This document shows positions 1 to 64,000 of a stretch of 64,000 bases of DNA, piece after piece; positions within the stretch are counted from its first letter, which is position 1, and each line of letters begins with the position of its first letter. Below the pieces are notes generated by a model. The model searched no databases. It was not told where the DNA came from and saw nothing but the letters and a program-made list of their open reading frames with translations. The stretch lies in the IMG/VR virus record IMGVR_UViG_3300017746_000005, positions 1-64,000 of that record. One strand, written 5' to 3'. Position numbers and translations under genes: made by a program. Source of the stretch: a virus.

Positions 1-55
1 CCATGAGCAGTCTAGATCGTGTATATTAAGAGAGTCAAAGAGATTTGCTTCACAA

Positions 56-253
56 ATGACTCAGACTACACTCAACGTTGCTACTGCATCCCGTGGAGAT
101 CTTTTGATTGCTGATGCTCGTGGTGAGGTAAAGTACACCGTGCTTAAGACTCAACGTCCTCGGAAGGATTTGCTTGTTATGACACAAACAAAGGGTCTCC
201 GTACTAACACTAACCGAGGTAAGATTAACACTAAGATGGCTTCACATATCTGA
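56..253 (+). CDS. small basic hypothetical protein
   Basis: Not recognised. The 65-codon product is rich in Lys, Arg and Thr, especially in its second half. The frame stays open back to base 2, so it could be the 3' end of a longer gene that begins outside the window. I take the ATG at 56 because another frame ends at a TAA (27-29, after ...LDRVY) that looks like the end of an upstream gene, and 56 is the next ATG. Ribosome-binding support is weak (AAAGAG at 37-42, rather distant). It is followed directly by a hairpin and a promoter, so it probably closes an upstream transcription unit. Confidence 0.45.
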   Translation: MTQTTLNVATASRGDLLIADARGEVKYTVLKTQRPRKDLLVMTQTKGLRTNTNRGKINTKMASHI

Positions 254-263
254 TACACATTCA

Positions 264-288
264 AGAGGGAGTGCTTGACATTCCCTCT
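264..288. other. inverted repeat overlapping a promoter -35 box
   Basis: AGAGGGA (264-270) and TCCCTCT (282-288) form a perfect 7-bp stem around an 11-nt loop. The loop contains the TTGACA -35 hexamer of the next feature. There is no U-tract after it, so it is a poor intrinsic terminator for the upstream gene and could instead act as an operator-like site. The stem is seen in the sequence; its role is inferred. Confidence 0.45.
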
Positions 289-303
289 CAAGTCTGGTAG
301 GAT
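275..303 (+). promoter_or_regulatory. sigma70-like promoter and long leader for the 503 gene
   Basis: TTGACA (275-280), a 17-bp spacer and TAGGAT (298-303) make a near-consensus sigma70 promoter reading toward the gene at 503. The remaining 304-502 would be a leader of about 190 nt. I see no ORF longer than 11 codons in it. It holds a G-run (360-366), a TATAAAAA box (451-458) that might be a weak late-promoter variant, and two purine-rich SD candidates (483-488, 495-499). Confidence 0.6.
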
Positions 304-502
304 ATCAGTAGCAAATAGCAGGGTTTTTGCGGTTGTTATGTGTTGTGTTATGTTCCGATGGGGGGTGTTTTAATAATAGCTAACTACCCTAACCTACAAC
401 GAACCAAAATCGAGAGAGTGATTACGAGTTCATTTAAAAAATTTTTCAGGTATAAAAAAGTCCTGTAAGGTCGAGCATAGATAAGGAGATAGTCAAGGAA
501 TT

Positions 503-700
503 ATGCCAACTTACAATATTAACGAGATGCTCTTTCATGTATATGAGAAGACTACTGAGGGACAAACGAGAGTACTCAATTATTGTCTAACAGTGGATGA
601 ACTCGAAACCAAGTTAGAGAATAAAGAGATTGATATAAGCAAAGTAGAAATCGAAGTATTACCACCTGATCCAGGCGCCTGTGAAGATGCAAGTTATTGA
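503..700 (+). CDS. small acidic hypothetical protein
   Basis: A 65-codon protein, acidic (many Glu/Asp) and probably a small alpha/beta fold. It resembles the short 'MPTY...' type proteins common in T4-like cyanophages, but no function is known to me. The start is supported by AAGGA at 495-499 and an upstream AAGGAG at 483-488. Its 3' end overlaps the start of the oxygenase gene downstream by 14 nt, so the two are probably translationally coupled. It is the first gene after the promoter at 275-303. Confidence 0.7.
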   Translation: MPTYNINEMLFHVYEKTTEGQTRVLNYCLTVDELETKLENKEIDISKVEIEVLPPDPGACEDASY

Positions 701-1352
701 TCTACCAAACTTCGGTATTATTGAAGCACAACTCACCCAGGAACAGATTGATTGTCTCTACAATGATCTGATTCGACAAGCTCCCGAGGGGTGGGAATTT
801 GACGGACATAAAATTGTCAAGGGAACGGAAGTACCTCAGTGGGACTTCGAGTGGTCTGAAGAGACGTATGAGAAGTTTATGGGAGAGTGTCTCGGTCCTT
901 GCATCAACACGTATGCCGAGAAGTATGGTAAGCACACTCTGATGTGTACCTCACAGATGCATGGAATTAGTGTAAGTCGGTGTTGGGTGAGATGTAGCAA
1001 GCCAGGAGAGTATCTCTCAATACATGATCACAGCGCTCTGTGGTCCTTTGCAGTGTGGTTAAACATTCCATATGACTATAGAGATGAACAGAAGGACAAC
1101 GAAGCGTTCAGACCTTATGCAGGGGACTTCCAGTTAATCTATCCATCAACTACAGGTATTATGTTGAAGAAGAATTGGAGACTTGATAGAGGTATGGAAG
1201 GTCGTATGATATTCTTCCCAAGTCAGATTAGTCATATGGTGTATCCACATCATACCACCAGCGGCGCGGCGTTCGACGGTGAGTATCGCGTATGTGTTGC
1301 AGGTAACGTATCATTGGATAGTTATCAAGTATTAGACAATGTTGCTTCTTAA
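687..1352 (+). CDS. putative 2OG-Fe(II) oxygenase (HxH type)
   Basis: Likely a double-stranded beta-helix oxygenase that uses Fe(II) and 2-oxoglutarate; the substrate is unknown. With the ATG at 687 the protein has 221 residues. It carries the H113-D-H115 pair followed by a WSFAVWLN strand, a late FFPSQISH segment with distal H183, and R201 in EYRVCVAGN, where this family places the 2OG-binding Arg. A GTG six bases upstream (681) is an alternative start. It overlaps the 503 gene by 14 nt. Such 'PutOG' proteins are frequent in T4-like cyanophages, and another HxH relative lies at 53802. Confidence 0.75.
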   Translation: MQVIDLPNFGIIEAQLTQEQIDCLYNDLIRQAPEGWEFDGHKIVKGTEVPQWDFEWSEETYEKFMGECLGPCINTYAEKYGKHTLMCTSQMHGISVSRCWVRCSKPGEYLSIHDHSALWSFAVWLNIPYDYRDEQKDNEAFRPYAGDFQLIYPSTTGIMLKKNWRLDRGMEGRMIFFPSQISHMVYPHHTTSGAAFDGEYRVCVAGNVSLDSYQVLDNVAS

Positions 1353-1373
1353 AATATTAAATGTATAGATAGG

Positions 1374-1386
1374 TTAACATTGTTAA
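1374..1386. repeat. short palindrome TTAACA-T-TGTTAA
   Basis: A perfect 6-bp inverted repeat with a one-base centre lies in the 41-bp gap between the oxygenase gene and the 1394 gene. It is too short and AU-rich for a terminator. It could be an operator half-site pair or chance in AT-rich DNA. Confidence 0.25.
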
Positions 1387-1393
1387 TATAAGC

Positions 1394-1543
1394 ATGAATG
1401 TAGAACTGGAACCTTATCATCTAGACTTGATAATTGAGACACTTTCGTATAGACTAGAGGAGGACAGTCAATTACATTTTTTACCTGATGTACGCTCTGA
1501 TCTAGAAGAACTACTTGCCACTTTTGAAGATGAATGTTTATAA
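1394..1543 (+). CDS. small acidic hypothetical protein (49 aa)
   Basis: ATG at 1394 to TAA at 1541-1543 encodes 49 residues, acidic and leucine-rich (begins MNVELEPYHL, ends FEDECL), likely one or two helices. It is not a recognised family. Support comes from its fit in the gap and its 14-nt overlap with the next gene, the same overlap seen between 503 and 687. No convincing SD precedes it. Confidence 0.55.
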   Translation: MNVELEPYHLDLIIETLSYRLEEDSQLHFLPDVRSDLEELLATFEDECL

Positions 1544-1697
1544 TGTATTTGTCGGTGAAGACATGATTATTCATGAATGCCGAGAAGAAGATTTGGAGCA
1601 TAAGCTTGTATTCGTCAGAGAGTATTTTGATTGGTATCAAGATGATGACCTCCGCAATGAGATGTTGAAAATCGTTAAGATTGATACCTCTAAATAA
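1530..1697 (+). CDS. small acidic hypothetical protein (55 aa)
   Basis: Begins at the ATG at 1530, inside the end of the previous gene; a TTG at 1515 is a less likely start. The product is acidic with aromatic residues (FDWYQDDDL). The style matches the small 'MxxYNVFVG' proteins of cyanophages, but I cannot assign a function. The overlap suggests coupling to the 49-aa gene. A sigma70-like promoter begins just after its stop. Confidence 0.6.
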   Translation: MNVYNVFVGEDMIIHECREEDLEHKLVFVREYFDWYQDDDLRNEMLKIVKIDTSK

Positions 1698-1707
1698 ACC
1701 GTGACCA

Positions 1708-1736
1708 TTGCAATGATTGGGTTGCTGTGGTAGAAT
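1708..1736 (+). promoter_or_regulatory. sigma70-like promoter before the glycosyltransferase
   Basis: TTGCAA (1708-1713), exactly 17 bp, then TAGAAT (1731-1736), about 24 bp before the ATG at 1760. Together with the 275-303 site it suggests early or middle, host-polymerase-type transcription for this small-gene region, unlike the TATAAATA-led structural genes. Confidence 0.55.
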
Positions 1737-1759
1737 AATTTTGTAAAACATTCTAAGTT

Positions 1760-2512
1760 ATGGCTAAAGGATTTACTGTAAAAGCAAAAGCTCCTACTCC
1801 AAAGAAAGTAGAAGATGATTTTGACCTCGCAGCTGCTAAAGAAATGGTAAAGGGCAAAAGCATTGTCTTTTGTCTTCCAGGACGCGGCGTCTCGTATATT
1901 TTTCTCAAAGCATTTGTTCAACTATGCTTTGATCTAGTTCAAACAGGTGCAAGTATTCAGATTGCACAGGACTACTCTTCCATGGTTAACTTTGCACGAT
2001 GCAAAGTACTCGGTGCTAACGTTCTCCGTGGACCCAAACAGATTCCCTGGGATGGGAAACTGGAATATGATTATCAACTGTGGATCGACTCGGACATCGT
2101 TTTTGATGTTGAGAAGTTCTACCGTCTTGTGTGGATGAAGAAGGACATCGCAGCTGGTTGGTATATGACTGAAGATGGTAAGACCACTTCTGTTGCACAC
2201 TGGCTTGAAGAAGAGGACTTCGCTAAGAATGGCGGTGTGATGAATCACGAAACTGGTGAATCAATCTCTCGTCGTCGTAAGCCTTTCACCGTTGACTACA
2301 CAGGTTTCGGATGGGTACTGATTAAGAAAGGAGTCTTCGAGAGTCTTGAGTATCCCTGGTTCGCTCCTAAGATGCAAGTCTTTGATTCTGGAGATGTTCA
2401 GGATATGTGTGGTGAAGATGTTTCCTTCTGTCTTGACGCTAAGGAAGCTGGTTATGAAATCTGGTGTGATCCAGGTATCCGTGTTGGACATGAAAAGACC
2501 CGAGTTATCTGA
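1760..2512 (+). CDS. GT-A-type glycosyltransferase
   Basis: Probably transfers a sugar from a nucleotide-sugar donor in the cytoplasm; donor and acceptor are unknown. The 250-aa protein has a lysine-rich N-terminus (residues 1-18), a Rossmann-like GT-A core and the metal-binding D110-S-D112 in WIDSDIVF. It also has an acceptor-side G218-E-D220 in MCGEDVSFC and H244 near the C-terminus, the usual order for family-2-like enzymes. It has its own sigma70-like promoter (1708-1736), and its stop overlaps the next start (TGATG at 2510-2514). It may supply sugar modification of DNA, virion or host surface; the distant island at 49-59 kb also holds sugar genes. Confidence 0.7.
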   Translation: MAKGFTVKAKAPTPKKVEDDFDLAAAKEMVKGKSIVFCLPGRGVSYIFLKAFVQLCFDLVQTGASIQIAQDYSSMVNFARCKVLGANVLRGPKQIPWDGKLEYDYQLWIDSDIVFDVEKFYRLVWMKKDIAAGWYMTEDGKTTSVAHWLEEEDFAKNGGVMNHETGESISRRRKPFTVDYTGFGWVLIKKGVFESLEYPWFAPKMQVFDSGDVQDMCGEDVSFCLDAKEAGYEIWCDPGIRVGHEKTRVI

Positions 2513-2667
2513 TGCAATATAAAGTTATGGAGTTGGGTACTGATGGGTGGGGTATCAACAATCCTGTTCTAGATCAACACCTAACTAAGGAACAAGCTAA
2601 AGAGAGACTTGAACATTATATAAGTGAGGGAGTCTCTCCCCAAAGACTCCAAGCAACACCTGAATAA
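2512..2667 (+). CDS. small hypothetical protein (51 aa)
   Basis: Starts in the TGATG overlap with the glycosyltransferase stop and ends at TAA 2665-2667. The product begins MQYKVMELGTDGWG and has a helical, charged centre (TKEQAKERLEHYI), the look of a short modulator or structural peptide. No function can be assigned. The stop-start overlap is the main evidence that it is real. Confidence 0.6.
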   Translation: MQYKVMELGTDGWGINNPVLDQHLTKEQAKERLEHYISEGVSPQRLQATPE

Positions 2668-2726
2668 ATCCTGGCGGCGCGTTTCTCTGTGCCGTCTCTC
2701 TAAAAACCTCTAAGTATTACTAAATA

Positions 2727-2873
2727 ATGGCTGTAAGAAAAATGTCTAAGGAGGGTTCGGCTTTCATCGAATCTCAACCTAAGAAAACACGTCAAGGTAG
2801 TGGACAAAATACTAAGTATGCCGCTACATCTGCAAACAACAAACGTAAACGCTATCGGGGACAAGGAAGGTAA
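2727..2873 (+). CDS. very basic small protein (48 aa)
   Basis: ATG at 2727, TAA at 2871-2873. The 48-aa product is strongly basic, with Lys/Arg clusters (SQPKKTRQG, NNKRKRYRGQGR) and few hydrophobics, so it is probably disordered and nucleic-acid binding. Similar tiny basic proteins sit near gp25 in cyanophages as far as I recall. It overlaps the next gene by one base (TAATG). The sequence TAAATA abuts its start. Confidence 0.6.
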   Translation: MAVRKMSKEGSAFIESQPKKTRQGSGQNTKYAATSANNKRKRYRGQGR

Positions 2874-3028
2874 TGGCTGATTCTGATCCAAGAAACTCAC
2901 CTAATGCAGAAGCAGCTGCAACTGAAGGTGCTCAACAGTTTGGATATGATGTTGCTGCTCAAGCAAGAAAGAAAGCAAAAGAGTCTAGAAACGAAACTAA
3001 TCCAAATTCTCCTCTAGCTTCTGGGTAA
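2873..3028 (+). CDS. small Ala/Asn-rich hypothetical protein (51 aa)
   Basis: Shares the TAATG junction with the preceding basic gene and ends at TAA 3026-3028, five bases before the next start. The product is polar and alanine-rich (NAEAAATEGAQQFGY), with a basic helix (QARKKAKESR), and is likely disordered. Function unknown. Tight packing between 2727 and 3690 supports a single transcription unit. Confidence 0.6.
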   Translation: MADSDPRNSPNAEAAATEGAQQFGYDVAAQARKKAKESRNETNPNSPLASG

Positions 3029-3033
3029 AGTAT

Positions 3034-3690
3034 ATGAGTTCACTAGTTGTTAATCTACCCGCACAAAAAGTGTGGGTCCGTAAAGAGTATCTAAGAGACT
3101 TGCAAGACGGACATGGTGAATTTATTGAAGGCGTCTGGGTGTCGGCTAAGTCGATACCTGGACGTTCTTTTTATTTTGAAACTTATTTGCCTGAATATGG
3201 TGCAATGTTTGATAAATTGCCCATCAGTGCATTTGTTTCCGAACCAAAGACACCTGATCCTGATTTAGATCTGCCTAATTTGCAGTTTTGGAATTGCATG
3301 GACTATGGAATAATCAATGTATGCAAACAATTTGTAGCATCTATGGACTGGCAAGTCCGAACTAGACACTTTGGTAACCTTATGGGTACATATATTTGTA
3401 CTCTAGACAATTATCATGGTGATCCTGATGTAATTGATTACTCTGTAAGTGAAATTCCACAGGAACATAAGTCATTTAATGTACTTGAATTGGAAAATGG
3501 ACAGTTTGCGCTGTACCCGAACAACAGATGTCGTATCTTTGACATTAGTCTAACCCCCCAAGAGCCAAAAATACCCGACTTTAAGGTCTCTACGGAGTAC
3601 TATCAGGTAGAAAACGGTATTGATTGGGGTAGATTGGGTGATACTGATGAATATTTCTGGGAAACACCTGAAGAAAAGGATAATAAATAA
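3034..3690 (+). CDS. conserved-looking hypothetical protein upstream of gp25
   Basis: A 218-residue protein, mixed alpha/beta, with many Trp, Tyr and Phe (QFWNCMDYG, DGHGEFIEGVWVSA). It has no signal peptide or membrane segment. It does not resemble T4 gp53, gp48 or gp54 in any motif I can see. Its position directly before gp25 suggests a virion or assembly role, but that is inference. The stop lies inside an ATAAATA box that may drive gp25. Confidence 0.65.
   Translation: MSSLVVNLPAQKVWVRKEYLRDLQDGHGEFIEGVWVSAKSIPGRSFYFETYLPEYGAMFDKLPISAFVSEPKTPDPDLDLPNLQFWNCMDYGIINVCKQFVASMDWQVRTRHFGNLMGTYICTLDNYHGDPDVIDYSVSEIPQEHKSFNVLELENGQFALYPNNRCRIFDISLTPQEPKIPDFKVSTEYYQVENGIDWGRLGDTDEYFWETPEEKDNK
3683..3689 (+). 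promoter_or_regulatory. late promoter-like ATAAATA before gp25
   Basis: ATAAATA lies 27 bp upstream of the gp25 start and overlaps the end of the previous gene. T4-type late promoters are a single TATAAATA -10 element read by sigma-gp55. A weaker TATAAACT follows at 3701-3708. Confidence 0.5.
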
Positions 3691-3716
3691 AAGGCGGAGA
3701 TATAAACTCTAGAATA

Positions 3717-4133
3717 ATGGCTAGATCCATCAGTAAACAACGAGTATCCAGAACTTTTAAGGATATTAGTTTGTCATTTGTACCACATCCTGTTACAAAT
3801 GACCTAGGATCGTTTAATGATGCAGATGCAATTAAAAGATCTGTAACCAATTTAGTTAGAACTAATATTGGTGAACGATTCTTTCAAAATTTAATTGGTT
3901 CTACAATTGAAAATTCCTTATTTGAGCAACCAACAGATGATCTTGCTTCTGGAATGGAAGAAGAAATTCAGTATTTACTCGAAAACTTTGAGGAAAGGAT
4001 AGCTAATGTGGAGGCTAGAGTATATCATCCCCCAGATTCCAATGATATGAACGTTCATTTAACATATACCGTCATTGGATTGCCCTTACCAGTGCAAGAT
4101 ATCGATTTTATCCTACAATCTACTAGGACATAA
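3717..4133 (+). CDS. gp25: baseplate wedge subunit gp25
   Basis: Part of the wedge core of the baseplate, binding gp6 and starting sheath assembly. At 138 residues it matches the T4 protein (132 aa). It has the gp25/gpW-family signature: N50 onward reads NIGERFFQNLIGS, followed by an acidic helical region and a C-terminal strand pair (HLTYTVIG). Its TAA overlaps the gp6 ATG (4133), the same gp25-gp6 order as in other T4-like cyanophages. ATG chosen; GGCGGAG lies upstream. Confidence 0.94.
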   Translation: MARSISKQRVSRTFKDISLSFVPHPVTNDLGSFNDADAIKRSVTNLVRTNIGERFFQNLIGSTIENSLFEQPTDDLASGMEEEIQYLLENFEERIANVEARVYHPPDSNDMNVHLTYTVIGLPLPVQDIDFILQSTRT

Positions 4134-6004
4134 TGTCATTTAATCAATTTACAAACCTAGATTTTGATAGCCTTAAGGTACAAATTAAGGATTATCTTCG
4201 TGCGAACAGTAATTTTACTGATTTCGACTTTGAAGGATCCAATTTTTCAGTCTTAATTGACCTTCTTGCGTATAATTCTTACATTACGTCATATAATACC
4301 AATATGGCGGTCAATGAATGCTTCCTTGACAGTGCTACTCTTAGAGAAAATGTTGTTGCACTGTCGAGAAACATTGGATATGTAACTAGATCAAGTAGAT
4401 CTTCCCGTGCAGTCATCAACTTCTCTGTTGATTTGGGTTCAAATGACACTAGAATCGTAACTTTGAAGGCGGGAACGGTTGCATTAGGGTCTCAGGTAAA
4501 TGGACAATACATTTTTTCAATTCCCGACGACTTTGTTACTACTGTAGACAACAATAATATTGCATTTTTCGATAATTTGAACATTTTTGAGGGAGTTTAC
4601 CTCACAAAAACTTTTACAGTAGATTATTCTGTTCCAAATCAACGATATATTATTCCAAATGCTAATGTTGATACGTCTTCAATTCGTATTCAGGTAGAAT
4701 CTACAACAAATGAGATTTATCAACTATACGATAACATTCTGAGAGTCGATTCTACATCCAGATTGTTCCTTATTCAGGAAATTGAAGACGAAAAATACGA
4801 AATTCTATTTGGCGACGGAATTTTAGGTAAAAAACCACCAGCTGGTGCTAAAATTACTGTAAGTTATATCGTTACCAACGGCAGTAATGGTAATAATGCT
4901 TCTAATTTCACCTTTACTGGTATTCTTAAGGACGATACCATCTCAACTATAACAGATGGCATCTCATTGATTACTACTCAGCAGAAATCTTCTAGTGGAG
5001 ATAATGTTGAAAGTATAGATTCCATCAAATATCTTGCACCTCGTATATACGCGGCACAGTACCGTGCAGTGACGGCAAATGACTACAAGGGTATAATCCC
5101 CTTCATATACCCTAACGTTGAATCTGTGACCTCCTACGGGGGGGAGGAGTTGGATCCGCCTGAGTTTGGTAAAGTATTCATATCTGTTAAACCGAGAAAT
5201 GGTTCTTTCCTATCACAGATAACCAAAGATCAAATTTCAAGAGAACTAAAACAGTATTCTATTGCAGGTATCAAACCAGAAATTGTAGATCTGAAATACT
5301 TGTACGTAGAGACTAATTCAGCAGTTTATTATAATACTAACTCTGTTTTTGATCCTTCTACACTAAGAACTAAAATTTTCAATACTCTCACTGCGTATTC
5401 CAAGTCGGATGACATAAACAGTTTTGGTGGAAGATTTAAGTACAGTAAAATTGTTGCTCTTATTGATGATACTGATAATGGAGTTACCTCTAATATTACT
5501 AAGGTTAAGATTAGAAGAGATTTGATTCCAGAACCTGGACTATTTGCAACGTATGAATTGTGTTTTGGTAATGCTTTCTTTGTAAATTCTAAAGGGTACT
5601 CTGTACGATCGACTGGATTTACTGTAGATGGCATTGGTGGAACTCTTTACCTTGCTGATATCCCGAGTACTTCTACTAGAGGAAGAATCGTATTCTTTAA
5701 ATTAGAAAATAACGAACCAGTCATTGTTAAGAATAATGCTGGAACAGTTAAATATGATGAAGGAGAGGTTCTTTTGGATGTGGTAAATATATCAGGAACT
5801 TCTTTGAATAATGGAACAGTTCAAATAGAGGCAATTCCCGAGTCCAATGATATCATTGCTTTGAAGGACATCTATTTGCAATATGACGTTGCAAATAGTG
5901 AGGTAACTGCTCTCGTTGATGTTGTTTCTTCTGGTGAGAATACTTCCGCTACTTCATATGTCGTGACTTCCAGCTATTCCGACGAAGGATATATCAGATC
6001 GTAA
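4133..6004 (+). CDS. gp6: baseplate wedge subunit gp6 (Baseplate_J-like)
   Basis: Forms the dimeric (gp6)2-gp7 heterotrimer core of each wedge. At 623 residues it is close to T4 gp6 (660). The typical gp6/gpJ motif FGDGILGKKPPAGAKI lies near residues 226-241, followed by Y-x-V-T-x-G-x-N-GN. The N-terminus (FDFEGSNFSVLIDLLAYNSY) is the family's conserved 'D..l.r....G.n...l.dl.AY' region. It overlaps gp25 by one base and is followed after one base by gp7. Confidence 0.93.
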   Translation: MSFNQFTNLDFDSLKVQIKDYLRANSNFTDFDFEGSNFSVLIDLLAYNSYITSYNTNMAVNECFLDSATLRENVVALSRNIGYVTRSSRSSRAVINFSVDLGSNDTRIVTLKAGTVALGSQVNGQYIFSIPDDFVTTVDNNNIAFFDNLNIFEGVYLTKTFTVDYSVPNQRYIIPNANVDTSSIRIQVESTTNEIYQLYDNILRVDSTSRLFLIQEIEDEKYEILFGDGILGKKPPAGAKITVSYIVTNGSNGNNASNFTFTGILKDDTISTITDGISLITTQQKSSSGDNVESIDSIKYLAPRIYAAQYRAVTANDYKGIIPFIYPNVESVTSYGGEELDPPEFGKVFISVKPRNGSFLSQITKDQISRELKQYSIAGIKPEIVDLKYLYVETNSAVYYNTNSVFDPSTLRTKIFNTLTAYSKSDDINSFGGRFKYSKIVALIDDTDNGVTSNITKVKIRRDLIPEPGLFATYELCFGNAFFVNSKGYSVRSTGFTVDGIGGTLYLADIPSTSTRGRIVFFKLENNEPVIVKNNAGTVKYDEGEVLLDVVNISGTSLNNGTVQIEAIPESNDIIALKDIYLQYDVANSEVTALVDVVSSGENTSATSYVVTSSYSDEGYIRS

Positions 6005-6005
6005 A

Positions 6006-9000
6006 ATGCCTGAACAAAACAAAGTTAAGATCTCTCAATTAATTGAGTCTCAGATTCCTTCATTTTTGAATCAAGAGTCTCCTCTTTTTACTGAGTTTTT
6101 AGAACAGTACTACATTTCCCAAGAACATCAATCTGGTGTTACAGATCTTGCTGTTAATTTGCCAGAGTATAGGCAGATTACCGCATTTAACAATGAGAGT
6201 TTAATACCATATAATGTTCTTCTTTTAGATATTTTTTCTGCGGACGATACAATTACAGTTCAGTCAACTGCAGGATGGCCTGATCAGTACGGACTTATTA
6301 AAATTGATAATGAAATTATTACATACAAGTCCAAGACTGAAACTCAGTTCTTAGAGTGTAGTAGAGGTTTTAGTGGAATTAGTAAAATTCAGCAGGACGT
6401 TAATTCTGAATTTTTAGATTTCTCCATCTCCGAAGCTGATGAACATAGTGCTGGGTCGTTAGTATATAATTTAAGTAATTTATTCCTACAAGAATTCTTT
6501 GCCAAGTTTAAGAAAGAATTTTTACCTGGGTTTGAAAACAGATCTTTTGTTGAAGGCACCTCTGTCCAAAATACCCTTACTAGAGCTAAGGATTTTTACT
6601 CGGCAAAGGGAACTGATGCATCATATCAAATTCTCTTTAAACTATTGTATGGTGAAGAAATTGAGCTCATCAAACCAATTGATGATACTATTACTTCTTC
6701 TGCCAATGTTTATTTCAAGACTAAGAATATTCTTGTAGAAAATCTTTTTGATGGAGATCCCCTACGAACTGTAGGTAACTTCCTGTTCCAGAATGTGACT
6801 GGTATTGGAACAGTAAGTGCTTCGATTTATAATGTAGAATATAGACCTATTGATAAAAAAGATTTCTATGAAATCTCTCTAGACGCATCTTCATTCTCTG
6901 GAAGTTATCAAGTTCCTGGTAAAACAAAAACACTACAAGGTATTCCTCAGTTCTCGGATAATATTCTGGTTGACTCTACTATTGGATTTGATAGAGAGGG
7001 ATCGCTTTTAATCAAACCTACAGTAGATTCAAACTTTATTGAAATATCATATACAGATAAAACAATTAATCAATTTTTAGGTGTCAGCGGTATTTCCACT
7101 GACTTGGTATTTGGTGCAGAAATTTTTGAAGATAAACTAGCTTTTTCTTATGCTGGATTTGGACAAACATCTCAGGTACAACTAAGAATCGTTAATGTCA
7201 TTGATAACATTGACGTAAGTGATACTGCCAATATGGTAGTTGGTGATAGCTTAAAACTATCTACTTTTGGTTTGGATAAGGGAGAAGACTCTCAGTTTAA
7301 TAGTTGGATCTATAATATCCCAACAATTCATAATATTAGTTCTGTTGACCAACTCAACATCAATACCTTCAGAATTAATCTTTTTGATGATGTTGTCTTC
7401 TTTATTGGTGAAAAAATTGTTCTCTCCAATGACAATACTGAGATAACTGGTGAGATTAAAATTATTGAATATGATGCTTCTAGAAGCGAAAAGAGACTGA
7501 GTAATAAAGTTGTAGTTTTGGTGAATGGAACTCTTCCAATAGAACCAAAAGTTCTTAAAAAAACAATTGTAAAAGCTGAGCACAACCTAGGTAGATTTCC
7601 AGGAATTAATAAGTTTCCTGTTGGAATTCAGAATAGTTATCTTTCAGAAAATGGAGATGACTATTTTGTAACTACTGCTGGTATTCCAAACTATCCTCTA
7701 TTTGCAACTGATAATAAGAAATTTGTTAAAACTGATATTAACGAAACTACTGATTCGGGTGGAACCCCAATCAATGGTGGTGGATTTACCTATTTGATGA
7801 AGTCTGTAGATGCTGATGATGCCAACACGTCCATTAAACATGAGTATACAACGGGAGATAAGATCTTCTGGGACAATATTGACAACAGTGGAATACAAAC
7901 AGGAATTTATTTTGTTACTGCTGTAAATGAAACAGAGTTCTACTTGTCTTTTAGTGGATCTGATGTATTTTCGCAAAAATATATTCCATTTAAAACAAAC
8001 TCTACAGGACAGTATATTGTTAAGTCTGGTTTTGAGAATAAGGATATACAACACCAGAAAATTTTAAAGAAGTTTCCATATGTACGGAAGGAACAATATT
8101 TTGATGATCCGAATGCTAGAGATGTTAAAAACAGACCTGTTGGTCTTCTAGCTAATGGTGTTGAAATATATCCACCAACAGTATTTGATGAACAGATTTA
8201 TTACGGTGATATTGTTAACATTAAAGTTACAAATACTGGTAAAAATTATGATGTGATCAATGGTCCAGATATAGTAGTTCAGGATCAAAATGGAACTGGG
8301 TGTAAAGCTTTTCCAACTGTTACGGGATCATTCCGTGAAGTTAGACTTGTTTCTCCTGGAATTGGATATCAGAAAAAACCAAAGATTACTGTTGAAGGTG
8401 GAAACGGCAATGGTGCTGTTCTGGAATCTAATTTCGTAAAGGGAAAAATCATTGTTAATTTTAAGGCTGATGGAACATCTGTAAATTCTAACTCAGAGAC
8501 TATCGATTTCCCAACATCGCATAATTTTGAACTTGGAGAAGAAGTCTTTTATGACTCCAAAAACAACACTCCGATTGGCAATTTGATTAGTGGTGCTACT
8601 TACTTTATTAGGATTGTTGATAGTAAAACAATAGCTTTACATACATCTTTCCAGGATGCAGTTAATAATACCAATACAGTAAATATTGGAGCTCCAAGTT
8701 TTGGTTTCCATAGTTTTGTTTCTACGAAATCTAAAAATACGATTACCAAAATATATGTTAAAGAACCTGGAAGTGGGTATTCAAATAGAAAAGTAGTTGT
8801 CCCTTCTCGGACAACTGCTGCAGGAACAAGAGCTGGTATTGATACCTCCGACAATTACATTTACGCAAGAGGTCACAACTTCATTACCCGTGATGTTGTA
8901 AGATATTCCCATACAGAAAATGCTATTGGTGGGTTGAGTAGCACTACAGAATACTTTGTAAAAACTATTGATTCTAATAAATTTAAACTATACGATGTTG

Positions 9001-12000
9001 GAATTGGTACTGCGAGAGATATTACTAACTTTGAAAAAAATAAAGAAGTATTTCTAACTAACTTTGGATCAGGCGAACATACACTCTCCTATCCTCCAAT
9101 TGTTGTAAAAGTAGAATCCATTTCTGCTATTGGTTCAACTACTGTTATTCAACCACAACTAGATCCAGTAGTTCTTGGTAGTATCGATAATGTGTACCTA
9201 CAAGAAGGTGGTATTGGATATGGATGTACAAATATTATTGATTTACATAGGAGACCTAATGTTGGAGTTTCTACGGTTGTCTTTAATGCATTACTGAAAC
9301 CAATTATTATTGGCGGTCGTATTGTTGATGTGCAAATTCTTGCAAAGGGTAGGGGTTTTAGAAAAGACTCTGATATCTTTATTCATGGTTCATCTGGTGA
9401 TTTTGCTCAGATCAATCCAATCGTTGAAGATGGTGGTATTGTCGCTGTACAAATTCTTGACGGCGGAACTGGATATGAAAATGATGTATCCTTAGAACTT
9501 AGAAATAGAGGTACTGAAGCTAAGTTTATTGCCGATGTCCATGAATGGAAAATTAACCAAGTAACGAGATCTGCTGAAAATATTAATCCAGAAGATGGGT
9601 GTATATTAAAACCAACTACTAATCCAGATCTTGGACTCCAAGCCGTGTCAATGTATCCTCCCAGAAAGTTGAGATATCAACTTGGAGATAATATTGATGT
9701 AGGCAATCTTGAATTATCACAAAATGCTATTCATTCTCCTATTTTGGGATGGGCATATGATGGTAATCCAATTTATGGTCCATATGGTTATGAGAACCAA
9801 ATTGGCGGTTCAATAGTTAGACAGAATAGTGGTTATATTCTTAATAATCAAAATCTTAATGGTATACGACCTCCAGCATATTCATTAGGTTATTTTACAA
9901 ATGATTATTTGTTTAATAATTCTGGAAGTCTAGACAAACATGGCGGAAGATATTGTGTAACGCCACAGTTTCCAGATGGAACGTATGCATACTTTTTCAG
10001 CATTGACGTTGATTCTAGTGGAGTTGCTGAACCCAAATTCCCATATCTTGTTGGAGACCAATTTAAAGACCTTCCAGTTCAAGATAATTTCAATACATTC
10101 TTCAATCAAGATCTTGATATTTCTAAAGAAAAATTATCTAGAAATATTGGACCATATTATTTGTCTTTTGGAAACTCCAAATATGATCTGATTGATAAGG
10201 TAGATGATTCATATCAACAGAAATTCTTTGTAACTAAAGTAAAAACTTCTGGTATTGGATCTGTTAGCATCTTTAGTAGAGGTTCTGATTATAAAGTCAA
10301 TGATCTCTTGTCGCTTAACAACGAAGGAACGGATGGATCTGGAGCCAGTATTGTTGTTGACACTATTCTTGGTAAGGATATTAGTGAAATTAGTGTAGGA
10401 GTTTCAACTTACAGCGGGACTGAACTTAGAATAAGTGGCAGAAGTGTAATTGGAATAACCACAGTTCCACATGATTTCTTGGATAATGAATCAGTCCATA
10501 TTTCTGGAATAACAACTGCTAAGTTTGCACCATTTTTTGGCAAACAAAAAATTACTGTACCAAAACGTCGTGTAGGACTTACTGAATATATTCCTAATAT
10601 TGGAGTAACAGGAATAACAACCTTTATTTCTGTTACAGATACTGTTGGGTTTAAACCTGGTGACCATATCGGTGTTGGAACCGAAGTTATGGTTATTACT
10701 GAAATTGATAATAAGTTTAGGAGATTTAGAGTCAATCGTCAAAATTATGTTGGCATTGCAATCACACACCATGTTTCGGACAACTCTGTTTTCTTGAAAC
10801 CAGTTGAGTTTGGATTTAGTGCTGCCACAGTTGATAACCAATTCTTCACTTATGCAGTACAACCAAACAGAAGTATATACTTCTCACCCGAAAACACCGT
10901 GGGTGTGGGTTCTACGGGCAGAATCTACGATGTCATTAATACTGGTATCGGAACAGCTTTAACACAAAGTTATGATACTAGATTTGTACCTGAAAGAAGA
11001 ATCTTTATCCCAGATCATCGTCTTGCTACTGGACAACCATTACGATACAATGTTGGTACTGCTGGAACTTCCCTAGTTGTTTCAAATACAGCTATTGGAT
11101 CTACTTCGGGCATCGGAACTGTTAAATTAGGGGATGACTCTATTGTATATGCAGTTAATTTTGGGCAAAACTATCTTGGGATATCTACTATTGGGTTTAC
11201 TACAATTGGAGATGCATTATACTTCTTCGATATAGCAGACAATATTGGATATGCTCATTCACTTACTACTCAGTTCCCCAGAATTAATGCAAGAGTTCAA
11301 AGATATTTTACTAATGTTGTCACTGATACTGCTCATGGATTGGAAAATGGTGATATTGTAAAATTCAATACATCACCAACTCAGTCGGAAAATATTAAAC
11401 TTAGATTTGACCCTCTTATTGGTAAGATTACATCGGATAGGGTAAGCTTCTCTAGTACTAGTATTTCTGCAGATTATACTGATATCGATATTGAAGATGA
11501 AACATTTCAGAGTGGAGATAAAGTAGTATTTTATGCGTCTGAAGGTAATCTTATTGGTGGATTAGAAAATAACAATACATATTTTATTCTCCGTGAAGAT
11601 CCACAATTTATCAAACTTGTTCAGTATAAGTCGGATATTGCAGATTCAAATTCAATTGTATTTTCTTCTGTTGATATTGGTACATATGAAATTGCTAAGG
11701 TAAATCCAGCGTTATCTTTCACGGAAGGTAATCAATTTATTTTTGATGTTTCCGATGTGTCTTTAAAAGACATGAGATTGGAATTTTATGCTGATGCCAA
11801 TTATAGAAATAGTTTGGAAGTTCAAGGAACTGACGAGAGTGGATTTGCTATTACTAGAAATGGTGTATCTGGAACCACGGATGCTACAATTATTGTTGAC
11901 AGTAAAAGAGATTATCCAACTAAGAGTTTTTACAATTTAGTTCCAGTGGTTCCTTCCGACCAAAGAAAACTAAGTGTTATTTCGGACAAGGATGTTATTG

Positions 12001-14954
12001 GTAATAATAGCATCACTCTTAATGAAATAGTAGTTAATGGTGAGAACAGAATTACTGTTAGGGGTGATAAAGAATTTACATACAATCTTGATCGCATACC
12101 ATCAGAAACACAGACTTATGTTTCTAGACTTGGTGTTAGTACAATTTTCTATGAAACATCATCTACCTCTGCTGTCGGTCCAGTTTATTCTACAAAAACA
12201 AACTTTTCTGGTAGAGGATACAGAATTATTCCATCTACTAACGGATTTGTGAGTTCTTCTGGTAAGAATGCAACGGTCAAAATTCTTTCCAGTAATATTG
12301 GTAAAATTGATACTCTAGAAAGAGTTAAGGATGGATTTGATTATCCAACAGATCCTACTTTGATTCCATTCCTAAGTGTACCAGCTGTAATTGACGTTGC
12401 GGGGGTTCAGAGAATTAATGAAATTGAGATTTTGGATGGAGGTAGAAATTATTCTCAACCACCCAACTTGATTATACGTGGTAATGATACAATTGATCTA
12501 CAATCTAGACTTAATGGTGGAGCTGTAGACAAAGTATTCATTCTTCAAAATGCTTTTGAATTTGATGAACCTTTGAGTATTATCCCAACACAAAACTCCA
12601 ATGGATATGACATTGATCAAATTACTCATGTTGGAAATACCGTAACTATTGAATTACTTCTTGATGCTCAGTTCAATCAACCAGTCAGAACGGGATATGG
12701 AACTACTGATATTGAGTTTCCGTTTAAAGTTGGGGATTCTATTTTTATTGAAGGATGTAGATTAAAAGCCGATTCTTTGTTCGAGGGAGAGATTAATTTC
12801 AACTCGGAAAACTTTGACTTTAAGTTCTTCACCGTTACTGGAGTCAATACTTCTAATTTTACACTTTCGTATAGTGTTGCTGGAATTAATACAGGAACCT
12901 TGGGATCTTACGATGATGATTTTGGACTAGGTTATGTCGTTAATTCTAACGATATGGCAAAGTTTAGAATGAGTCTTATTAATGATGCCAAATTCTTATC
13001 TGAAGAAAAAATCACTTCTAAGAAATTTGAAGGATTTGTATCTCCAGGTGGTTGGGATCCTAGATTGAGTCAACTTAGACTCTCTGATACTTCTGGAGTA
13101 TTATCTGTTGGAGATGAGATCTATGGAGAACAGTCCACTATCATAGGTAGAGTTGAAGCTGTTAATAGATTTAATGTTAGAAGTACATTGGGAGTTAGTA
13201 GAGATAAAGTCGCAAAAAATGATAATACCACTGGAATTCTTAACGAGTTTAGTCAAAGAATTTCTGATAACTTCTACTATCAAAAGTTTTCATATTCCAT
13301 TAAAGGAAGAGTTCCATATGATACATGGAGGGAATCTGTAAGATCTATTGTTCACCCTTCTGGATTTAGAGAATTTTGTGATCTTGAGATTATTAGCCAA
13401 CCAACCACTAATATGAAGGTTAAGTCGGCTACTAATTCGGTAAATCTCTTAGTTAATATTGATAGTGACCTTTATCTACAAGAAAGACAGAACTTTGCTC
13501 TAGTCACTGAAGATGATATGGCTCCAGATGGAAGTATTCAAAGAATTTTCTTCCCAGAAGGTAGACCTATTAAGAGTTACATTCTGAATAAGACTAATAA
13601 AGTTCTATTGATAGATGATATCTCTTCTGGTTTCAATGGAGATCACGATAGAACAGGAACTTTAGTTGGTAATATTGGATTTAAACTGAAAGCTAATGGT
13701 CAACCATTATTTAAAGCAACTTTCAATGCATCCGATAGTTCAGTTGTTGATCTTGTGGATAACATCATTACTATTCCTAATCATAACTTCCAAACAGGTC
13801 AGGAATTAAATTATAGTCTAGAAGGTGGATCTCCAATTGGAATTGCTACTACATCTCACGTTGCTGGTCTCAGAGACATTGTAATGAATGTAGAAACAGC
13901 ATTGGCTGGTAGTGGTGCAATGTTTGAAAATGGATATAACATAGAAATTCCAGAACATACTGTTACTGGTGTTGGTACTGTAGTAAGTCCAATTGTTGTG
14001 TTTGTTGTATATGGATTCGGAAGTCCTGATGGTGGTCTTCCTGGCATTTCTACTAGGGGAACGGGGGCTAGATTCCAAGTTAAATTTACATATGAACAAA
14101 GTACGGGTCAACCACTTTCTACGAATATTACCTTGACTCAGGGTGGTAGTGGATACTATGTTGGTGATAATGTGAGTATTGCTGGTACTCATTTGGGTGG
14201 AACTACTCCTGCAAACGACCTAACATTCCCCGTATCACGCATTACTGGTACTCAAACAGGTGTTACTACTACTTACCTTAACGTACCATCAACAAGTGAT
14301 TTAAGCGGTACTGGCGCACGTTTTGACGTTACTAGAGATTCAAATCTTGATGTTGAAAGTATTATTGTTGTTAGTGGTGGTAGTGGATATGTAAGTACGG
14401 AAACAATTTCTATTGCTGGAACTTATATTGGTGGTAGTGGTTCTAATGATGATCTTCTCTGCACACCAGTAGAGCTGGGTGGAACATCTATTCCCGAGAG
14501 AGTTTTTGTTCAGAAAATTGATGATGTTACATTTAAGATTAGTGGACTATCCACTTCATTGCCATTGGATTTTGTTGGATATGGAACTGGAACTCATAAG
14601 TTTAGCGTTTCTGACCCATCTACAAACGCATTAATCTTGATTGATAATATCATCCAAAGTCCTCTTAGAAATAAAAAACTTGAGGTTGGCATTGGATCTC
14701 CAATTGGAATATTTGATCAAAGTATTGTCGTTACTACTGGAATTACGTCTTTGGCACCAAATGATGTGATTAAGTATGGTGATGAATTTATGAAGGTTAA
14801 ACAAATTGGTGATGGAACATTTGTTCAAGGTAGAAGAGCAGAAATTGAAAATACTGTAGATAATAATTTCTTCTATGATGTCAATAGAGTGAACTCCACT
14901 ATCACTAGGTTTAATGAGACTGTTGTAACCTACGATGATAGACCTCCGTATTGA
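6006..14954 (+). CDS. gp7: giant baseplate wedge protein gp7 with YHYH domain
   Basis: A 2,982-residue homologue of T4 gp7 (1,032 aa). The match is at the N-terminus (helix FTEFLEQYY; residues ~193-215 AKDFYSAKGTDASYQILFK, like T4 'DFYSTKGIEASYKFLFK') and near residues 2438-2463 (WRESVRSIVHPSGF, like T4 'W..DVIRFVHPVGF'). Between and after these lie beta modules: at least nine GG-x-GY repeats, several H-G/'d.V.y..' modules, and a YHYH-type domain at ~1240-1330 (GWAYDGNPIYGPYGY ... GTYAYFF). It is a virion protein of the wedge periphery. The position between gp6 and the gp9/10-like gene fits. Most of the extra length has no counterpart in T4. Confidence 0.85.
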   Translation: MPEQNKVKISQLIESQIPSFLNQESPLFTEFLEQYYISQEHQSGVTDLAVNLPEYRQITAFNNESLIPYNVLLLDIFSADDTITVQSTAGWPDQYGLIKIDNEIITYKSKTETQFLECSRGFSGISKIQQDVNSEFLDFSISEADEHSAGSLVYNLSNLFLQEFFAKFKKEFLPGFENRSFVEGTSVQNTLTRAKDFYSAKGTDASYQILFKLLYGEEIELIKPIDDTITSSANVYFKTKNILVENLFDGDPLRTVGNFLFQNVTGIGTVSASIYNVEYRPIDKKDFYEISLDASSFSGSYQVPGKTKTLQGIPQFSDNILVDSTIGFDREGSLLIKPTVDSNFIEISYTDKTINQFLGVSGISTDLVFGAEIFEDKLAFSYAGFGQTSQVQLRIVNVIDNIDVSDTANMVVGDSLKLSTFGLDKGEDSQFNSWIYNIPTIHNISSVDQLNINTFRINLFDDVVFFIGEKIVLSNDNTEITGEIKIIEYDASRSEKRLSNKVVVLVNGTLPIEPKVLKKTIVKAEHNLGRFPGINKFPVGIQNSYLSENGDDYFVTTAGIPNYPLFATDNKKFVKTDINETTDSGGTPINGGGFTYLMKSVDADDANTSIKHEYTTGDKIFWDNIDNSGIQTGIYFVTAVNETEFYLSFSGSDVFSQKYIPFKTNSTGQYIVKSGFENKDIQHQKILKKFPYVRKEQYFDDPNARDVKNRPVGLLANGVEIYPPTVFDEQIYYGDIVNIKVTNTGKNYDVINGPDIVVQDQNGTGCKAFPTVTGSFREVRLVSPGIGYQKKPKITVEGGNGNGAVLESNFVKGKIIVNFKADGTSVNSNSETIDFPTSHNFELGEEVFYDSKNNTPIGNLISGATYFIRIVDSKTIALHTSFQDAVNNTNTVNIGAPSFGFHSFVSTKSKNTITKIYVKEPGSGYSNRKVVVPSRTTAAGTRAGIDTSDNYIYARGHNFITRDVVRYSHTENAIGGLSSTTEYFVKTIDSNKFKLYDVGIGTARDITNFEKNKEVFLTNFGSGEHTLSYPPIVVKVESISAIGSTTVIQPQLDPVVLGSIDNVYLQEGGIGYGCTNIIDLHRRPNVGVSTVVFNALLKPIIIGGRIVDVQILAKGRGFRKDSDIFIHGSSGDFAQINPIVEDGGIVAVQILDGGTGYENDVSLELRNRGTEAKFIADVHEWKINQVTRSAENINPEDGCILKPTTNPDLGLQAVSMYPPRKLRYQLGDNIDVGNLELSQNAIHSPILGWAYDGNPIYGPYGYENQIGGSIVRQNSGYILNNQNLNGIRPPAYSLGYFTNDYLFNNSGSLDKHGGRYCVTPQFPDGTYAYFFSIDVDSSGVAEPKFPYLVGDQFKDLPVQDNFNTFFNQDLDISKEKLSRNIGPYYLSFGNSKYDLIDKVDDSYQQKFFVTKVKTSGIGSVSIFSRGSDYKVNDLLSLNNEGTDGSGASIVVDTILGKDISEISVGVSTYSGTELRISGRSVIGITTVPHDFLDNESVHISGITTAKFAPFFGKQKITVPKRRVGLTEYIPNIGVTGITTFISVTDTVGFKPGDHIGVGTEVMVITEIDNKFRRFRVNRQNYVGIAITHHVSDNSVFLKPVEFGFSAATVDNQFFTYAVQPNRSIYFSPENTVGVGSTGRIYDVINTGIGTALTQSYDTRFVPERRIFIPDHRLATGQPLRYNVGTAGTSLVVSNTAIGSTSGIGTVKLGDDSIVYAVNFGQNYLGISTIGFTTIGDALYFFDIADNIGYAHSLTTQFPRINARVQRYFTNVVTDTAHGLENGDIVKFNTSPTQSENIKLRFDPLIGKITSDRVSFSSTSISADYTDIDIEDETFQSGDKVVFYASEGNLIGGLENNNTYFILREDPQFIKLVQYKSDIADSNSIVFSSVDIGTYEIAKVNPALSFTEGNQFIFDVSDVSLKDMRLEFYADANYRNSLEVQGTDESGFAITRNGVSGTTDATIIVDSKRDYPTKSFYNLVPVVPSDQRKLSVISDKDVIGNNSITLNEIVVNGENRITVRGDKEFTYNLDRIPSETQTYVSRLGVSTIFYETSSTSAVGPVYSTKTNFSGRGYRIIPSTNGFVSSSGKNATVKILSSNIGKIDTLERVKDGFDYPTDPTLIPFLSVPAVIDVAGVQRINEIEILDGGRNYSQPPNLIIRGNDTIDLQSRLNGGAVDKVFILQNAFEFDEPLSIIPTQNSNGYDIDQITHVGNTVTIELLLDAQFNQPVRTGYGTTDIEFPFKVGDSIFIEGCRLKADSLFEGEINFNSENFDFKFFTVTGVNTSNFTLSYSVAGINTGTLGSYDDDFGLGYVVNSNDMAKFRMSLINDAKFLSEEKITSKKFEGFVSPGGWDPRLSQLRLSDTSGVLSVGDEIYGEQSTIIGRVEAVNRFNVRSTLGVSRDKVAKNDNTTGILNEFSQRISDNFYYQKFSYSIKGRVPYDTWRESVRSIVHPSGFREFCDLEIISQPTTNMKVKSATNSVNLLVNIDSDLYLQERQNFALVTEDDMAPDGSIQRIFFPEGRPIKSYILNKTNKVLLIDDISSGFNGDHDRTGTLVGNIGFKLKANGQPLFKATFNASDSSVVDLVDNIITIPNHNFQTGQELNYSLEGGSPIGIATTSHVAGLRDIVMNVETALAGSGAMFENGYNIEIPEHTVTGVGTVVSPIVVFVVYGFGSPDGGLPGISTRGTGARFQVKFTYEQSTGQPLSTNITLTQGGSGYYVGDNVSIAGTHLGGTTPANDLTFPVSRITGTQTGVTTTYLNVPSTSDLSGTGARFDVTRDSNLDVESIIVVSGGSGYVSTETISIAGTYIGGSGSNDDLLCTPVELGGTSIPERVFVQKIDDVTFKISGLSTSLPLDFVGYGTGTHKFSVSDPSTNALILIDNIIQSPLRNKKLEVGIGSPIGIFDQSIVVTTGITSLAPNDVIKYGDEFMKVKQIGDGTFVQGRRAEIENTVDNNFFYDVNRVNSTITRFNETVVTYDDRPPY

Positions 14955-14955
14955 C

Positions 14956-14963
14956 TATAAATA
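14956..14963 (+). promoter_or_regulatory. late promoter TATAAATA
   Basis: Perfect TATAAATA, 20 bp before the ATG at 14984 and just after the gp7 stop. It probably starts the gp9/10-like transcript. Confidence 0.65.
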
Positions 14964-14983
14964 ACTGAAAAACTATTTGAGTA

Positions 14984-16012
14984 ATGGCAAAGCAAGGCAT
15001 TAATACTGGTACTGCCCCTAATGATGGCACTGGAGATACCCTGCTGGCAGGAACTCTAAAGATTAACAGTAATTTTGATGATCTTTATAATATCTTTGGA
15101 GACGGAACCAATCTTATTAGTTTCGTCTCTTACGCTACCACTGCGGGGTATTCTACCAATGCGGGTATCGCATCCACATCTACATATGCTCAGACTGCAA
15201 GATATGTAACTGATGATATTGATATCAATACATCGGGTATCCTGACATCTTCATATGCTGACATTGGTAAGATTACCATTCAACAACCAGGAGCGATTAC
15301 TGACGGTCCAATTGAGGTTGGTTTTGCAGCTACAATGTTCCGAATACGATCTGACGGTATGGTCGGCATTGGAACATCTATACCAACGTCTCAACTTGAA
15401 GTTGTATCTTTCTCAGATGCTAGACCAGCACTGTGGGCGATTGCAAAATCAAATGGACCTTCCTTTAGGGCTTCTGACCAAGATATTACTCCCGAAAAGA
15501 CTTTTGTTATTACAAAAGATTCCAATATAGGTATTGGTACAAATGTTCCATCTGCCAACCAGAGACTTGATATTCGTGGAAATGTAACTGCAGAGGGAGT
15601 TGTTACTCTTGATGGAACAACTAACTTTAATAGTGATATTACTGAAACAGTAGTAAATGATTTTGGTGATAATATTGTAGTTTCTTCGGCAGGAACTTTA
15701 ACTGTTGATCTTTCTCAAGGGACTGTGGTTCTTGGTGGAATTACTACTTCGGTTTCGACCTGGGACTTCACTAATGTTACTGCATTAAATAGTAAGGCGA
15801 CTACAGCAACTCTTGTTATCAATTCTGGTGTTGGATACACCTATGGTGATTCAGTTAATATTAATGGTGGACCTATCGCTGGTGGTATTAGGTGGGTTGG
15901 AGGAAACCCCCCACCTGCTTCCCCAGGTGAAGATATTTTGACATTCAGTATAATTAGAGATTCTTCTGGTTTAACAAGAGTTTATTGTAGTAGTTCCATT
16001 AATATTAGCTGA
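14984..16012 (+). CDS. gp9/gp10-like baseplate/fibre protein
   Basis: 342 residues. Residues 1-42 match the N-terminal domain shared by T4 gp9, gp10 and gp12 (NDGTGDTL at 13-20, then KINSNFDDLYNIFGDG). That domain attaches these trimers to the wedge. The middle carries 'VGIGTSIPTSQLEV' and 'IGIGTNVPSANQRLDI', the repeat common in trimeric tail-fibre proteins. The C-terminus has a GYTYGDSV beta module like those in gp7. It lies between gp7 and the giant repeat protein. Whether it replaces gp9, gp10 or both cannot be decided here. Confidence 0.7.
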   Translation: MAKQGINTGTAPNDGTGDTLLAGTLKINSNFDDLYNIFGDGTNLISFVSYATTAGYSTNAGIASTSTYAQTARYVTDDIDINTSGILTSSYADIGKITIQQPGAITDGPIEVGFAATMFRIRSDGMVGIGTSIPTSQLEVVSFSDARPALWAIAKSNGPSFRASDQDITPEKTFVITKDSNIGIGTNVPSANQRLDIRGNVTAEGVVTLDGTTNFNSDITETVVNDFGDNIVVSSAGTLTVDLSQGTVVLGGITTSVSTWDFTNVTALNSKATTATLVINSGVGYTYGDSVNINGGPIAGGIRWVGGNPPPASPGEDILTFSIIRDSSGLTRVYCSSSINIS

Positions 16013-16020
16013 TAAGATAA

Positions 16021-19000
16021 ATGCCAAGAACCACACCTGGATCGGGAGCTATTCTAAGACCAGTATTCAACTCCTCTTACGGTGTAGAGAGGATTGAAGT
16101 AATTGCTGGTGGAAATGCTTATACTAAAGCAGATCCTCCCAAAATTATTATTGAAGGAACCGAAACTCCTATAGTAGAAGGTATTTTCTATCCAGTCATT
16201 ACTGGGGTTGGTACGATTAGTGAAGTAGTCATTTTTAACACTGGTGCTGGATACTACCCAGTATTCTCAACAACTACTTCATCCCAAGTTGTTGTTGATA
16301 GAGGATCTTTTGGATCTATTTCTACTATTCATGGAAGTGGTATATCTTCAGTATTTGTTGGTGACTATAATATTGTTGAAGATGATATCTTTTTTATCGA
16401 TGCTCCTTATGGTAAAAGGGGTCCAGTAGGATTAGAAACGGGATCCACTTTTAATGGGAGATTATTCTCAAGAAAATTTGATGCATTTGAACCTCAAGAT
16501 AAAAACTTAGTTCTTGATGATATTTCACTGGAATTTACTGGAGTTGCTGGAACTAATTTTAGAGTAACAGAAAATCTGGGCATAGTATCTTCTTTGTTCA
16601 ATAGTGTTAATACTGGAGTCGAGATTAATAATAATCCGTTTATTCTTATCAATAATGTTGTTCAGACTCCAAACTTAGATTTTACATTTAATAATGCTTC
16701 TGACAATCAATTAAATTTTTTAAGTGGTGTACCTAGAGCGGGAAGACTTGATAAGGTTGGAATTGATACTGGTTGTGGATATTATATTCCAGTAGAAGCT
16801 GCAGCAGTTGCTGGTGTAAATTCTTCTGGATCTGTTGATTATGTTCAACTTCGTGGTGGTGGACAAGGATATAGAAATCCTCCCAATGTTCGTATTAGGG
16901 CTACAAATGGTATTGGTGCATCTGCTACTGCAGTTCTTGGAACCAAAGTAGATACTCCTGTTGGAATTACAACGGCGGTATTTGATATGTTTAGTGGTAT
17001 TGGAACCTTTACCACTGCGGCTCCACATGATCTATATGATGGGGACCGAGTTGTAATTACAGGCGCTGGATTTACATTTACTCCACTATCTCCGATAAGA
17101 AATATTAATGAGTTTGGATATGATTACATTACTGGTATTGCTACACTTAGTGTTTATGGTGGACATTATATTGGTACTGGAGCCAACCAGTCTAGACATT
17201 TAACTCTTAGGGGAATTCAGGTAACTGATGGTATTAGTACTTTCACTCTAAGAGAAGATTCATATCCGATTGTTTCTATTGGGAATACTGAAGAAGTTAA
17301 GATCAACATTGGTATTGCAACTGAAGGCCTTCAGTATGTAAGTGCTGGTACAGTCCAGGCTGGTGTTGACACAAATATTCTGGAAGCACGAAATATAATC
17401 GGTTTTGATGTTATTGATACCCCAACAGATGATACTTTTGAGGTATTCTTGGGAATTACTACTTTCCCACATAACTATGTGACTGGTGGAGCCGTTCAGA
17501 GAGACCAGACGGGTATTGTAACAGCGATTAACCTTACCTCTGGTGGTACTGGGTACTTTCCTGCCGCAAAGGTCGTATACAGCGATAATACGCAGGAATC
17601 AGGAATCACAACATTTACTGCTCATGGTGAACAGATTGGAGTTACAACAAATGTTGGTATTGCTGAGTATGATCCTGTTGTTGGAATTTTGACCGTCAGA
17701 TTTAGTGAGAATCATGGTCTTACTGATGACGATGCAGTAAAACTTGAAGGATTGGTATTTGATACCATTAATGGACCTGTTACTTTCCCTAGAGGATTAA
17801 AGAAGTATTTTGGATTTACAGTCCCAAATAATGTTGACATTAATATTGATGCCACAGAAGAAATGTATGATCTCACAAGAAATGTGGGAGTCTATACAGG
17901 ACAACTTCTTACTGGAACCATTACTCGATATAAGGGTCATGGGTTAAAAACGGATGATTTTGTTGTTGTCAGTGGAGTTGGCCAAACTACAACTAGTTCC
18001 GTAGACTTAAGACTTTCTGATGTTGAATATGATAATGTTAGTGGAGTAGCAACTATTACTACAAGAAGAAATCATAATTTTACAAAAAATGATTTTGTAA
18101 TTGTTAGTGGAATTGCATTTACTTGTGATTACTCTCCATCAATTGGTATTACTACAGCAGAGTACGATAATATTAGTGGCATTATGACGATTACTACCGC
18201 TGCCCCTCATGGGTATTCGGAAGGTGGTAAAGCGGGAAGTGTTGTTCTCAGTGGACTTGGATTTACTTGTGACATTGATAATGGTGCTTCCATTCACTAT
18301 TATCCAAGACATAGAGATGAATCATATCAAAAGTCTATTTCTATTGCTTCGACAACAAACACAACAATTACTTTAGATGTAGGTAAGTCTCCAAGAAATG
18401 AGTCATATCCACACACGTTTGCATCTGCAAAAACAGGATCTGTAGTTTCTGGTGGTGACTATGCACACAGTTTTGTTGGGTCCGCTTCTAGTTCCATTAT
18501 TCTTGGTGGAGAATATGATTATAACTTTGTCAGTGCAACATCTGAAGCTATTGTTGTTGGTGGTGACTATGATCATACTTTTGTAAGTTCTGGATCTACT
18601 GCACTCTGGAGAGGTGGTGGATATCCACATACATTTGTTAGTGCAGGAGCTACTGCTGTTATCACTGGTGGTGATTACACATATACGTTTGTTCCTGATA
18701 GTAATAATGGTGGTGCTATTGCAAAATACACTTGGGCTGGACCATTCCTAACTCCAACTACAGTGGGGTATATTCCATCTACGGGAGTATTGACACTTCA
18801 ATTTAACCAACCACATTTCCTAACTACAAATGATACGGTTGGTATTGCAACAGGATCGTTGACATTCACATGCGATATGGATGGCAATGCAACTGAACAT
18901 TTATATCCTAGACGTAGAGATCCTGTTCATAATAGATCAGATATTCCAGTTGCTAGTGTTGTCAATGCAACTACGATTACGGTCAATGTTGGAGCTACTC

Positions 19001-22000
19001 CTATTGTTTACCAACAACCAACTAATGCGGTATATGATCCAGATATTGGTGAAATAATAATTACTGTTCCAAATCATGGACATGTTAAGGGCGAAACTAT
19101 TAAGTTGACTGATAATTCGTTTACATTTACTTGTGAATTAGATGATAATCAGACTCAACACACTTATCCAAGACTTACTGACCCAGCTGGTGGTGGATAT
19201 GCTTCTACTACTAATAGTGTTGCAATTACAACCCATACTGATGATACATTTACTATTCCTGTTGGGGCTTCCCCATTGCAGTATTTTCCAGCTACAGGAG
19301 CACAATACAATGCAACTTCTGGTATTCTGACAGTCACTGCACCAAGTCATGGATATGTTAATGGTGATTTTGCCAGATTTACTGATAACTCTTTGGTATT
19401 TACTTGTAGTTTGGACGGGAATGCAACGGAACACCCTTACCCAAGACCCACAGACCCAGCATCTGGAATTGCACTTACAATCAGTAATGTAACGACAAAT
19501 ACGTATGAGGTTAATGTTGGGACATCTACCAACTCATATATTCAAATTACTAACGCAACATACAATCCCAAGACTGGTATTATGTTGGTGGGAACGGGTA
19601 ATACCGCTCATGGACTAACAACCGCAACTGGTAATGTATTGATTCAGGATGGATCGCTCGTATTTACTTGCGATCTCGATAATAATCAAACTCAACATAG
19701 TTATCCAAGGTCAACTGACCCTATATCAGGGGCATCTGCCACTATTGTCGGATATTCTACGAATACCTTTGATATTAATGTTGGGGTATCAACACATACT
19801 TTTAGATCAGCCACTAATGCAGAATATACGGCTTCCATTGGAATTCTAACAGTAACCTGTCCTAATCATGGACTTAGAGTTGGTAGATCCTTCAAATTTA
19901 CTGATAATACTATGAGTTTTACTTGTGGAATGGATGACCACTCCACAGTTCATACTTATCCAAGATCAACCGACCCCTATTCTGATACTAGAGTTGTTGT
20001 TGACGCTAAAACCGATGATACGTTTACGGTAAATGTTGGTCCAACTACAAGTTATTTCTGGGATGTTAGTGGTGCTAACTATGTTCCAGATACTGGGATT
20101 ATTGAGTTGACAGTTGGTACAGGACATACGTTATTCGCTGGCAAACCTGTACGAATCCAACCAGAGTCTTTGATCTTCACATGTACCAAAGACGGTAACT
20201 CTACAGAACATAGATATCCTCAAAAAGGCGATCCATATTGGATCTCTGCAGGTATTGCATCTGTATTGAACACTACAAACGTTAGAATCAATGTTGGTCC
20301 CTCCACAACACCATCATACTATGTTGGTGGTGGAACTATTCAAGGATCCATTGTTGCTCCTAGAGAACAAAATAACTCTACCAGTGGAATGGATTTCTCT
20401 TTCTCTGGCGCTCTTGTTCAAAAAGTTGGTGGAGCAACTACATTTAGTGTTCAAGTTGGTCCTTCTACAACACCACACAACTATAATAGAGGTGGTACAG
20501 TCTCTAGAGCACAGAGATTTGCAGATTCGTTGGACGAGGGGTATGATGGACTATATGTTGGTGAAAGATTAACAGGAGCAACTTTCCGTTCTAATAGTGG
20601 GATTATAACCGAGAGAAATTACTACGCAACTCCAGGAAGAGTTCACAAACCAGTTCGTATTGAAATTACTGCACCAGATCCGTATTTTAATAGGGATTTG
20701 ATATATGCTGAAGGATCTACTGGTATTGGAACTAATGCTGTAGTTGACTTCAGAATTAATGCTGATGGAGAAATACAAGAATATCAAATTACTGAAGAAG
20801 GAGTTGCATTTAAAGTAGACGACATCTTAACCGTTAGTGGAATTTCCACAGACCCAAGGGTTGGAGTGCATACAGAATTTACTCTTAAAGTTATTGAGTT
20901 GAGCAATGATAAGTTCTCTGGATTCTATCCTGGACAATTTATTCTTTTCGATGATATTAGTCAGTTCTTTAATGGACTTAGAAGTAAATTTACCTTATCT
21001 GTAACTACTGGTGGAGAAACAGAAATTCTAAGTTTGAAGACACTTCCTGGAAGTGATATGGATATTAGTAATAATATATTCATTTACATTAATGATATTC
21101 TACAAGTTCCTGGAGAATCTTATATTTTCAAAGGAAGTAGAATTATTTTTAGTGAATCTCCCAAATCTGGATCCAAGTGTTCTGTATTCTACTTCCGAGG
21201 ATCTAAGAGAGATGTGGAGACAATTAATCCACCTCTGACTGTTAAAGCAGGTGATACTGTAACTATTAAAGAGAATAAACTAAATCTATTCGATCTAGAT
21301 CAATTCCCAAGACAAGCTAAGAGAATCGTTGCTTCTGATATTCTTGAAACATTTGCATATAAGAGCGTTGGTATTGATACTGCTCCAACTGCAGAAAGAC
21401 CATTGACATGGAAGAAACAAAGAAGAGATAAGATTCTCTCAGGAACCTTAATTTCTAAGGCTAGACCAAGTTTGAAGTCTAGAACTACACCAACCACTAG
21501 AATTATCAGAAATGTTGGTGAAAGTGATAGAGAAATATATGTGGAAAATGCATTCCCAATCTTCTCGGATATTGATTTGGTAACTCAGTCAGAAAGAAAT
21601 ATCTTGATAATGGATGACCGAGAGATTAGGACAGCAATTAGTACATCTCAAGTTGCTACTTCTTCTAGTGTTTCTAGTATTTCTATTTCAGATAGTGGAG
21701 TTGGATATGCTCTCACGTCACCAGGTGTAACTATTTCTTCTTCTTTGATTACGAGAAAGGATCCAATTTCTGATTGGAGTTTTGATGATATTATCACTGG
21801 ATTTGGACCAGGATTGTATGATTGGAAAGAATTGGCTTATGGTGATCAAGTAATTGCTGTTGGGACAAGTAGTAAATACATCAATACAAAGAGTGGAACT
21901 TTCTGGGAAAGGGGAACCGTTGGATTTGGTGGAACGATTACGATGAATACCGTCGCACTTGGCAAATCAACTTCATCTCCAATAAACTATGTAAGAGCCT

Positions 22001-23499
22001 CTGGGGAATACTCCAAGGTTGTTAAGGGAGTCTCTGTTGGTAATACTTTCACTGATTGGCAAGAAGTTCAATTGATTGAACAACGACAAATTCCTGCAAT
22101 TCAGTCCACGTTGGATTTTGCATCAGAATATGAGGGAACTTTCAATAAAATTATCTTTGAACCAACCAGAGATGCTTGGGTTACTGTGGGAACTGGTGGA
22201 TCTATTTTCACTGGAGTTGGTATTGGAACTACAACGATGTATAGTCGTTATTCTAGAACTCTAGAAGATCTAAATTCAATCGCATATGGAATGGGTGAAT
22301 TTATTGTTGCGGGAAATGGTGGAATGCTCCTTTCCTCAAATGAAGGTTTAGTTTGGACTCCATTATCCAGTAATACTCCAAAGAATATTACGGATATTGT
22401 ATTTGATGGGGATAAATTTGTCTTTGTTGGTGACGGCGGACTTATCGGCATTTCATCTGACAAAAACTTCTGGATGATTTACAGTGATCCAAATGCTACA
22501 AATCCAGCTACATTTGACTTTGATAGAATTAGGTATCAAGATGGATTCTATGTCGGAATTGATACCTCTGGAAATTTACATTACTCATTCGATTTGTCCA
22601 ATTGGACTCTACGAGATATCGATCACTCTCAAGTACTTTCTGACTTAATTAAAACTGATTATGGTATCAATGGAAGAACTATTGCGGTTGGATCTGGATC
22701 AACTGCTTTCTATGCAGATCCAATTATTAATAGAGCTACTGCAAGATCTTCCGTTACCAATGGTATTGTTACTAGTGTCACTGTCGAAAATGGTGGATTT
22801 GGATATGCAGTGGGATCAAGCCCACCAGTGATTATTGAAACAGATCGTACAGTAAGTGAAAAACTTCTCTCTATAGATGCCGTTGGTGACTTTGGTGTTA
22901 TTGTTGGTGTAAATACTAATCGACCTGGAATTGGATTTAGTACTCCACCTACTATAGATTTTGTACTTAAATCTGATTTTTATGATAATACTAACCTTGG
23001 ATATGGATATTCTTCATTGAATACATTGGGCGTAAATTATTCGGAACTATCTGCGGGTGATTACTTTATCATCTATGATAGTCCATTGGTAGTTGGTCAT
23101 GCATTAACTGGCATCACCACTTCTATTGGCGGATATTTAAACTTCCCACTTAACAAGACATCAGAAATTCCCGCAGGAGAACATCTACAGGGAAGATTCT
23201 TTGTTGAAAAAGTAACGCCTGTTGATGTTGTGTCTGGACTAGTTACAGTAACATGCGCTTTCGTGCCCAAACCATTTTCGTCTATTGACATTGAGGTCGG
23301 TCTCGATCCAAATGGACCATATTTCTTAGACAATGAATTTGACTATAAACCATTTTATGGTAAATATACTTGGGGTAAAATTAACAACTATCAAAATAGA
23401 GCTGGTGGAAGTCCCAAACAATTCTTTGTTAATTCAGACAATGGATCGACTGGATTATCAACTGCTGCTGTGGTTACTAGAATTCAACCTTTATCTTAA
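16021..23499 (+). CDS. giant repeat-built virion structural protein (2,492 aa)
   Basis: Probably a baseplate or fibre component; no T4 equivalent is recognised. Visible parts, in order: GG-x-AY/GYYP modules at the N-terminus; an FNG-type beta module (~160-240); H-G modules; seven FTC...YPR...DP repeats (~735-1430) interrupted by short tandem GGDY repeats; a second FNG module (~1640-1727); and a sialidase/BNR-like beta-propeller stretch (~1930-2235) with repeated '(F)V(A)VG..G...S.d...W' strands. There is no signal peptide. It follows the gp10-like gene by 8 bp and precedes gp8, so it is likely co-expressed late. The N-terminus begins MPRTTPGSGAILRP. Confidence 0.75.
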   Translation: MPRTTPGSGAILRPVFNSSYGVERIEVIAGGNAYTKADPPKIIIEGTETPIVEGIFYPVITGVGTISEVVIFNTGAGYYPVFSTTTSSQVVVDRGSFGSISTIHGSGISSVFVGDYNIVEDDIFFIDAPYGKRGPVGLETGSTFNGRLFSRKFDAFEPQDKNLVLDDISLEFTGVAGTNFRVTENLGIVSSLFNSVNTGVEINNNPFILINNVVQTPNLDFTFNNASDNQLNFLSGVPRAGRLDKVGIDTGCGYYIPVEAAAVAGVNSSGSVDYVQLRGGGQGYRNPPNVRIRATNGIGASATAVLGTKVDTPVGITTAVFDMFSGIGTFTTAAPHDLYDGDRVVITGAGFTFTPLSPIRNINEFGYDYITGIATLSVYGGHYIGTGANQSRHLTLRGIQVTDGISTFTLREDSYPIVSIGNTEEVKINIGIATEGLQYVSAGTVQAGVDTNILEARNIIGFDVIDTPTDDTFEVFLGITTFPHNYVTGGAVQRDQTGIVTAINLTSGGTGYFPAAKVVYSDNTQESGITTFTAHGEQIGVTTNVGIAEYDPVVGILTVRFSENHGLTDDDAVKLEGLVFDTINGPVTFPRGLKKYFGFTVPNNVDINIDATEEMYDLTRNVGVYTGQLLTGTITRYKGHGLKTDDFVVVSGVGQTTTSSVDLRLSDVEYDNVSGVATITTRRNHNFTKNDFVIVSGIAFTCDYSPSIGITTAEYDNISGIMTITTAAPHGYSEGGKAGSVVLSGLGFTCDIDNGASIHYYPRHRDESYQKSISIASTTNTTITLDVGKSPRNESYPHTFASAKTGSVVSGGDYAHSFVGSASSSIILGGEYDYNFVSATSEAIVVGGDYDHTFVSSGSTALWRGGGYPHTFVSAGATAVITGGDYTYTFVPDSNNGGAIAKYTWAGPFLTPTTVGYIPSTGVLTLQFNQPHFLTTNDTVGIATGSLTFTCDMDGNATEHLYPRRRDPVHNRSDIPVASVVNATTITVNVGATPIVYQQPTNAVYDPDIGEIIITVPNHGHVKGETIKLTDNSFTFTCELDDNQTQHTYPRLTDPAGGGYASTTNSVAITTHTDDTFTIPVGASPLQYFPATGAQYNATSGILTVTAPSHGYVNGDFARFTDNSLVFTCSLDGNATEHPYPRPTDPASGIALTISNVTTNTYEVNVGTSTNSYIQITNATYNPKTGIMLVGTGNTAHGLTTATGNVLIQDGSLVFTCDLDNNQTQHSYPRSTDPISGASATIVGYSTNTFDINVGVSTHTFRSATNAEYTASIGILTVTCPNHGLRVGRSFKFTDNTMSFTCGMDDHSTVHTYPRSTDPYSDTRVVVDAKTDDTFTVNVGPTTSYFWDVSGANYVPDTGIIELTVGTGHTLFAGKPVRIQPESLIFTCTKDGNSTEHRYPQKGDPYWISAGIASVLNTTNVRINVGPSTTPSYYVGGGTIQGSIVAPREQNNSTSGMDFSFSGALVQKVGGATTFSVQVGPSTTPHNYNRGGTVSRAQRFADSLDEGYDGLYVGERLTGATFRSNSGIITERNYYATPGRVHKPVRIEITAPDPYFNRDLIYAEGSTGIGTNAVVDFRINADGEIQEYQITEEGVAFKVDDILTVSGISTDPRVGVHTEFTLKVIELSNDKFSGFYPGQFILFDDISQFFNGLRSKFTLSVTTGGETEILSLKTLPGSDMDISNNIFIYINDILQVPGESYIFKGSRIIFSESPKSGSKCSVFYFRGSKRDVETINPPLTVKAGDTVTIKENKLNLFDLDQFPRQAKRIVASDILETFAYKSVGIDTAPTAERPLTWKKQRRDKILSGTLISKARPSLKSRTTPTTRIIRNVGESDREIYVENAFPIFSDIDLVTQSERNILIMDDREIRTAISTSQVATSSSVSSISISDSGVGYALTSPGVTISSSLITRKDPISDWSFDDIITGFGPGLYDWKELAYGDQVIAVGTSSKYINTKSGTFWERGTVGFGGTITMNTVALGKSTSSPINYVRASGEYSKVVKGVSVGNTFTDWQEVQLIEQRQIPAIQSTLDFASEYEGTFNKIIFEPTRDAWVTVGTGGSIFTGVGIGTTTMYSRYSRTLEDLNSIAYGMGEFIVAGNGGMLLSSNEGLVWTPLSSNTPKNITDIVFDGDKFVFVGDGGLIGISSDKNFWMIYSDPNATNPATFDFDRIRYQDGFYVGIDTSGNLHYSFDLSNWTLRDIDHSQVLSDLIKTDYGINGRTIAVGSGSTAFYADPIINRATARSSVTNGIVTSVTVENGGFGYAVGSSPPVIIETDRTVSEKLLSIDAVGDFGVIVGVNTNRPGIGFSTPPTIDFVLKSDFYDNTNLGYGYSSLNTLGVNYSELSAGDYFIIYDSPLVVGHALTGITTSIGGYLNFPLNKTSEIPAGEHLQGRFFVEKVTPVDVVSGLVTVTCAFVPKPFSSIDIEVGLDPNGPYFLDNEFDYKPFYGKYTWGKINNYQNRAGGSPKQFFVNSDNGSTGLSTAAVVTRIQPLS
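18259..20310 (+). repeat. seven FTC...YPR...DP coding repeats
   Basis: Seven in-frame copies of a module of about 90-100 residues. Each has an FTC-x-x-D core, about 6 residues, H-x-YPR-x-x-DP, then a strand ending in VG. Cores begin with FTCDIDNG, FTCDMDGN, FTCELDDN, FTCSLDGN, FTCDLDNN, FTCGMDDH and FTCTKDGN. Each is preceded by a 'Y-x-x-x-(S/T)G-I-(L/M)-T-(I/V)' strand and an HG turn. Two more copies occur in the 1,477-aa protein at 41085. Confidence 0.85.
18403..18690 (+). repeat. tandem ~17-residue GGDY/HTFVSA coding repeats
   Basis: Six consecutive units of about 51-54 bp encode Y-x-(H/Y)-(T/N/S)F-(V/A)-S-A/G-x-x-x-A-x-x-x-GG. They lie between the first and second FTC repeats. Two related units occur near 42480-42545 in the 1,477-aa protein. 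They look like a beta-hairpin ladder that can expand or contract. Confidence 0.75.
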
Positions 23500-23502
23500 C
23501 CA

Positions 23503-23509
23503 CTAAATA
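23503..23509 (+). promoter_or_regulatory. late promoter-like CTAAATA before gp8
   Basis: CTAAATA sits 31 bp upstream of the gp8 ATG, right after the stop of the preceding giant gene. The same variant precedes gp15 and the 49651 gene. Confidence 0.45.
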
Positions 23510-23540
23510 CTAAAAGAAAAAACGTCTAGTTTTCATCAAA

Positions 23541-25136
23541 ATGCCTGCCATTATATCGGAACAGTTTAGAATTCTAAACGCCGAAACCTTTGTAAAGAGT
23601 TTCGTTGGCGTTGGGTCTACCGTAAACAAATATTATGCATTCATTGGGTTACCCAATGCTTTTGAGGAAGAGGCTGGTGGAACAAGTGACTGGTCTACCA
23701 ATACTCCCGCTCCATTGGATGGGTTCTTTGAAGAACATCAAATCAAGGAATCTATTATTGCAATGAAGAAAATTACGGACAAAGATGTCCGTAGATTAGT
23801 CCGTAAAGTCGAATGGATTGCTGGTACAACTTATGAAATGTATCGACATGACTATACAATTTACAATACAACCCCAATTACAAAACAGGGTAATTTGTAT
23901 GAATCAAATTACTATGTTGTTAATGAAGATCTAAAGGTCTACATTTGTCTTCAAAATGGATCTGATCCAGAAAACCCAAGTGGTAGACCATCGTATGATC
24001 AACCAACTTTTATTGATTTGGAATCAAGAGCCGCAGGTACTTCTGGTGACGGTTATGTTTGGAAATATTTGTATACTATAAAACCATCTGAAATTGTAAA
24101 GTTTGATAGTATTGAATATATTCCAGTTCCCGAGGACTGGGGGATGCGAGGTGAATCTGTAGCAACCAGAAATAACTCTATTGATGGAAAAATTGAAGTC
24201 GTAGTTATTGACACTAGAGGGTCTAATTACCAACCAATTTCTACATCATTCTCCAATGTTGATATTTTGGGTGATGGTATTGGTGGTAAGGCAACCGTAA
24301 CCATTGATTCCTTTGGTAAAGTATCTGAGGTATTCGTTACTGATGGCGGATCTGGATATACTCATGGATCTATTCAATTCTTCCCAGGAGCTCCTGGAAG
24401 TCAGGAAGGCGGACCACTAGAAAACCTTACTAATACTGGTATTGGTACTACTTCTATTGGTAACTTTAGTGTAATTATTCCACCAAAAGGTGGACATGGA
24501 TATGATGTCTACAGAGAATTGGGTGCATATAGAGCTCTTCTATATTCTAGATTCGAGACTATTGAAACTAACCCAGATATTATTGAGGGTAATGATTTTG
24601 CTAGAGTTGGAGTTATCAAAAATCCAACAATCTTTGGCAGTAACACTGAACTTTTGGAGACCTCTCAAGTTAGTGGACTGAAAGGGATTAAGATGGGTGG
24701 TATCACCACAGCGACAACATATGCTGTAGACTCCGAAATTACCCAGACAGTTGGTGTTGGTTCCACTGCTATTGGATATGTCGCATCTTGGGATAAAATT
24801 AGTGGAGTTCTTAAATATTACCAACCAATGGGTCTTGCTTCTAGTGAAACTGGATATAAGATTATTCCATTTTCGGCAAGTCCTGATGCGGGATTTGGGT
24901 TGACAATTACTGGGGAAACTGTCACTGGACCATTACTATCAGTAAATACTGATTTTAACGGTGTAAGTACCTCAATAAATAATAAGACATACCAACTTGG
25001 TCTTAACTTTGTTGCTGGTATTGCGTCTGCCGAATACAACACTAAGTCTGGCGAAATTATCTATATTGATAATAGAGCCCCTATTCCTAGATCTGCAAGT
25101 CAGAAAGAAGACATCAAGATTGTTCTGGAGTTCTAA
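23541..25136 (+). CDS. gp8: baseplate wedge subunit gp8
   Basis: Wedge protein that in T4 forms a dimer joining the gp7 and gp6 arms. It has 531 residues against 334 in T4. The diagnostic block GDGYVWKYLYTIKPSE (~170-185) followed by EYIPVP matches T4 'GDGYVWKYLFEIPPD...EYIVVP'. The C-terminus GEIIYIDNRAPIPRSASQKE matches T4 'GEMIYMENRPPIIMAMDQTEE'. The extra ~200 residues between these blocks include GG-x-GY modules (SNYQPI, GGSGYTHGSI). ATG at 23541. Confidence 0.92.
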   Translation: MPAIISEQFRILNAETFVKSFVGVGSTVNKYYAFIGLPNAFEEEAGGTSDWSTNTPAPLDGFFEEHQIKESIIAMKKITDKDVRRLVRKVEWIAGTTYEMYRHDYTIYNTTPITKQGNLYESNYYVVNEDLKVYICLQNGSDPENPSGRPSYDQPTFIDLESRAAGTSGDGYVWKYLYTIKPSEIVKFDSIEYIPVPEDWGMRGESVATRNNSIDGKIEVVVIDTRGSNYQPISTSFSNVDILGDGIGGKATVTIDSFGKVSEVFVTDGGSGYTHGSIQFFPGAPGSQEGGPLENLTNTGIGTTSIGNFSVIIPPKGGHGYDVYRELGAYRALLYSRFETIETNPDIIEGNDFARVGVIKNPTIFGSNTELLETSQVSGLKGIKMGGITTATTYAVDSEITQTVGVGSTAIGYVASWDKISGVLKYYQPMGLASSETGYKIIPFSASPDAGFGLTITGETVTGPLLSVNTDFNGVSTSINNKTYQLGLNFVAGIASAEYNTKSGEIIYIDNRAPIPRSASQKEDIKIVLEF

Positions 25137-25142
25137 AGAAAA

Positions 25143-28100
25143 ATGCCACAGAATACCAACTTAAATTCATCTCCATATTTTGATGATTTCAGTGCGTCTA
25201 ATAATTATCAGAGGGTTCTGTTTAAGCCTGGACTCCCAATTCAGTCTAGGGAATTAACTACTCTACAGTCAATTCTGCAGAACCAAATTGAGAAGTTTGG
25301 TAAGCATATGTTTAAAGAGGGATCTGTAGTTATCCCTGGACAAATTGCATATGACGATGAGTATACCTCTGTCCAGATTGATGAGTCTCATTTAGGACTT
25401 CCAGTTTCTTTGTATTTGAATTCCCTAAAAGGAAAGAGAATCAAGGGAGAAACTAGTGGTGTTAAAGCAAAGATTGAAGATTATATTACGAATTCTGAGT
25501 CCGAAAAAAGCAATTATACGTTATACATTAAATATGAAGGTGCTAGTGAAAACGATTTCTCTGGTACAACTTTCACCGATGGTGAAAATTTAATCGCTCA
25601 AGAAGATATTGACTACACCCTTTCTAGTATTAGAACGGGAACTAGTTTTGCTACAGCAATTATTTCTAATTCTACTGCCGTAGGATCTGCTGCAAAACTT
25701 GCCAATGGTGTATATTTCATTCGTGGATTCTTTGTAGATGTACCAGATTCTACAGTAATTCTAGATCAATATGCTGATGCACCAAGTTATAGAGTTGGTC
25801 TAGACATTTCCGAAGAACTTGTAACTGCTTCGGATGAATATAACGATTTGTATGACAATGCTAGGGGATTTTCAAACTTTGCAGCTCCTGGTGCAGATCG
25901 ACTAAAAATTTCAACAAAGCTTATTAAGAAGTCTCTAAACGATTTCAATGATGAAAATTTCATTGAATTGCTTAGGATTGAAGAAGGGGATATTCGGAAG
26001 TTTAGTAATACCACTACATATGATTTAATTACTGATGAGTTAGCGAGAAGAACATATGATGAGTCTGGAGATTACTACATTACTCCATTTGGTATTAATG
26101 TTAAGGAAACACTTAATGATAGGATTGGTAATGATGGAGCATATTATTCCAATCAAACTACTCAACAAGGAAATATTCCCAGTAAGGATGTAGTATCTCT
26201 TTCAATTGGACCTGGAAAGGCATATGTTCGTGGATATGAAGTGGAGACTCTGAATACTAGTACACTAGATATTCCTAAACCAAGAACAACAGAAAATGTT
26301 GTCAATGAAGCTTTGCCTTTTAGTGTAGGCAGAACTATTGAAGTCAATAACGTTTATGGATCTCCTGCAGTTGGTCTTGGAACAGAAGGACTTTTAAATC
26401 TCTATGGATCTAGAACTGCAACCCCAGGATCTGTTAGTGGACTTCATGTTGGTGTTGCAAGACTCTATGATTTTAGATTGAGAGATGCTGCATATGCAAA
26501 TGAAGGTACTACTTTTAGAGCATCGTTGTATGATATTCAAACTTTTACATATTTGCAATTAAACGCCGAGTCATCTATTAATGTTCCTGCATTTATTGAG
26601 GGACAGAATAGTAGTGCATCTGGATTTGTATTTTCGGCTTCATCAAAGAGTAATCAACTGGTTTTGTATCAGGTTAATGGAGAGTTCCAAAATAATGAAG
26701 AAATTCTTGTGAATGGAGAACGAATTAATAGAAGTATTACTGAGTTTGATGATTATGGTATTCAAGATGTCTATCAAATCGCATCTTCTGATGGAGTAGC
26801 ATTTACTGCTGATACTAAGCTGACTAATAAAATTAGGTTTGCAGAACCTGGAAGTGAATATACAGTTAGTATTGAAAGTGCGGGTGTATCTACAATTACT
26901 TCTCCTAATGCCAATTTTGGCGCAGTAAGTGGTATTTCTACTGGTGATGTGATCGCATATAGTAAAGCAGCTACTGCAACACCGTCATATGCTGTCGTAA
27001 AACAGATTGGTACTAATGCAAGAAGCATAATTGTTGAAGCAACTACTACCGTAACCAATGTAAACGTAGGTGCTCTTCCAACTAGTGAGATTACTGCAAG
27101 TGACGTGAATAAAGTCACTTTGGAAATTCTTAATAGTGGAAGTAATACTTTATATGCAGAACTTACCGAACCAAACGTTTCTTCTGTAAATCTCAACGAC
27201 GCTGAGATTATTTTCAAGAAAACATACTATATTGCAGTTTCTTCTGGTGCATATAGTGCAACATTAGAATCTGATTCAAGTCTAACTTTGGAACCTTATG
27301 ATGCCGAAGATTATAACGTATCCTTCGATTCTACTGGAACAACTGAGTCTCTTTCCGATCAAAAATTGACAGTTTCTGGTAGGACCGTCACTCTTTCTCA
27401 GATGAGTGAAGATGGCGCCGCTACTCTTACCGTAACGTGGAAGAAGAAAAATCCTAAAGCTAAAAACAAAGTATTCAGCAGAGCTAATACTATTCAAATT
27501 TCCAATTCATCTACAAATACTTCTGGAATCGGAAATTCCAGTGGAAATGATGGGTTAACATTCTCTGAGGTTTATGGAACTAGAGTCCAAGATAAAAGAA
27601 TTTCTCTAGGAATTTGTGATGTAGCAAGAGTTGCTGCTGTTTTTGAATCTTCTTCAAATAGTAGTCCACAACTTCCAAAAATTATCCTAACGGATTTGAA
27701 TGCATCTATCACCAATGCACTTAAAGGTGAATCCATAGTTGGAGAAACCTCTGGGGCATCTGCAATTTTTGTAGAAACTAATGGAACGAATGAAGCATCA
27801 TTTATCTACGAAAACGAAAGTGTATTCCAAAGTGGGGAAACTGTAATTTTTCAAGATTCTAATATTAGTGCTAACGTACAATCTTTTCTTTCTGGAGACA
27901 GAGATATTAAGAATAACTTTGAATTTGATCCTGGTCAAAATGAAGATTATATAGATTTCTCTTCTCTTATAAGAAAAAATTCTGCAAATGCTCCAACTAA
28001 GAGATTGACGGTCGTCTACGATAGTTTTGTTATTGAAAATTCTGATCCTGGTGATCTTGTTTCAGTCGATTCTTACGATGCTACTCTTTATGGTAATACT

Positions 28101-31100
28101 CTTCCATATATTGGTGACATTCCAGTCTCTGATATTATTGATCTGAGACCTAGAGCTGTTTCTGTAGCTTCTACTTTATCTCCTTTTGAATATAAGTCTA
28201 GAGAATTCAATCCACTCACATCATCGACTACTCACGTATTTTCCAGTAATAAAAACATTAACTTAAGTTATGATTATTATTTGGGCAGAATTGATAAAAT
28301 TTTCTTAACAAAAGATGGAGTTTTTAACAGAGCAGAAGGAGTTCCTTCATATGATCCACAAGTACCAAATAGTGTAGATAATGCTCTAGAGATTGCTACC
28401 CTTGAGATGCCTCCATATCTCTATAGTGTTGATGATATTGAGGTTCAAGTTGCTACCCACAAGCGATATCAAATGAGAGATATTGCTAATATTGATACTA
28501 GACTTACTAATGTAGAATACTATACAAGTCTTTCTCTCCTAGAGACGGAAACTTCTAGTTTGACTATTAAAGATCCAACTACAAATCTTGATAAGTTTAA
28601 ATCTGGATTTTTTGTTGATAACTTTAGATCCAAAGTGGGTGGAGGAGCCGTTTCTGATAGTCAATATAGGTGCAGTATTGACACTGCAGAAGGAGAGGCA
28701 AGACCCGAACACTATACGACATCAATAGACCTTTTGTTGGGATCTGAAGCTGTTATTGGTGCTAGTGCTGCAGGTTCGGCAACTCCAGATGCGGACTATA
28801 GATTCGTAAGTGATCTTGGAGATGCAAATGTTGTCAAGAAAGGTGATATTGTAACTCTCAAATATACTGAGAAAGAGTGGCTTAAGAATAAGTTTGCTAC
28901 TAGAAGTGAAAATGTAAACCCATTCCATGTTGTAAATTGGATTGGAGTTTTAGAATTGAATCCAGCAACAGATACTTGGATTGATACTAGAAAAATTCCT
29001 AGTATGACCGTAGATATGGAAGGTAGCTACGATGCCATGCAAGGAATGGTTGGTGGGACAGATAGTAATACTGGATTATCTCCTATTCAGTGGGGTGCGT
29101 GGGAAACGACTTGGACTGGTAAAACTAGGACCAAAGGTCCTGTTATCCTGAAGAAGAGTAAGAGAGTCAAAGGCTCTATGAAGAAGAAGAAAAAAAGAGG
29201 AAAGTTTGTACGTGGTAGAGGTATTCCCGTTACTACTACTAAAAGGTGGAAGCAGAAGGTTACCAAGATTCGGGAAGTAACCACTGTTAAAACTGGAACT
29301 AAATCTAGAGACGGTATACAATATAAAGTGGAAGAGTCATTTGACTCGAAGAGTTTAGGAAATAGGGTCGTTTCCAGCGATGTTGCTGCTGTGATGCGAT
29401 CTAGGAATATTGAGTTTGTTTGTAAGAGACTAAAACCAAATACGAGACTTTATGCATTCTTCGATAATATCGATATGAATGCCTTCATTGTTCCAAAACT
29501 TATTGAAATTGAAATGGTAAGTGGAACCTTCGGTGTTGGTGAAATTGTTGTTGGAAATGGAACTAACTCTACAAACAAGAGTATTAAGTTTAGATTGGCT
29601 CAACAAAATCATAAGTATGGTCCGTATAATGTTCCGACTCAGACGTATACCAGCAATCCATATAATGTTGATAATAGTATCTCTGGATCATATTCCTCAA
29701 CTACAGGGTTACTTAATGTAGACACTGCGTCTCTTGAACTTCAATCTGCATCTGGATTCTTTGGATGTCTTGCTAAGAGTATGACCTTAGTTGGTCAGTC
29801 TAGTGGTGCTATTGCAAAAGTTAAAGATATTAGAATTGTCACTGATAGAGCCGGTGTTGTAATCGGATCTTTGTTTATCCCCGATCCAACTGTACCATCT
29901 TCACAAGTATTCAATACTGGTAGTAAGACTTTTACACTGACTTCTAGTTCAAGTAACCAGACTATTTCGGGATTTACTGATAGTTCTGCGGAAACGACAT
30001 TTATGTCTACGGGAACAATCAATAACACTCAAGAAACAACTCTACGAATTCGTAATGCTAGTGTTGAAAGGGTTCCCACATCAGAATCTAAAGATGTAAG
30101 CAGAAGCAGAACTAGATTAAAAGCAACAGTTAAATTTAAAAATAGAAAGAAAAAACAAACAAGATGGGTTGACCCACTTGCACAGTCGTTTGAAGTTCCA
30201 GATGAAAACGGAGTTTTCCTCACTAGTTGTGAAATTTACTTCAGAACAAAGGATGCTTCCGAATTGCCCGTAACATTGCAAGTCAGAGATCTGGAACTAG
30301 GTTTACCTACGCAATCAATTTTGCCTTTTGGTGAAAAGGTTCTTGATCCATCTGAAGTTGTTACTTCAAACGATGGTAGTAAAGCAACAACATTTACCTT
30401 CGATTCTCCTGTATATTGCCAAGGAGGAAATGCATATGCTTTGGTTCTTCTTTCGGCTTCCAATGAATACACAGTATTCATCTCTAGAATGGGCGAAGAG
30501 GATATTTCTACTATAAACAGCGCGGACTCTGAGAAGATTATTGTTTCCCAACAACCACTTCTTGGTTCACTATTCAAATCCCAGAATGGTGCTACATGGG
30601 ATCCAAGTCAGTTTGAGGATCTGAAGTTCAATCTTTATCAGGCTCAATTTAGTTCCACAAGTGGAACTGTTAAATTCTATAATCCTGATCTAGACATTGG
30701 CAACAAACAAATTGTTACACTGAGTAATAATCCTCTTAATATGTTATCCAATAATACCGTTATTGGTCTTGGTAAGAGTTTGACTTCTAATGAAGTTGCT
30801 GGTCTTGTTGCGGGTACAACCATTGGACAAGAAAATAATGCAAACTTCTCTGCAAAACTTATCAAGGTTCTTGGTGCTGTTGGTATTGGAAGTGTTCTCG
30901 CCCTAACGAGTGCAGGAAGTGGATTTGCAAATGGATCCCCAACATATACTGATGTTCCTCTAGTTAGTTTGACTGGAAATGGATCTGGTGCAAAAGCAAC
31001 AATTGTCGTTGGATCTAATCTAGTAAGTTCTGCTACTGTTTCTGCTGGAGGCACTGGATATTCTGTTGGTGATGTATTGACTGCAGATCCAATCAATACT

Positions 31101-32678
31101 GGTGGATTTGGTTCCGATTTACGACTTTCTATTAAAAATGAAGTGGGTATTATTAGTGCCTTTAATACACTAATTGTTGACAGAGTTCAAGGTGTTCCAA
31201 GTGTTGATGCATCCTCTGCGGTTGTTTTTACAACAGGTGCTGGATCGACATCAATTATTTCCGCAACTTCTATTCAATATGTTGACAGTATCAGTGATGG
31301 ACTGACATTTATGGTCAAACATAGTAACCATGGAATGTATAGCCCATTGGATATGGTTACACTTTCAAATATGGAAACTGATGTAAAACCAGAAAAACTC
31401 ACTGCCAAATATAATTCTTCTTCGACTGATAATCTTTCAGTAACCAATGTTGGAGTTTATACTAGTTTTGAAAATGTTCCTGTCGATTCAAATAATCCTG
31501 GATATTTGAAATTAGGTGATGAAATTATCAAGTATACTGGAGTCACCACGACCTCCAGTGCAGTTACTGGTATCACTAGAGCTGTTGATGATACTACTTC
31601 TGGAAATTATTCTGTAGATGATCTACTTTTCAAGTATGAACTTAATGGTATTTCATTGAGAAGAATTAATACCTCGCATAATCTTGGTGAAGTAAACATC
31701 ACTAAGTATCCAATTGATGTTGATTCTTATTGGTTGAAGGTTGGTATTTCTAGTAGAGGTGTTGATAGAAGTCCTGGAAATGCTACTGGATTACCAGAAT
31801 TATATTGGAATGAAACCAAGTCTGCTGGATCTTATATTGCGGAAGGCGCTAATACTGGTTCGGGTAATGTTCCAAGAGCTACCCAAAATATTCCCTTCAA
31901 TATATTGAGACCAAACTTCACTATCTTACAACCAGATGGAACCAGTGTTTCTGCATCTTGTAGGACATTTAGTGGAGATAGTCCAGATGGAAACCTGGGA
32001 GCATTCATTGATCAGGGATTTCAACCCATCTCCTTGGAAGGTGATAACGAATTTACTTCACCAAGAATTATTGCATCTAAAGTAAATGAATTGACTAGAT
32101 TGGAGAATTATCCTGGAAGAAAATCATTTGCAATAGAAGTTACTCTTAACACTGAAGATGAATTTGTTTCTCCGCAAATTGATTTGGACAGAGTAAGTGC
32201 TGTCTTCATTATGAATAGACTCAACAATAAAGTTGACAACTATGCAACTGATAAACGAGTGAATTCTATTGATAATGATCCAAATGCTGCCATTTACTTA
32301 ACTCAGGTTATTAATCTTGATAAGGCTGCAGATGGATTGAAAGTTATGTTTGATGCATATAGACATCATACAAATGAAATTAGAGTTCTTTACAGGGCAT
32401 TCCGTGTTGATGCACCTTCGGGAGATCAACTATTCCAGTTATTCCCTGGATATAAAAATCTAGATCTTTCTGGTGGAATTATCGATCCTGCCAAAAATGA
32501 TGGGTTACCCGACAAGTTCGTTCCCGCATCTGATGGATATGATGATATTAATCCATATGAATTTAATGTCTCAAATATTGCACAGTTCAATGCATTCCAA
32601 ATTAAAGTTTGTATGTCTGGAAGTAACTATGCTTACGTTCCAAGATTGAGAGACTTCAGAGTTATTGCTACAATTTAA
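25143..32678 (+). CDS. DUF4815-type giant baseplate/virion protein
   Basis: A 2,511-residue protein whose N-terminus (SSPYFDDFSASNNYQRVLFK, then QSRELTTLQSILQNQIE and KEGSVVIPGQI) is the DUF4815 signature found in cyanophage virion proteins. Other parts: a conserved block YIGDIPVSDIIDLRPRAV and the segment EVQVATHKRYQMRDI. A lysine/arginine-rich stretch at residues ~1326-1383 (KKSKRVKGSMKKKKKRGKF) is unusual for a structural protein. Around 1680-1780 is a WVDPLAQSFEVPDENGVFLT domain. Near 2123 is a 'KLGDEIIKYTGV' module shared with gp7 and gp15. It begins six bases after gp8. Confidence 0.85.
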   Translation: MPQNTNLNSSPYFDDFSASNNYQRVLFKPGLPIQSRELTTLQSILQNQIEKFGKHMFKEGSVVIPGQIAYDDEYTSVQIDESHLGLPVSLYLNSLKGKRIKGETSGVKAKIEDYITNSESEKSNYTLYIKYEGASENDFSGTTFTDGENLIAQEDIDYTLSSIRTGTSFATAIISNSTAVGSAAKLANGVYFIRGFFVDVPDSTVILDQYADAPSYRVGLDISEELVTASDEYNDLYDNARGFSNFAAPGADRLKISTKLIKKSLNDFNDENFIELLRIEEGDIRKFSNTTTYDLITDELARRTYDESGDYYITPFGINVKETLNDRIGNDGAYYSNQTTQQGNIPSKDVVSLSIGPGKAYVRGYEVETLNTSTLDIPKPRTTENVVNEALPFSVGRTIEVNNVYGSPAVGLGTEGLLNLYGSRTATPGSVSGLHVGVARLYDFRLRDAAYANEGTTFRASLYDIQTFTYLQLNAESSINVPAFIEGQNSSASGFVFSASSKSNQLVLYQVNGEFQNNEEILVNGERINRSITEFDDYGIQDVYQIASSDGVAFTADTKLTNKIRFAEPGSEYTVSIESAGVSTITSPNANFGAVSGISTGDVIAYSKAATATPSYAVVKQIGTNARSIIVEATTTVTNVNVGALPTSEITASDVNKVTLEILNSGSNTLYAELTEPNVSSVNLNDAEIIFKKTYYIAVSSGAYSATLESDSSLTLEPYDAEDYNVSFDSTGTTESLSDQKLTVSGRTVTLSQMSEDGAATLTVTWKKKNPKAKNKVFSRANTIQISNSSTNTSGIGNSSGNDGLTFSEVYGTRVQDKRISLGICDVARVAAVFESSSNSSPQLPKIILTDLNASITNALKGESIVGETSGASAIFVETNGTNEASFIYENESVFQSGETVIFQDSNISANVQSFLSGDRDIKNNFEFDPGQNEDYIDFSSLIRKNSANAPTKRLTVVYDSFVIENSDPGDLVSVDSYDATLYGNTLPYIGDIPVSDIIDLRPRAVSVASTLSPFEYKSREFNPLTSSTTHVFSSNKNINLSYDYYLGRIDKIFLTKDGVFNRAEGVPSYDPQVPNSVDNALEIATLEMPPYLYSVDDIEVQVATHKRYQMRDIANIDTRLTNVEYYTSLSLLETETSSLTIKDPTTNLDKFKSGFFVDNFRSKVGGGAVSDSQYRCSIDTAEGEARPEHYTTSIDLLLGSEAVIGASAAGSATPDADYRFVSDLGDANVVKKGDIVTLKYTEKEWLKNKFATRSENVNPFHVVNWIGVLELNPATDTWIDTRKIPSMTVDMEGSYDAMQGMVGGTDSNTGLSPIQWGAWETTWTGKTRTKGPVILKKSKRVKGSMKKKKKRGKFVRGRGIPVTTTKRWKQKVTKIREVTTVKTGTKSRDGIQYKVEESFDSKSLGNRVVSSDVAAVMRSRNIEFVCKRLKPNTRLYAFFDNIDMNAFIVPKLIEIEMVSGTFGVGEIVVGNGTNSTNKSIKFRLAQQNHKYGPYNVPTQTYTSNPYNVDNSISGSYSSTTGLLNVDTASLELQSASGFFGCLAKSMTLVGQSSGAIAKVKDIRIVTDRAGVVIGSLFIPDPTVPSSQVFNTGSKTFTLTSSSSNQTISGFTDSSAETTFMSTGTINNTQETTLRIRNASVERVPTSESKDVSRSRTRLKATVKFKNRKKKQTRWVDPLAQSFEVPDENGVFLTSCEIYFRTKDASELPVTLQVRDLELGLPTQSILPFGEKVLDPSEVVTSNDGSKATTFTFDSPVYCQGGNAYALVLLSASNEYTVFISRMGEEDISTINSADSEKIIVSQQPLLGSLFKSQNGATWDPSQFEDLKFNLYQAQFSSTSGTVKFYNPDLDIGNKQIVTLSNNPLNMLSNNTVIGLGKSLTSNEVAGLVAGTTIGQENNANFSAKLIKVLGAVGIGSVLALTSAGSGFANGSPTYTDVPLVSLTGNGSGAKATIVVGSNLVSSATVSAGGTGYSVGDVLTADPINTGGFGSDLRLSIKNEVGIISAFNTLIVDRVQGVPSVDASSAVVFTTGAGSTSIISATSIQYVDSISDGLTFMVKHSNHGMYSPLDMVTLSNMETDVKPEKLTAKYNSSSTDNLSVTNVGVYTSFENVPVDSNNPGYLKLGDEIIKYTGVTTTSSAVTGITRAVDDTTSGNYSVDDLLFKYELNGISLRRINTSHNLGEVNITKYPIDVDSYWLKVGISSRGVDRSPGNATGLPELYWNETKSAGSYIAEGANTGSGNVPRATQNIPFNILRPNFTILQPDGTSVSASCRTFSGDSPDGNLGAFIDQGFQPISLEGDNEFTSPRIIASKVNELTRLENYPGRKSFAIEVTLNTEDEFVSPQIDLDRVSAVFIMNRLNNKVDNYATDKRVNSIDNDPNAAIYLTQVINLDKAADGLKVMFDAYRHHTNEIRVLYRAFRVDAPSGDQLFQLFPGYKNLDLSGGIIDPAKNDGLPDKFVPASDGYDDINPYEFNVSNIAQFNAFQIKVCMSGSNYAYVPRLRDFRVIATI

Positions 32679-32887
32679 TGGATAAAATAAAAGTTGAAAG
32701 TAGCCACTCTCTATATCGAGATAACGAGACTGGAGCAGTGATAAATTGCAATGATGGTGCATATGAGTCGTATATCAAACAAAAAAGAATTGCGGCTCAA
32801 AAATCATTAGAAATAGATGAATTAAAAAATGATGTTAGTGAACTTAAGGTCATGATGAAACTCCTTCTGGAAAAATTGGATAAATAA
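32678..32887 (+). CDS. small coiled-coil hypothetical protein (69 aa)
   Basis: Starts in a TAATG overlap with the DUF4815 gene. Its first half is polar. Residues ~40-69 (LEIDELKNDVSELKVMMKLL) form a heptad-like helix ending in LLEKLDK, a probable short coiled coil. Its placement between structural genes suggests a virion or assembly peptide. Its last codons lie in an ATAAATA box. Confidence 0.7.
   Translation: MDKIKVESSHSLYRDNETGAVINCNDGAYESYIKQKRIAAQKSLEIDELKNDVSELKVMMKLLLEKLDK
32880..32886 (+). promoter_or_regulatory. late promoter-like ATAAATA
   Basis: ATAAATA overlaps the stop of the 69-aa gene, 23 bp before the next ATG (32910). Confidence 0.5.
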
Positions 32888-32909
32888 CTAAAATCTTCCT
32901 TTTTGTGTA

Positions 32910-33242
32910 ATGGCAGCTAGAAATGTCAATTTAGTCATTGAACAAAACGTTGATTTTGAAGCAACCTTTACTATTAAGAATGCGAATAATTCGCCATTAA
33001 ATTTGACTGGGTACTCTGCTCTAGCGAAGATTAGAAAACACCCAGATGCGACAAAATACACGAATTTTGTTATCTCTTTCCCAAATAGAATCAATGGTGT
33101 CGTAAAAGTAGCCCTTGCGGTAACTTCTACTGGAACTTTGGAGGGAGGAAGATATGTATATGATCTGGTACTTGTTTCTCCAAACAATTATAAGACTAGA
33201 CCTATAGCAGGAAATGTTTTAGTGTTACCTGGAGTATCATGA
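32910..33242 (+). CDS. small beta-rich structural protein (BppU-N-like)
   Basis: 110 residues. The pattern NLVIEQNVDFEATFTIKN ... NLTGYSALAKIRK ... GRYVYDLVLVSPN is that of small Ig-like domains found at the N-terminus of phage upper-baseplate proteins (BppU-N type), here as a stand-alone protein. The exact role is unknown; the family link is from memory and uncertain. Its stop overlaps the next start by 4 nt (ATGA). Confidence 0.55.
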   Translation: MAARNVNLVIEQNVDFEATFTIKNANNSPLNLTGYSALAKIRKHPDATKYTNFVISFPNRINGVVKVALAVTSTGTLEGGRYVYDLVLVSPNNYKTRPIAGNVLVLPGVS

Positions 33243-33916
33243 CTGATTACTTAGTAAATTTAAATAGTCCTGGATCATATTCAGTCGGAGTTGACTACGA
33301 AATTCCATCGAAGTCAACTCAGAACACCAACCTCATCATTGATGACATTAATGGTCAATTCAATGGTATTGGTGTTACTTTTTCGTTAAATAGTGGTGGC
33401 GATACATATAATCCATTAAATGACCAACAACTGATTGTTTGTAAAAACAATCTGGTCATGGAACCAGGAGAAGATTTCACCATTGCTGGTGATCAACTTA
33501 TTTTCTCAGTTGCACCAGTTGTTGGTGATGACGTATTCATCATTGCTCTTGCAACTACTGCGGATCTGACAAGATCAGTTAATTTTGTTATTGATAGTGG
33601 ATCTCAGGCTATCTCCCCAGGAAGCAAAGGCAAAGTTACTGTCGATGTTTCTGGAACAATAGAATCGATCAAAGTGTTGAGTGATCAAACAGGAGATATT
33701 GTTTTAGAGGTATCGAAATCTAACTTCCAAGATTTTCCTACATTTACAACAATTACTGATAATCAACGAGTTCAACTACAAACCCAAAATAAGTATGTTG
33801 ATGATGTACTAAATAATTGGGATAAGACGATCGTTGCTGGTGATATATTAGATTTTTCAGTAGTCAGCTCAACAAACATGCGAAGGTTGCTGATCTCTTT
33901 AAAATTAAAATTATAA
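33239..33916 (+). CDS. virion protein with FNG beta module
   Basis: 225 residues. Residues ~33-103 (DDINGQFNGIGVTFSL ... LVMEPGEDFTIAGDQLIFS) match a module that also occurs twice in the 2,492-aa protein (DDISQFFNGLRSKFTL ... VPGESYIFKGSRIIFS). The C-terminal half is a second beta domain. It is co-translated with the 32910 gene (ATGA overlap). A structural role is inferred from position and module sharing. Confidence 0.65.
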   Translation: MTDYLVNLNSPGSYSVGVDYEIPSKSTQNTNLIIDDINGQFNGIGVTFSLNSGGDTYNPLNDQQLIVCKNNLVMEPGEDFTIAGDQLIFSVAPVVGDDVFIIALATTADLTRSVNFVIDSGSQAISPGSKGKVTVDVSGTIESIKVLSDQTGDIVLEVSKSNFQDFPTFTTITDNQRVQLQTQNKYVDDVLNNWDKTIVAGDILDFSVVSSTNMRRLLISLKLKL

Positions 33917-33919
33917 ATA
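33912..33919 (+). promoter_or_regulatory. late promoter TATAAATA
   Basis: Perfect TATAAATA overlapping the stop of the 33239 gene, 43 bp before the next ATG. With the SD GAGGAG (33948-33953) and a strong terminator after the gene, it suggests a separate, highly expressed transcript. Confidence 0.65.
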
Positions 33920-33962
33920 AGTATAGTTCTTAAAGTCTAACCCTTACGAGGAGTTGTTTTCG

Positions 33963-34970
33963 ATGGCATTACTAGTTCCCAATATTGGTGAAATTGAGTC
34001 TCTCCGTTATCTGATTGCTCAGAATAACTTTGTTGCAGACTTGGAGGATACCTCACCAAGAAATCTCGTTCTTAAACTATTTACGAGTAACACCACCCCT
34101 GCTGAGGGTGATGTTCCTTCCCAGACTGCATATTTTGAACCATATATTGACGGAAACGTTAATGGTTACGGAACTACTGCAAATACTGGTTACCCCGTCT
34201 GCGTCGATAATAGAATCGACCAAGACTACACCGCACAGTACGGTGTGCTTCTAAATGGATCTCGCTGGGTTATTAAGAACGTTGGTAGTGGTACAACCGC
34301 AACCTATCCCGAACAGACTTTCACCTTTACTGGACCTGCTGGTAATATCTACGGTTATTATGTAACCAGAGCAAACAACATGCCTGTATCCGTACAGGGT
34401 GTTAACCACGCAGCTAGTGTGGGTATCGGAACAACCGTCACCAAGGGTAACAACACTGATCCATGTATTGGAGTTGTTGGTAACAGATACTTCGTTGTTG
34501 ACCCACAGGTCTCCATCAACGATCTAACTCTTGGACAGTATGTCGCTGGTAACGCGGGTGTTCAGACTGGAACGCGAATTATTGGTCTCGATCGAGCATT
34601 GCAAGTTGTCTATCTAGACAAACCACTGATTGATAACATTCAGGTTGCAACTGATCCATCAGTTACCTTTAGTTTCGGTAAGATTGCTATTGTCAACCAC
34701 GGTCTTCAACGAGGAGATATCCTTTACGTTGCTGCTGGTGCAGGTAATACAACTCTTGAATCTAATGTTTATACCGTCTTTGACGTACAAAACGCTGACG
34801 AGTTCGTAACCACACCGTCTCTAACCGCAACATCCAACGGTGTTCTTGGACTGAATACTGCGACCCTGTACTCCAGCATCATGTACGCTGAGAGATTCAC
34901 GAATGGTCCATACAACATTCAGAACAACGGTGACCAAATTAAAATCACCCTGAACGTCGCACTTGACTGA
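33963..34970 (+). CDS. probable abundant virion structural protein (336 aa)
   Basis: Starts at ATG 33963, nine bases after GAGGAG; a TTG at 33954 in frame is less likely. The product begins MALLVPNIGEIESLRYLIAQ and is beta-rich in the second half, with repeated G-x-G and VNHG turns. It uses many C-ending codons (AAC, TAC, ATC, ACC), unlike the AT-rich neighbours, and has its own TATAAATA promoter and intrinsic terminator. All of these fit high late expression. I recall similar proteins in T4-like cyanophage virions but know no function. Confidence 0.75.
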   Translation: MALLVPNIGEIESLRYLIAQNNFVADLEDTSPRNLVLKLFTSNTTPAEGDVPSQTAYFEPYIDGNVNGYGTTANTGYPVCVDNRIDQDYTAQYGVLLNGSRWVIKNVGSGTTATYPEQTFTFTGPAGNIYGYYVTRANNMPVSVQGVNHAASVGIGTTVTKGNNTDPCIGVVGNRYFVVDPQVSINDLTLGQYVAGNAGVQTGTRIIGLDRALQVVYLDKPLIDNIQVATDPSVTFSFGKIAIVNHGLQRGDILYVAAGAGNTTLESNVYTVFDVQNADEFVTTPSLTATSNGVLGLNTATLYSSIMYAERFTNGPYNIQNNGDQIKITLNVALD

Positions 34971-35001
34971 TTCATATATAAAATAGAATATTTGTCATGG
35001 T

Positions 35002-35036
35002 GGGGATTGCTTTATTATCAAGGCAGTCCCCTTTTT
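35002..35036 (+). terminator. intrinsic terminator after the 336-aa gene
   Basis: GGGGATTGC (35002-35010) pairs with GCAGTCCCC (35023-35031) in a 9-bp stem with one G-U, 12-nt loop, followed by TTTTT (35032-35036). Confidence 0.85.
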
Positions 35037-35059
35037 CATCAAATGATAAGAATTAAACT

Positions 35060-38000
35060 ATGGCCGTTTATGTCTACGATACCAATAAGGTAGATATATT
35101 CGTTTCGGAAGATAAGGGTTTGGTAACCACTTCCGTAACGAGTACGGCTGACTATGGCAACATTTCAGACACTGCTGACGATGATCGCGGTGCAGATAAT
35201 TTCAATCCTTGGTATTTTGGATTAATTACAGACCTAGCGGATGTCTTACCATTTGGTAAGTTTGATGTTGGTGGAAACGCATTACCACTAATTTCTCCAG
35301 CTATTCCTGGTTCTGGATTATTCCGCATAGAAGATATTGCAGAAGTATCGTATGTAACCCCCTGGAGAGGGTCTGGGACCCTCTTTGAGATCGGTGGAGG
35401 TCTGGAAAGACTTGTCATCCCAGACTTGGGTGCCGCAGGACCATCTCCGTCCATATACGGACAAGCAAAAGAATCGAATACATTTGTCACAGTCGGATCT
35501 GGTATACTCGCTCAACTTTCAGATAAAGGGGAGACAGCCAAATTTAACCGATATCCTTGGGACGCTACAGGTACTCTTACCCTCAGTGGATATAACGGTA
35601 CATTATTTCCAGACGACTTTATCGCTGTCATTAAAAATGTCGCGAAAGTCAAAGGCGTTGCGCCTACTCGTGTCATTTATGACTATAGTCTGGATCCAGA
35701 CACCAAATTTGATGCCGAAAACTACGGATTCGTATTCAATACATCAGGTGGTAAGTTCTCCGATGCGGAAGATCTAACCTTCGATAGAATCATCACTACG
35801 AACAAGGATAGATCCTTTAGTGATGATGATCAACTTGAATATGAGAATTTAGGTGATATCACTGTAAATACTCAACAGAAAGATCTTCCTGTTGACATTC
35901 TGCCAGATGATTTGGTTGATTACCAAGTCAACTATCAGAGAACACAGATCCAAGGTAGTGGTAGTGGTATTGGTCCTACTGGTGGATTTGACATCGGTAG
36001 ACATGTTAAATTTGGCACTGGTAATGGATCAAGAGAATTCTATTGGAGATTTGACACCACAAACTCCGATTACATTAAATTATCTGTCATTAGGGGTAGT
36101 GATACGAATGGTGGTGAAGATCCAGACGAGACTCAAGAAAGTCTATATCTCGATAGATGGACTGGAAGTAGTTGGATAAGAATTTCTACTGTTTGTGCAT
36201 ATAACGATACTACATTTAATTCCTTAAAAGAAGTATCAATTCCTCTCACTGCACAAAACAGAGGTAATTACTTCTATAGACTCAGACAAGATAATTCAAG
36301 TAATAATGCCAACTGGGATCATTATGGTGTTACTAGCATCACATATGATCTTCGTCAAACATTCCCAATTGATGTTGAAAATAACGGAGTCATTGAGAGA
36401 AAACTCGGTGGTGGATTGTTCATGCACGATTACCAGGCAACTGGTATCAGTGCATCAGAATCTATCCCATTCGCATATTTTGGTACTGGATCTCTATTTG
36501 CACTTGGAGAACTCGATCCAGAAAAAGATGTCGATCAGATATTTGGATATGCAGGTTCTGGTGGATTCAATGTTATTGGAGAGAACTTCTTCAGTCAGGC
36601 TCCACAAAGTACAATATTCGGTCTCGAAGGAGAAATTTCCTTCAGTGGATCTTGTGTCGAAAGATTTGTTCCTGCAACTGTTGATAATACAGTACTCTTC
36701 AATCAAGTTGGTTCTGCTAACGATAAGATTATTTGGCAGGCTGGGGAACGTAAGGTCACCATCAGACCAATTGGATTTGGATCTGTACTTCTTTCTGATA
36801 CTCCACCTACATCTACGGCAACTCTGGTTGTATCTGGTGCAGCATCGAATCTCGAAAGAACATTTGCAGATGGCAATGTAAGTCTATTCGATATCGGTGG
36901 AGATGCTGGCAATCCACTGAGTGCAAGATTCACTCCACACTTTAGATCTGCAAGAGGAGATATTGTTCTCCCAGACGAAGATTGGGGTCTTATTGTTAAC
37001 TCGGCTACCGAGTTTGAAGATTGGGGTTATATCCGAGAAGTTGCAACTACTTCTATCGTATTTGGAGATATTCTTTCTCCATTCAATTACGTTCAGATTG
37101 GTGGTCAACATTATCCAAGTACAGATACATTCTCTGTTGGAGAGTCTTCGCTCACCAAACAGACACTTGGATTTACTGGAATTGCAACCTTCAGAATTTC
37201 CGAAGATTCCAGTCTGGAAAGAACGTTCGGATACGAATCTTCTGGTATTACTGGTATTGCCACCTACAAGGCTGGTATCAATATCTTTGGTTACAACTGG
37301 TTCAGTCAGGCTCCACAAAGTACAGTATTCGGTCTCGAAGGTGAACTTACTCTTAGTGGTTCTGCGAGTGAGTCGGTCACTCCATTCATTGAACCTCAAG
37401 GAACTGATGGAAACTTCACTTTCCTATCTGGTTCCGCAGAAGCAAGATCAGTTGCACCCTCTCCAGCAGGTGATGTATATGTTGGCGGAACTGCAGATAT
37501 TGTATTCAGTCCTACTGTTACTGGTGTTGGTAGTGCTACACTCCGTACAGGTAGAGAAGAGTTCCAGACATACCTCAGGATCATTGATCCTGATATGGAT
37601 CTTGTTCTCACCACAATTGGTGGTGGACTTGTTAATGAGGACTTCGTTAAGAGTTACAATGAATCCTCAATCTACTATGGTCCTCAAGATGAAGATTATG
37701 GATCAATTCTCAATGCAGCTGCATATGGGATGGGTCTCAACTTCTCTGGTGCTGCATCTGATGTTGAAACCTATGATGATGAGACGAACACTTATGACCA
37801 AGATGTACTGTTCAGTAGTGACGGTCTAACTTATGACCAGAGCACTGGTGGAACAAGTATTCTTCCAAGTTTCGACAAAACAGAATCGTTCCCTGTCAAC
37901 TTTGGAACTACTGTCGTATCTGAAGATCTTGGTACTCTCACCGAAGGAAATCCAATTCCAGGTGGTCCAGCATATGATCAATACCTATATCCAAATTACA

Positions 38001-40156
38001 CTGGATTTATTGATCAGGATATCAACCAAGGTTACGATGACTTTGGATTCATCAATGCTACTACCGATTCTCTAACAAGAGTACCGTTTGGTCAGGTTGA
38101 TATTGAGCAACCTCCAACTCTTACGATCACCAGATTTATTCCTCAATGGAATGGTTCTGGTACTATTATTCCTTCTGGTACTGCGGAAGAAAGATTTATT
38201 ACCTCGGATGGCAATACCGTCCTATTCGACTTTATTGGTACTACTTCCCCAGAGAAGTTTATTGCTCAGACTCCAGAAGATACAATTCTCTTCGCAGTTT
38301 CTGGTGCAGCCGAAGACGAATCGGTCACCTTTGCCGAAGTTGGAATTGGAACTGTATATCTCTCTGGTATTGGAGTCGAGAGTGTCAGGTTTGTCGAGAT
38401 TGGAACTGGCATTCTTTCCTTCTCTGGTTCTGCATTGGAAAGATCCTCCATGGATCCTCCAGAAGGAACTTATCTACATGTATTCAGTGGAGCAGATGTT
38501 CGACCTGGACTTTCCTTTGCTTGTCAAACAACAAAGGCAACTCAACGTCTGTTTGGAGAACTATATCATCCAGACATCGACTTCACTCCACATTATGGTA
38601 TTGAGAGAAATATTGGTATTGAGACCGCATTTACACTTGCGAGTGGTGGTGGTCTCAATGAAGATGGTACTGGTCCTGGTATCGTCACTACCAGATATCT
38701 TCCCGATTATAAAGGACAAGGTGTTCTTACTCTTAGTGGTAAGGCTATTGGTCGTACCAATGCACCAATCTTTACCGATGGTACTATCTATATTCTCGGT
38801 ATTCATACCGCGGCTCAGGGAATCAGTTCTGGAAGAGAGACTGGTCTTTCCGAAAGTTATTCTCCTGGAACAATCTTTGGTGGTCCTGGTCAAGTCACCT
38901 TCAAGGGTGTCTCCCCGACTCGTCCAATTCAGGTATTTGGATATTATGGGGACGACAGAGATCCTGGAGCTGGAACGACTGGAGTCATTTCGATTACTCC
39001 TGCTCAGCAAGGAATCGAAATCAGATCCCTCAAAGATTATGTTGGTGTTGGAACTGCATACTTCTCTGGAGCATATTCCGATCTCGCTGCAACATTCAGA
39101 GAAATTGGAACGGGAGAACTCTTCAAGTTCTCTGCTCTATACGAAAGAAGAACCTTCGATTATATTGGATCTGGATTACTTACTGCATCTGGAACAACAG
39201 ATGCTCCAAGTTCTTTCCAGACTCCAGAAAGTACAGTCCTCTTTACAGTTTCTGGAGATATACGAGAAAGAGTCTCCCTGGACAACGAGACTGGTGGAAC
39301 GATTTCCATCTTCAACACAGAAAAAGTTGTTACTGGAATTACTCTTACTATCGCAACTGGAGGCACGTTCAGTCTCTTCTCCAGTGGTGCGGAATCGATT
39401 GTTATTCCTTCGGATACCACTACGGCTCTCTTCGATATCGAAGGAATTGCGAAAACCAAAGAAATTCAGGTCTACGGTTACTACGGAGATGATAGAGATC
39501 CTGGTACATCTGGAACTATCACAATTGTTGGTGAACTCACTCACCCACAGATTGACTATACTCCCGCAGAGGTTGGATTTGGAGATCTCACTTTCGTTGG
39601 CGAATCTATCGTCAAGGTCGATCTCAAGATCGTCGGAAAAGGAACTCTTCCAATATCTGGTTCTGCAACAGAGAAATTTGTCAGTGGTGCAGGCGAAGAT
39701 ACGATCCTCTTCTCCATCGACGGAAGTGCCGAAACGGCACTCAATCAAGTTTATGGATACTACGGAGACGACAGGGATCCAGGCACATCTGGAATTACTA
39801 CAATTTCTGGTGTTGGTATTACAAAACCAATACAGGTATTTGGATATTATGGAGACGACAAAGATCCTGGTACATCAGGAACATTTACATTCTCCAATAC
39901 ACCTCTTGTTCATCCAGAAGTCGATTACACTCCACATTACACAGGCACGGGAGTTGTATACTTTACTGGAGGAGTTTCCGTCAAGAGGACTTTCCCAGAA
40001 GTTGTTGGTTCTGGTTCTCTCTTCGGATTTGGTACAAAAGACGAAGCATTTGCGAGAACAACATACGTCGGTATCGGTGTTGCCAACTTCTTCGGAGCCT
40101 CATTTACGGAAACAATTGCGTTTGAACCAGCTCGTGTATACGTTACTATCATTTAA
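35060..40156 (+). CDS. tail-fibre-like repeat protein (1,698 aa)
   Basis: Beta-repeat protein without enzyme motifs. The N-terminus begins MAVYVYDTNKVDIFVSEDKG and has 'DYGNI...WYFGLI' elements. The body repeats 'GSG-x-L-x-x-SG-x-A-x-E-(R/S)' strands every 20-30 residues. Higher-order repeats are two 'FSQAPQST(I/V)FGLEGE' units, four 'GYYGDD(R/K)DPG' units and three 'HP-x-(I/V)DYTP' units. It follows a terminator and has no clear late box directly upstream, only GATAAGAATTAA. Position before the Mtd-N-like and 1,477-aa proteins suggests a long fibre or fibre-shaft part. From 38088 a long open second frame exists but is judged a shadow. Confidence 0.7.
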   Translation: MAVYVYDTNKVDIFVSEDKGLVTTSVTSTADYGNISDTADDDRGADNFNPWYFGLITDLADVLPFGKFDVGGNALPLISPAIPGSGLFRIEDIAEVSYVTPWRGSGTLFEIGGGLERLVIPDLGAAGPSPSIYGQAKESNTFVTVGSGILAQLSDKGETAKFNRYPWDATGTLTLSGYNGTLFPDDFIAVIKNVAKVKGVAPTRVIYDYSLDPDTKFDAENYGFVFNTSGGKFSDAEDLTFDRIITTNKDRSFSDDDQLEYENLGDITVNTQQKDLPVDILPDDLVDYQVNYQRTQIQGSGSGIGPTGGFDIGRHVKFGTGNGSREFYWRFDTTNSDYIKLSVIRGSDTNGGEDPDETQESLYLDRWTGSSWIRISTVCAYNDTTFNSLKEVSIPLTAQNRGNYFYRLRQDNSSNNANWDHYGVTSITYDLRQTFPIDVENNGVIERKLGGGLFMHDYQATGISASESIPFAYFGTGSLFALGELDPEKDVDQIFGYAGSGGFNVIGENFFSQAPQSTIFGLEGEISFSGSCVERFVPATVDNTVLFNQVGSANDKIIWQAGERKVTIRPIGFGSVLLSDTPPTSTATLVVSGAASNLERTFADGNVSLFDIGGDAGNPLSARFTPHFRSARGDIVLPDEDWGLIVNSATEFEDWGYIREVATTSIVFGDILSPFNYVQIGGQHYPSTDTFSVGESSLTKQTLGFTGIATFRISEDSSLERTFGYESSGITGIATYKAGINIFGYNWFSQAPQSTVFGLEGELTLSGSASESVTPFIEPQGTDGNFTFLSGSAEARSVAPSPAGDVYVGGTADIVFSPTVTGVGSATLRTGREEFQTYLRIIDPDMDLVLTTIGGGLVNEDFVKSYNESSIYYGPQDEDYGSILNAAAYGMGLNFSGAASDVETYDDETNTYDQDVLFSSDGLTYDQSTGGTSILPSFDKTESFPVNFGTTVVSEDLGTLTEGNPIPGGPAYDQYLYPNYTGFIDQDINQGYDDFGFINATTDSLTRVPFGQVDIEQPPTLTITRFIPQWNGSGTIIPSGTAEERFITSDGNTVLFDFIGTTSPEKFIAQTPEDTILFAVSGAAEDESVTFAEVGIGTVYLSGIGVESVRFVEIGTGILSFSGSALERSSMDPPEGTYLHVFSGADVRPGLSFACQTTKATQRLFGELYHPDIDFTPHYGIERNIGIETAFTLASGGGLNEDGTGPGIVTTRYLPDYKGQGVLTLSGKAIGRTNAPIFTDGTIYILGIHTAAQGISSGRETGLSESYSPGTIFGGPGQVTFKGVSPTRPIQVFGYYGDDRDPGAGTTGVISITPAQQGIEIRSLKDYVGVGTAYFSGAYSDLAATFREIGTGELFKFSALYERRTFDYIGSGLLTASGTTDAPSSFQTPESTVLFTVSGDIRERVSLDNETGGTISIFNTEKVVTGITLTIATGGTFSLFSSGAESIVIPSDTTTALFDIEGIAKTKEIQVYGYYGDDRDPGTSGTITIVGELTHPQIDYTPAEVGFGDLTFVGESIVKVDLKIVGKGTLPISGSATEKFVSGAGEDTILFSIDGSAETALNQVYGYYGDDRDPGTSGITTISGVGITKPIQVFGYYGDDKDPGTSGTFTFSNTPLVHPEVDYTPHYTGTGVVYFTGGVSVKRTFPEVVGSGSLFGFGTKDEAFARTTYVGIGVANFFGASFTETIAFEPARVYVTII
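36590..37341 (+). repeat. pair of 41-nt direct repeats, 711 bp apart
   Basis: 36590-36630 and 37301-37341 differ at one base (A/G). Both encode FSQAPQST(I/V)FGLEG in frame; 711 bp is 237 codons. Near-identity at DNA level suggests recent duplication or gene conversion inside the fibre-like gene. Confidence 0.85.
38926..39890 (+). repeat. four GYYGDD(R/K)DPG coding repeats
   Basis: Copies at about 38928-38978, 39463-39518, 39742-39800 and 39829-39890 encode Q-V-(F/Y)-GYYGDD-(R/K)-DPG followed by T-SG or A-GT. The spacing is irregular (about 535, 280 and 87 bp), so these are scattered modules rather than a simple tandem array. Confidence 0.8.
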
Positions 40157-40159
40157 CTT

Positions 40160-40167
40160 TATAAATA
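40160..40167 (+). promoter_or_regulatory. late promoter TATAAATA
   Basis: Perfect TATAAATA three bases after the 1,698-aa gene, 33 bp before the ATG at 40201. Confidence 0.65.
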
Positions 40168-40200
40168 AATCAGAAGCATACCTTTCATGAGTTCTGAATC

Positions 40201-40659
40201 ATGACAAAACAGGTTCAATTTAGAAAGGGAACCACAGCTGAACACTTTAACTTCACTGGGGCCCTTGCTGAAATTACTGTTGATACGGATAAAAATGTTG
40301 CTGTTGTCCATGACGGTGTAACTCCTGGTGGTTTTGAACTTTCAAGATCAAGATGGATTTATGTTGCTGGAGATACTACCACTGGTACTAACCAGAAATA
40401 TACGGTTGACTCCACATATAGTCCTACAGGATTGAGCGTTACCCTACCAACTCCTCGTGCAGTTGGTGACTGGGTTTGGATTGAGGATTTTGGTAATTTC
40501 ATGAGTATCAATCCAGTAAACATTATTTCGGATAAGTCTTTTGAGAACGGTCACCTCGTAAGAGAAAGTTCACCTTTTATTATGGATGTATCTGGGGCGT
40601 CTGTAACATTCATTTGGAATGGAAGTCTTTGGAAAGTGTTCAACAATAGAGGCAGTTAA
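40201..40659 (+). CDS. Mtd-N-like protein with gp10-like C-terminal module
   Basis: 152 residues. Residues 1-50 (MTKQVQFRKGTTAEH ... ITVDTDKNVAVVHDG) have the pattern of the N-terminal domain of the Bordetella phage major tropism determinant. Residues ~60-152 (KYTVDSTY ... VTLPTPRAVGDWVWIED ... WNGSLWKVF) resemble the 'V-T-L-P..P..GD.I.I.D' module of T4 gp10 and the C-terminus of the 1,477-aa protein. It is probably a baseplate or fibre-base adaptor. No reverse transcriptase or template repeat is present, so it is not evidence of diversity generation. Confidence 0.6.
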   Translation: MTKQVQFRKGTTAEHFNFTGALAEITVDTDKNVAVVHDGVTPGGFELSRSRWIYVAGDTTTGTNQKYTVDSTYSPTGLSVTLPTPRAVGDWVWIEDFGNFMSINPVNIISDKSFENGHLVRESSPFIMDVSGASVTFIWNGSLWKVFNNRGS

Positions 40660-40661
40660 AC

Positions 40662-41066
40662 ATGGCACTAACCCTAAGTAATTCAATTTCTGGTGAATTT
40701 TTACCATCAGAATCATCTGGATTTTTTGTATACGCATTAAGACGAGATGCGGAGAATATGCTGTACTTCTCTAAAGTTAGTGCTGCATCTACGGAATTGG
40801 GTGAGTTTTATCGGACTGATGGAACTGCAATTCCAGAATTTGGTGACGGTGTTGATTATGGTACTTATGATGTTGGTGTTGGTAAAACGTCAGTCATTCG
40901 TAATGACATCGCTACGGATAAAAAATCTTTAGATGATCCGAATGATAAATATCAACAGATCCGCTTTGATAGAAGGAACCTCTACTATTACATAGATGAT
41001 GATGGTTTTTTCGTCATCAGGTTCAATGGACCAGATTATGATTACAACTCTATCGGACCAAAATAA
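40662..41066 (+). CDS. hypothetical structural protein (134 aa)
   Basis: Follows the Mtd-N-like gene by 2 bp. The product is acidic, rich in Tyr/Asp (YYYIDDDGFFVIRFNGPDYD), and probably an all-beta domain. I recognise no family. Placement between two fibre-type genes suggests a small virion part. Confidence 0.6.
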   Translation: MALTLSNSISGEFLPSESSGFFVYALRRDAENMLYFSKVSAASTELGEFYRTDGTAIPEFGDGVDYGTYDVGVGKTSVIRNDIATDKKSLDDPNDKYQQIRFDRRNLYYYIDDDGFFVIRFNGPDYDYNSIGPK

Positions 41067-41084
41067 TAATTAAAAGGAGAAACA

Positions 41085-44000
41085 ATGGCTGAGTTTAGAC
41101 TTGGAAGAGTAAAATTCAACTGGACGGGTAATTGGACACCTTCCAAATCTTACCTGATTGACGATATCGCCAAGTTTGGTGGCAATACTTATGTAGCGGT
41201 CGCAAACCACACTTCCACTGGAAGCACTGCTAACTTCTACACCGATCTCGGTAATTGGAATCTTCATATTGAGGGTCTAGAGAACAGGGGTAGTTGGTCA
41301 GCAGATACGTATTACCGAATAAACGATCTCGTCACCTTCGGTAACGTAGTATATCGTGTTACAGTTGCACATACTTCTGTCGGTACATTTATCGATGAGA
41401 CGAAGGTTGTTCAGTATGTAGCAGGTTTTAATGCAGAAGGTGAGTGGCAAAACACCGAAGAGTATCAACAAGGGGACGTTGTTAATTACAACGGGTCTTC
41501 CTATGTTGCAATTACTACTTCTTCTGCTGGATTTAACCCACCAGAATACATCGGTTTAGGAACAGGTAGCAAGTGGAATATCCTTTCCGATGGTCTTGCT
41601 GGTTCTGCAGTAACATATACGGAAGGCACCTATTATAGAGGTGACATGATTCTGTTTGGTGGTAATACATATCGCCACAAACTTGGTATTACTACCAATG
41701 TTTCTCCTACTCAAGCTGGACTAGGAACTGTTGGAGATGCTCAGTATAATGGTAACATTGTCTGGGATCTTCTGGTCAAAGGCATTAGCTTTGTTGGTAA
41801 TTTCTCCACAACATTCGCATATCATCCAGGTCATGTCGTTAGATATGGATCTAACTCATATGTCTCAGTTGGTGCTTCTTTCGTAAATATTAATCCAATT
41901 GCTGGTGTAGGAACATACTGGGAAACATTAGCTGCTGGTGACTCATCTGCTGCTCTTAATGCTAAGGGTGATATTCTTACTTATAACGGTGGTCCTGCTA
42001 GAATCGGTATTGGTTCTACTGGTTATGCACTTGCAGTTCAAAGTGATGGAGTTCCTGGATACGAAATTGTTGGTAACCAGACAAGAATCTATTATGTTGA
42101 CTCCGAAGATGGACTAGATGCCAACAACGGTCTTGCACCTAACCTCGCATTTAAGACAATTAAGGCGGCTTGTGCTGCTGCACGTCCTGATAACAATATC
42201 ACTGACTTCCAGTATACTGCCTCAACTGGTGTTGCAACTATCACATCTCCTGGTCACGGTCTAGCAAACGTTGGTACGTTTGTTCAGTTGGCTGAGATTG
42301 AATTTGAATGTCTGTCTGGTGGTAATGTCTTCAACATCTTGGGCATGACCTATAACAAGGCTGTTGGTCTTGCAACTATTACTGCTATTGGTCTTGGTGC
42401 TGCTCCAGAAATTGGAATTGGTGCTACTGTTAGATTGAGAAATCTTGGTATTTCATTCACTGGTAATGCAAACTTTGATCACCAGTTCTCCAGTGCAGAA
42501 GAGGATGCCCTCATCACTGGTGGTGACTACATTCATAACTTTGTGGCTGCTACTTCGGGTGCAGTTAACGTTGTAACAGGAACTCTTTCTGGATCCCAGT
42601 TAACTCCAACAAACGCTGTTTATACCGCAACTAGTGGTGAATTGGAGATCACTGTTGGTTCTCACGGTCTATCGATTAGTGACACCATCAGCTTCGATGC
42701 CAACTCAATGACATTCACTTGTCAGATGGACGGTGGTAGTTCTAATAAGACATATCCAAGAACAACTGACCCCGCATACGGCGTCAACCTCTCAATCAAC
42801 GCAATTACTGCAAACACTTTCACAGTTAACGTTGGACCTTCTCCTATCGTCAACTTCCAAGTTGGTGGTGCAACATATAACCAGGTAACTGGCGATATCG
42901 TAATGGATGTCGGTGTTCATCAACTTGATGTTGGTACATCGGTCAAACTTCTTACCGAAGGTCTGGTCTTCAAGTGTTCCATGGACGGTTACCTAACCGA
43001 CCACGCATATCCAAGAGCAACTGCTGGTGATGGTTCTCCCGATCCCGCATACAATACTGCTCTGTCGATTACTGCTGCAACAACTACTACCATCACGGTT
43101 AATGTTGGTACTGCAAGTTCTTCTCAGACAATTACTGGTAAGTTCCCTGCAGTTCATACTCAGGCATCTACTTTCCAGTTCCCAGTTCAGGCAGTTCCCG
43201 ATAACAACTCTATTGTAGTTAACGTCGGTGTTTCCAATACTGATTATCTCTATGTTTCTGGTGGTACTGCGTTTGTTGGTGTTACAACAACGGTTTATCC
43301 CGATAAGGTCTCCAAGTCTTACTTTGAGGTTCTTCAGGTTATCGATGCCAATAGAATTAGAGCTAACGTTGGTATCTCCACAATCAATCACACATATGTA
43401 AGAGGCGGTCATCTAACTGACCTAACTCCTGCTATCTTGAAACTGTCTGCTTCTCAGTTCTATGAGCAACTGCCAATCAAGGTTCCTCCTTTCACCTCGA
43501 TTATCGGTAACTCACTAAGAGGTACTCAGATTCTACCTGCTTCTGGTTTCTCTGACGACACTGTTACTCCTAACAACAGATCTCAGATGTTCCAGTTGTC
43601 TGATGCTACTACACTTCAGGCAATGTCCATGAAGGGAATGGAAGGATTCCATTATGATCCTACCGCACCTTTCGTACTAGATAATAGTAACATTAGAACT
43701 GGTCTTGGAACAACTGCTGCTGGTACTGTTTGTGCCTTCAACCCAGATTCACCAATCAATAATAAGTCTCCTTATGTTAAGGACTGTACTGTATTCTCTG
43801 ATAACGCAAGTGACTTTGGTCGCTTCGGTGGTGGTGCAGTCGGCGTATTCGCTGATGGTGGTGTCCATTCCGAAGGTGCAAAATCAATGGTATTTGACTC
43901 CTTCACCCAGGTATCTTCCGATGGTGCTGGATATATCCTAGATAAGAGTGCAATCTCCGAGATTGTTTCTTGCTTCACCTACTACTGTAAGTGGGGATAC

Positions 44001-45518
44001 TACTCTGGTGGCGGATCTAGAATTCGTTCTGTTGGTGGTAACAACTCTTATGGTGATTATGGTGTTATTGCATCTGGATTCTCTACAGAAGAGACCCCAA
44101 GAGAAACAAGAGTATTTGGTTCTCTGATGGAAGTAAATGGTGTAAGTAAGTCTGGTACTCTGTCTATTGGTGCTACCATGTTTGGTGCAACCTCTGGTGC
44201 TCGTGGATGGTTCATTAACGATCAAACCGCTGCAGACAGAATTTACTTCAAGTATCATCCTGGTTATGGTTCGGTTGGTCTTGGAACCACTGGATTCGTA
44301 GATGGTGAGATTGTCTGGTTCGGTGATGGCGGCGACAGTCAGTCTGGTGTTGGTTCTATCACAGTTTCTGGTGTCACTTCATCTATTGGTGGACAGAGAG
44401 GCACAATTCTAGAAGTTGATAATATTTCTTCTGCGCTTTTAGTTGGTGACGCACTTGGATTCTCTACATCCTCTTACGGTGATGACAATCTATTCTATAT
44501 CATTAACACCGTCACGAATGTTGCTACTGCGTCTACATACACGTATTACACAACTAGTGGTATTCAAACGGTAACATATCAAAATCGTGCTACTCTGACA
44601 ATCTCTCCAGAGAAGACTACTGGAACATGGGATACCAGAGAGGTGACTGGTGCAGGTTCTACAGTTTCAGTTAGAACTCTATTCTCACAATGTCGCCTAA
44701 CAGGTCATGACTTCTTGAGTGTTGGTACTGGTAACAAGGTAGAAACCAATTATCCCGATGTTGATCAAACTCAGATTATTCAGGGTAATGAGACTAATAT
44801 CTTCGGTCCTGGTAAGGTATTCTTTGTTTCCACTGACCAAGGTGGTAACTTCAGAGTCGGTCAATTCTTCTCCGTTGATCAGTTGACTGGTCGTGCAACC
44901 TTGGACGCTTCTGCGTTCAACCTGTCTGGTTTGACTGAACTGAGACTGGGTGCAATCGGTGGTCAAGTTGGTGAGGCGATTAACGAATTCTCCTCCGACG
45001 AAACTATGTCTGGCATGTCTAACAACGCATGTCCTACTGAGGCTGCAGTTGCTGGATTCCTCCGTCATGGTTCAATGGGATCTAAGGCAATGACACCACC
45101 AGTTGGTACTACTGCTGAGAGACCTGGTGGTGTTGATGAAGAGTTCAACACTGGTGCTCTAAGATTCAACACTGACCTCGGTTCTATTGAGTTCTATAAT
45201 GGATCTATTTGGACACAACCTGGACTTAAGACCTACTCAACGGTATCGAGTTCAGGCGCGGTCGCGGCGGGTCAGGAGTACTTTGTTAACACCACTGGTG
45301 GTACTTTAACTCTGACTCTACCTGGAACCCCCGCACTGGGAGATACCATTAGATTCTATGATGTTGCTAAGACCTTTGATTCCAACGCCTTGGTGATTGG
45401 ACGTAACGGAAAACCAATCCAAGGTGATACTTCCGATATGACGGTCAATCTTGAAGGGGCTTCATTTGAACTCGCTTTCTCGGGTGATACCTACGGTTGG
45501 AGATTGTTCTCCGTCTGA
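41085..45518 (+). CDS. tail-fibre-like protein with carbohydrate-binding repeats (1,477 aa)
   Basis: The start has a perfect SD (AAGGAG 41074-41079, 5-nt spacing). Residues ~10-290 hold about five 'G-x-W-x-x-x-x-x-Y-x-x-x-D-x-V-x-(F/Y)-G-x-x-(Y)' repeats like chitin/cellulose-binding CBM5/12 modules. Around residue 345 YYVDSEDGLDANNG starts a pectate-lyase-type beta-helix signature. Two FTC...YP...DP repeats (~545-660) are shared with the 2,492-aa protein. Residues ~805-1020 look like a right-handed beta-helix (GAVGVFADGGVHSEG, GGGSRIRSVGGNNSYG). The C-terminus is a gp10-like GD-x-I-x-F-x-D module. C-ending codons are frequent, suggesting high expression. Likely a host-recognition fibre or spike. 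Confidence 0.75.
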   Translation: MAEFRLGRVKFNWTGNWTPSKSYLIDDIAKFGGNTYVAVANHTSTGSTANFYTDLGNWNLHIEGLENRGSWSADTYYRINDLVTFGNVVYRVTVAHTSVGTFIDETKVVQYVAGFNAEGEWQNTEEYQQGDVVNYNGSSYVAITTSSAGFNPPEYIGLGTGSKWNILSDGLAGSAVTYTEGTYYRGDMILFGGNTYRHKLGITTNVSPTQAGLGTVGDAQYNGNIVWDLLVKGISFVGNFSTTFAYHPGHVVRYGSNSYVSVGASFVNINPIAGVGTYWETLAAGDSSAALNAKGDILTYNGGPARIGIGSTGYALAVQSDGVPGYEIVGNQTRIYYVDSEDGLDANNGLAPNLAFKTIKAACAAARPDNNITDFQYTASTGVATITSPGHGLANVGTFVQLAEIEFECLSGGNVFNILGMTYNKAVGLATITAIGLGAAPEIGIGATVRLRNLGISFTGNANFDHQFSSAEEDALITGGDYIHNFVAATSGAVNVVTGTLSGSQLTPTNAVYTATSGELEITVGSHGLSISDTISFDANSMTFTCQMDGGSSNKTYPRTTDPAYGVNLSINAITANTFTVNVGPSPIVNFQVGGATYNQVTGDIVMDVGVHQLDVGTSVKLLTEGLVFKCSMDGYLTDHAYPRATAGDGSPDPAYNTALSITAATTTTITVNVGTASSSQTITGKFPAVHTQASTFQFPVQAVPDNNSIVVNVGVSNTDYLYVSGGTAFVGVTTTVYPDKVSKSYFEVLQVIDANRIRANVGISTINHTYVRGGHLTDLTPAILKLSASQFYEQLPIKVPPFTSIIGNSLRGTQILPASGFSDDTVTPNNRSQMFQLSDATTLQAMSMKGMEGFHYDPTAPFVLDNSNIRTGLGTTAAGTVCAFNPDSPINNKSPYVKDCTVFSDNASDFGRFGGGAVGVFADGGVHSEGAKSMVFDSFTQVSSDGAGYILDKSAISEIVSCFTYYCKWGYYSGGGSRIRSVGGNNSYGDYGVIASGFSTEETPRETRVFGSLMEVNGVSKSGTLSIGATMFGATSGARGWFINDQTAADRIYFKYHPGYGSVGLGTTGFVDGEIVWFGDGGDSQSGVGSITVSGVTSSIGGQRGTILEVDNISSALLVGDALGFSTSSYGDDNLFYIINTVTNVATASTYTYYTTSGIQTVTYQNRATLTISPEKTTGTWDTREVTGAGSTVSVRTLFSQCRLTGHDFLSVGTGNKVETNYPDVDQTQIIQGNETNIFGPGKVFFVSTDQGGNFRVGQFFSVDQLTGRATLDASAFNLSGLTELRLGAIGGQVGEAINEFSSDETMSGMSNNACPTEAAVAGFLRHGSMGSKAMTPPVGTTAERPGGVDEEFNTGALRFNTDLGSIEFYNGSIWTQPGLKTYSTVSSSGAVAAGQEYFVNTTGGTLTLTLPGTPALGDTIRFYDVAKTFDSNALVIGRNGKPIQGDTSDMTVNLEGASFELAFSGDTYGWRLFSV

Positions 45519-45547
45519 TACGTGACTATCTTTGTTATGATTTTCTT

Positions 45548-45555
45548 TATAAATT
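45548..45555 (+). promoter_or_regulatory. late promoter-like TATAAATT/CTAAATA
   Basis: TATAAATT at 45548-45555 and CTAAATA at 45561-45567 lie 20-40 bp before the ATG at 45588, in the 69-bp gap after the 1,477-aa gene. Confidence 0.45.
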
Positions 45556-45587
45556 TTTATCTAAATAAAACTAATCTAGGATCGTAA

Positions 45588-46370
45588 ATGGCCAACTATA
45601 GATCATATAAAAAAGTCTCTGCGGCCCAGGTTCCAGATGGGTCCATCACCATTGAAAAGCTTTCTACTGGTGTTGGACCGAGCTGGAATGTAAAGACAAT
45701 TTATGGTGATCCAGGAGTACTCACTTCTGGTTGTTGCTGTAATTGGACAGTACCGACTGGAGTTGGCAAAGTTACTTGGGAACTCTGGGGTGCTGGTGGT
45801 AATGGACATGGTGCATGTTCTTGCAACAGATGTCATCACTACAGAGGTGCTGGCGGTGGCAGTTTCAACACCAAGACGATTTCTACCGCAGGAAGTTGTC
45901 AATATACAGTATGTGCTGCTGGCGTCTATAGATGCTGTTCTAGAGAATGTGTTGGATGTCACGGATGTGCATCATATGTAAATGGATACAACCTAACTAA
46001 CTTCTGTGCGGTGGGTGGCGGTAGAGGAGAGGCTAATACAGATTGGTCTAACCTCTGTCATTCTACTTATCACACCTGTATGCAAGCAGGAAGTTATGGT
46101 GGAGACTTTGCAGTCGCACCCCATTGGCCAGGATTCAGTGGTCACTGGAACTGTCATTGTGGACAAAGTAATACTCAGACTTGTACTGGTGCTGCTCCAT
46201 TCATTGGAATTGGTAATAAAACCCATAGTGCCTACTGTTGGATGCGCTGTGGTTGCTGGACGACTCCATATGGTGCTGGTGGTCAAGGTGCAATGACCTC
46301 ATATTGTGAAAGATGCTGCGGACAAGGCGGTACTGGTGGATCTGGAATAGTACGTATCACATACATGTAA
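45588..46370 (+). CDS. Gly/Cys-rich adhesin-like protein, copy 1
   Basis: 260 residues, of which I count 25 Cys. The N-terminus MANYRSYKKVSAAQVPDGSI is shared with the two following genes and is probably an attachment segment. The core starts W-T-V-P-T-G-V, then a strand ending LWGAGGNGHGACSC, as in the glycine-rich domain of phage fibre tips. It ends GQGGTGGSGIVRITY. Cys clusters include GCCC, ACSCNRC, YRCCSRECVGC, CWMRCGC and CERCC. It is probably a fibre-tip adhesin. SD AGGA at 45578-45581. Confidence 0.75.
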   Translation: MANYRSYKKVSAAQVPDGSITIEKLSTGVGPSWNVKTIYGDPGVLTSGCCCNWTVPTGVGKVTWELWGAGGNGHGACSCNRCHHYRGAGGGSFNTKTISTAGSCQYTVCAAGVYRCCSRECVGCHGCASYVNGYNLTNFCAVGGGRGEANTDWSNLCHSTYHTCMQAGSYGGDFAVAPHWPGFSGHWNCHCGQSNTQTCTGAAPFIGIGNKTHSAYCWMRCGCWTTPYGAGGQGAMTSYCERCCGQGGTGGSGIVRITYM

Positions 46371-46383
46371 TCAAGGGGAATCA

Positions 46384-47184
46384 ATGGCCAATTACGCAAG
46401 TTACAAAAAAATTAACGGAGATCAACTAGATAATGGAATCTTAGGATCTACAAAATTCTCCACTTCCCCAACCTCAACATTCGGAGTAAAGTGGTTTTAC
46501 GGAACCATGTGCCGATGTTCACCTGGATGTTGCTGCGCTTGGGTTGTTCCTACTGGAGTTAAAAAACTCTGGATCCAGGCTTGGGGTGCTGGTGGTAATG
46601 GACATGGTGCATGTTCATGTAGTAGATGTCATCACTACAGAGGTGCTGGCGGTGGACTGTATAACAGTGTGATGTTAGATACCACCGCTGGATGTACATA
46701 TTCTGTATGTGCAGCTGGTGTATATCCATGCCTCTCTAGGGAATGTGCGGGATGTAACGGATGCTCATCATATGTAAATGGGTATAATCTAAGTAACTTC
46801 TGTGCATACGGTGGATCTTGTGGTCACGCCAATACCTCATGGGAGACCGCCTGTAATGCAGAATGGCACTGCTGTGTGGCTCCTACAAGTAATGGTGGTC
46901 AGTTTGGTATGGGTACTCTACGAGACACTTGGACTATGGGTGGATATTCTACCAACCGTAGTCGTTGGTGTCACTGTTATGTTCATATGACTACTCCAAC
47001 TTCTGCTCCACTCATTGGAACTGATGTTCACCAATCACTTCGTGAATGTTGGGTTCGTTGTGGTTGCTGGATTGTTCCTTATGGTCATGGTGGTCAAGGT
47101 GCAATGACTACTTATTGTGGTTCAAGTTGCTGCGGACAAGGCGGTACTGGTGGTGGCGGACTCGTCAAAATCACTTACTTCTGA
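46384..47184 (+). CDS. Gly/Cys-rich adhesin-like protein, copy 2
   Basis: 266 residues with 27 Cys, paralogous to its neighbours over the full length. The N-terminus, the W-x-VP-TGV strand, GAGGNGHGACSC, SYVNGYNLSNFCA, C-W-V-R-C-G-C-W and the GQGG end are conserved. The middle (about residues 145-200) varies most. The variable middle between conserved Cys blocks suggests exposed loops. Preceded by AAGGGGA, 13 bp after copy 1. Confidence 0.75.
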   Translation: MANYASYKKINGDQLDNGILGSTKFSTSPTSTFGVKWFYGTMCRCSPGCCCAWVVPTGVKKLWIQAWGAGGNGHGACSCSRCHHYRGAGGGLYNSVMLDTTAGCTYSVCAAGVYPCLSRECAGCNGCSSYVNGYNLSNFCAYGGSCGHANTSWETACNAEWHCCVAPTSNGGQFGMGTLRDTWTMGGYSTNRSRWCHCYVHMTTPTSAPLIGTDVHQSLRECWVRCGCWIVPYGHGGQGAMTTYCGSSCCGQGGTGGGGLVKITYF

Positions 47185-47190
47185 TAAATA
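47184..47190 (+). promoter_or_regulatory. late promoter-like ATAAATA
   Basis: ATAAATA begins at the last base of copy 2 and lies 20 bp before copy 3, so copy 3 may have its own late promoter as well as read-through. Confidence 0.45.
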
Positions 47191-47210
47191 ACTATTAAAT
47201 AGGACTCCAA

Positions 47211-48008
47211 ATGGCTAATTACGCTTCTTATAAACAGATTAGTAACTCACAAATTGTTGATGGGTCTATTACTAACACTCAACTAGCGAGTGGAGCATTC
47301 TCCAATTGGAATGTTAAGTGGATATATGGTGATCCTACGGCAATGACTTCTGGATGTTGCTGCGCTTGGACTGTTCCTACTGGAGTACAACGAATTTATT
47401 GGGAACTCTGGGGTGCTGGAGGAAACGGACACGGAACATGTTCTTGTAATAGATGTTATAACTGGCATGGAGCCCAGGGTGGATACTATAACGCAAAAAC
47501 CATTGGAACAAAAGCTGGTTGTGCATATTCTGTATGTGCTGGTGGTGTTTATCGTTGTTGTTCTAGAGAGTGTGTTGGATGTGATGGATGTGTTTCATAT
47601 GTAAATGGATATAATTTAAGTAACTTCTGTGCAATGGGTGGCACTAGAGGTTGTGCTACCAACTCTTGGTCTACAACTTGCTATAGTTCTATGGCTAAGT
47701 GTTGTTTTCAACCTGGTGCTCATGGAGGAGACTTCGGAATGGGTAACCATGGTGGTGGTACTAGAAAGGGATATGGTTCTGCTGGTTGGAACTGTCATTG
47801 TTACTTCAATGAAAGTAGACCCACAGGAGCTCCATTCTTGGGTACTATGGCAGTTAATTCTACTGTTAGACATTGTTGGGTTCGTTGTGGATGCTGGAGA
47901 GCTCCATACGCACACGGTGGTCAGGGTGCAGTCACATCTTACTGTGAAAGATGTTGTGGACAAGGTGGAACAGGTGGAAGTGGTCTTGTTAAAATTAGTT
48001 ATATGTAA
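47211..48008 (+). CDS. Gly/Cys-rich adhesin-like protein, copy 3
   Basis: 265 residues with 26 Cys. Same plan as copies 1 and 2; it is closer to copy 1 in the Cys blocks (YRCCSRECVGC, SYCERCCGQGG) and to copy 2 in SNFCA and CWVRCGCW, which suggests exchange among copies. The region around residues 140-200 differs. An intrinsic terminator follows at 48049-48073. Confidence 0.75.
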   Translation: MANYASYKQISNSQIVDGSITNTQLASGAFSNWNVKWIYGDPTAMTSGCCCAWTVPTGVQRIYWELWGAGGNGHGTCSCNRCYNWHGAQGGYYNAKTIGTKAGCAYSVCAGGVYRCCSRECVGCDGCVSYVNGYNLSNFCAMGGTRGCATNSWSTTCYSSMAKCCFQPGAHGGDFGMGNHGGGTRKGYGSAGWNCHCYFNESRPTGAPFLGTMAVNSTVRHCWVRCGCWRAPYAHGGQGAVTSYCERCCGQGGTGGSGLVKISYM

Positions 48009-48087
48009 TTCTGGATGTTGTGGGGCAGGATGTCCCGATTGTCCATTTAGACCTCGAAAGGGGTCTTTTTTTTATGTTTTGTTATAA
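47986..48087 (+). CDS. possible short Cys-motif ORF overlapping the terminator
   Basis: In a different frame from copy 3, TTG at 47986 opens a 33-codon frame, preceded by GGAAG. It encodes NSGCCGAGCPDCPFRPRKG, which resembles the CCG-x-GC-x-x-CP motif of small Cys-motif proteins (DUF5522-like). The ORF runs through the terminator hairpin and uses a weak start codon. It may be a real tiny gene, a remnant, or chance. I treat it as tentative. Confidence 0.25.
   Translation: MLKLVICNSGCCGAGCPDCPFRPRKGSFFYVLL
48049..48073 (+). terminator. intrinsic terminator with GAAA loop
   Basis: AGACCTC (48049-48055) pairs with GGGGTCT (48060-48066) around a GAAA tetraloop, with one G-U pair, followed by an 8-T tract (48066-48073). 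It ends the adhesin transcripts. Confidence 0.9.
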
Positions 48088-48090
48088 ATA
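48083..48090 (+). promoter_or_regulatory. late promoter TATAAATA
   Basis: Perfect TATAAATA ten bases after the terminator T-tract, 34 bp before the ATG at 48125. The terminator-promoter pair isolates the chaperone-like gene. Confidence 0.7.
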
Positions 48091-48124
48091 ACTGGGAAGG
48101 ATGTTAACCTGAAAAAATCTAACC

Positions 48125-48892
48125 ATGGCAACAGAAATTATTTCCCACGATTGGAACATGCCCGTTCCAAACGATTTCCTAAGAGATCACTCATATTCAG
48201 AAGGCAAAACAAGAGCCGTTACTTATGATGGTCCCGATAAAATTTGGCTACAAATTGGTGCTGATGGCACCGAAGTACATGGGCCCCTGACCGAAGATGA
48301 CATGGCTGATGGAAGACCAATTCCAGCCGATGTAACTCAAATGTTTGAAGTGGATTGCACCGAGTATCCACTCATCTGCCAACTGAGAGGACCAGTCATC
48401 GATGAAAAAGAAGAAAGCCGAGACATGGAGGATGACGTTGCTCATCCAGATTGTCCCGATATGACTGCTCAGGGGTACAGACAATTAAAGTATAATCAAC
48501 ATTTGTTTATCGAAGATCTTTATGATGGTGCATCGGTAAGAATCGTTGATGGAGCTCCAACAGTACATGCATTCAGTGTTAATGAGAAACTTATTGGTAG
48601 AGCCGATGATCTAACTTGGGATGAGATCAGAGATCATAGAAATGGAATTCTCAGTGGTAGTGATGGTCAAATTGCAGAGGACATGCCCGAGGACATGAAG
48701 ACTATATGGAAAGCATATCGTCAGAAGTTGAGAGATCTTCCCGCTGAATTAGCTGCAGCTGGTGTTTCTCCAAATATGGCATACTATATGTTCCCTGACG
48801 TACCATACTTTACTAATCCTCCATCTGACCCAGAAGAACCTGCAGATGCATCTGCCGATTGGGCGCCCCCAAGTAGTGGTGTTATTGGTTGA
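48125..48892 (+). CDS. tail-assembly-chaperone-like protein
   Basis: 255 residues, acidic. Residues ~165-230 (LTWDEIRDHRNGIL, then W-KAYRQKLRDLPAEL and FPDVPYF) match the Phage_tail_APC pattern 'R..R...L...D....W..YR..LRDLP.......WP..P' of tail-fibre assembly chaperones. The N-terminal part is beta-rich with DGPDKIWLQIGADG, and the C-terminal tail is Pro/Asp-rich. Position directly after the fibre and adhesin genes supports a fibre-assembly role. Bounded by a late promoter and a terminator. Confidence 0.65.
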   Translation: MATEIISHDWNMPVPNDFLRDHSYSEGKTRAVTYDGPDKIWLQIGADGTEVHGPLTEDDMADGRPIPADVTQMFEVDCTEYPLICQLRGPVIDEKEESRDMEDDVAHPDCPDMTAQGYRQLKYNQHLFIEDLYDGASVRIVDGAPTVHAFSVNEKLIGRADDLTWDEIRDHRNGILSGSDGQIAEDMPEDMKTIWKAYRQKLRDLPAELAAAGVSPNMAYYMFPDVPYFTNPPSDPEEPADASADWAPPSSGVIG

Positions 48893-48912
48893 GTCTGAGG
48901 TAGATATATAAT
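48885..48912 (+). promoter_or_regulatory. possible sigma70-like promoter ahead of the island
   Basis: TTGGTT (48885-48890), 16-bp spacer, TATAAT (48907-48912). Initiation would fall at about 48919, right at the terminator hairpin. The -10 box is perfect and the -35 weak, in AT-rich DNA, so this is tentative. Confidence 0.3.
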
Positions 48913-48919
48913 ATTATAT

Positions 48920-48941
48920 GGGAGCTAAGGCTCCCTTTTTT
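48920..48941 (+). terminator. intrinsic terminator before the accessory island
   Basis: GGGAGC (48920-48925), TAAG loop, GCTCCC (48930-48935), then six Ts (48936-48941). Confidence 0.85.
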
Positions 48942-48954
48942 AATGGGAAGAAAT

Positions 48955-49587
48955 ATGTTTGAACTAAATGAATCTCGTAAGACGACAGTAAAAAAAATAT
49001 ATGATCATGCTAAAAATGACCTAGGGCATGTATGGAGATATGTAATTACTATAGATGATTTCTATAAAAATCCCGATGAAGTACGAAAAATTGCTCTTAA
49101 TGGTACTCGCAAGACCGATAAGAAATATACGGGAAATCTTATAGGATCAAGAGTTATTGAAAATATAGAAGGATTTGATGAGAATTTAAAATCAGTTTTT
49201 GAAAAAGCATGTCAATTTGATTTTTGGAATCCAGAGTACGATGATACTTTTTGGAGAGATACTAAATTTATGGCAAATGTAACTAATGGAAATGATATTG
49301 AAACTAGATTCAATGAGAAAAAACATACATATACATTCCATAAAGATTCCACTAATTATAAGTGGGCTGCAGTAATCTACCTCAATAAAGATCAGGAATG
49401 TGATGGAGGAACTAATTTTTATGCTTGGATGCCAGACGATCCATCAGCCGTACCAAGATTAGAATATGAATCTAAAATGAAATACAATAGGATGGTGTTA
49501 TATGAATGTGATCACATGCATGGAGCAGTTCTTAAAAGGGGTATGTTTACTGAGTTTCCAAGACTTGTACAAGTATTATTCATGTAA
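48955..49587 (+). CDS. DUF6445-like (2OG-Fe(II)-like) protein
   Basis: 210 residues from the ATG at 48955, which has GGGAAG in front; the ATG at 48943 directly abuts the terminator and lacks a site. The pattern YVITIDDFYKNPDEVRKIAL, then H129-K-D131, WAAVIYLNKDQECDGGTNFY, distal H189 (DHMHGA) and R203 (PRLVQVLF) is that of DUF6445 proteins. Their H-x-D...H...R layout is that of 2OG-dependent oxygenases. A relative lies on the other strand at 58641. Substrate unknown. First gene of the accessory island. Confidence 0.65.
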   Translation: MFELNESRKTTVKKIYDHAKNDLGHVWRYVITIDDFYKNPDEVRKIALNGTRKTDKKYTGNLIGSRVIENIEGFDENLKSVFEKACQFDFWNPEYDDTFWRDTKFMANVTNGNDIETRFNEKKHTYTFHKDSTNYKWAAVIYLNKDQECDGGTNFYAWMPDDPSAVPRLEYESKMKYNRMVLYECDHMHGAVLKRGMFTEFPRLVQVLFM

Positions 49588-49597
49588 TTTTGGTAGA

Positions 49598-49604
49598 CTA
49601 AATA
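49598..49604 (+). promoter_or_regulatory. late promoter-like CTAAATA
   Basis: CTAAATA in the 63-bp gap, 46 bp before the ATG at 49651. A TATACT hexamer (49627-49632) nearby could instead be part of a sigma70 promoter, but no good -35 is evident. Confidence 0.35.
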
Positions 49605-49650
49605 CATCAGAATAGATCATTCTTTATTATACTGTTTGGAGTTTTTTTAT

Positions 49651-50826
49651 ATGAGATCCAAAGCATTTTTTGTCAATGGAGGAGCCGGTAGAGTGCTTTG
49701 CTCCATTCCTGCATTTGAAAAATATGCAGAAACACATGATGATTTTATCATCGTTGCTGAAGGAGGAACTGACTTTTTTAAAGGTCATCCAACTTTAGAT
49801 GGTAAAGTTTATGATATGTGGCACAAGAATTTGTTTCAGGAACATTTGAAACATAGAGATTGTGTTTCACCAGAACCATATAGAATGTGGCATTACTACA
49901 ATCAAAAATGTAGTTTGACACAGGCTTTTGATATGGAAATCAATGGTCTAGATGAACCCAGAGAACTTCCCAAACCAACTCTCAATCTCACTAAGATGGA
50001 GGTTATTGCTGGTTACAATATGATTCAAGAAGTGAAATCAGTAAGTGGTAAAGATAAAGTCGTAGTAATCCAGCCTTTCGGTAGAGGTGTTCAGCAAGTT
50101 GGAGAGTTTATCGCAGATGCTTCGTCAAGAAGTATGTCTCTCGTAAACACTGTAGATATTATCAATGATCTTAAAAAAGATTATGGTATCATTGTAATGT
50201 CTGAACTCCAGTTTCCAGTAGAAGAAAATGAAGAGAAGTCAAAATATAAAATTGCAAGACCTCAAATTGAGGACATTAGAGTATGGGCTGCTATTATAGA
50301 TGTTGCTGATCACTTTATAGGTGTAGATAGTATCGGTCAACATATTTGCAAGTCTCTTGACAAAAAAGCAACTGTAGTTATTGGATCTACTTATCCAGTT
50401 AATATTTCTTATCCAGAAGATAGTAACTTTGATCTAATTGATATTGGTTTAGACAGAAGGAAATATTCTCCAATTAGATTAACTATGGATGAAACTGTTG
50501 ATCGGTATAATGATCAATCCATGGAAATGTCTGCGGAACAAGTCAAATCTATTTTGCGTTCTGCTAGAAAACATTTAGGTAAACCCGTTTCATTTAAAGG
50601 AACTTATACTCCTCCACAAAGCACAGAATGTCCTACATGCCCGCCTGGAACTTCAACAACTCCTGCAATTGCACCAGGAAATACTGCAGTGTTGCCAGGA
50701 AGTGCTGCATTGATGCCACAACCTCAGTGGAATCAACCACCTGCAAATATTGTAGAAAAACCTAAAAAACCAAAAGTAGGTTTCAAAAACGAAGTAAAGA
50801 ATCTACTAAAAACTGATATTAATTGA
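49651..50826 (+). CDS. GT9/heptosyltransferase-like GT-B protein
   Basis: 391 residues from ATG 49651 (GGAG at 49638-49641); a TTG at 49636 is less likely. FVNGGAGRVLCSIPAFEKY at the N-terminus and the C-domain block VADHFIGVDSIGQHICKSLD, then TVVIGSTYP, follow the GT9 plan (N-terminal 'G.GD.l...P', C-terminal 'D.....S...H.....'). Heptosyltransferases use ADP-heptose, and HldE- and HldD-like genes are nearby. The last ~75 residues are Pro-rich (TPPQSTECPTCPPG) with a basic end, which is unusual for GT9. Donor unproven. Confidence 0.6.
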   Translation: MRSKAFFVNGGAGRVLCSIPAFEKYAETHDDFIIVAEGGTDFFKGHPTLDGKVYDMWHKNLFQEHLKHRDCVSPEPYRMWHYYNQKCSLTQAFDMEINGLDEPRELPKPTLNLTKMEVIAGYNMIQEVKSVSGKDKVVVIQPFGRGVQQVGEFIADASSRSMSLVNTVDIINDLKKDYGIIVMSELQFPVEENEEKSKYKIARPQIEDIRVWAAIIDVADHFIGVDSIGQHICKSLDKKATVVIGSTYPVNISYPEDSNFDLIDIGLDRRKYSPIRLTMDETVDRYNDQSMEMSAEQVKSILRSARKHLGKPVSFKGTYTPPQSTECPTCPPGTSTTPAIAPGNTAVLPGSAALMPQPQWNQPPANIVEKPKKPKVGFKNEVKNLLKTDIN

Positions 50827-50835
50827 GGTATTTAA

Positions 50836-52632
50836 ATGTCACAATGGATTGCGGCTATTGCCCGAGGTCACAACTCAGGGCTCTGTCTACTAAAAGATGG
50901 TGAAATTGTCTTATCAATAGAAGAAGAACGACTTTCTAGGAACAAGTATGATGGAGGTCCATATGCTTGTATGACTAGAATTTTGGACTTCACGGATACT
51001 CTTGATTATCTCGTTATCGCACATACTCAACCACTAAGTGAGGCTGGGCATTGTGATTTTAGTGGAGATCCAATCTATGTTGCATTGGCAAGAAAGTTAG
51101 GACTAATTGATAGGAAAGAAAATCCAAATCAACACCCTCAAGTTATTGATTTGAGTTCAACTCACCATAAACTTCACGCAGCATGTGCCTTCTATAGGTC
51201 TGGATTTAGTCGTGCTGCAGCTGTTGTTGTTGATGGTGCAGGTACTTTCATTCCCATGAATATTAATGGGGAAAATGAAATGACATGGGAACTAGAATCC
51301 ATGTTCAATTGTGAGTATCCATCAGAATTCAAGACAATCTACAAACATCAAGGCGGAAGAGGTCCATGGAACTCTATTCGATTTGAAGAGTTTAGTAGTG
51401 AAAGGGAAGGTGAGGAAGGAACTCATGAAATGATTCTTGATGATACTGCTGGTATCACTAAGGCATATGAAGCTGTAACACAGTATTGTGGGTGGTCTCC
51501 TATTGAAGCTGGTAAAACTATGGGTCTATTCCCATATGGAACCCCCAATGACGATATTCCAGATGTGTATACGGATTATAACGGGGCCTCTGAGTGGAAA
51601 ACATCCAATAGAGACCTCATTACACCAACGTATCCTAACGGTGCCCTAGTCAATCAGGGGCGGTTTAAATACCTTAAGACTGACTATGACTTTGAAGGTG
51701 ATATGACCCTCTTACAGAACCGTAGAGACATGGCATACGCTATTCAAGTAGAGTCTCAACAAATGGTTCTGGACCTAATTCGTAAAGTTGTAAATATGAC
51801 TGGTCAAACTAATGTAGTATTGACTGGTGGATATGCACTAAATTGTGTTGCTAACTATTGGTATCTTGAACAACTAAAAGATGAAGGTATTAATCTATTT
51901 GTAGAACCTGTAAGTAATGATGCTGGTACTGCAATTGGAGCTGCACTTCTCCAATACCATAGAGTAACTAAAGATGCACAAGTCCGCGAACCCCTAAAAG
52001 ATCTTTATACTGGATTTGAATATATGTATTCGACTGATCAAATTGTAGATACTGCAGATAAGTATGGATCTACAAGAGTTTTTGAAGCCACAAACAAAGA
52101 TGTAATTGATTTAATTACCAATAAAAATATTGTTGCTATCTTCCAAGGTAGATCCGAGGCTGGTCCTAGAGCACTAGGTAACAGGTCTATTCTTTATGAT
52201 CCTCGTGATCCAGATGGAAAGGATTTTGTTAATAAAGTAAAAAATCGTGAATACTTCCGACCTTTTGCTGGATCAATCCTTAAAGAACATGTTCATGAGT
52301 GGTTTGATCTTCGTGGTATGGACGAAACCCCATTCATGATGTATGCTGTTAAATGTCAGGATGGGATTGAAGAGAAAATTCCTGCAATCATTCATGTTGA
52401 TGGTACTTGTAGGATTCAAACAGTCACCGAAGAACAAAATAAAAATTATTATGATTTGATTAAAGAATTTTATGAAGCTACTGGTTGTCCTATTGTCTTC
52501 AACACTTCTTTTAATTTGGGGGGCGAGCCTCTCGTTGAAACAATTGATGATGCTTGCAGAACCCTTTCTGAATCTGATATCGAATATCTCTACTTACCCG
52601 AACATGGGTTGATGATTGAGGCTAAAAATTAA
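50836..52632 (+). CDS. full-length NodU/TobZ-type carbamoyltransferase
   Basis: 598 residues, normal for the family. In such enzymes the C-terminal YrdC-like domain makes carbamoyl-adenylate from carbamoyl phosphate and ATP, and the N-terminal Kae1-like domain transfers it to a sugar hydroxyl. The metal-site H110-H-x-x-H114 (STHHKLHAACAFY) is intact, as are AGKTMGLFPYG, GGYALNCVANYWYL and the VSNDAG Asp. The C-terminal domain starts after ~385 and includes GRSEAGPRALGNRS and NREYFRPFAGSI. It overlaps the next gene by one base (TAATG). Confidence 0.88.
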   Translation: MSQWIAAIARGHNSGLCLLKDGEIVLSIEEERLSRNKYDGGPYACMTRILDFTDTLDYLVIAHTQPLSEAGHCDFSGDPIYVALARKLGLIDRKENPNQHPQVIDLSSTHHKLHAACAFYRSGFSRAAAVVVDGAGTFIPMNINGENEMTWELESMFNCEYPSEFKTIYKHQGGRGPWNSIRFEEFSSEREGEEGTHEMILDDTAGITKAYEAVTQYCGWSPIEAGKTMGLFPYGTPNDDIPDVYTDYNGASEWKTSNRDLITPTYPNGALVNQGRFKYLKTDYDFEGDMTLLQNRRDMAYAIQVESQQMVLDLIRKVVNMTGQTNVVLTGGYALNCVANYWYLEQLKDEGINLFVEPVSNDAGTAIGAALLQYHRVTKDAQVREPLKDLYTGFEYMYSTDQIVDTADKYGSTRVFEATNKDVIDLITNKNIVAIFQGRSEAGPRALGNRSILYDPRDPDGKDFVNKVKNREYFRPFAGSILKEHVHEWFDLRGMDETPFMMYAVKCQDGIEEKIPAIIHVDGTCRIQTVTEEQNKNYYDLIKEFYEATGCPIVFNTSFNLGGEPLVETIDDACRTLSESDIEYLYLPEHGLMIEAKN

Positions 52633-53039
52633 TGAAGACTGTATTTGTAAATGGCACGTTTGATATTTTACATCCTGGACACATAGAACTATTCAGAGTA
52701 GCGAGATCTCTGGGTGATCGTGTCATTGTCGCTACAGATAGTGATGTGAAGATTAAAAAAGATAAAGGTCAAACCAAACCCATAAATGATCTTTGTTATA
52801 GAATATCAATGCTCGAATCAATCAAGTATATTGATGTTGTCCACTATTTCAATGATCGAAAGGGATTGGAAGATCTTATCAGAGTTTATAAACCAGATAT
52901 TCTCCTCTTAGGAAATGACTGGGAAAATGGTGATGTTGTTGGAAAAGATATTGTCAAAGAAGTTAGATTCTTACCAAGAGTTGGAGATTATTCTTCGAGC
53001 TCAATTATCAAAAAAATTCTAATTAACAACTTGGACTGA
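52632..53039 (+). CDS. HldE-type adenylyltransferase domain (split HldE)
   Basis: 135 residues, a stand-alone nucleotidyltransferase. VFVNGTFDILHPGH with H14-x-x-H17, KLGDR-like SLGDRVIVATDSD, and RVGDYSSSSIIKKI follow the C-terminal domain of HldE/RfaE. That domain makes ADP-heptose from heptose-1-phosphate. A glycerol-3-phosphate cytidylyltransferase is the main alternative, but the adjacent gene is the HldE kinase partner. The gene order is reversed relative to the fused bacterial enzyme. Confidence 0.75.
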   Translation: MKTVFVNGTFDILHPGHIELFRVARSLGDRVIVATDSDVKIKKDKGQTKPINDLCYRISMLESIKYIDVVHYFNDRKGLEDLIRVYKPDILLLGNDWENGDVVGKDIVKEVRFLPRVGDYSSSSIIKKILINNLD

Positions 53040-53815
53040 TGGAATGTAATATATTAGTTATTGGAGATTCATGTGATGATGAATACATCTATGGAGATTG
53101 TTCTAGGTTAAACCCAGAAGGACCTATTCCTGTTCTGGACAAGACATCCACAGAAGTAACACCTGGAATGGCATCAAATGTCAATGATAATTTGAGATCT
53201 TTTGGTGTCCGAACAAATCTAATTACGCAAAAAGAAACAATCAAGAAAACTCGATTTGTAGATAGAAAAAGTAATTATCAATTACTCAGAGTTGATACAA
53301 CTCCCGAGGTAACTCCATTAAGTGCTCCTCAGGTAAGAATGGCATTTATGCATAGTAAATATGATGCACTAGTAATATCAGACTATGATAAAGGTTTTCT
53401 TACAGATCAAGCATTACGTATTATCTGCACATATTTTAAAGGACCAATTTTTATTGACACAAAGAAAACTAAATTATTTCAACAACCTAATGTTTTCTTC
53501 AAGATAAACAAAAAAGAATATGATTTACTTGATCGTGAATTTATGCCTCATGATACTAATTTAATCGTAACTTTAGGATCAAATGGATGTAGGTGGAGGG
53601 GTATTAATTTCACACCAAGAAAGGTCAATGTATTTGATGTATGTGGAGCTGGTGATACCTTCCTCTCTGCCTTAGTGGTTGAATTTATTCGCACAAAAGA
53701 TATGCAGAATTCTATTAATTTTGCAAATATGGCAGCTTCTATTTCCGTAGAAAACTCAGGAACATATAAACTAACCAAAGATGACATTATGAGAATTTAT
53801 AATGGACAACTTTAA
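53039..53815 (+). CDS. HldE-type PfkB kinase domain (split HldE)
   Basis: 258 residues. The N-terminus IGDSCDDEYIYGDCSRLNPE parallels HldE '[20 protein letters not shown]', followed by PGMASNVNDNL (usual PGGAANVA). TRFVDRKSNYQLLRVD and LVISDYDKG match in order, and V-C-GAGDT (203-207) gives catalytic D206. In bacteria this domain phosphorylates heptose-7-phosphate at O1. It is shorter than the usual ~320 residues. It overlaps the adenylyltransferase by one base and the next gene by 14. Confidence 0.78.
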   Translation: MECNILVIGDSCDDEYIYGDCSRLNPEGPIPVLDKTSTEVTPGMASNVNDNLRSFGVRTNLITQKETIKKTRFVDRKSNYQLLRVDTTPEVTPLSAPQVRMAFMHSKYDALVISDYDKGFLTDQALRIICTYFKGPIFIDTKKTKLFQQPNVFFKINKKEYDLLDREFMPHDTNLIVTLGSNGCRWRGINFTPRKVNVFDVCGAGDTFLSALVVEFIRTKDMQNSINFANMAASISVENSGTYKLTKDDIMRIYNGQL

Positions 53816-54347
53816 ACAACCCAATCCAGTATTCTGGATGCCTTTCTTTATCGAAAAAATTGATATTAGTAAATTAGAGTTTAAAGAAGAACCAGAATAC
53901 AAACCAACTTTTATTTCTCGTACTCCAACTACAATGGAGGCAGATGAACTTACTCAAGAGTCATATAATTATCTTGGCAGGATTCTTTGGGAGTGTATAG
54001 GTCAATATACAGAGAAACCATTTTATATTGGTTCAGTTTGGCGTAACAAGTATGAGAAAACAGACTGGCAAGATCCACATATTCATTCTGGAGCTCAATG
54101 GAGTTTTGTAATTTATGTGGATGTTGAGGAATCTAAGACTGTTTTTCTTTCCCCAAGTAGACATAATCAAATGAATCAATGGGGATATCTAGGTCATGCT
54201 TTTCCTATAGAGTATATGCCAAAAGTTTCTTCTGAAAATATTATAATTTTCCCGTCATTCATTGAACATTTTGTTCCCCCTGGGAATGAAGGCATAACTA
54301 TATCAGGTAACATTTATTATGATCAGCCTCCAGGAGGACCAGTATGA
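53802..54347 (+). CDS. HxH oxygenase-like protein lacking the usual Arg
   Basis: 181 residues. DPHIHSGAQWSFVIYVD gives H93-x-H95, and IIIFPSFIEHFVPP gives distal H156, the TIGR02466-type 2OG oxygenase layout. Where relatives (and the 687 protein, R201) have Arg before the last strand, this one has G164 (NEGITISGN). So 2OG binding may be altered, or it may be a non-catalytic cupin-fold protein. It overlaps the kinase gene by 14 nt and the next by 4 (ATGA). Confidence 0.6.
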   Translation: MDNFKQPNPVFWMPFFIEKIDISKLEFKEEPEYKPTFISRTPTTMEADELTQESYNYLGRILWECIGQYTEKPFYIGSVWRNKYEKTDWQDPHIHSGAQWSFVIYVDVEESKTVFLSPSRHNQMNQWGYLGHAFPIEYMPKVSSENIIIFPSFIEHFVPPGNEGITISGNIYYDQPPGGPV

Positions 54348-55462
54348 AACAAGTTGGACTTAATCTTTCCCATGATTCCTCACTCTGTATTGTCGATCAA
54401 GGAGAAACAGAGATATTCATTGAAGAAGAGAGATATTCCAGAATCAAACATGATGGAGACCCATTTCATGTATTGGACAAACATTTTAGGGGAATAGATT
54501 CTGAAGATTATTCCAATACATACAATCTTGGAATGACTGGACTTTTAGATGAGGATCCTAAAGGAGGAAACGCTCTACAAATTGCTTCAGAGACAGTCAA
54601 TAGAACACTCTCTAAGATACTAACTTATAAAGATTTTGATAAGTGGTGTGCTCATAGTCATAAGCACGCACAAAATGTAATATATAACGAGCATCATCTT
54701 TTACATGCTTATTCTGGATTCTATAATTCTGGATTTGATGATGCAGCGATTGTAGTAGTTGATGCTATGGGAAATACACTAAGGAATAATGATAGATATG
54801 TAGAAGTTGCTACTACTTTCATTGGTGGTTATCCAAATATAATGGTTCCAATTGTTGGAATGTCTACACCAACTTACATGGCTTGTGATTCTGCAGAACA
54901 TAAAGGTGGATGGAACTGCGGAATCGGTATGGCATATTCTGCGGTATCGTCTTATCTTGGTTTTGGTGGACTTGGGGCTGGAAAAGTAATGGGTCTTGCT
55001 CCATACGGTAAAGAAGATCCCAATATTAAATCTTTCATTTTAGATGATGGATATACTGTAGACTCGAATTTATTTTACAGAACCAGATTTGGTGCAAACT
55101 TTATTCCATATGATTATCTCCCTCCTCATGTAGAAGCAGTAAACATAGAAAAACATTTCCAAAAACTTGCAAATCTTGCTTGGAGACTTCAAGAAGATTT
55201 TCAGACTCATATGTTATTTCTTCTCACCGATGCACTTGAAAGAACAAATATGCGAAATCTTGTTCTTACTGGTGGATGCGCTCTAAATTGTGTTGCAAAT
55301 TATTGGTACTTAGACAAGTTACCAAAAGATGTCAAACTATATGTAGAACCTATTAGTAATGATGCTGGAGTTTCTTTGGGACTTGCAAAATATTTGTATT
55401 ACACTGAAACTGAATCATACAAAAAACATCCTCTCAAAAATTTGTATTTAGGTCCAAAATGA
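54344..55462 (+). CDS. carbamoyltransferase Kae1-like domain only, copy A
   Basis: 372 residues covering just the N-terminal domain. EHHLLHAY (H117, H118, H121), AGKVMGLAPYG, GGCALNCVANYWYL and PISNDAG are intact, so the transfer site looks functional. The protein ends at NLYLGPK, the point where full-length enzymes continue into the YrdC-like domain (the 598-aa protein passes this point at about residue 390). It would need carbamoyl-adenylate from another protein. Overlaps both neighbours by 4 nt, no frameshift visible. Confidence 0.82.
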   Translation: MKQVGLNLSHDSSLCIVDQGETEIFIEEERYSRIKHDGDPFHVLDKHFRGIDSEDYSNTYNLGMTGLLDEDPKGGNALQIASETVNRTLSKILTYKDFDKWCAHSHKHAQNVIYNEHHLLHAYSGFYNSGFDDAAIVVVDAMGNTLRNNDRYVEVATTFIGGYPNIMVPIVGMSTPTYMACDSAEHKGGWNCGIGMAYSAVSSYLGFGGLGAGKVMGLAPYGKEDPNIKSFILDDGYTVDSNLFYRTRFGANFIPYDYLPPHVEAVNIEKHFQKLANLAWRLQEDFQTHMLFLLTDALERTNMRNLVLTGGCALNCVANYWYLDKLPKDVKLYVEPISNDAGVSLGLAKYLYYTETESYKKHPLKNLYLGPK

Positions 55463-56586
55463 AATTGAAAAAACAAGTAGGATTTCACTTATCCCATAAC
55501 TCCTCAGTATCAGTTCTTTCTGAAGATGGGGACATTGAACTTTTCCTGGAAGAAGAAAGATTGTCTAGATTAAAATATGATAACGATCCATTTCATGCAT
55601 GTAACATGGTTCTTGGTGGACTTACCATGGATGAGATTGAAAAATATGAAGTAGCAACATCTGCATTAATATCTAAAGACAAGCTGGGAGTAAGTACATT
55701 AGATCGTAGTAGTGATATGTTAATAATGTATGTTTCTAAATCATTAAAACTTCTACCACATGAACAAAACTCTTTTAAGTATGAAATAGTCAAAGAAAAA
55801 TTTGAAAAGTTTTTTGATCATCACTTATTTCATGCTTATTGTGGATTCTATAATTCTGGATTTGATGATGCAGTTGTAGTTGTGGTTGATGGTATGGGAA
55901 ACTTCCTTACTCCTGCAGAAGATAGGCATGAGGTTGTTTCCATATTCGATGCATCTTATCCATGTAATATGAATTCTTTAGGAGGGATGTCTACACCCTC
56001 TTATGATAGTTGTGATGAATCTGAACATAAAGGTGAGTGGACATGTGGAATTGGTATGGTGTACTCCGCAGTATCCTCATATATGGGTTTTGGTGGACTT
56101 GGGGCTGGAATAGTAATGGGTCTTGCTTCATACGGTAAAGAAGATCCCAATATTAGATCTTTCCTTTCTGATGGATTTAATGTAGATTCAAATCTTTTTT
56201 ATAGGTCTAAGTATGGATGTAATTTTATTCCATATGATTACTTACCTCATCATAGAGAAGCTGAAAATACTGAGAATCACTTTGAAAAATTAGCTAACCT
56301 TGCTTGGAGACTTCAGGAAGATTTTCAGACTCATATGTTAAAAATTTTATTGGACGCTCTTGCAATATCGAAACGTAAAAATATTATTTTAACTGGTGGA
56401 TGTGCATTAAACTGTTCTGCAAATTATTGGTATTTGGATAAGTTGCCAAAAGATGTTAAACTATATGTGGAACCTATTAGTAGTGATGCTGGAATTAGTA
56501 TTGGAGTATCTAAAGCTCAATATTATTCCAAAACTGGTTCCATGAAAAAATATCCACTTAAAAACTTATACTTAGGACCCGAATGA
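55459..56586 (+). CDS. carbamoyltransferase Kae1-like domain only, copy B
   Basis: 375 residues, tandem paralogue of copy A, again ending at NLYLGPE. DHHLFHAY (H121, H122, H125) and PISSDAG are kept. Two positions conserved in copy A and in the 598-aa enzyme are changed: AGK-MGL-PYG reads AGIVMGLASYG (Lys to Ile, Pro to Ser). Stretches of DNA are almost identical to copy A (around 56090-56160), implying recent duplication or conversion. It may be a diverged or structural partner. Confidence 0.8.
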   Translation: MKLKKQVGFHLSHNSSVSVLSEDGDIELFLEEERLSRLKYDNDPFHACNMVLGGLTMDEIEKYEVATSALISKDKLGVSTLDRSSDMLIMYVSKSLKLLPHEQNSFKYEIVKEKFEKFFDHHLFHAYCGFYNSGFDDAVVVVVDGMGNFLTPAEDRHEVVSIFDASYPCNMNSLGGMSTPSYDSCDESEHKGEWTCGIGMVYSAVSSYMGFGGLGAGIVMGLASYGKEDPNIRSFLSDGFNVDSNLFYRSKYGCNFIPYDYLPHHREAENTENHFEKLANLAWRLQEDFQTHMLKILLDALAISKRKNIILTGGCALNCSANYWYLDKLPKDVKLYVEPISSDAGISIGVSKAQYYSKTGSMKKYPLKNLYLGPE

Positions 56587-56909
56587 GATATAATGTAGAT
56601 ATAGACGGCACTATCTGTATTCCTGGAAAAGGAGAAGGCAGATATACTGAAGCTGTACCTATCCCAGAAAGGATCTCTAAAATAAATGATCTATATATTA
56701 AAGGACATCAGATAATCTACCATACCGCTAGAGGTATGGGTACATTTAATAATGATCGAGAACAAGCTAAGGAAAAGTATTACGACTTCACTCACAAACA
56801 ACTGTTAGAATGGGGATGTATGTTTCACGATCTTTTCTTAGGAAAACCTTCAGCTGACTATTACATTGACGACAAGGGAGTAAGTGCCGATGAATTCTTC
56901 GATACCTAG
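56583..56909 (+). CDS. capsule-type HAD phosphatase (EcbF/BcbF-like)
   Basis: 108 residues. YNVDIDGTIC gives the D6-x-D8-G-T nucleophile loop; IIYHTARGMGTFNND supplies motif II (Thr) with the R-x-M of capsule phosphatases; GKPSADYYIDDKGV supplies the Lys and DD of motifs III and IV. Such small phosphatases occur in capsule and LPS sugar loci. It is too short to be a typical GmhB, so whether it dephosphorylates a heptose phosphate is open. Overlaps copy B by 4 nt. Confidence 0.75.
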   Translation: MRYNVDIDGTICIPGKGEGRYTEAVPIPERISKINDLYIKGHQIIYHTARGMGTFNNDREQAKEKYYDFTHKQLLEWGCMFHDLFLGKPSADYYIDDKGVSADEFFDT

Positions 56910-57264
56910 AGCAGCAGAACCAATTAAGTTCGTGTCCAAAGGATGGGGATATGAAAAATGGATAGTTAACTCAGAACAATATTGTGGCAAACTCCTTTTC
57001 ATTGCAAAAGGAAAACAATGTTCTTGGCACTTTCATAAAAAGAAAGACGAAGTTTTCTATGTTCAAAGTGGAAAAATTAAAATCTACTATGGGTGGGATG
57101 ACAATATTGAAGTCGCTAATGTATCTGTACTAGAAACTGGAGATAAGTTTCATGTTCCTATTGGAATGAAACATAGAATGTATGGTCTTTCCGATACTGA
57201 ATTATTTGAATTTAGTACAGAACATTTTGATGAAGATAGTAATAGAATTGAATCTGGAGATTGA
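56890..57264 (+). CDS. cupin, sugar-isomerase-like
   Basis: 124 residues from ATG 56890 (in-frame GTG at 56884 possible). One cupin domain: SWHFHKKKDEVFYVQSG gives H47-x-H49 and E54, and KFHVPIGMKHRMYG gives the second motif with H95. WGYEKWIVNSEQYCGK resembles type II mannose-6-phosphate isomerase/cupin sugar proteins. Location in the sugar operon fits a sugar epimerase or isomerase, unproven. Overlaps the phosphatase by 20 nt and the next start by one. Confidence 0.7.
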   Translation: MNSSIPRAAEPIKFVSKGWGYEKWIVNSEQYCGKLLFIAKGKQCSWHFHKKKDEVFYVQSGKIKIYYGWDDNIEVANVSVLETGDKFHVPIGMKHRMYGLSDTELFEFSTEHFDEDSNRIESGD

Positions 57265-57869
57265 TGAGAGCTGAAAAAATAACAGATCTAATTGTGGTTT
57301 TGAAAAATCACATCCCAGACAAAACCTGTGATGAAATATTGGAATGGTTTAAATCGAACAAACATCTTCAAAGTGATGGGTGCGTTTATAGCACAAAAAA
57401 CGGAAAAAACATTGGACCTAGTGTTAAAAAAGATTTTAAAAATGCTATTCAGACTCTAGTCCCTCCAGAAGCACCTATCTCAGACAAGATGACAGAGATC
57501 ACTATGTCTGCTTTTAGGGAAGCAGGTTCTAGATATCCAGTTCCAGAAGATAGCATGACTCTAAATGATTATTGCGTTAGGGTATATCCCAAGAACGAAG
57601 GAATATTTAAGACTCATGTGGACCAACATGCATTTGGTACAGTAAGTAGAATATTTGCTTGCATTATGTATCTCAATGATGTTGAGGAAGGTGGAGAAAC
57701 AGAATTTCCAGATTGGAATATAGCAGTAAGACCAGAGAAGGGGAAAGTACTATTATTTCCATGCAATTATTTGTTCAAACATAAAGGAAATGCTCCCATT
57801 TCCGAAGAAAAATATATCGCTACAAATTTTATTAACTTTATGGTGCAAGATATTCCTCTAACGTCTTGA
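57264..57869 (+). CDS. prolyl-hydroxylase-like 2OG-Fe(II) oxygenase
   Basis: 201 residues from ATG 57264 (TGATG overlap with the cupin; TTG 57261 also in frame). H118-x-D120 (THVDQHAFG), CIMYLNDVEEGGETEFP, GKVLLFPCNYLFKHKG with H173, then K183, the P4H-type 2OG ligand. ENDS in the family usually act on peptidyl or sugar substrates; target unknown. Last plus-strand gene of the island; its 3' end overlaps the convergent HldD gene by 32 nt. Confidence 0.8.
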   Translation: MRAEKITDLIVVLKNHIPDKTCDEILEWFKSNKHLQSDGCVYSTKNGKNIGPSVKKDFKNAIQTLVPPEAPISDKMTEITMSAFREAGSRYPVPEDSMTLNDYCVRVYPKNEGIFKTHVDQHAFGTVSRIFACIMYLNDVEEGGETEFPDWNIAVRPEKGKVLLFPCNYLFKHKGNAPISEEKYIATNFINFMVQDIPLTS

Positions 57870-58641
57870 GTCTATAGTTTAACCATTTCATATCTGCACA
57901 GGTATAATCTTGATACTTACCTTTTAGGTGATCTGGGAAAGGAATCATTTCGATTTCTCCCCCTTCTTTTTTAGCAACTAACTCTGCAACTCTCTGGAAT
58001 GACATTGGTTTGCCAGTTCCAATATCATAGATTCCACTGGGAGCGTCATTATTCATGACAATATTGACTATATCATCTACACATACAAAGTCCCTATAAA
58101 AATTATCCGATCCTTCAAACAATTTAAGTTTCCCAGTCTCTTTGATCTGTTTGGTAAACTTTGAGACTGGACTTGCTTGGTCTCCCTTATGATCTTCTCC
58201 AGTTCCGTATACATTAAAATATCTAAATCCTTGGATACTTTCAAACCGATCTATATTGTCCAATACGTAATAATCTATGATTAGTTTTGAAATTGCATAT
58301 TGATTCAGTGGATTGATCTTCCTACATTCTCTTGTTTGATTACCATACACAGATGCCGAGGATGCATACTTTATAGGAATTTTATGTTCAATTGCATGTG
58401 AAAATAGGTGAGCAGTAAAAGATTGATTGTAATGTGCAATCTTTACCCAGTTTTTTTCTGTTGTAGATGAGATTGCTCCATTATGAATTATTAAGTCTAC
58501 ATTTTCCCATCCATTAAATTTGGACAGAAATTTCCATGCGTTATCGACATCAATTCCAATAACATCATGTTCTCCTTCAGTTTCAAAATAGTTTTGAAAG
58601 TGAGATCCAATAAACCCTTTATATCCAGTAATTAAAATCAT
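57838..58641 (-). CDS. hldD: ADP-heptose 6-epimerase HldD-like
   Basis: 267 residues (E. coli HldD 310). G6-x-x-GFIG Rossmann loop; S58-S-T-T-E62; YASSASVYG; Y115-x-x-x-K119; GFRYFNVYGTGEDHKG; KLFEGSDNFYRDFVCVDD; GIYDIGTGKPMSFQ; and PFPDHLKGKYQDYT. These match HldD in order and are more specific than general SDR epimerases. It would interconvert ADP-D,D- and ADP-L,D-heptose in the cytoplasm. Its start overlaps the stop of the other minus-strand gene (TGATG). It lacks ~40 residues after the first strands. Confidence 0.88.
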   Translation of the reverse strand: MILITGYKGFIGSHFQNYFETEGEHDVIGIDVDNAWKFLSKFNGWENVDLIIHNGAISSTTEKNWVKIAHYNQSFTAHLFSHAIEHKIPIKYASSASVYGNQTRECRKINPLNQYAISKLIIDYYVLDNIDRFESIQGFRYFNVYGTGEDHKGDQASPVSKFTKQIKETGKLKLFEGSDNFYRDFVCVDDIVNIVMNNDAPSGIYDIGTGKPMSFQRVAELVAKKEGGEIEMIPFPDHLKGKYQDYTCADMKWLNYRLKTLEEYLAP

Positions 58642-59348
58642 CAGTATACTATCGTTGGAATAGGTAGAAATATTGATTGAGCGAGTCTATACACCTGTTG
58701 ATCAAAGTGACCTGGATGTTGATATACACCATGAAGAAAATTATCTGGATATACAATCAATCTATTGTATTTCATTTCTGCTAAGTGAACAAGTTCCCAA
58801 GGACCAACACTATCTCTTACGGTGTCCTCTTTCCAGATTCCAGATTGGTATACATCAACACAACTCATTCCCTTATAAGTATAAAATCCAGTGCCACCAT
58901 GACATTCTTCTGGCGTGTTTAAATAAATTACACCTGCCCAACCCCTAACTAAATTTTTACTATCTATAGGAGAATCTACGTGTGGAATAAGTGCTTGATC
59001 TGATGCAGTTACATTTACCGAGAATGTAAGTTGTTTGCATCCACAGATAAATCGTTCTTCTTCCTCTTTTGTCAATCCATAAACTGATTTGGCTATGTCA
59101 GTCCAGATTGGAACTAAATGATCAAGATCAAAATTTGCACTAACTCTACCACCTGGCACTCCTCCACAAATTCTTCTATTTAAAGTTGGAGGGATTCTTA
59201 GAGCCAAATCTCTAACTTGATCGGGATTTTTATAAAAATTATCGATGTATACGATTGGTTTTTCTTCCCATCCCATTAACTCTACTCTTGCATCCAATTC
59301 ATCATTGACTGCAAACGTTTCGATTTCATTTATTAAGTACTTTTCCAT
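58641..59348 (-). CDS. DUF6445-like (2OG-Fe(II)-like) protein, minus strand
   Basis: 235 residues. VYIDNFYKNPDQVRDLAL, H123-x-D125 (IPHVDSP), WAGVIYLNTPEECHGGTGFY, H206 (FLHGVY) and R221 (YRLAQSIF) give the same layout as the 48955 protein, with low overall identity. It forms a two-gene minus-strand cassette with hldD. The ATG at 59348 has no clear SD, so an internal ATG at Met25 is possible. Only 38 bp separates it from gp13 on the other strand. Confidence 0.65.
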   Translation of the reverse strand: MEKYLINEIETFAVNDELDARVELMGWEEKPIVYIDNFYKNPDQVRDLALRIPPTLNRRICGGVPGGRVSANFDLDHLVPIWTDIAKSVYGLTKEEEERFICGCKQLTFSVNVTASDQALIPHVDSPIDSKNLVRGWAGVIYLNTPEECHGGTGFYTYKGMSCVDVYQSGIWKEDTVRDSVGPWELVHLAEMKYNRLIVYPDNFLHGVYQHPGHFDQQVYRLAQSIFLPIPTIVY

Positions 59349-59352
59349 GAGA

Positions 59353-59360
59353 TATAAATA
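59353..59360 (+). promoter_or_regulatory. late promoter TATAAATA for the gp13 operon
   Basis: Perfect TATAAATA, 26 bp before the gp13 ATG in the 38-bp divergent gap. Read on the minus strand it is TATTTATA, immediately before the DUF6445 start. Confidence 0.7.
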
Positions 59361-59386
59361 TGTTGAGAACCCTATGATTATTAGGA

Positions 59387-60205
59387 ATGGCTAAGCCCTC
59401 CAGTAGAGAAGCATTGAAGCAGTATTGCCTCAGGAAACTCGGAAAGCCAGTATTGGAAGTCAATGTCGATGATGATCAAATCGAAGACTTGATAGACGAT
59501 GCACTCCAATTATATCATGAAAGACATGGTGAGGGAATAGATAGAGTATTTTTAAAACATAAGTTGACCGAGGCAGAAAGAACTGCTATGGTTGGAATTG
59601 CTCAAACAACAACTGTTACTGATACTTTTGGCGGGATTTCTTCTGCAGATTATACAGAACAAGCTAACTACCTTCCATTACCAGACACTATTATTGGAGT
59701 CAATAAGATATTTAAAATGGACTCATCCACCTTATCGGCGGGGATGTTCAATATAAAATATCAACTCTTCCTTAATGATTTATACTACTACGGCGCAATA
59801 GATTTATTGAACTATAGTCAAACAAAATCATACTTGGAGACTATAGATTTTCTTCTTAATCCAGAAGTCCAAATAAGATTTAACAAAAAGAACAGTAGAT
59901 TATACATGGATATAAATCTAAAAGAACTCACAGAAGATCATTTTCTAATATTAGATTGTTATAGAGTTGTAGATCCAGAAAGTGAAACTGCTGTATATAA
60001 TGATCTATGGATTAAGAGGTATACAACATCTCTAATTAAAAGACAATGGGGACAAAACCTAATTAAGTTCCAAGGAGTTAAGCTTCCTGGTGGACTTGAG
60101 ATGAACGGTAGACAACTATTTGATGACGCTCAACGAGAATTAGAAGATCATGAACAAAAGTTGATAACTGAATATGCCATGCCACCCCTAGATATGATAG
60201 GATAA
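59387..60205 (+). CDS. gp13: neck protein gp13 (head completion)
   Basis: Connects the filled head to the tail with gp14. It has 272 residues (T4 309). LKQYCLRKLGKPVLEV ... QIEDLIDDALQLYHE matches T4 'LKDYILRRLGAPIINV ... QIYDCIQRALELYGE', and VKLPGGLEMNGRQLFDDAQ matches T4 'MMLPGGVTIDGQRLIEEAR' near the C-terminus. Its TAA overlaps gp14's ATG. Confidence 0.94.
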   Translation: MAKPSSREALKQYCLRKLGKPVLEVNVDDDQIEDLIDDALQLYHERHGEGIDRVFLKHKLTEAERTAMVGIAQTTTVTDTFGGISSADYTEQANYLPLPDTIIGVNKIFKMDSSTLSAGMFNIKYQLFLNDLYYYGAIDLLNYSQTKSYLETIDFLLNPEVQIRFNKKNSRLYMDINLKELTEDHFLILDCYRVVDPESETAVYNDLWIKRYTTSLIKRQWGQNLIKFQGVKLPGGLEMNGRQLFDDAQRELEDHEQKLITEYAMPPLDMIG

Positions 60206-62496
60206 TGCCCTTAAATCCATTTTTTCTCCACGGTTCACCAAGCGAACAGAGATTGGTTCAGGACTTGGTTAACGAACATCTAAAAATGTTCGGTCAGGAT
60301 GTCTTGTACATGCCTAGGAGGATTGTTAATGAGCAAACAGTTATTAAAGAAATAACTGCATCTAGGTTTGATGATAGTTTTAGACTCGAAGCTTACTTGG
60401 TTAACTTTGATGGATTTGGAAGTCCATCAGAAATTCTATCAAAATTTGGAGTTAGATCACAAGACGAGATACAATTAGTAATATCTAAAGAAAGATATGA
60501 TGATTTTATATCTCCTCTATTGAAGTTGTGGCCAGAAGATGAAATTAAAGTTGCAACTAGACCTCAAGAAGGAGATTTAATCTATCTCCCTCTAGACAAC
60601 GCATTGTTTGAAATTAAGTTTGTAGAGACGAAAGTTCCTTTCTATCAACTCAATGATCTTTACATGTATGAATTGAGATGCGAGATCTTTGAATATGAAG
60701 ATGAGATCATTGATCTTCCAGATACTCTTGCTGGTGTCAATGGCGATGAAGTCATGGAACCAATTGGTATGGGTGGTCAATTTATATCCCTTCAGTTGGC
60801 TAAGGATACTTATGGTAATGCAACTGCATCGGTATCTCTTGCGTCTACAATTTTTGGAACAAAGTCGGTACAGTATATTCAATTATTTAATGATGGTAAT
60901 TATAAATCAACACCATCAGTATATGTTTCAAAACCAACCAGAGGAAATCAAGCCACTGGTATTGCAACTGCGGTCAATGGTCGTGTAAAAACAGTCAATT
61001 TGCATTTTGGTGGAACAAATTATATTCAGATTCCACAAGTAACTTTTACACCGCCAAACAGAACGGTAGCAACAGAAACAAAGTTTGGAAATAACTCCTT
61101 ATATCACGACAATACTCAGGATACGGAACAGTCAAGATTTGAGTTCCCAACAAATATTGACTCTAGAGATACTGAAGATGGGAGATTGTCTTTTAGTATG
61201 TGGTTTTATCCAACTACATTTACTCCAAATCCAAGTTATGGTGGAGTTATTTTGTGGTCTGACAGAATCAAAGTATACCATAGAGATTCTGGAACTGTAG
61301 TTTTTGCTTCTGGATCTACTGCCATTGAAAATCCAAATCCACTTACATTGAATGCATGGAACTTCATTAGAATTGAACAACATGGTTCTAATGCTAAACT
61401 CTGTGTGAATGGTAATCCTGGATCTGAGTATAGTAATGCAGACCCAATCATGTTCTTTGCGAACAACCAACTACATTATGGTGCGGATGCTTCTGGTCTA
61501 GGCAAACTAGATACAATCAAAGATGGATATATTGGATATCTAGATCATGTGACTCTCAATCTTACTGGGGATACTTCGTTTAGAACTGCCAGTGAAGCTC
61601 TTGTTCCAACAACAACATCAGAACAAGAAATAGATACACCAACATCCAAGACATCTCAGTTTGTTGAGAACCTCAATAATGAATATCCAGAAGTATATGC
61701 CTCTATAAATGCGGACAGAGAGGTGTCTGGACTGCAAATTGTTTACGGTGGTAGTGGATATGTTTCTAATCCATTAATGACTATTGAGAAACCAGATCTT
61801 GGACAACAGGCAACTGCAGTTGCTATTATGACGAGCAGGACTGGCGTTTCCAATAAGGCTATTGATAGAGTTCTATTAATTAACCCAGGAACTGGATACA
61901 CTACTCCTCCAAATATTACCTTTAGGGGAGGCAAACCAACATCAGTAGCTATTGCTACTGCTATAGTATCTACTGGTGTCCTTGGATCAGTAGGAATCGA
62001 TACCGCTGGATTTGGATACAACTTTACCCCAACTGTAGGGATCACTTCCGTGTTTGTTCCTCAGTCCAGTAATACCTCAGATCTAATTAAAAATGCACAG
62101 GCAGAATCAGTTGTAAGCACTGGATCTAGTATCGTTCAAATTAGATTCTCAAATGCAGGTGCGGGTTACACTGCGATTTCCCCATTGGTAGATATCCAAG
62201 AAGTTATAAATCCATTCTTTGGTGATTTCCTAATTGGAGAATCTGTGAGAGGAGTTTCCAGTGGAACAAGCGCACTTGTTGCTTCTTGGGATTCTGGTAA
62301 TAGAATATTAAAACTTGGCAATGCAACTGGAGATTTCCAGTATGGAGAAACTATTGTTGGTGCGGCAGCAAGTTATACTGTTGCTACTGCCAATTCTAAT
62401 TTTGAAGGCAATGAGTTTGCTTCCAATGATGAGATTGAATTTGAAGCAGACAACATTATTGATTTTACAGAAAGAAATCCTTTTGGGGAAGTCTAA
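60205..62496 (+). CDS. gp14: neck protein gp14 with LamG-like insertion
   Basis: 763 residues (T4 256). The N-terminal ~175 residues match T4 gp14 (EGDLIYLPLDNALFEIKFVE, then PFYQLNDLYMYEL, like T4 '[20 protein letters not shown]...PFYQLG'). The last ~20 (FTERNPFGEV) parallel its end. In between lie GG-x-GY-type repeats and, at ~325-455, a LamG/concanavalin-like jelly-roll: FSMWFYPTTFTPNPSYGGVI, LNAWNFIRIEQHG, LCVNGN, YIGYLDHVTLNL. The insert would decorate the neck. Overlaps gp13. Confidence 0.88.
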   Translation: MPLNPFFLHGSPSEQRLVQDLVNEHLKMFGQDVLYMPRRIVNEQTVIKEITASRFDDSFRLEAYLVNFDGFGSPSEILSKFGVRSQDEIQLVISKERYDDFISPLLKLWPEDEIKVATRPQEGDLIYLPLDNALFEIKFVETKVPFYQLNDLYMYELRCEIFEYEDEIIDLPDTLAGVNGDEVMEPIGMGGQFISLQLAKDTYGNATASVSLASTIFGTKSVQYIQLFNDGNYKSTPSVYVSKPTRGNQATGIATAVNGRVKTVNLHFGGTNYIQIPQVTFTPPNRTVATETKFGNNSLYHDNTQDTEQSRFEFPTNIDSRDTEDGRLSFSMWFYPTTFTPNPSYGGVILWSDRIKVYHRDSGTVVFASGSTAIENPNPLTLNAWNFIRIEQHGSNAKLCVNGNPGSEYSNADPIMFFANNQLHYGADASGLGKLDTIKDGYIGYLDHVTLNLTGDTSFRTASEALVPTTTSEQEIDTPTSKTSQFVENLNNEYPEVYASINADREVSGLQIVYGGSGYVSNPLMTIEKPDLGQQATAVAIMTSRTGVSNKAIDRVLLINPGTGYTTPPNITFRGGKPTSVAIATAIVSTGVLGSVGIDTAGFGYNFTPTVGITSVFVPQSSNTSDLIKNAQAESVVSTGSSIVQIRFSNAGAGYTAISPLVDIQEVINPFFGDFLIGESVRGVSSGTSALVASWDSGNRILKLGNATGDFQYGETIVGAAASYTVATANSNFEGNEFASNDEIEFEADNIIDFTERNPFGEV

Positions 62497-62499
62497 ATA
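62493..62499 (+). promoter_or_regulatory. late promoter-like CTAAATA before gp15
   Basis: CTAAATA overlaps the gp14 stop, 17 bp before the gp15 ATG. Confidence 0.45.
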
Positions 62500-62516
62500 A
62501 TTAAAAATACTGTATC

Positions 62517-63596
62517 ATGTTAACTTCTCATTTCTATCACGAAATTATTAGGAAAGTAATTATTTCCTTCGGAACCCTTTTTAATGGGATCGAAATAAAG
62601 CATCAAGATAAAAATGACAAGACGTTTAGTGTTATTAATGTTCCAATTTCTTACGGACCAACTCAAAAGTTTCTAGCACGACTAGAGCAAAGTAGAGATT
62701 TAAGATCTCCAGGTAAACCAGCTGGTGCGTTGACATTACCGAGAATGTCATTTGAGATGATTGGAGTTCAATATGATGCTAGTAGGAAAATTTCTACTAT
62801 GCAAACTTTTAAGGCTGTTAATAAAGATACAAATAAATTGATTAAGGGATATATGCCTGTCCCATATAATATCAATATGCAATTGAGTATACTAACAAAA
62901 CTCAATGAAGATGCTCTAGAAATATTAGAACAAATTTTACCTTATTTTCAACCATCGTTTAATCTAACAGTCAATCTCACTGATACTATTGGAGAGACTA
63001 GAGATATTCCAATTACATTAGAAGCAATTCAGATGGATGATAATTATGAAGGAGACTTTTTAACAAGAAGAGCTTTAATTTATACTTTAAATTTTACTTG
63101 TAAAGCCTATCTTTACGGTCCTATTAGTGCAACTACTGACGGACTCATCAAGAAAGTTCAAGTTGATTATATGCAAGGAACTGATAATCGCAAAACTCCA
63201 AATAGACAACTTAGGTATACTGCTGTTCCTATTGCTATTAAAGATTATGATAATGATGATACTGCTAGAACTGGAGAAGTATTTGATGATCGAGTAACGG
63301 CATTTACTGTCTCAGATGCAACTCCATTTGTTTCCAATAGCTACATTCAAATTGATGAAGAAGTTATGCGAATCAGGTCTAAGAGTGGACAACGGTTGCA
63401 TGTAGAGAGAGGAGAATACGGAACGGTTGCTGTCCCTCATGATATTGATGTCCAGATCAATGCAATTACTATTCAAGATGATGTATATGTAGAAGCAAAT
63501 CTAGATGAGGATGACTTTGGATTTGGTGAAACGAGAACTGAATATTTGGATGGACAAGTCTATAGTATCAGTCAGAGTAGAGATTCTGACTTATGA
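62517..63596 (+). CDS. gp15: tail terminator/sheath-completion protein gp15
   Basis: Caps the tail tube and sheath before head joining. It has 359 residues (T4 272). SHFYHEIIRKVIISFGTLFN; NVPISYGPTQKF (T4 'RVPITYASKEHF'); LSILTKLNEDALEILEQILP followed by YFQPSFNLTV (T4 'YFQPHFNTTM'); and RRALIYTLNFTCKAYLYGPI fit throughout. A C-terminal addition (~272-303) carries the 'IDEEVMRI...V-x-RG-x-x-GT' module shared with gp7. Ends in ATGA overlap with gp16. Confidence 0.93.
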   Translation: MLTSHFYHEIIRKVIISFGTLFNGIEIKHQDKNDKTFSVINVPISYGPTQKFLARLEQSRDLRSPGKPAGALTLPRMSFEMIGVQYDASRKISTMQTFKAVNKDTNKLIKGYMPVPYNINMQLSILTKLNEDALEILEQILPYFQPSFNLTVNLTDTIGETRDIPITLEAIQMDDNYEGDFLTRRALIYTLNFTCKAYLYGPISATTDGLIKKVQVDYMQGTDNRKTPNRQLRYTAVPIAIKDYDNDDTARTGEVFDDRVTAFTVSDATPFVSNSYIQIDEEVMRIRSKSGQRLHVERGEYGTVAVPHDIDVQINAITIQDDVYVEANLDEDDFGFGETRTEYLDGQVYSISQSRDSDL

Positions 63597-64000
63597 GTAA
63601 AAACTTTGATAGTATTGACGAGTCGTTAGATATTACTCCTTCGGAAGTATTACCCGAAGAAAAACCTGTCGTCAAAAAGAAACCTGTACGGGAAGAGAAG
63701 CCGGATATTGACCGAGACTATGAATATACTAGAGGTCATTTGTATTCCTTGATTGAGAAAGGACAGGAAGCAATTGATGGTATTCTTGAGTTATCACAAG
63801 AATCGGATTCACCTAGAGCTTATGAGGTTGCTGGGCAGTTAATAAAGAATGTTGCGGATACCACAGATAAATTGATGGATCTTCAAAAGAAACTAAAGGA
63901 TGTTAACGAGGAATCGAAAAAGAGTCCTACCAATGTCACGAATAACGCATTGTTTGTTGGAAGTACAGCAGATCTACAAAAGATGCTAAAGCAAGCATCC
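63593..64000 (+). CDS. gp16: small terminase subunit gp16 (5' part)
   Basis: 136 codons are present, then the window ends without a stop, so the gene is partial at its 3' side. The acidic N-terminus (SLDITPSEVLPEE) and basic linker (VVKKKPVREEKP) precede RDYEYTRGHLYSLIEKGQEA and SPRAYEVAGQLIKNVADTTD (T4 '[20 protein letters not shown]'). Then NALFVGSTADLQKML follows (T4 'ATVFMGSPTELMDEI'). It guides DNA packaging with gp17, expected next. The ATG at 63593 overlaps the gp15 stop. Confidence 0.9.
   Translation, partial: MSKNFDSIDESLDITPSEVLPEEKPVVKKKPVREEKPDIDRDYEYTRGHLYSLIEKGQEAIDGILELSQESDSPRAYEVAGQLIKNVADTTDKLMDLQKKLKDVNEESKKSPTNVTNNALFVGSTADLQKMLKQAS

What the first reader, a model, noticed from the sequence alone, without database searches (positions are those of the whole stretch)
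45588..48008. Three tandem glycine-rich adhesin paralogues with about 10% cysteine
Each 260-266-aa protein has 25-27 Cys in conserved clusters (GCCC, CSCxRC, RECxGCxGC, CWxRCGCW, CCGQGG), far above other proteins here. They share an N-terminal segment and a C-terminal GG end but differ in the middle. Glycine-rich fibre-tip domains are known; such Cys density is not usual for cytoplasmically assembled phage parts and suggests metal (Zn or Fe-S) or disulphide stabilisation. Mosaic similarity among copies suggests recombination among alternative receptor-binding tips.
Basis: partly seen in the sequence, partly recalled or inferred. Interest (0 to 1): 0.75.

Follow-up and report, generated by a model that had tools for sequence, protein, structure and literature searches.

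The report
Cysteine-rich cyanophage fibre-tip trio
A marine cyanobacterial virus carries three neighbouring genes for small, probably tail-fibre-tip proteins in which about one residue in ten is cysteine; many related marine viruses keep the same trio unchanged in number and in cysteine positions, which suggests three parts of one stabilised receptor-binding tip rather than interchangeable spares.

Summary
In detail: three tandem genes (260, 266, 265 aa; 25, 27, 26 Cys; the rest of the window averages 0.67% Cys). They belong to unnamed family phrog_4205. The fold is a glycine-rich fibre-tip domain: Pfam Gly_rich_2, and Foldseek hits to the cyanophage Pam3 fibre gp24. A tail-fibre-assembly-like gene follows, as in Pam3. 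Eighteen Cys columns are at least 97% conserved in 197 homologues. The trio is not a set of recombining alternative tips: every complete locus has exactly three copies, and copies 1, 2 and 3 are separate old lineages along their whole length, the variable middle included. I found a second Cys-rich class, also always three (S-CAM1 type), a third always two with the assembly gene between them (P-SSM2 type), and a rarer three-copy form. The classes probably multiplied separately. I infer a receptor-binding head in which cysteines replace part of the usual glycine packing, probably as disulphides in the mature virion, and in which the copies are different obligate subunits, perhaps a heterotrimer. 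Presence in virions, disulphide or metal, and stoichiometry are untested. New variant of a known kind; no description found in the papers searched.

The parts
45588..46370 (+). copy 1, 260 aa, 25 Cys; Gly_rich_2 fold, residues 52-259
   Evidence: PF21722 E 5.6e-8, above its cut-off; phrog_4205 E 1.3e-53
46384..47184 (+). copy 2, 266 aa, 27 Cys
   Evidence: PF21722 E 0.002, below cut-off; phrog_4205 E 6e-51
47211..48008 (+). copy 3, 265 aa, 26 Cys; structure predicted
   Evidence: phrog_4205 E 8e-57; pLDDT 78, pTM 0.77; Pam3 fibre 7ypx, E 3e-5
48125..48892 (+). probable tail-fibre assembly chaperone for the copies (phrog_9740; Phage_tail_APC in the C-terminal helices)
   Evidence: PF16778 E 1.2e-8; phrog_4912 'tail fiber assembly' E 4.6e-8; homologues in class I, II and III loci; N-terminal beta, C-terminal helices, pLDDT 92
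41085..45518 (+). upstream tail fibre, 1477 aa, with CBM_5_12 modules; its last ~95 residues are a small domain that is a separate gene in S-CAM1; candidate shaft for the tip
47184..47191 (+). ATAAATAA, late-promoter-like, just upstream of copy 3
   Evidence: 8 sites in the window, all on the + strand, most shortly upstream of a gene
48049..48066 (+). intrinsic-terminator-like hairpin after the trio
48084..48091 (+). ATAAATAA, late-promoter-like, upstream of the chaperone-like gene

Best explanation
The three genes encode the receptor-binding head pieces of a tail fibre of a T4-like marine cyanophage. Each has a short attachment/oligomerisation N-terminus followed by a beta-sandwich whose loops form a glycine-rich tip domain, as in the fibre gp24 of cyanophage Pam3, and they are folded with help from the tail-fibre-assembly-like protein encoded just downstream. 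Part of the glycine packing of that fold is replaced by a dense, nearly invariant cysteine network, placed mostly in the loops, which most likely forms disulphides in the mature or released virion and makes the tip rigid and resistant. The three copies are not spares: they are old, distinct, co-inherited subunits of one assembly, most simply a head that contains one of each (a heterotrimer) or a fixed set of heads. Shown here: conservation, fixed copy number, fold class, gene context. Inferred: location in the virion, disulphides, hetero-assembly, receptor binding.
For: Fold: Pfam Gly_rich_2; model pLDDT 78 matches Pam3 fibre gp24 (7ypx E 3e-5; 7yfw 1.9e-4), the Bxb1 tail tip and, more weakly, the ALK glycine-rich domain, and many viral glycine-rich-domain proteins. 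[quoted passage not shown] Context: the window holds gp25-, gp6-, gp9/10- and gp8-like baseplate genes and tail fibres upstream and an assembly-like gene downstream, with 78 class I, 74 class II and 50 class III homologues in the fetched loci. Fixed copy number: three in every complete class I and class II locus, two in every complete class III locus. Copies 1-3 form separate clades except in two small divergent lineages. The classes cluster apart (support 1.0, 0.99, 0.71), so threefold sets probably arose separately. Copies and chaperone diverge together (r 0.87-0.95 in class I; partial r 0.50-0.89 given a neighbouring gene). Cys: 18 columns at least 97% conserved in class I, and most copies of all classes are about 8-12% Cys; in the copy 3 model most Cys lie in loops or at strand ends. 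Disulphide networks in a phage tail are known (Milano; Cys 2.1% in its structural proteins, 0.9% in T4; PMC10811340).
Against: No virion proteomics was found for a phage that carries the family. Cys numbers are odd in two copies, and no clean one-to-one Cys pairing came out of co-loss analysis. Assembly takes place in a reducing cytoplasm. Class III has only two copies, so a strict 1:1:1 head is not universal. The model of the chaperone-like protein had no significant Foldseek match, Pam3 gp25 included. TM-scores to Pam3 gp24 are only about 0.4. Co-divergence also follows from co-inheritance alone.
Confidence: 0.55

Rival explanations
1. Three separate homotrimeric heads: each copy caps its own fibre and binds its own receptor, giving a fixed three-receptor host range. 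No hetero-assembly.
For: The window has several long structural and fibre ORFs; the middle segments differ strongly between copies and are conserved among orthologues; Pam3 gp24 is a homotrimer (PMC9608196).
Against: It does not explain why sets are never reduced or enlarged in about 150 complete three-copy loci, why two classes that probably multiplied separately both settled on three, or why there is one chaperone-like gene for three copies.
Confidence: 0.33
2. The cysteines bind metal (Zn or Fe-S) and the tip is a metal-stabilised head.
For: CxC, CxxC and CCC clusters; odd Cys counts in two copies; in one small divergent lineage C221 is replaced by His.
Against: 25-36 Cys would need 6-9 sites in about 200 residues; no known metal-binding family matched; the His replacement is confined to one lineage.
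Confidence: 0.2
3. Interchangeable alternative tips that recombine to shift host range.
For: Weak excess of short shared synonymous tracts between paralogues within genomes; copy 1 and copy 2 of the window share such a tract in the core.
Against: Copy identity is kept in all segments, copy number never varies, and copies diverge together.
Confidence: 0.07
4. Not a virion part: a cysteine-rich protein made during infection, for example for metal or redox handling.
For: No virion proteomics found; the Cys density is nearer to metal-handling proteins than to usual phage structural proteins.
Against: Fold and gene context are those of fibre tips with an adjacent assembly factor; late-promoter-like sites upstream of copy 3 and of the chaperone-like gene.
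Confidence: 0.08

Closest known systems
Cyanophage Pam3 tail fibre gp24 with chaperone gp25 (PDB 7ypx, 7yfw; PMC9608196)
   Same: Beta-sandwich plus glycine-rich loop tip at the fibre end; adjacent fibre-assembly gene; significant Foldseek match (E 3e-5).
   Different: Pam3: one gene, homotrimer, 39% Gly in the tip domain, no disulphides mentioned in the paper, variable distal tip. Here: three paralogues, about 17% Gly plus 10% Cys, and conserved Cys-containing loops.
phrog_4205 / phrog_35878 (unnamed PHROGs; S-SSM7, S-CAM1, S-CAM3, P-SSM2 hypothetical proteins)
   Same: These are the same proteins or Cys-rich homologues; the window copies match phrog_4205 over their full length.
   Different: Both are listed as unknown function; I found no mention of their Cys content or fixed multiplicity in the papers searched.
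Syn9 gp38 and gp36 (glycine-rich, Cys-poor) after its tail fibre genes
   Same: Glycine-rich proteins after a tail fibre; gp38 is among the fold matches.
   Different: 0.8% and 2.5% Cys, with poly-Gly runs instead.
Salmonella phage S16 gp38 adhesin
   Same: Glycine-rich loops presenting the receptor-binding tip of a T4-like fibre (as described in PMC9608196).
   Different: Not among the 50 best PDB fold matches shown; single gene.
Agrobacterium phage Milano disulphide network (PMC10811340)
   Same: Cysteines used to stabilise a phage tail, receptor-binding proteins included.
   Different: 2.1% Cys in structural proteins against about 10% here; mainly sheath, tube and baseplate.
C1q A/B/C chains (from general knowledge)
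   Same: Working analogy only: three paralogous TNF/C1q-like subunits making one heterotrimeric head.
   Different: No homology claimed; animal protein.

Membership tests
Glycine-rich fibre-tip domain (Gly_rich_2 / Pam3 gp24 type) | Profile match to PF21722 above the curated cut-off | tested here: met
   Copy 1 passes (33.5 bits against 24.3); copy 2 below cut-off, copy 3 no match; one S-CAM1 copy (40.4) and one L065 copy (26.6) pass
Glycine-rich fibre-tip domain (Gly_rich_2 / Pam3 gp24 type) | Same fold as a solved glycine-rich fibre tip | tested here: met
   Foldseek 7ypx E 3e-5, probability 1.0, TM about 0.42-0.44
Glycine-rich fibre-tip domain (Gly_rich_2 / Pam3 gp24 type) | Mounted at the fibre end and receptor-binding | not testable with these tools
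   No proteomics or binding data found
phrog_4205 | Full-length profile match | tested here: met
   E 6e-51 to 8e-57 over the whole length, all three copies
Tail-fibre assembly (Tfa/APC) family, gene 48125-48892 | Phage_tail_APC domain | tested here: met
   PF16778 35.1 bits against cut-off 26.6
Tail-fibre assembly (Tfa/APC) family, gene 48125-48892 | Fold like Pam3 gp25 | tested here: inconclusive
   Same order of domains (N-terminal beta, C-terminal helices) but no Foldseek match with E below 0.001
Disulphide-stabilised virion protein | Cysteines paired in the virion | not testable with these tools
Metal-binding Cys cluster protein | Match to a known Zn or Fe-S family | tested here: not met
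   No such Pfam or PHROG match
Recombining alternative tips | Copies exchange segments or vary in number between relatives | tested here: not met
Hetero-oligomer of paralogues | Fixed number, distinct old lineages, joint divergence | tested here: met
   (necessary features, not sufficient)
Hetero-oligomer of paralogues | Physical hetero-assembly | not testable with these tools
   No complex prediction was available

The most novel reading that the evidence does not exclude
Three different paralogous subunits, always encoded together, assemble into one obligate heterotrimeric, cysteine-crosslinked fibre head; the solved relative (Pam3 gp24) is a homotrimer, and the three-subunit solution would have arisen at least twice in marine phages.
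Probability: 0.33. Interest if true: 0.82.

Novelty: new variant of a known kind. Interest (0 to 1): 0.62.

Why it matters
T4-like cyanophages are among the most abundant viruses in the ocean, and how they recognise Prochlorococcus and Synechococcus is poorly known. This names candidate receptor-binding heads in well-known laboratory phages (S-SSM7, S-CAM1, S-CAM3, P-SSM2) whose genes are still 'hypothetical', links them to a fold with a solved structure, and shows an unusual chemistry (about 10% conserved Cys) and a fixed paralogue number that can be tested directly by virion proteomics and co-expression. It would also be a case of phage structural proteins using cysteine at a density not usual for cytoplasmically assembled virions.

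Tried and rejected
Recombining alternative tips: rejected by segment trees and constant copy number. Pairing cysteines by co-loss along trees: too few events, no clean partners. PDB sequence search with the family profile: no real hit. Foldseek of the chaperone-like model: no significant hit. Literature for Cys-rich cyanophage fibre tips or for phrog_4205: nothing found; the 2010 comparison of T4-like cyanophages (PMC3037559, searched by terms only) does not contain the word cysteine, and its virion proteomics covers S-SM1, S-PM2 and Syn9; no homologue of copies 1 or 3 was found in those phages. Bacterial genomes: only five contigs, all in marine metagenome-assembled genomes and carrying the same phage-type module, so probably phage contigs binned with bacteria. 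Rfam: nothing in 40000-50000.

Full report
WHAT IS THERE. Three same-strand ORFs, 45588-46370, 46384-47184 and 47211-48008, encode 260, 266 and 265 aa with 25, 27 and 26 Cys. The other 34 window proteins average 0.67% Cys (highest 3.1%); the chance of such counts is about 1e-20 or less. The window is a structural block of a T4-like cyanophage: gp25-, gp6-, gp9/10- and gp8-like baseplate genes, long structural and fibre ORFs, an Mtd_N protein and a tail fibre, then the trio, an assembly-like gene, and a cluster of carbamoyltransferase, sugar-kinase and oxygenase genes, with a neck-protein gene at the end. Its closest annotated relative found is Synechococcus phage Sf-FS3 (82-85% protein identity), then S-SSM7.

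EXPRESSION SIGNALS. ATAAATAA occurs 8 times in the window, about the number expected by chance, but all 8 lie on the + strand and most sit shortly upstream of a gene start; they include sites before copy 3 (47184) and before the assembly-like gene (48084). This fits the late-promoter motif of T4-like phages (general knowledge). A terminator-like hairpin follows the trio at 48049-48066. Taken together this suggests late genes; it is suggestive only.

FOLD. Copy 1 matches Pfam Gly_rich_2 above cut-off, and all three match phrog_4205, of unknown function. An AlphaFold2 model of copy 3 from 88 homologues (pLDDT 78, pTM 0.77) matches the fibre of cyanophage Pam3 best (7ypx E 3e-5), then the Bxb1 tail tip and, weakly, the ALK glycine-rich domain, and many viral glycine-rich-domain proteins. 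In Pam3 this is the receptor-facing end of a homotrimeric fibre, folded by a dedicated chaperone, gp25 (PMC9608196). TM-scores are only about 0.4, so the match supports fold class, not detail. In the copy 3 model most of the 26 Cys lie in loops or at strand ends.

CYSTEINES ARE CONSERVED. In 197 distinct class I homologues, 18 Cys columns are at least 97% Cys. The most variable parts are residues about 11-30 and 151-220, while the Cys-containing loops around 71-82, 111-140 and 221-230 are conserved (entropy). The variable part, not the Cys network, is the candidate for receptor specificity.

FIXED COPY NUMBER. In viral contigs, 173 stretches encode a relative of the family (80 loci kept). Every complete class I locus has exactly three tandem copies: 80 of 81, the exception running off a contig end. 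Two distant Cys-rich classes were found: class II (S-CAM1/S-CAM3 type, N-terminus M..LRxLL; three copies in 73 of 77 contigs, the four others cut by contig ends, and in both reference phages) and class III (P-SSM2 type; two copies with the assembly-like gene between them; 53 of 55 contigs, the other two cut, and in P-SSM2 and AG-345-F15). A fourth arrangement (copy, assembly gene, copy, copy, assembly gene; 21, 23 and 31 Cys) lies on two contigs of a marine metagenome-assembled genome. Most copies carry about 8-12% Cys. The Cys filter used could in principle hide a low-Cys extra copy; for class I the profile search showed none.

COPIES ARE OLD AND DISTINCT. Copies 1, 2 and 3 form separate clades apart from two small divergent lineages. 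Trees of five separate segments keep them apart (3-7 label changes against about 93 for shuffled labels), and orthologues are more alike than paralogues of one genome in every segment. A weak excess of shared synonymous tracts (35 of 186 within-genome pairs against 11 of 186 controls at p<0.05) suggests occasional short gene conversion in the conserved core. Between classes, paralogues cluster with their own class (support 1.0 for class I, 0.99 for class III, 0.71 for class II), so sets of three probably arose at least twice, although concerted evolution could mimic this. Copies and the assembly gene diverge together (r 0.87-0.95 in class I; partial r 0.50-0.89 after allowing for a neighbouring gene).

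CHAPERONE. The gene at 48125-48892 has a Phage_tail_APC domain and a beta-then-helical predicted fold at pLDDT 92, as described for Pam3 gp25. A profile built from it finds 78 class I, 74 class II and 50 class III homologues in the fetched loci. Foldseek gave no significant match to any solved structure, so identity with gp25 is not shown.

MECHANISM. Shown: conserved fold class, Cys network, gene context, fixed multiplicity. Inferred: these are fibre heads; the cysteines, largely in loops and replacing part of the glycine packing, are paired in the mature virion (precedent: Milano, PMC10811340); and the copies are non-redundant subunits, perhaps one of each per head. Three separate homotrimeric heads remains a serious rival. 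Metal binding is not excluded: two copies have odd Cys counts, and one lineage shows Cys to His at one position. A co-loss analysis of Cys columns did not settle it.

NOVELTY. A Cys-rich variant of a known fibre-tip fold, widespread in marine cyanophages and, as far as the searched papers go, not described. The heterotrimer reading would be new if shown.

Noticed in passing
window 41085-45518: The tail fibre upstream of the trio carries CBM_5_12 carbohydrate-binding modules (PF02839, E 4.7e-15, three stretches), a family that includes chitin-binding modules.
   Followed up: no
window 40201-40659: Small protein with a Major tropism determinant N-terminal domain (Mtd_N, E 2.5e-12); no search for a diversity-generating reverse transcriptase was made.
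   Followed up: no
window 60205-62496: Neck-type protein (T4_neck-protein) with a Laminin_G_3 lectin-like domain in the same ORF.
   Followed up: no
window 3683, 14957, 24975, 32880, 33913, 40161, 47184, 48084: All eight ATAAATAA sites are on the + strand and most lie just upstream of genes, as expected for late promoters, although the number is not above chance.
   Followed up: partly
L226:4926-9035 and L227:4492-8601: Fourth arrangement of Cys-rich copies (copy, assembly gene, copy, copy, assembly gene) on contigs filed under Neomarinimicrobiota; probably phage contigs binned with a bacterium.
   Followed up: partly
L223, L224, L225: Class I relatives on contigs of metagenome-assembled genomes filed under Rhodobacteraceae, Flavobacteriales and Actinomycetota; three unrelated groups suggest misbinned phage DNA.
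   Followed up: no
L065, L066, L067, L077: A divergent class I lineage in which C79, C221 and C244 are mostly replaced (W, H, N) and in which the three copies group with each other rather than with the main copy clades.
   Followed up: partly
L090:12932-17328 (Syn9 gp35-gp39): After its tail fibre genes Syn9 has glycine-rich proteins (gp36, gp38, gp39) with few Cys; gp39 looks like a frameshifted double copy of gp38.
   Followed up: no
window 48943-49587 and 681-1352: 2OG-Fe(II) oxygenase-like genes, one directly after the assembly-like gene; that neighbour is also present in Sf-FS3.
   Followed up: no
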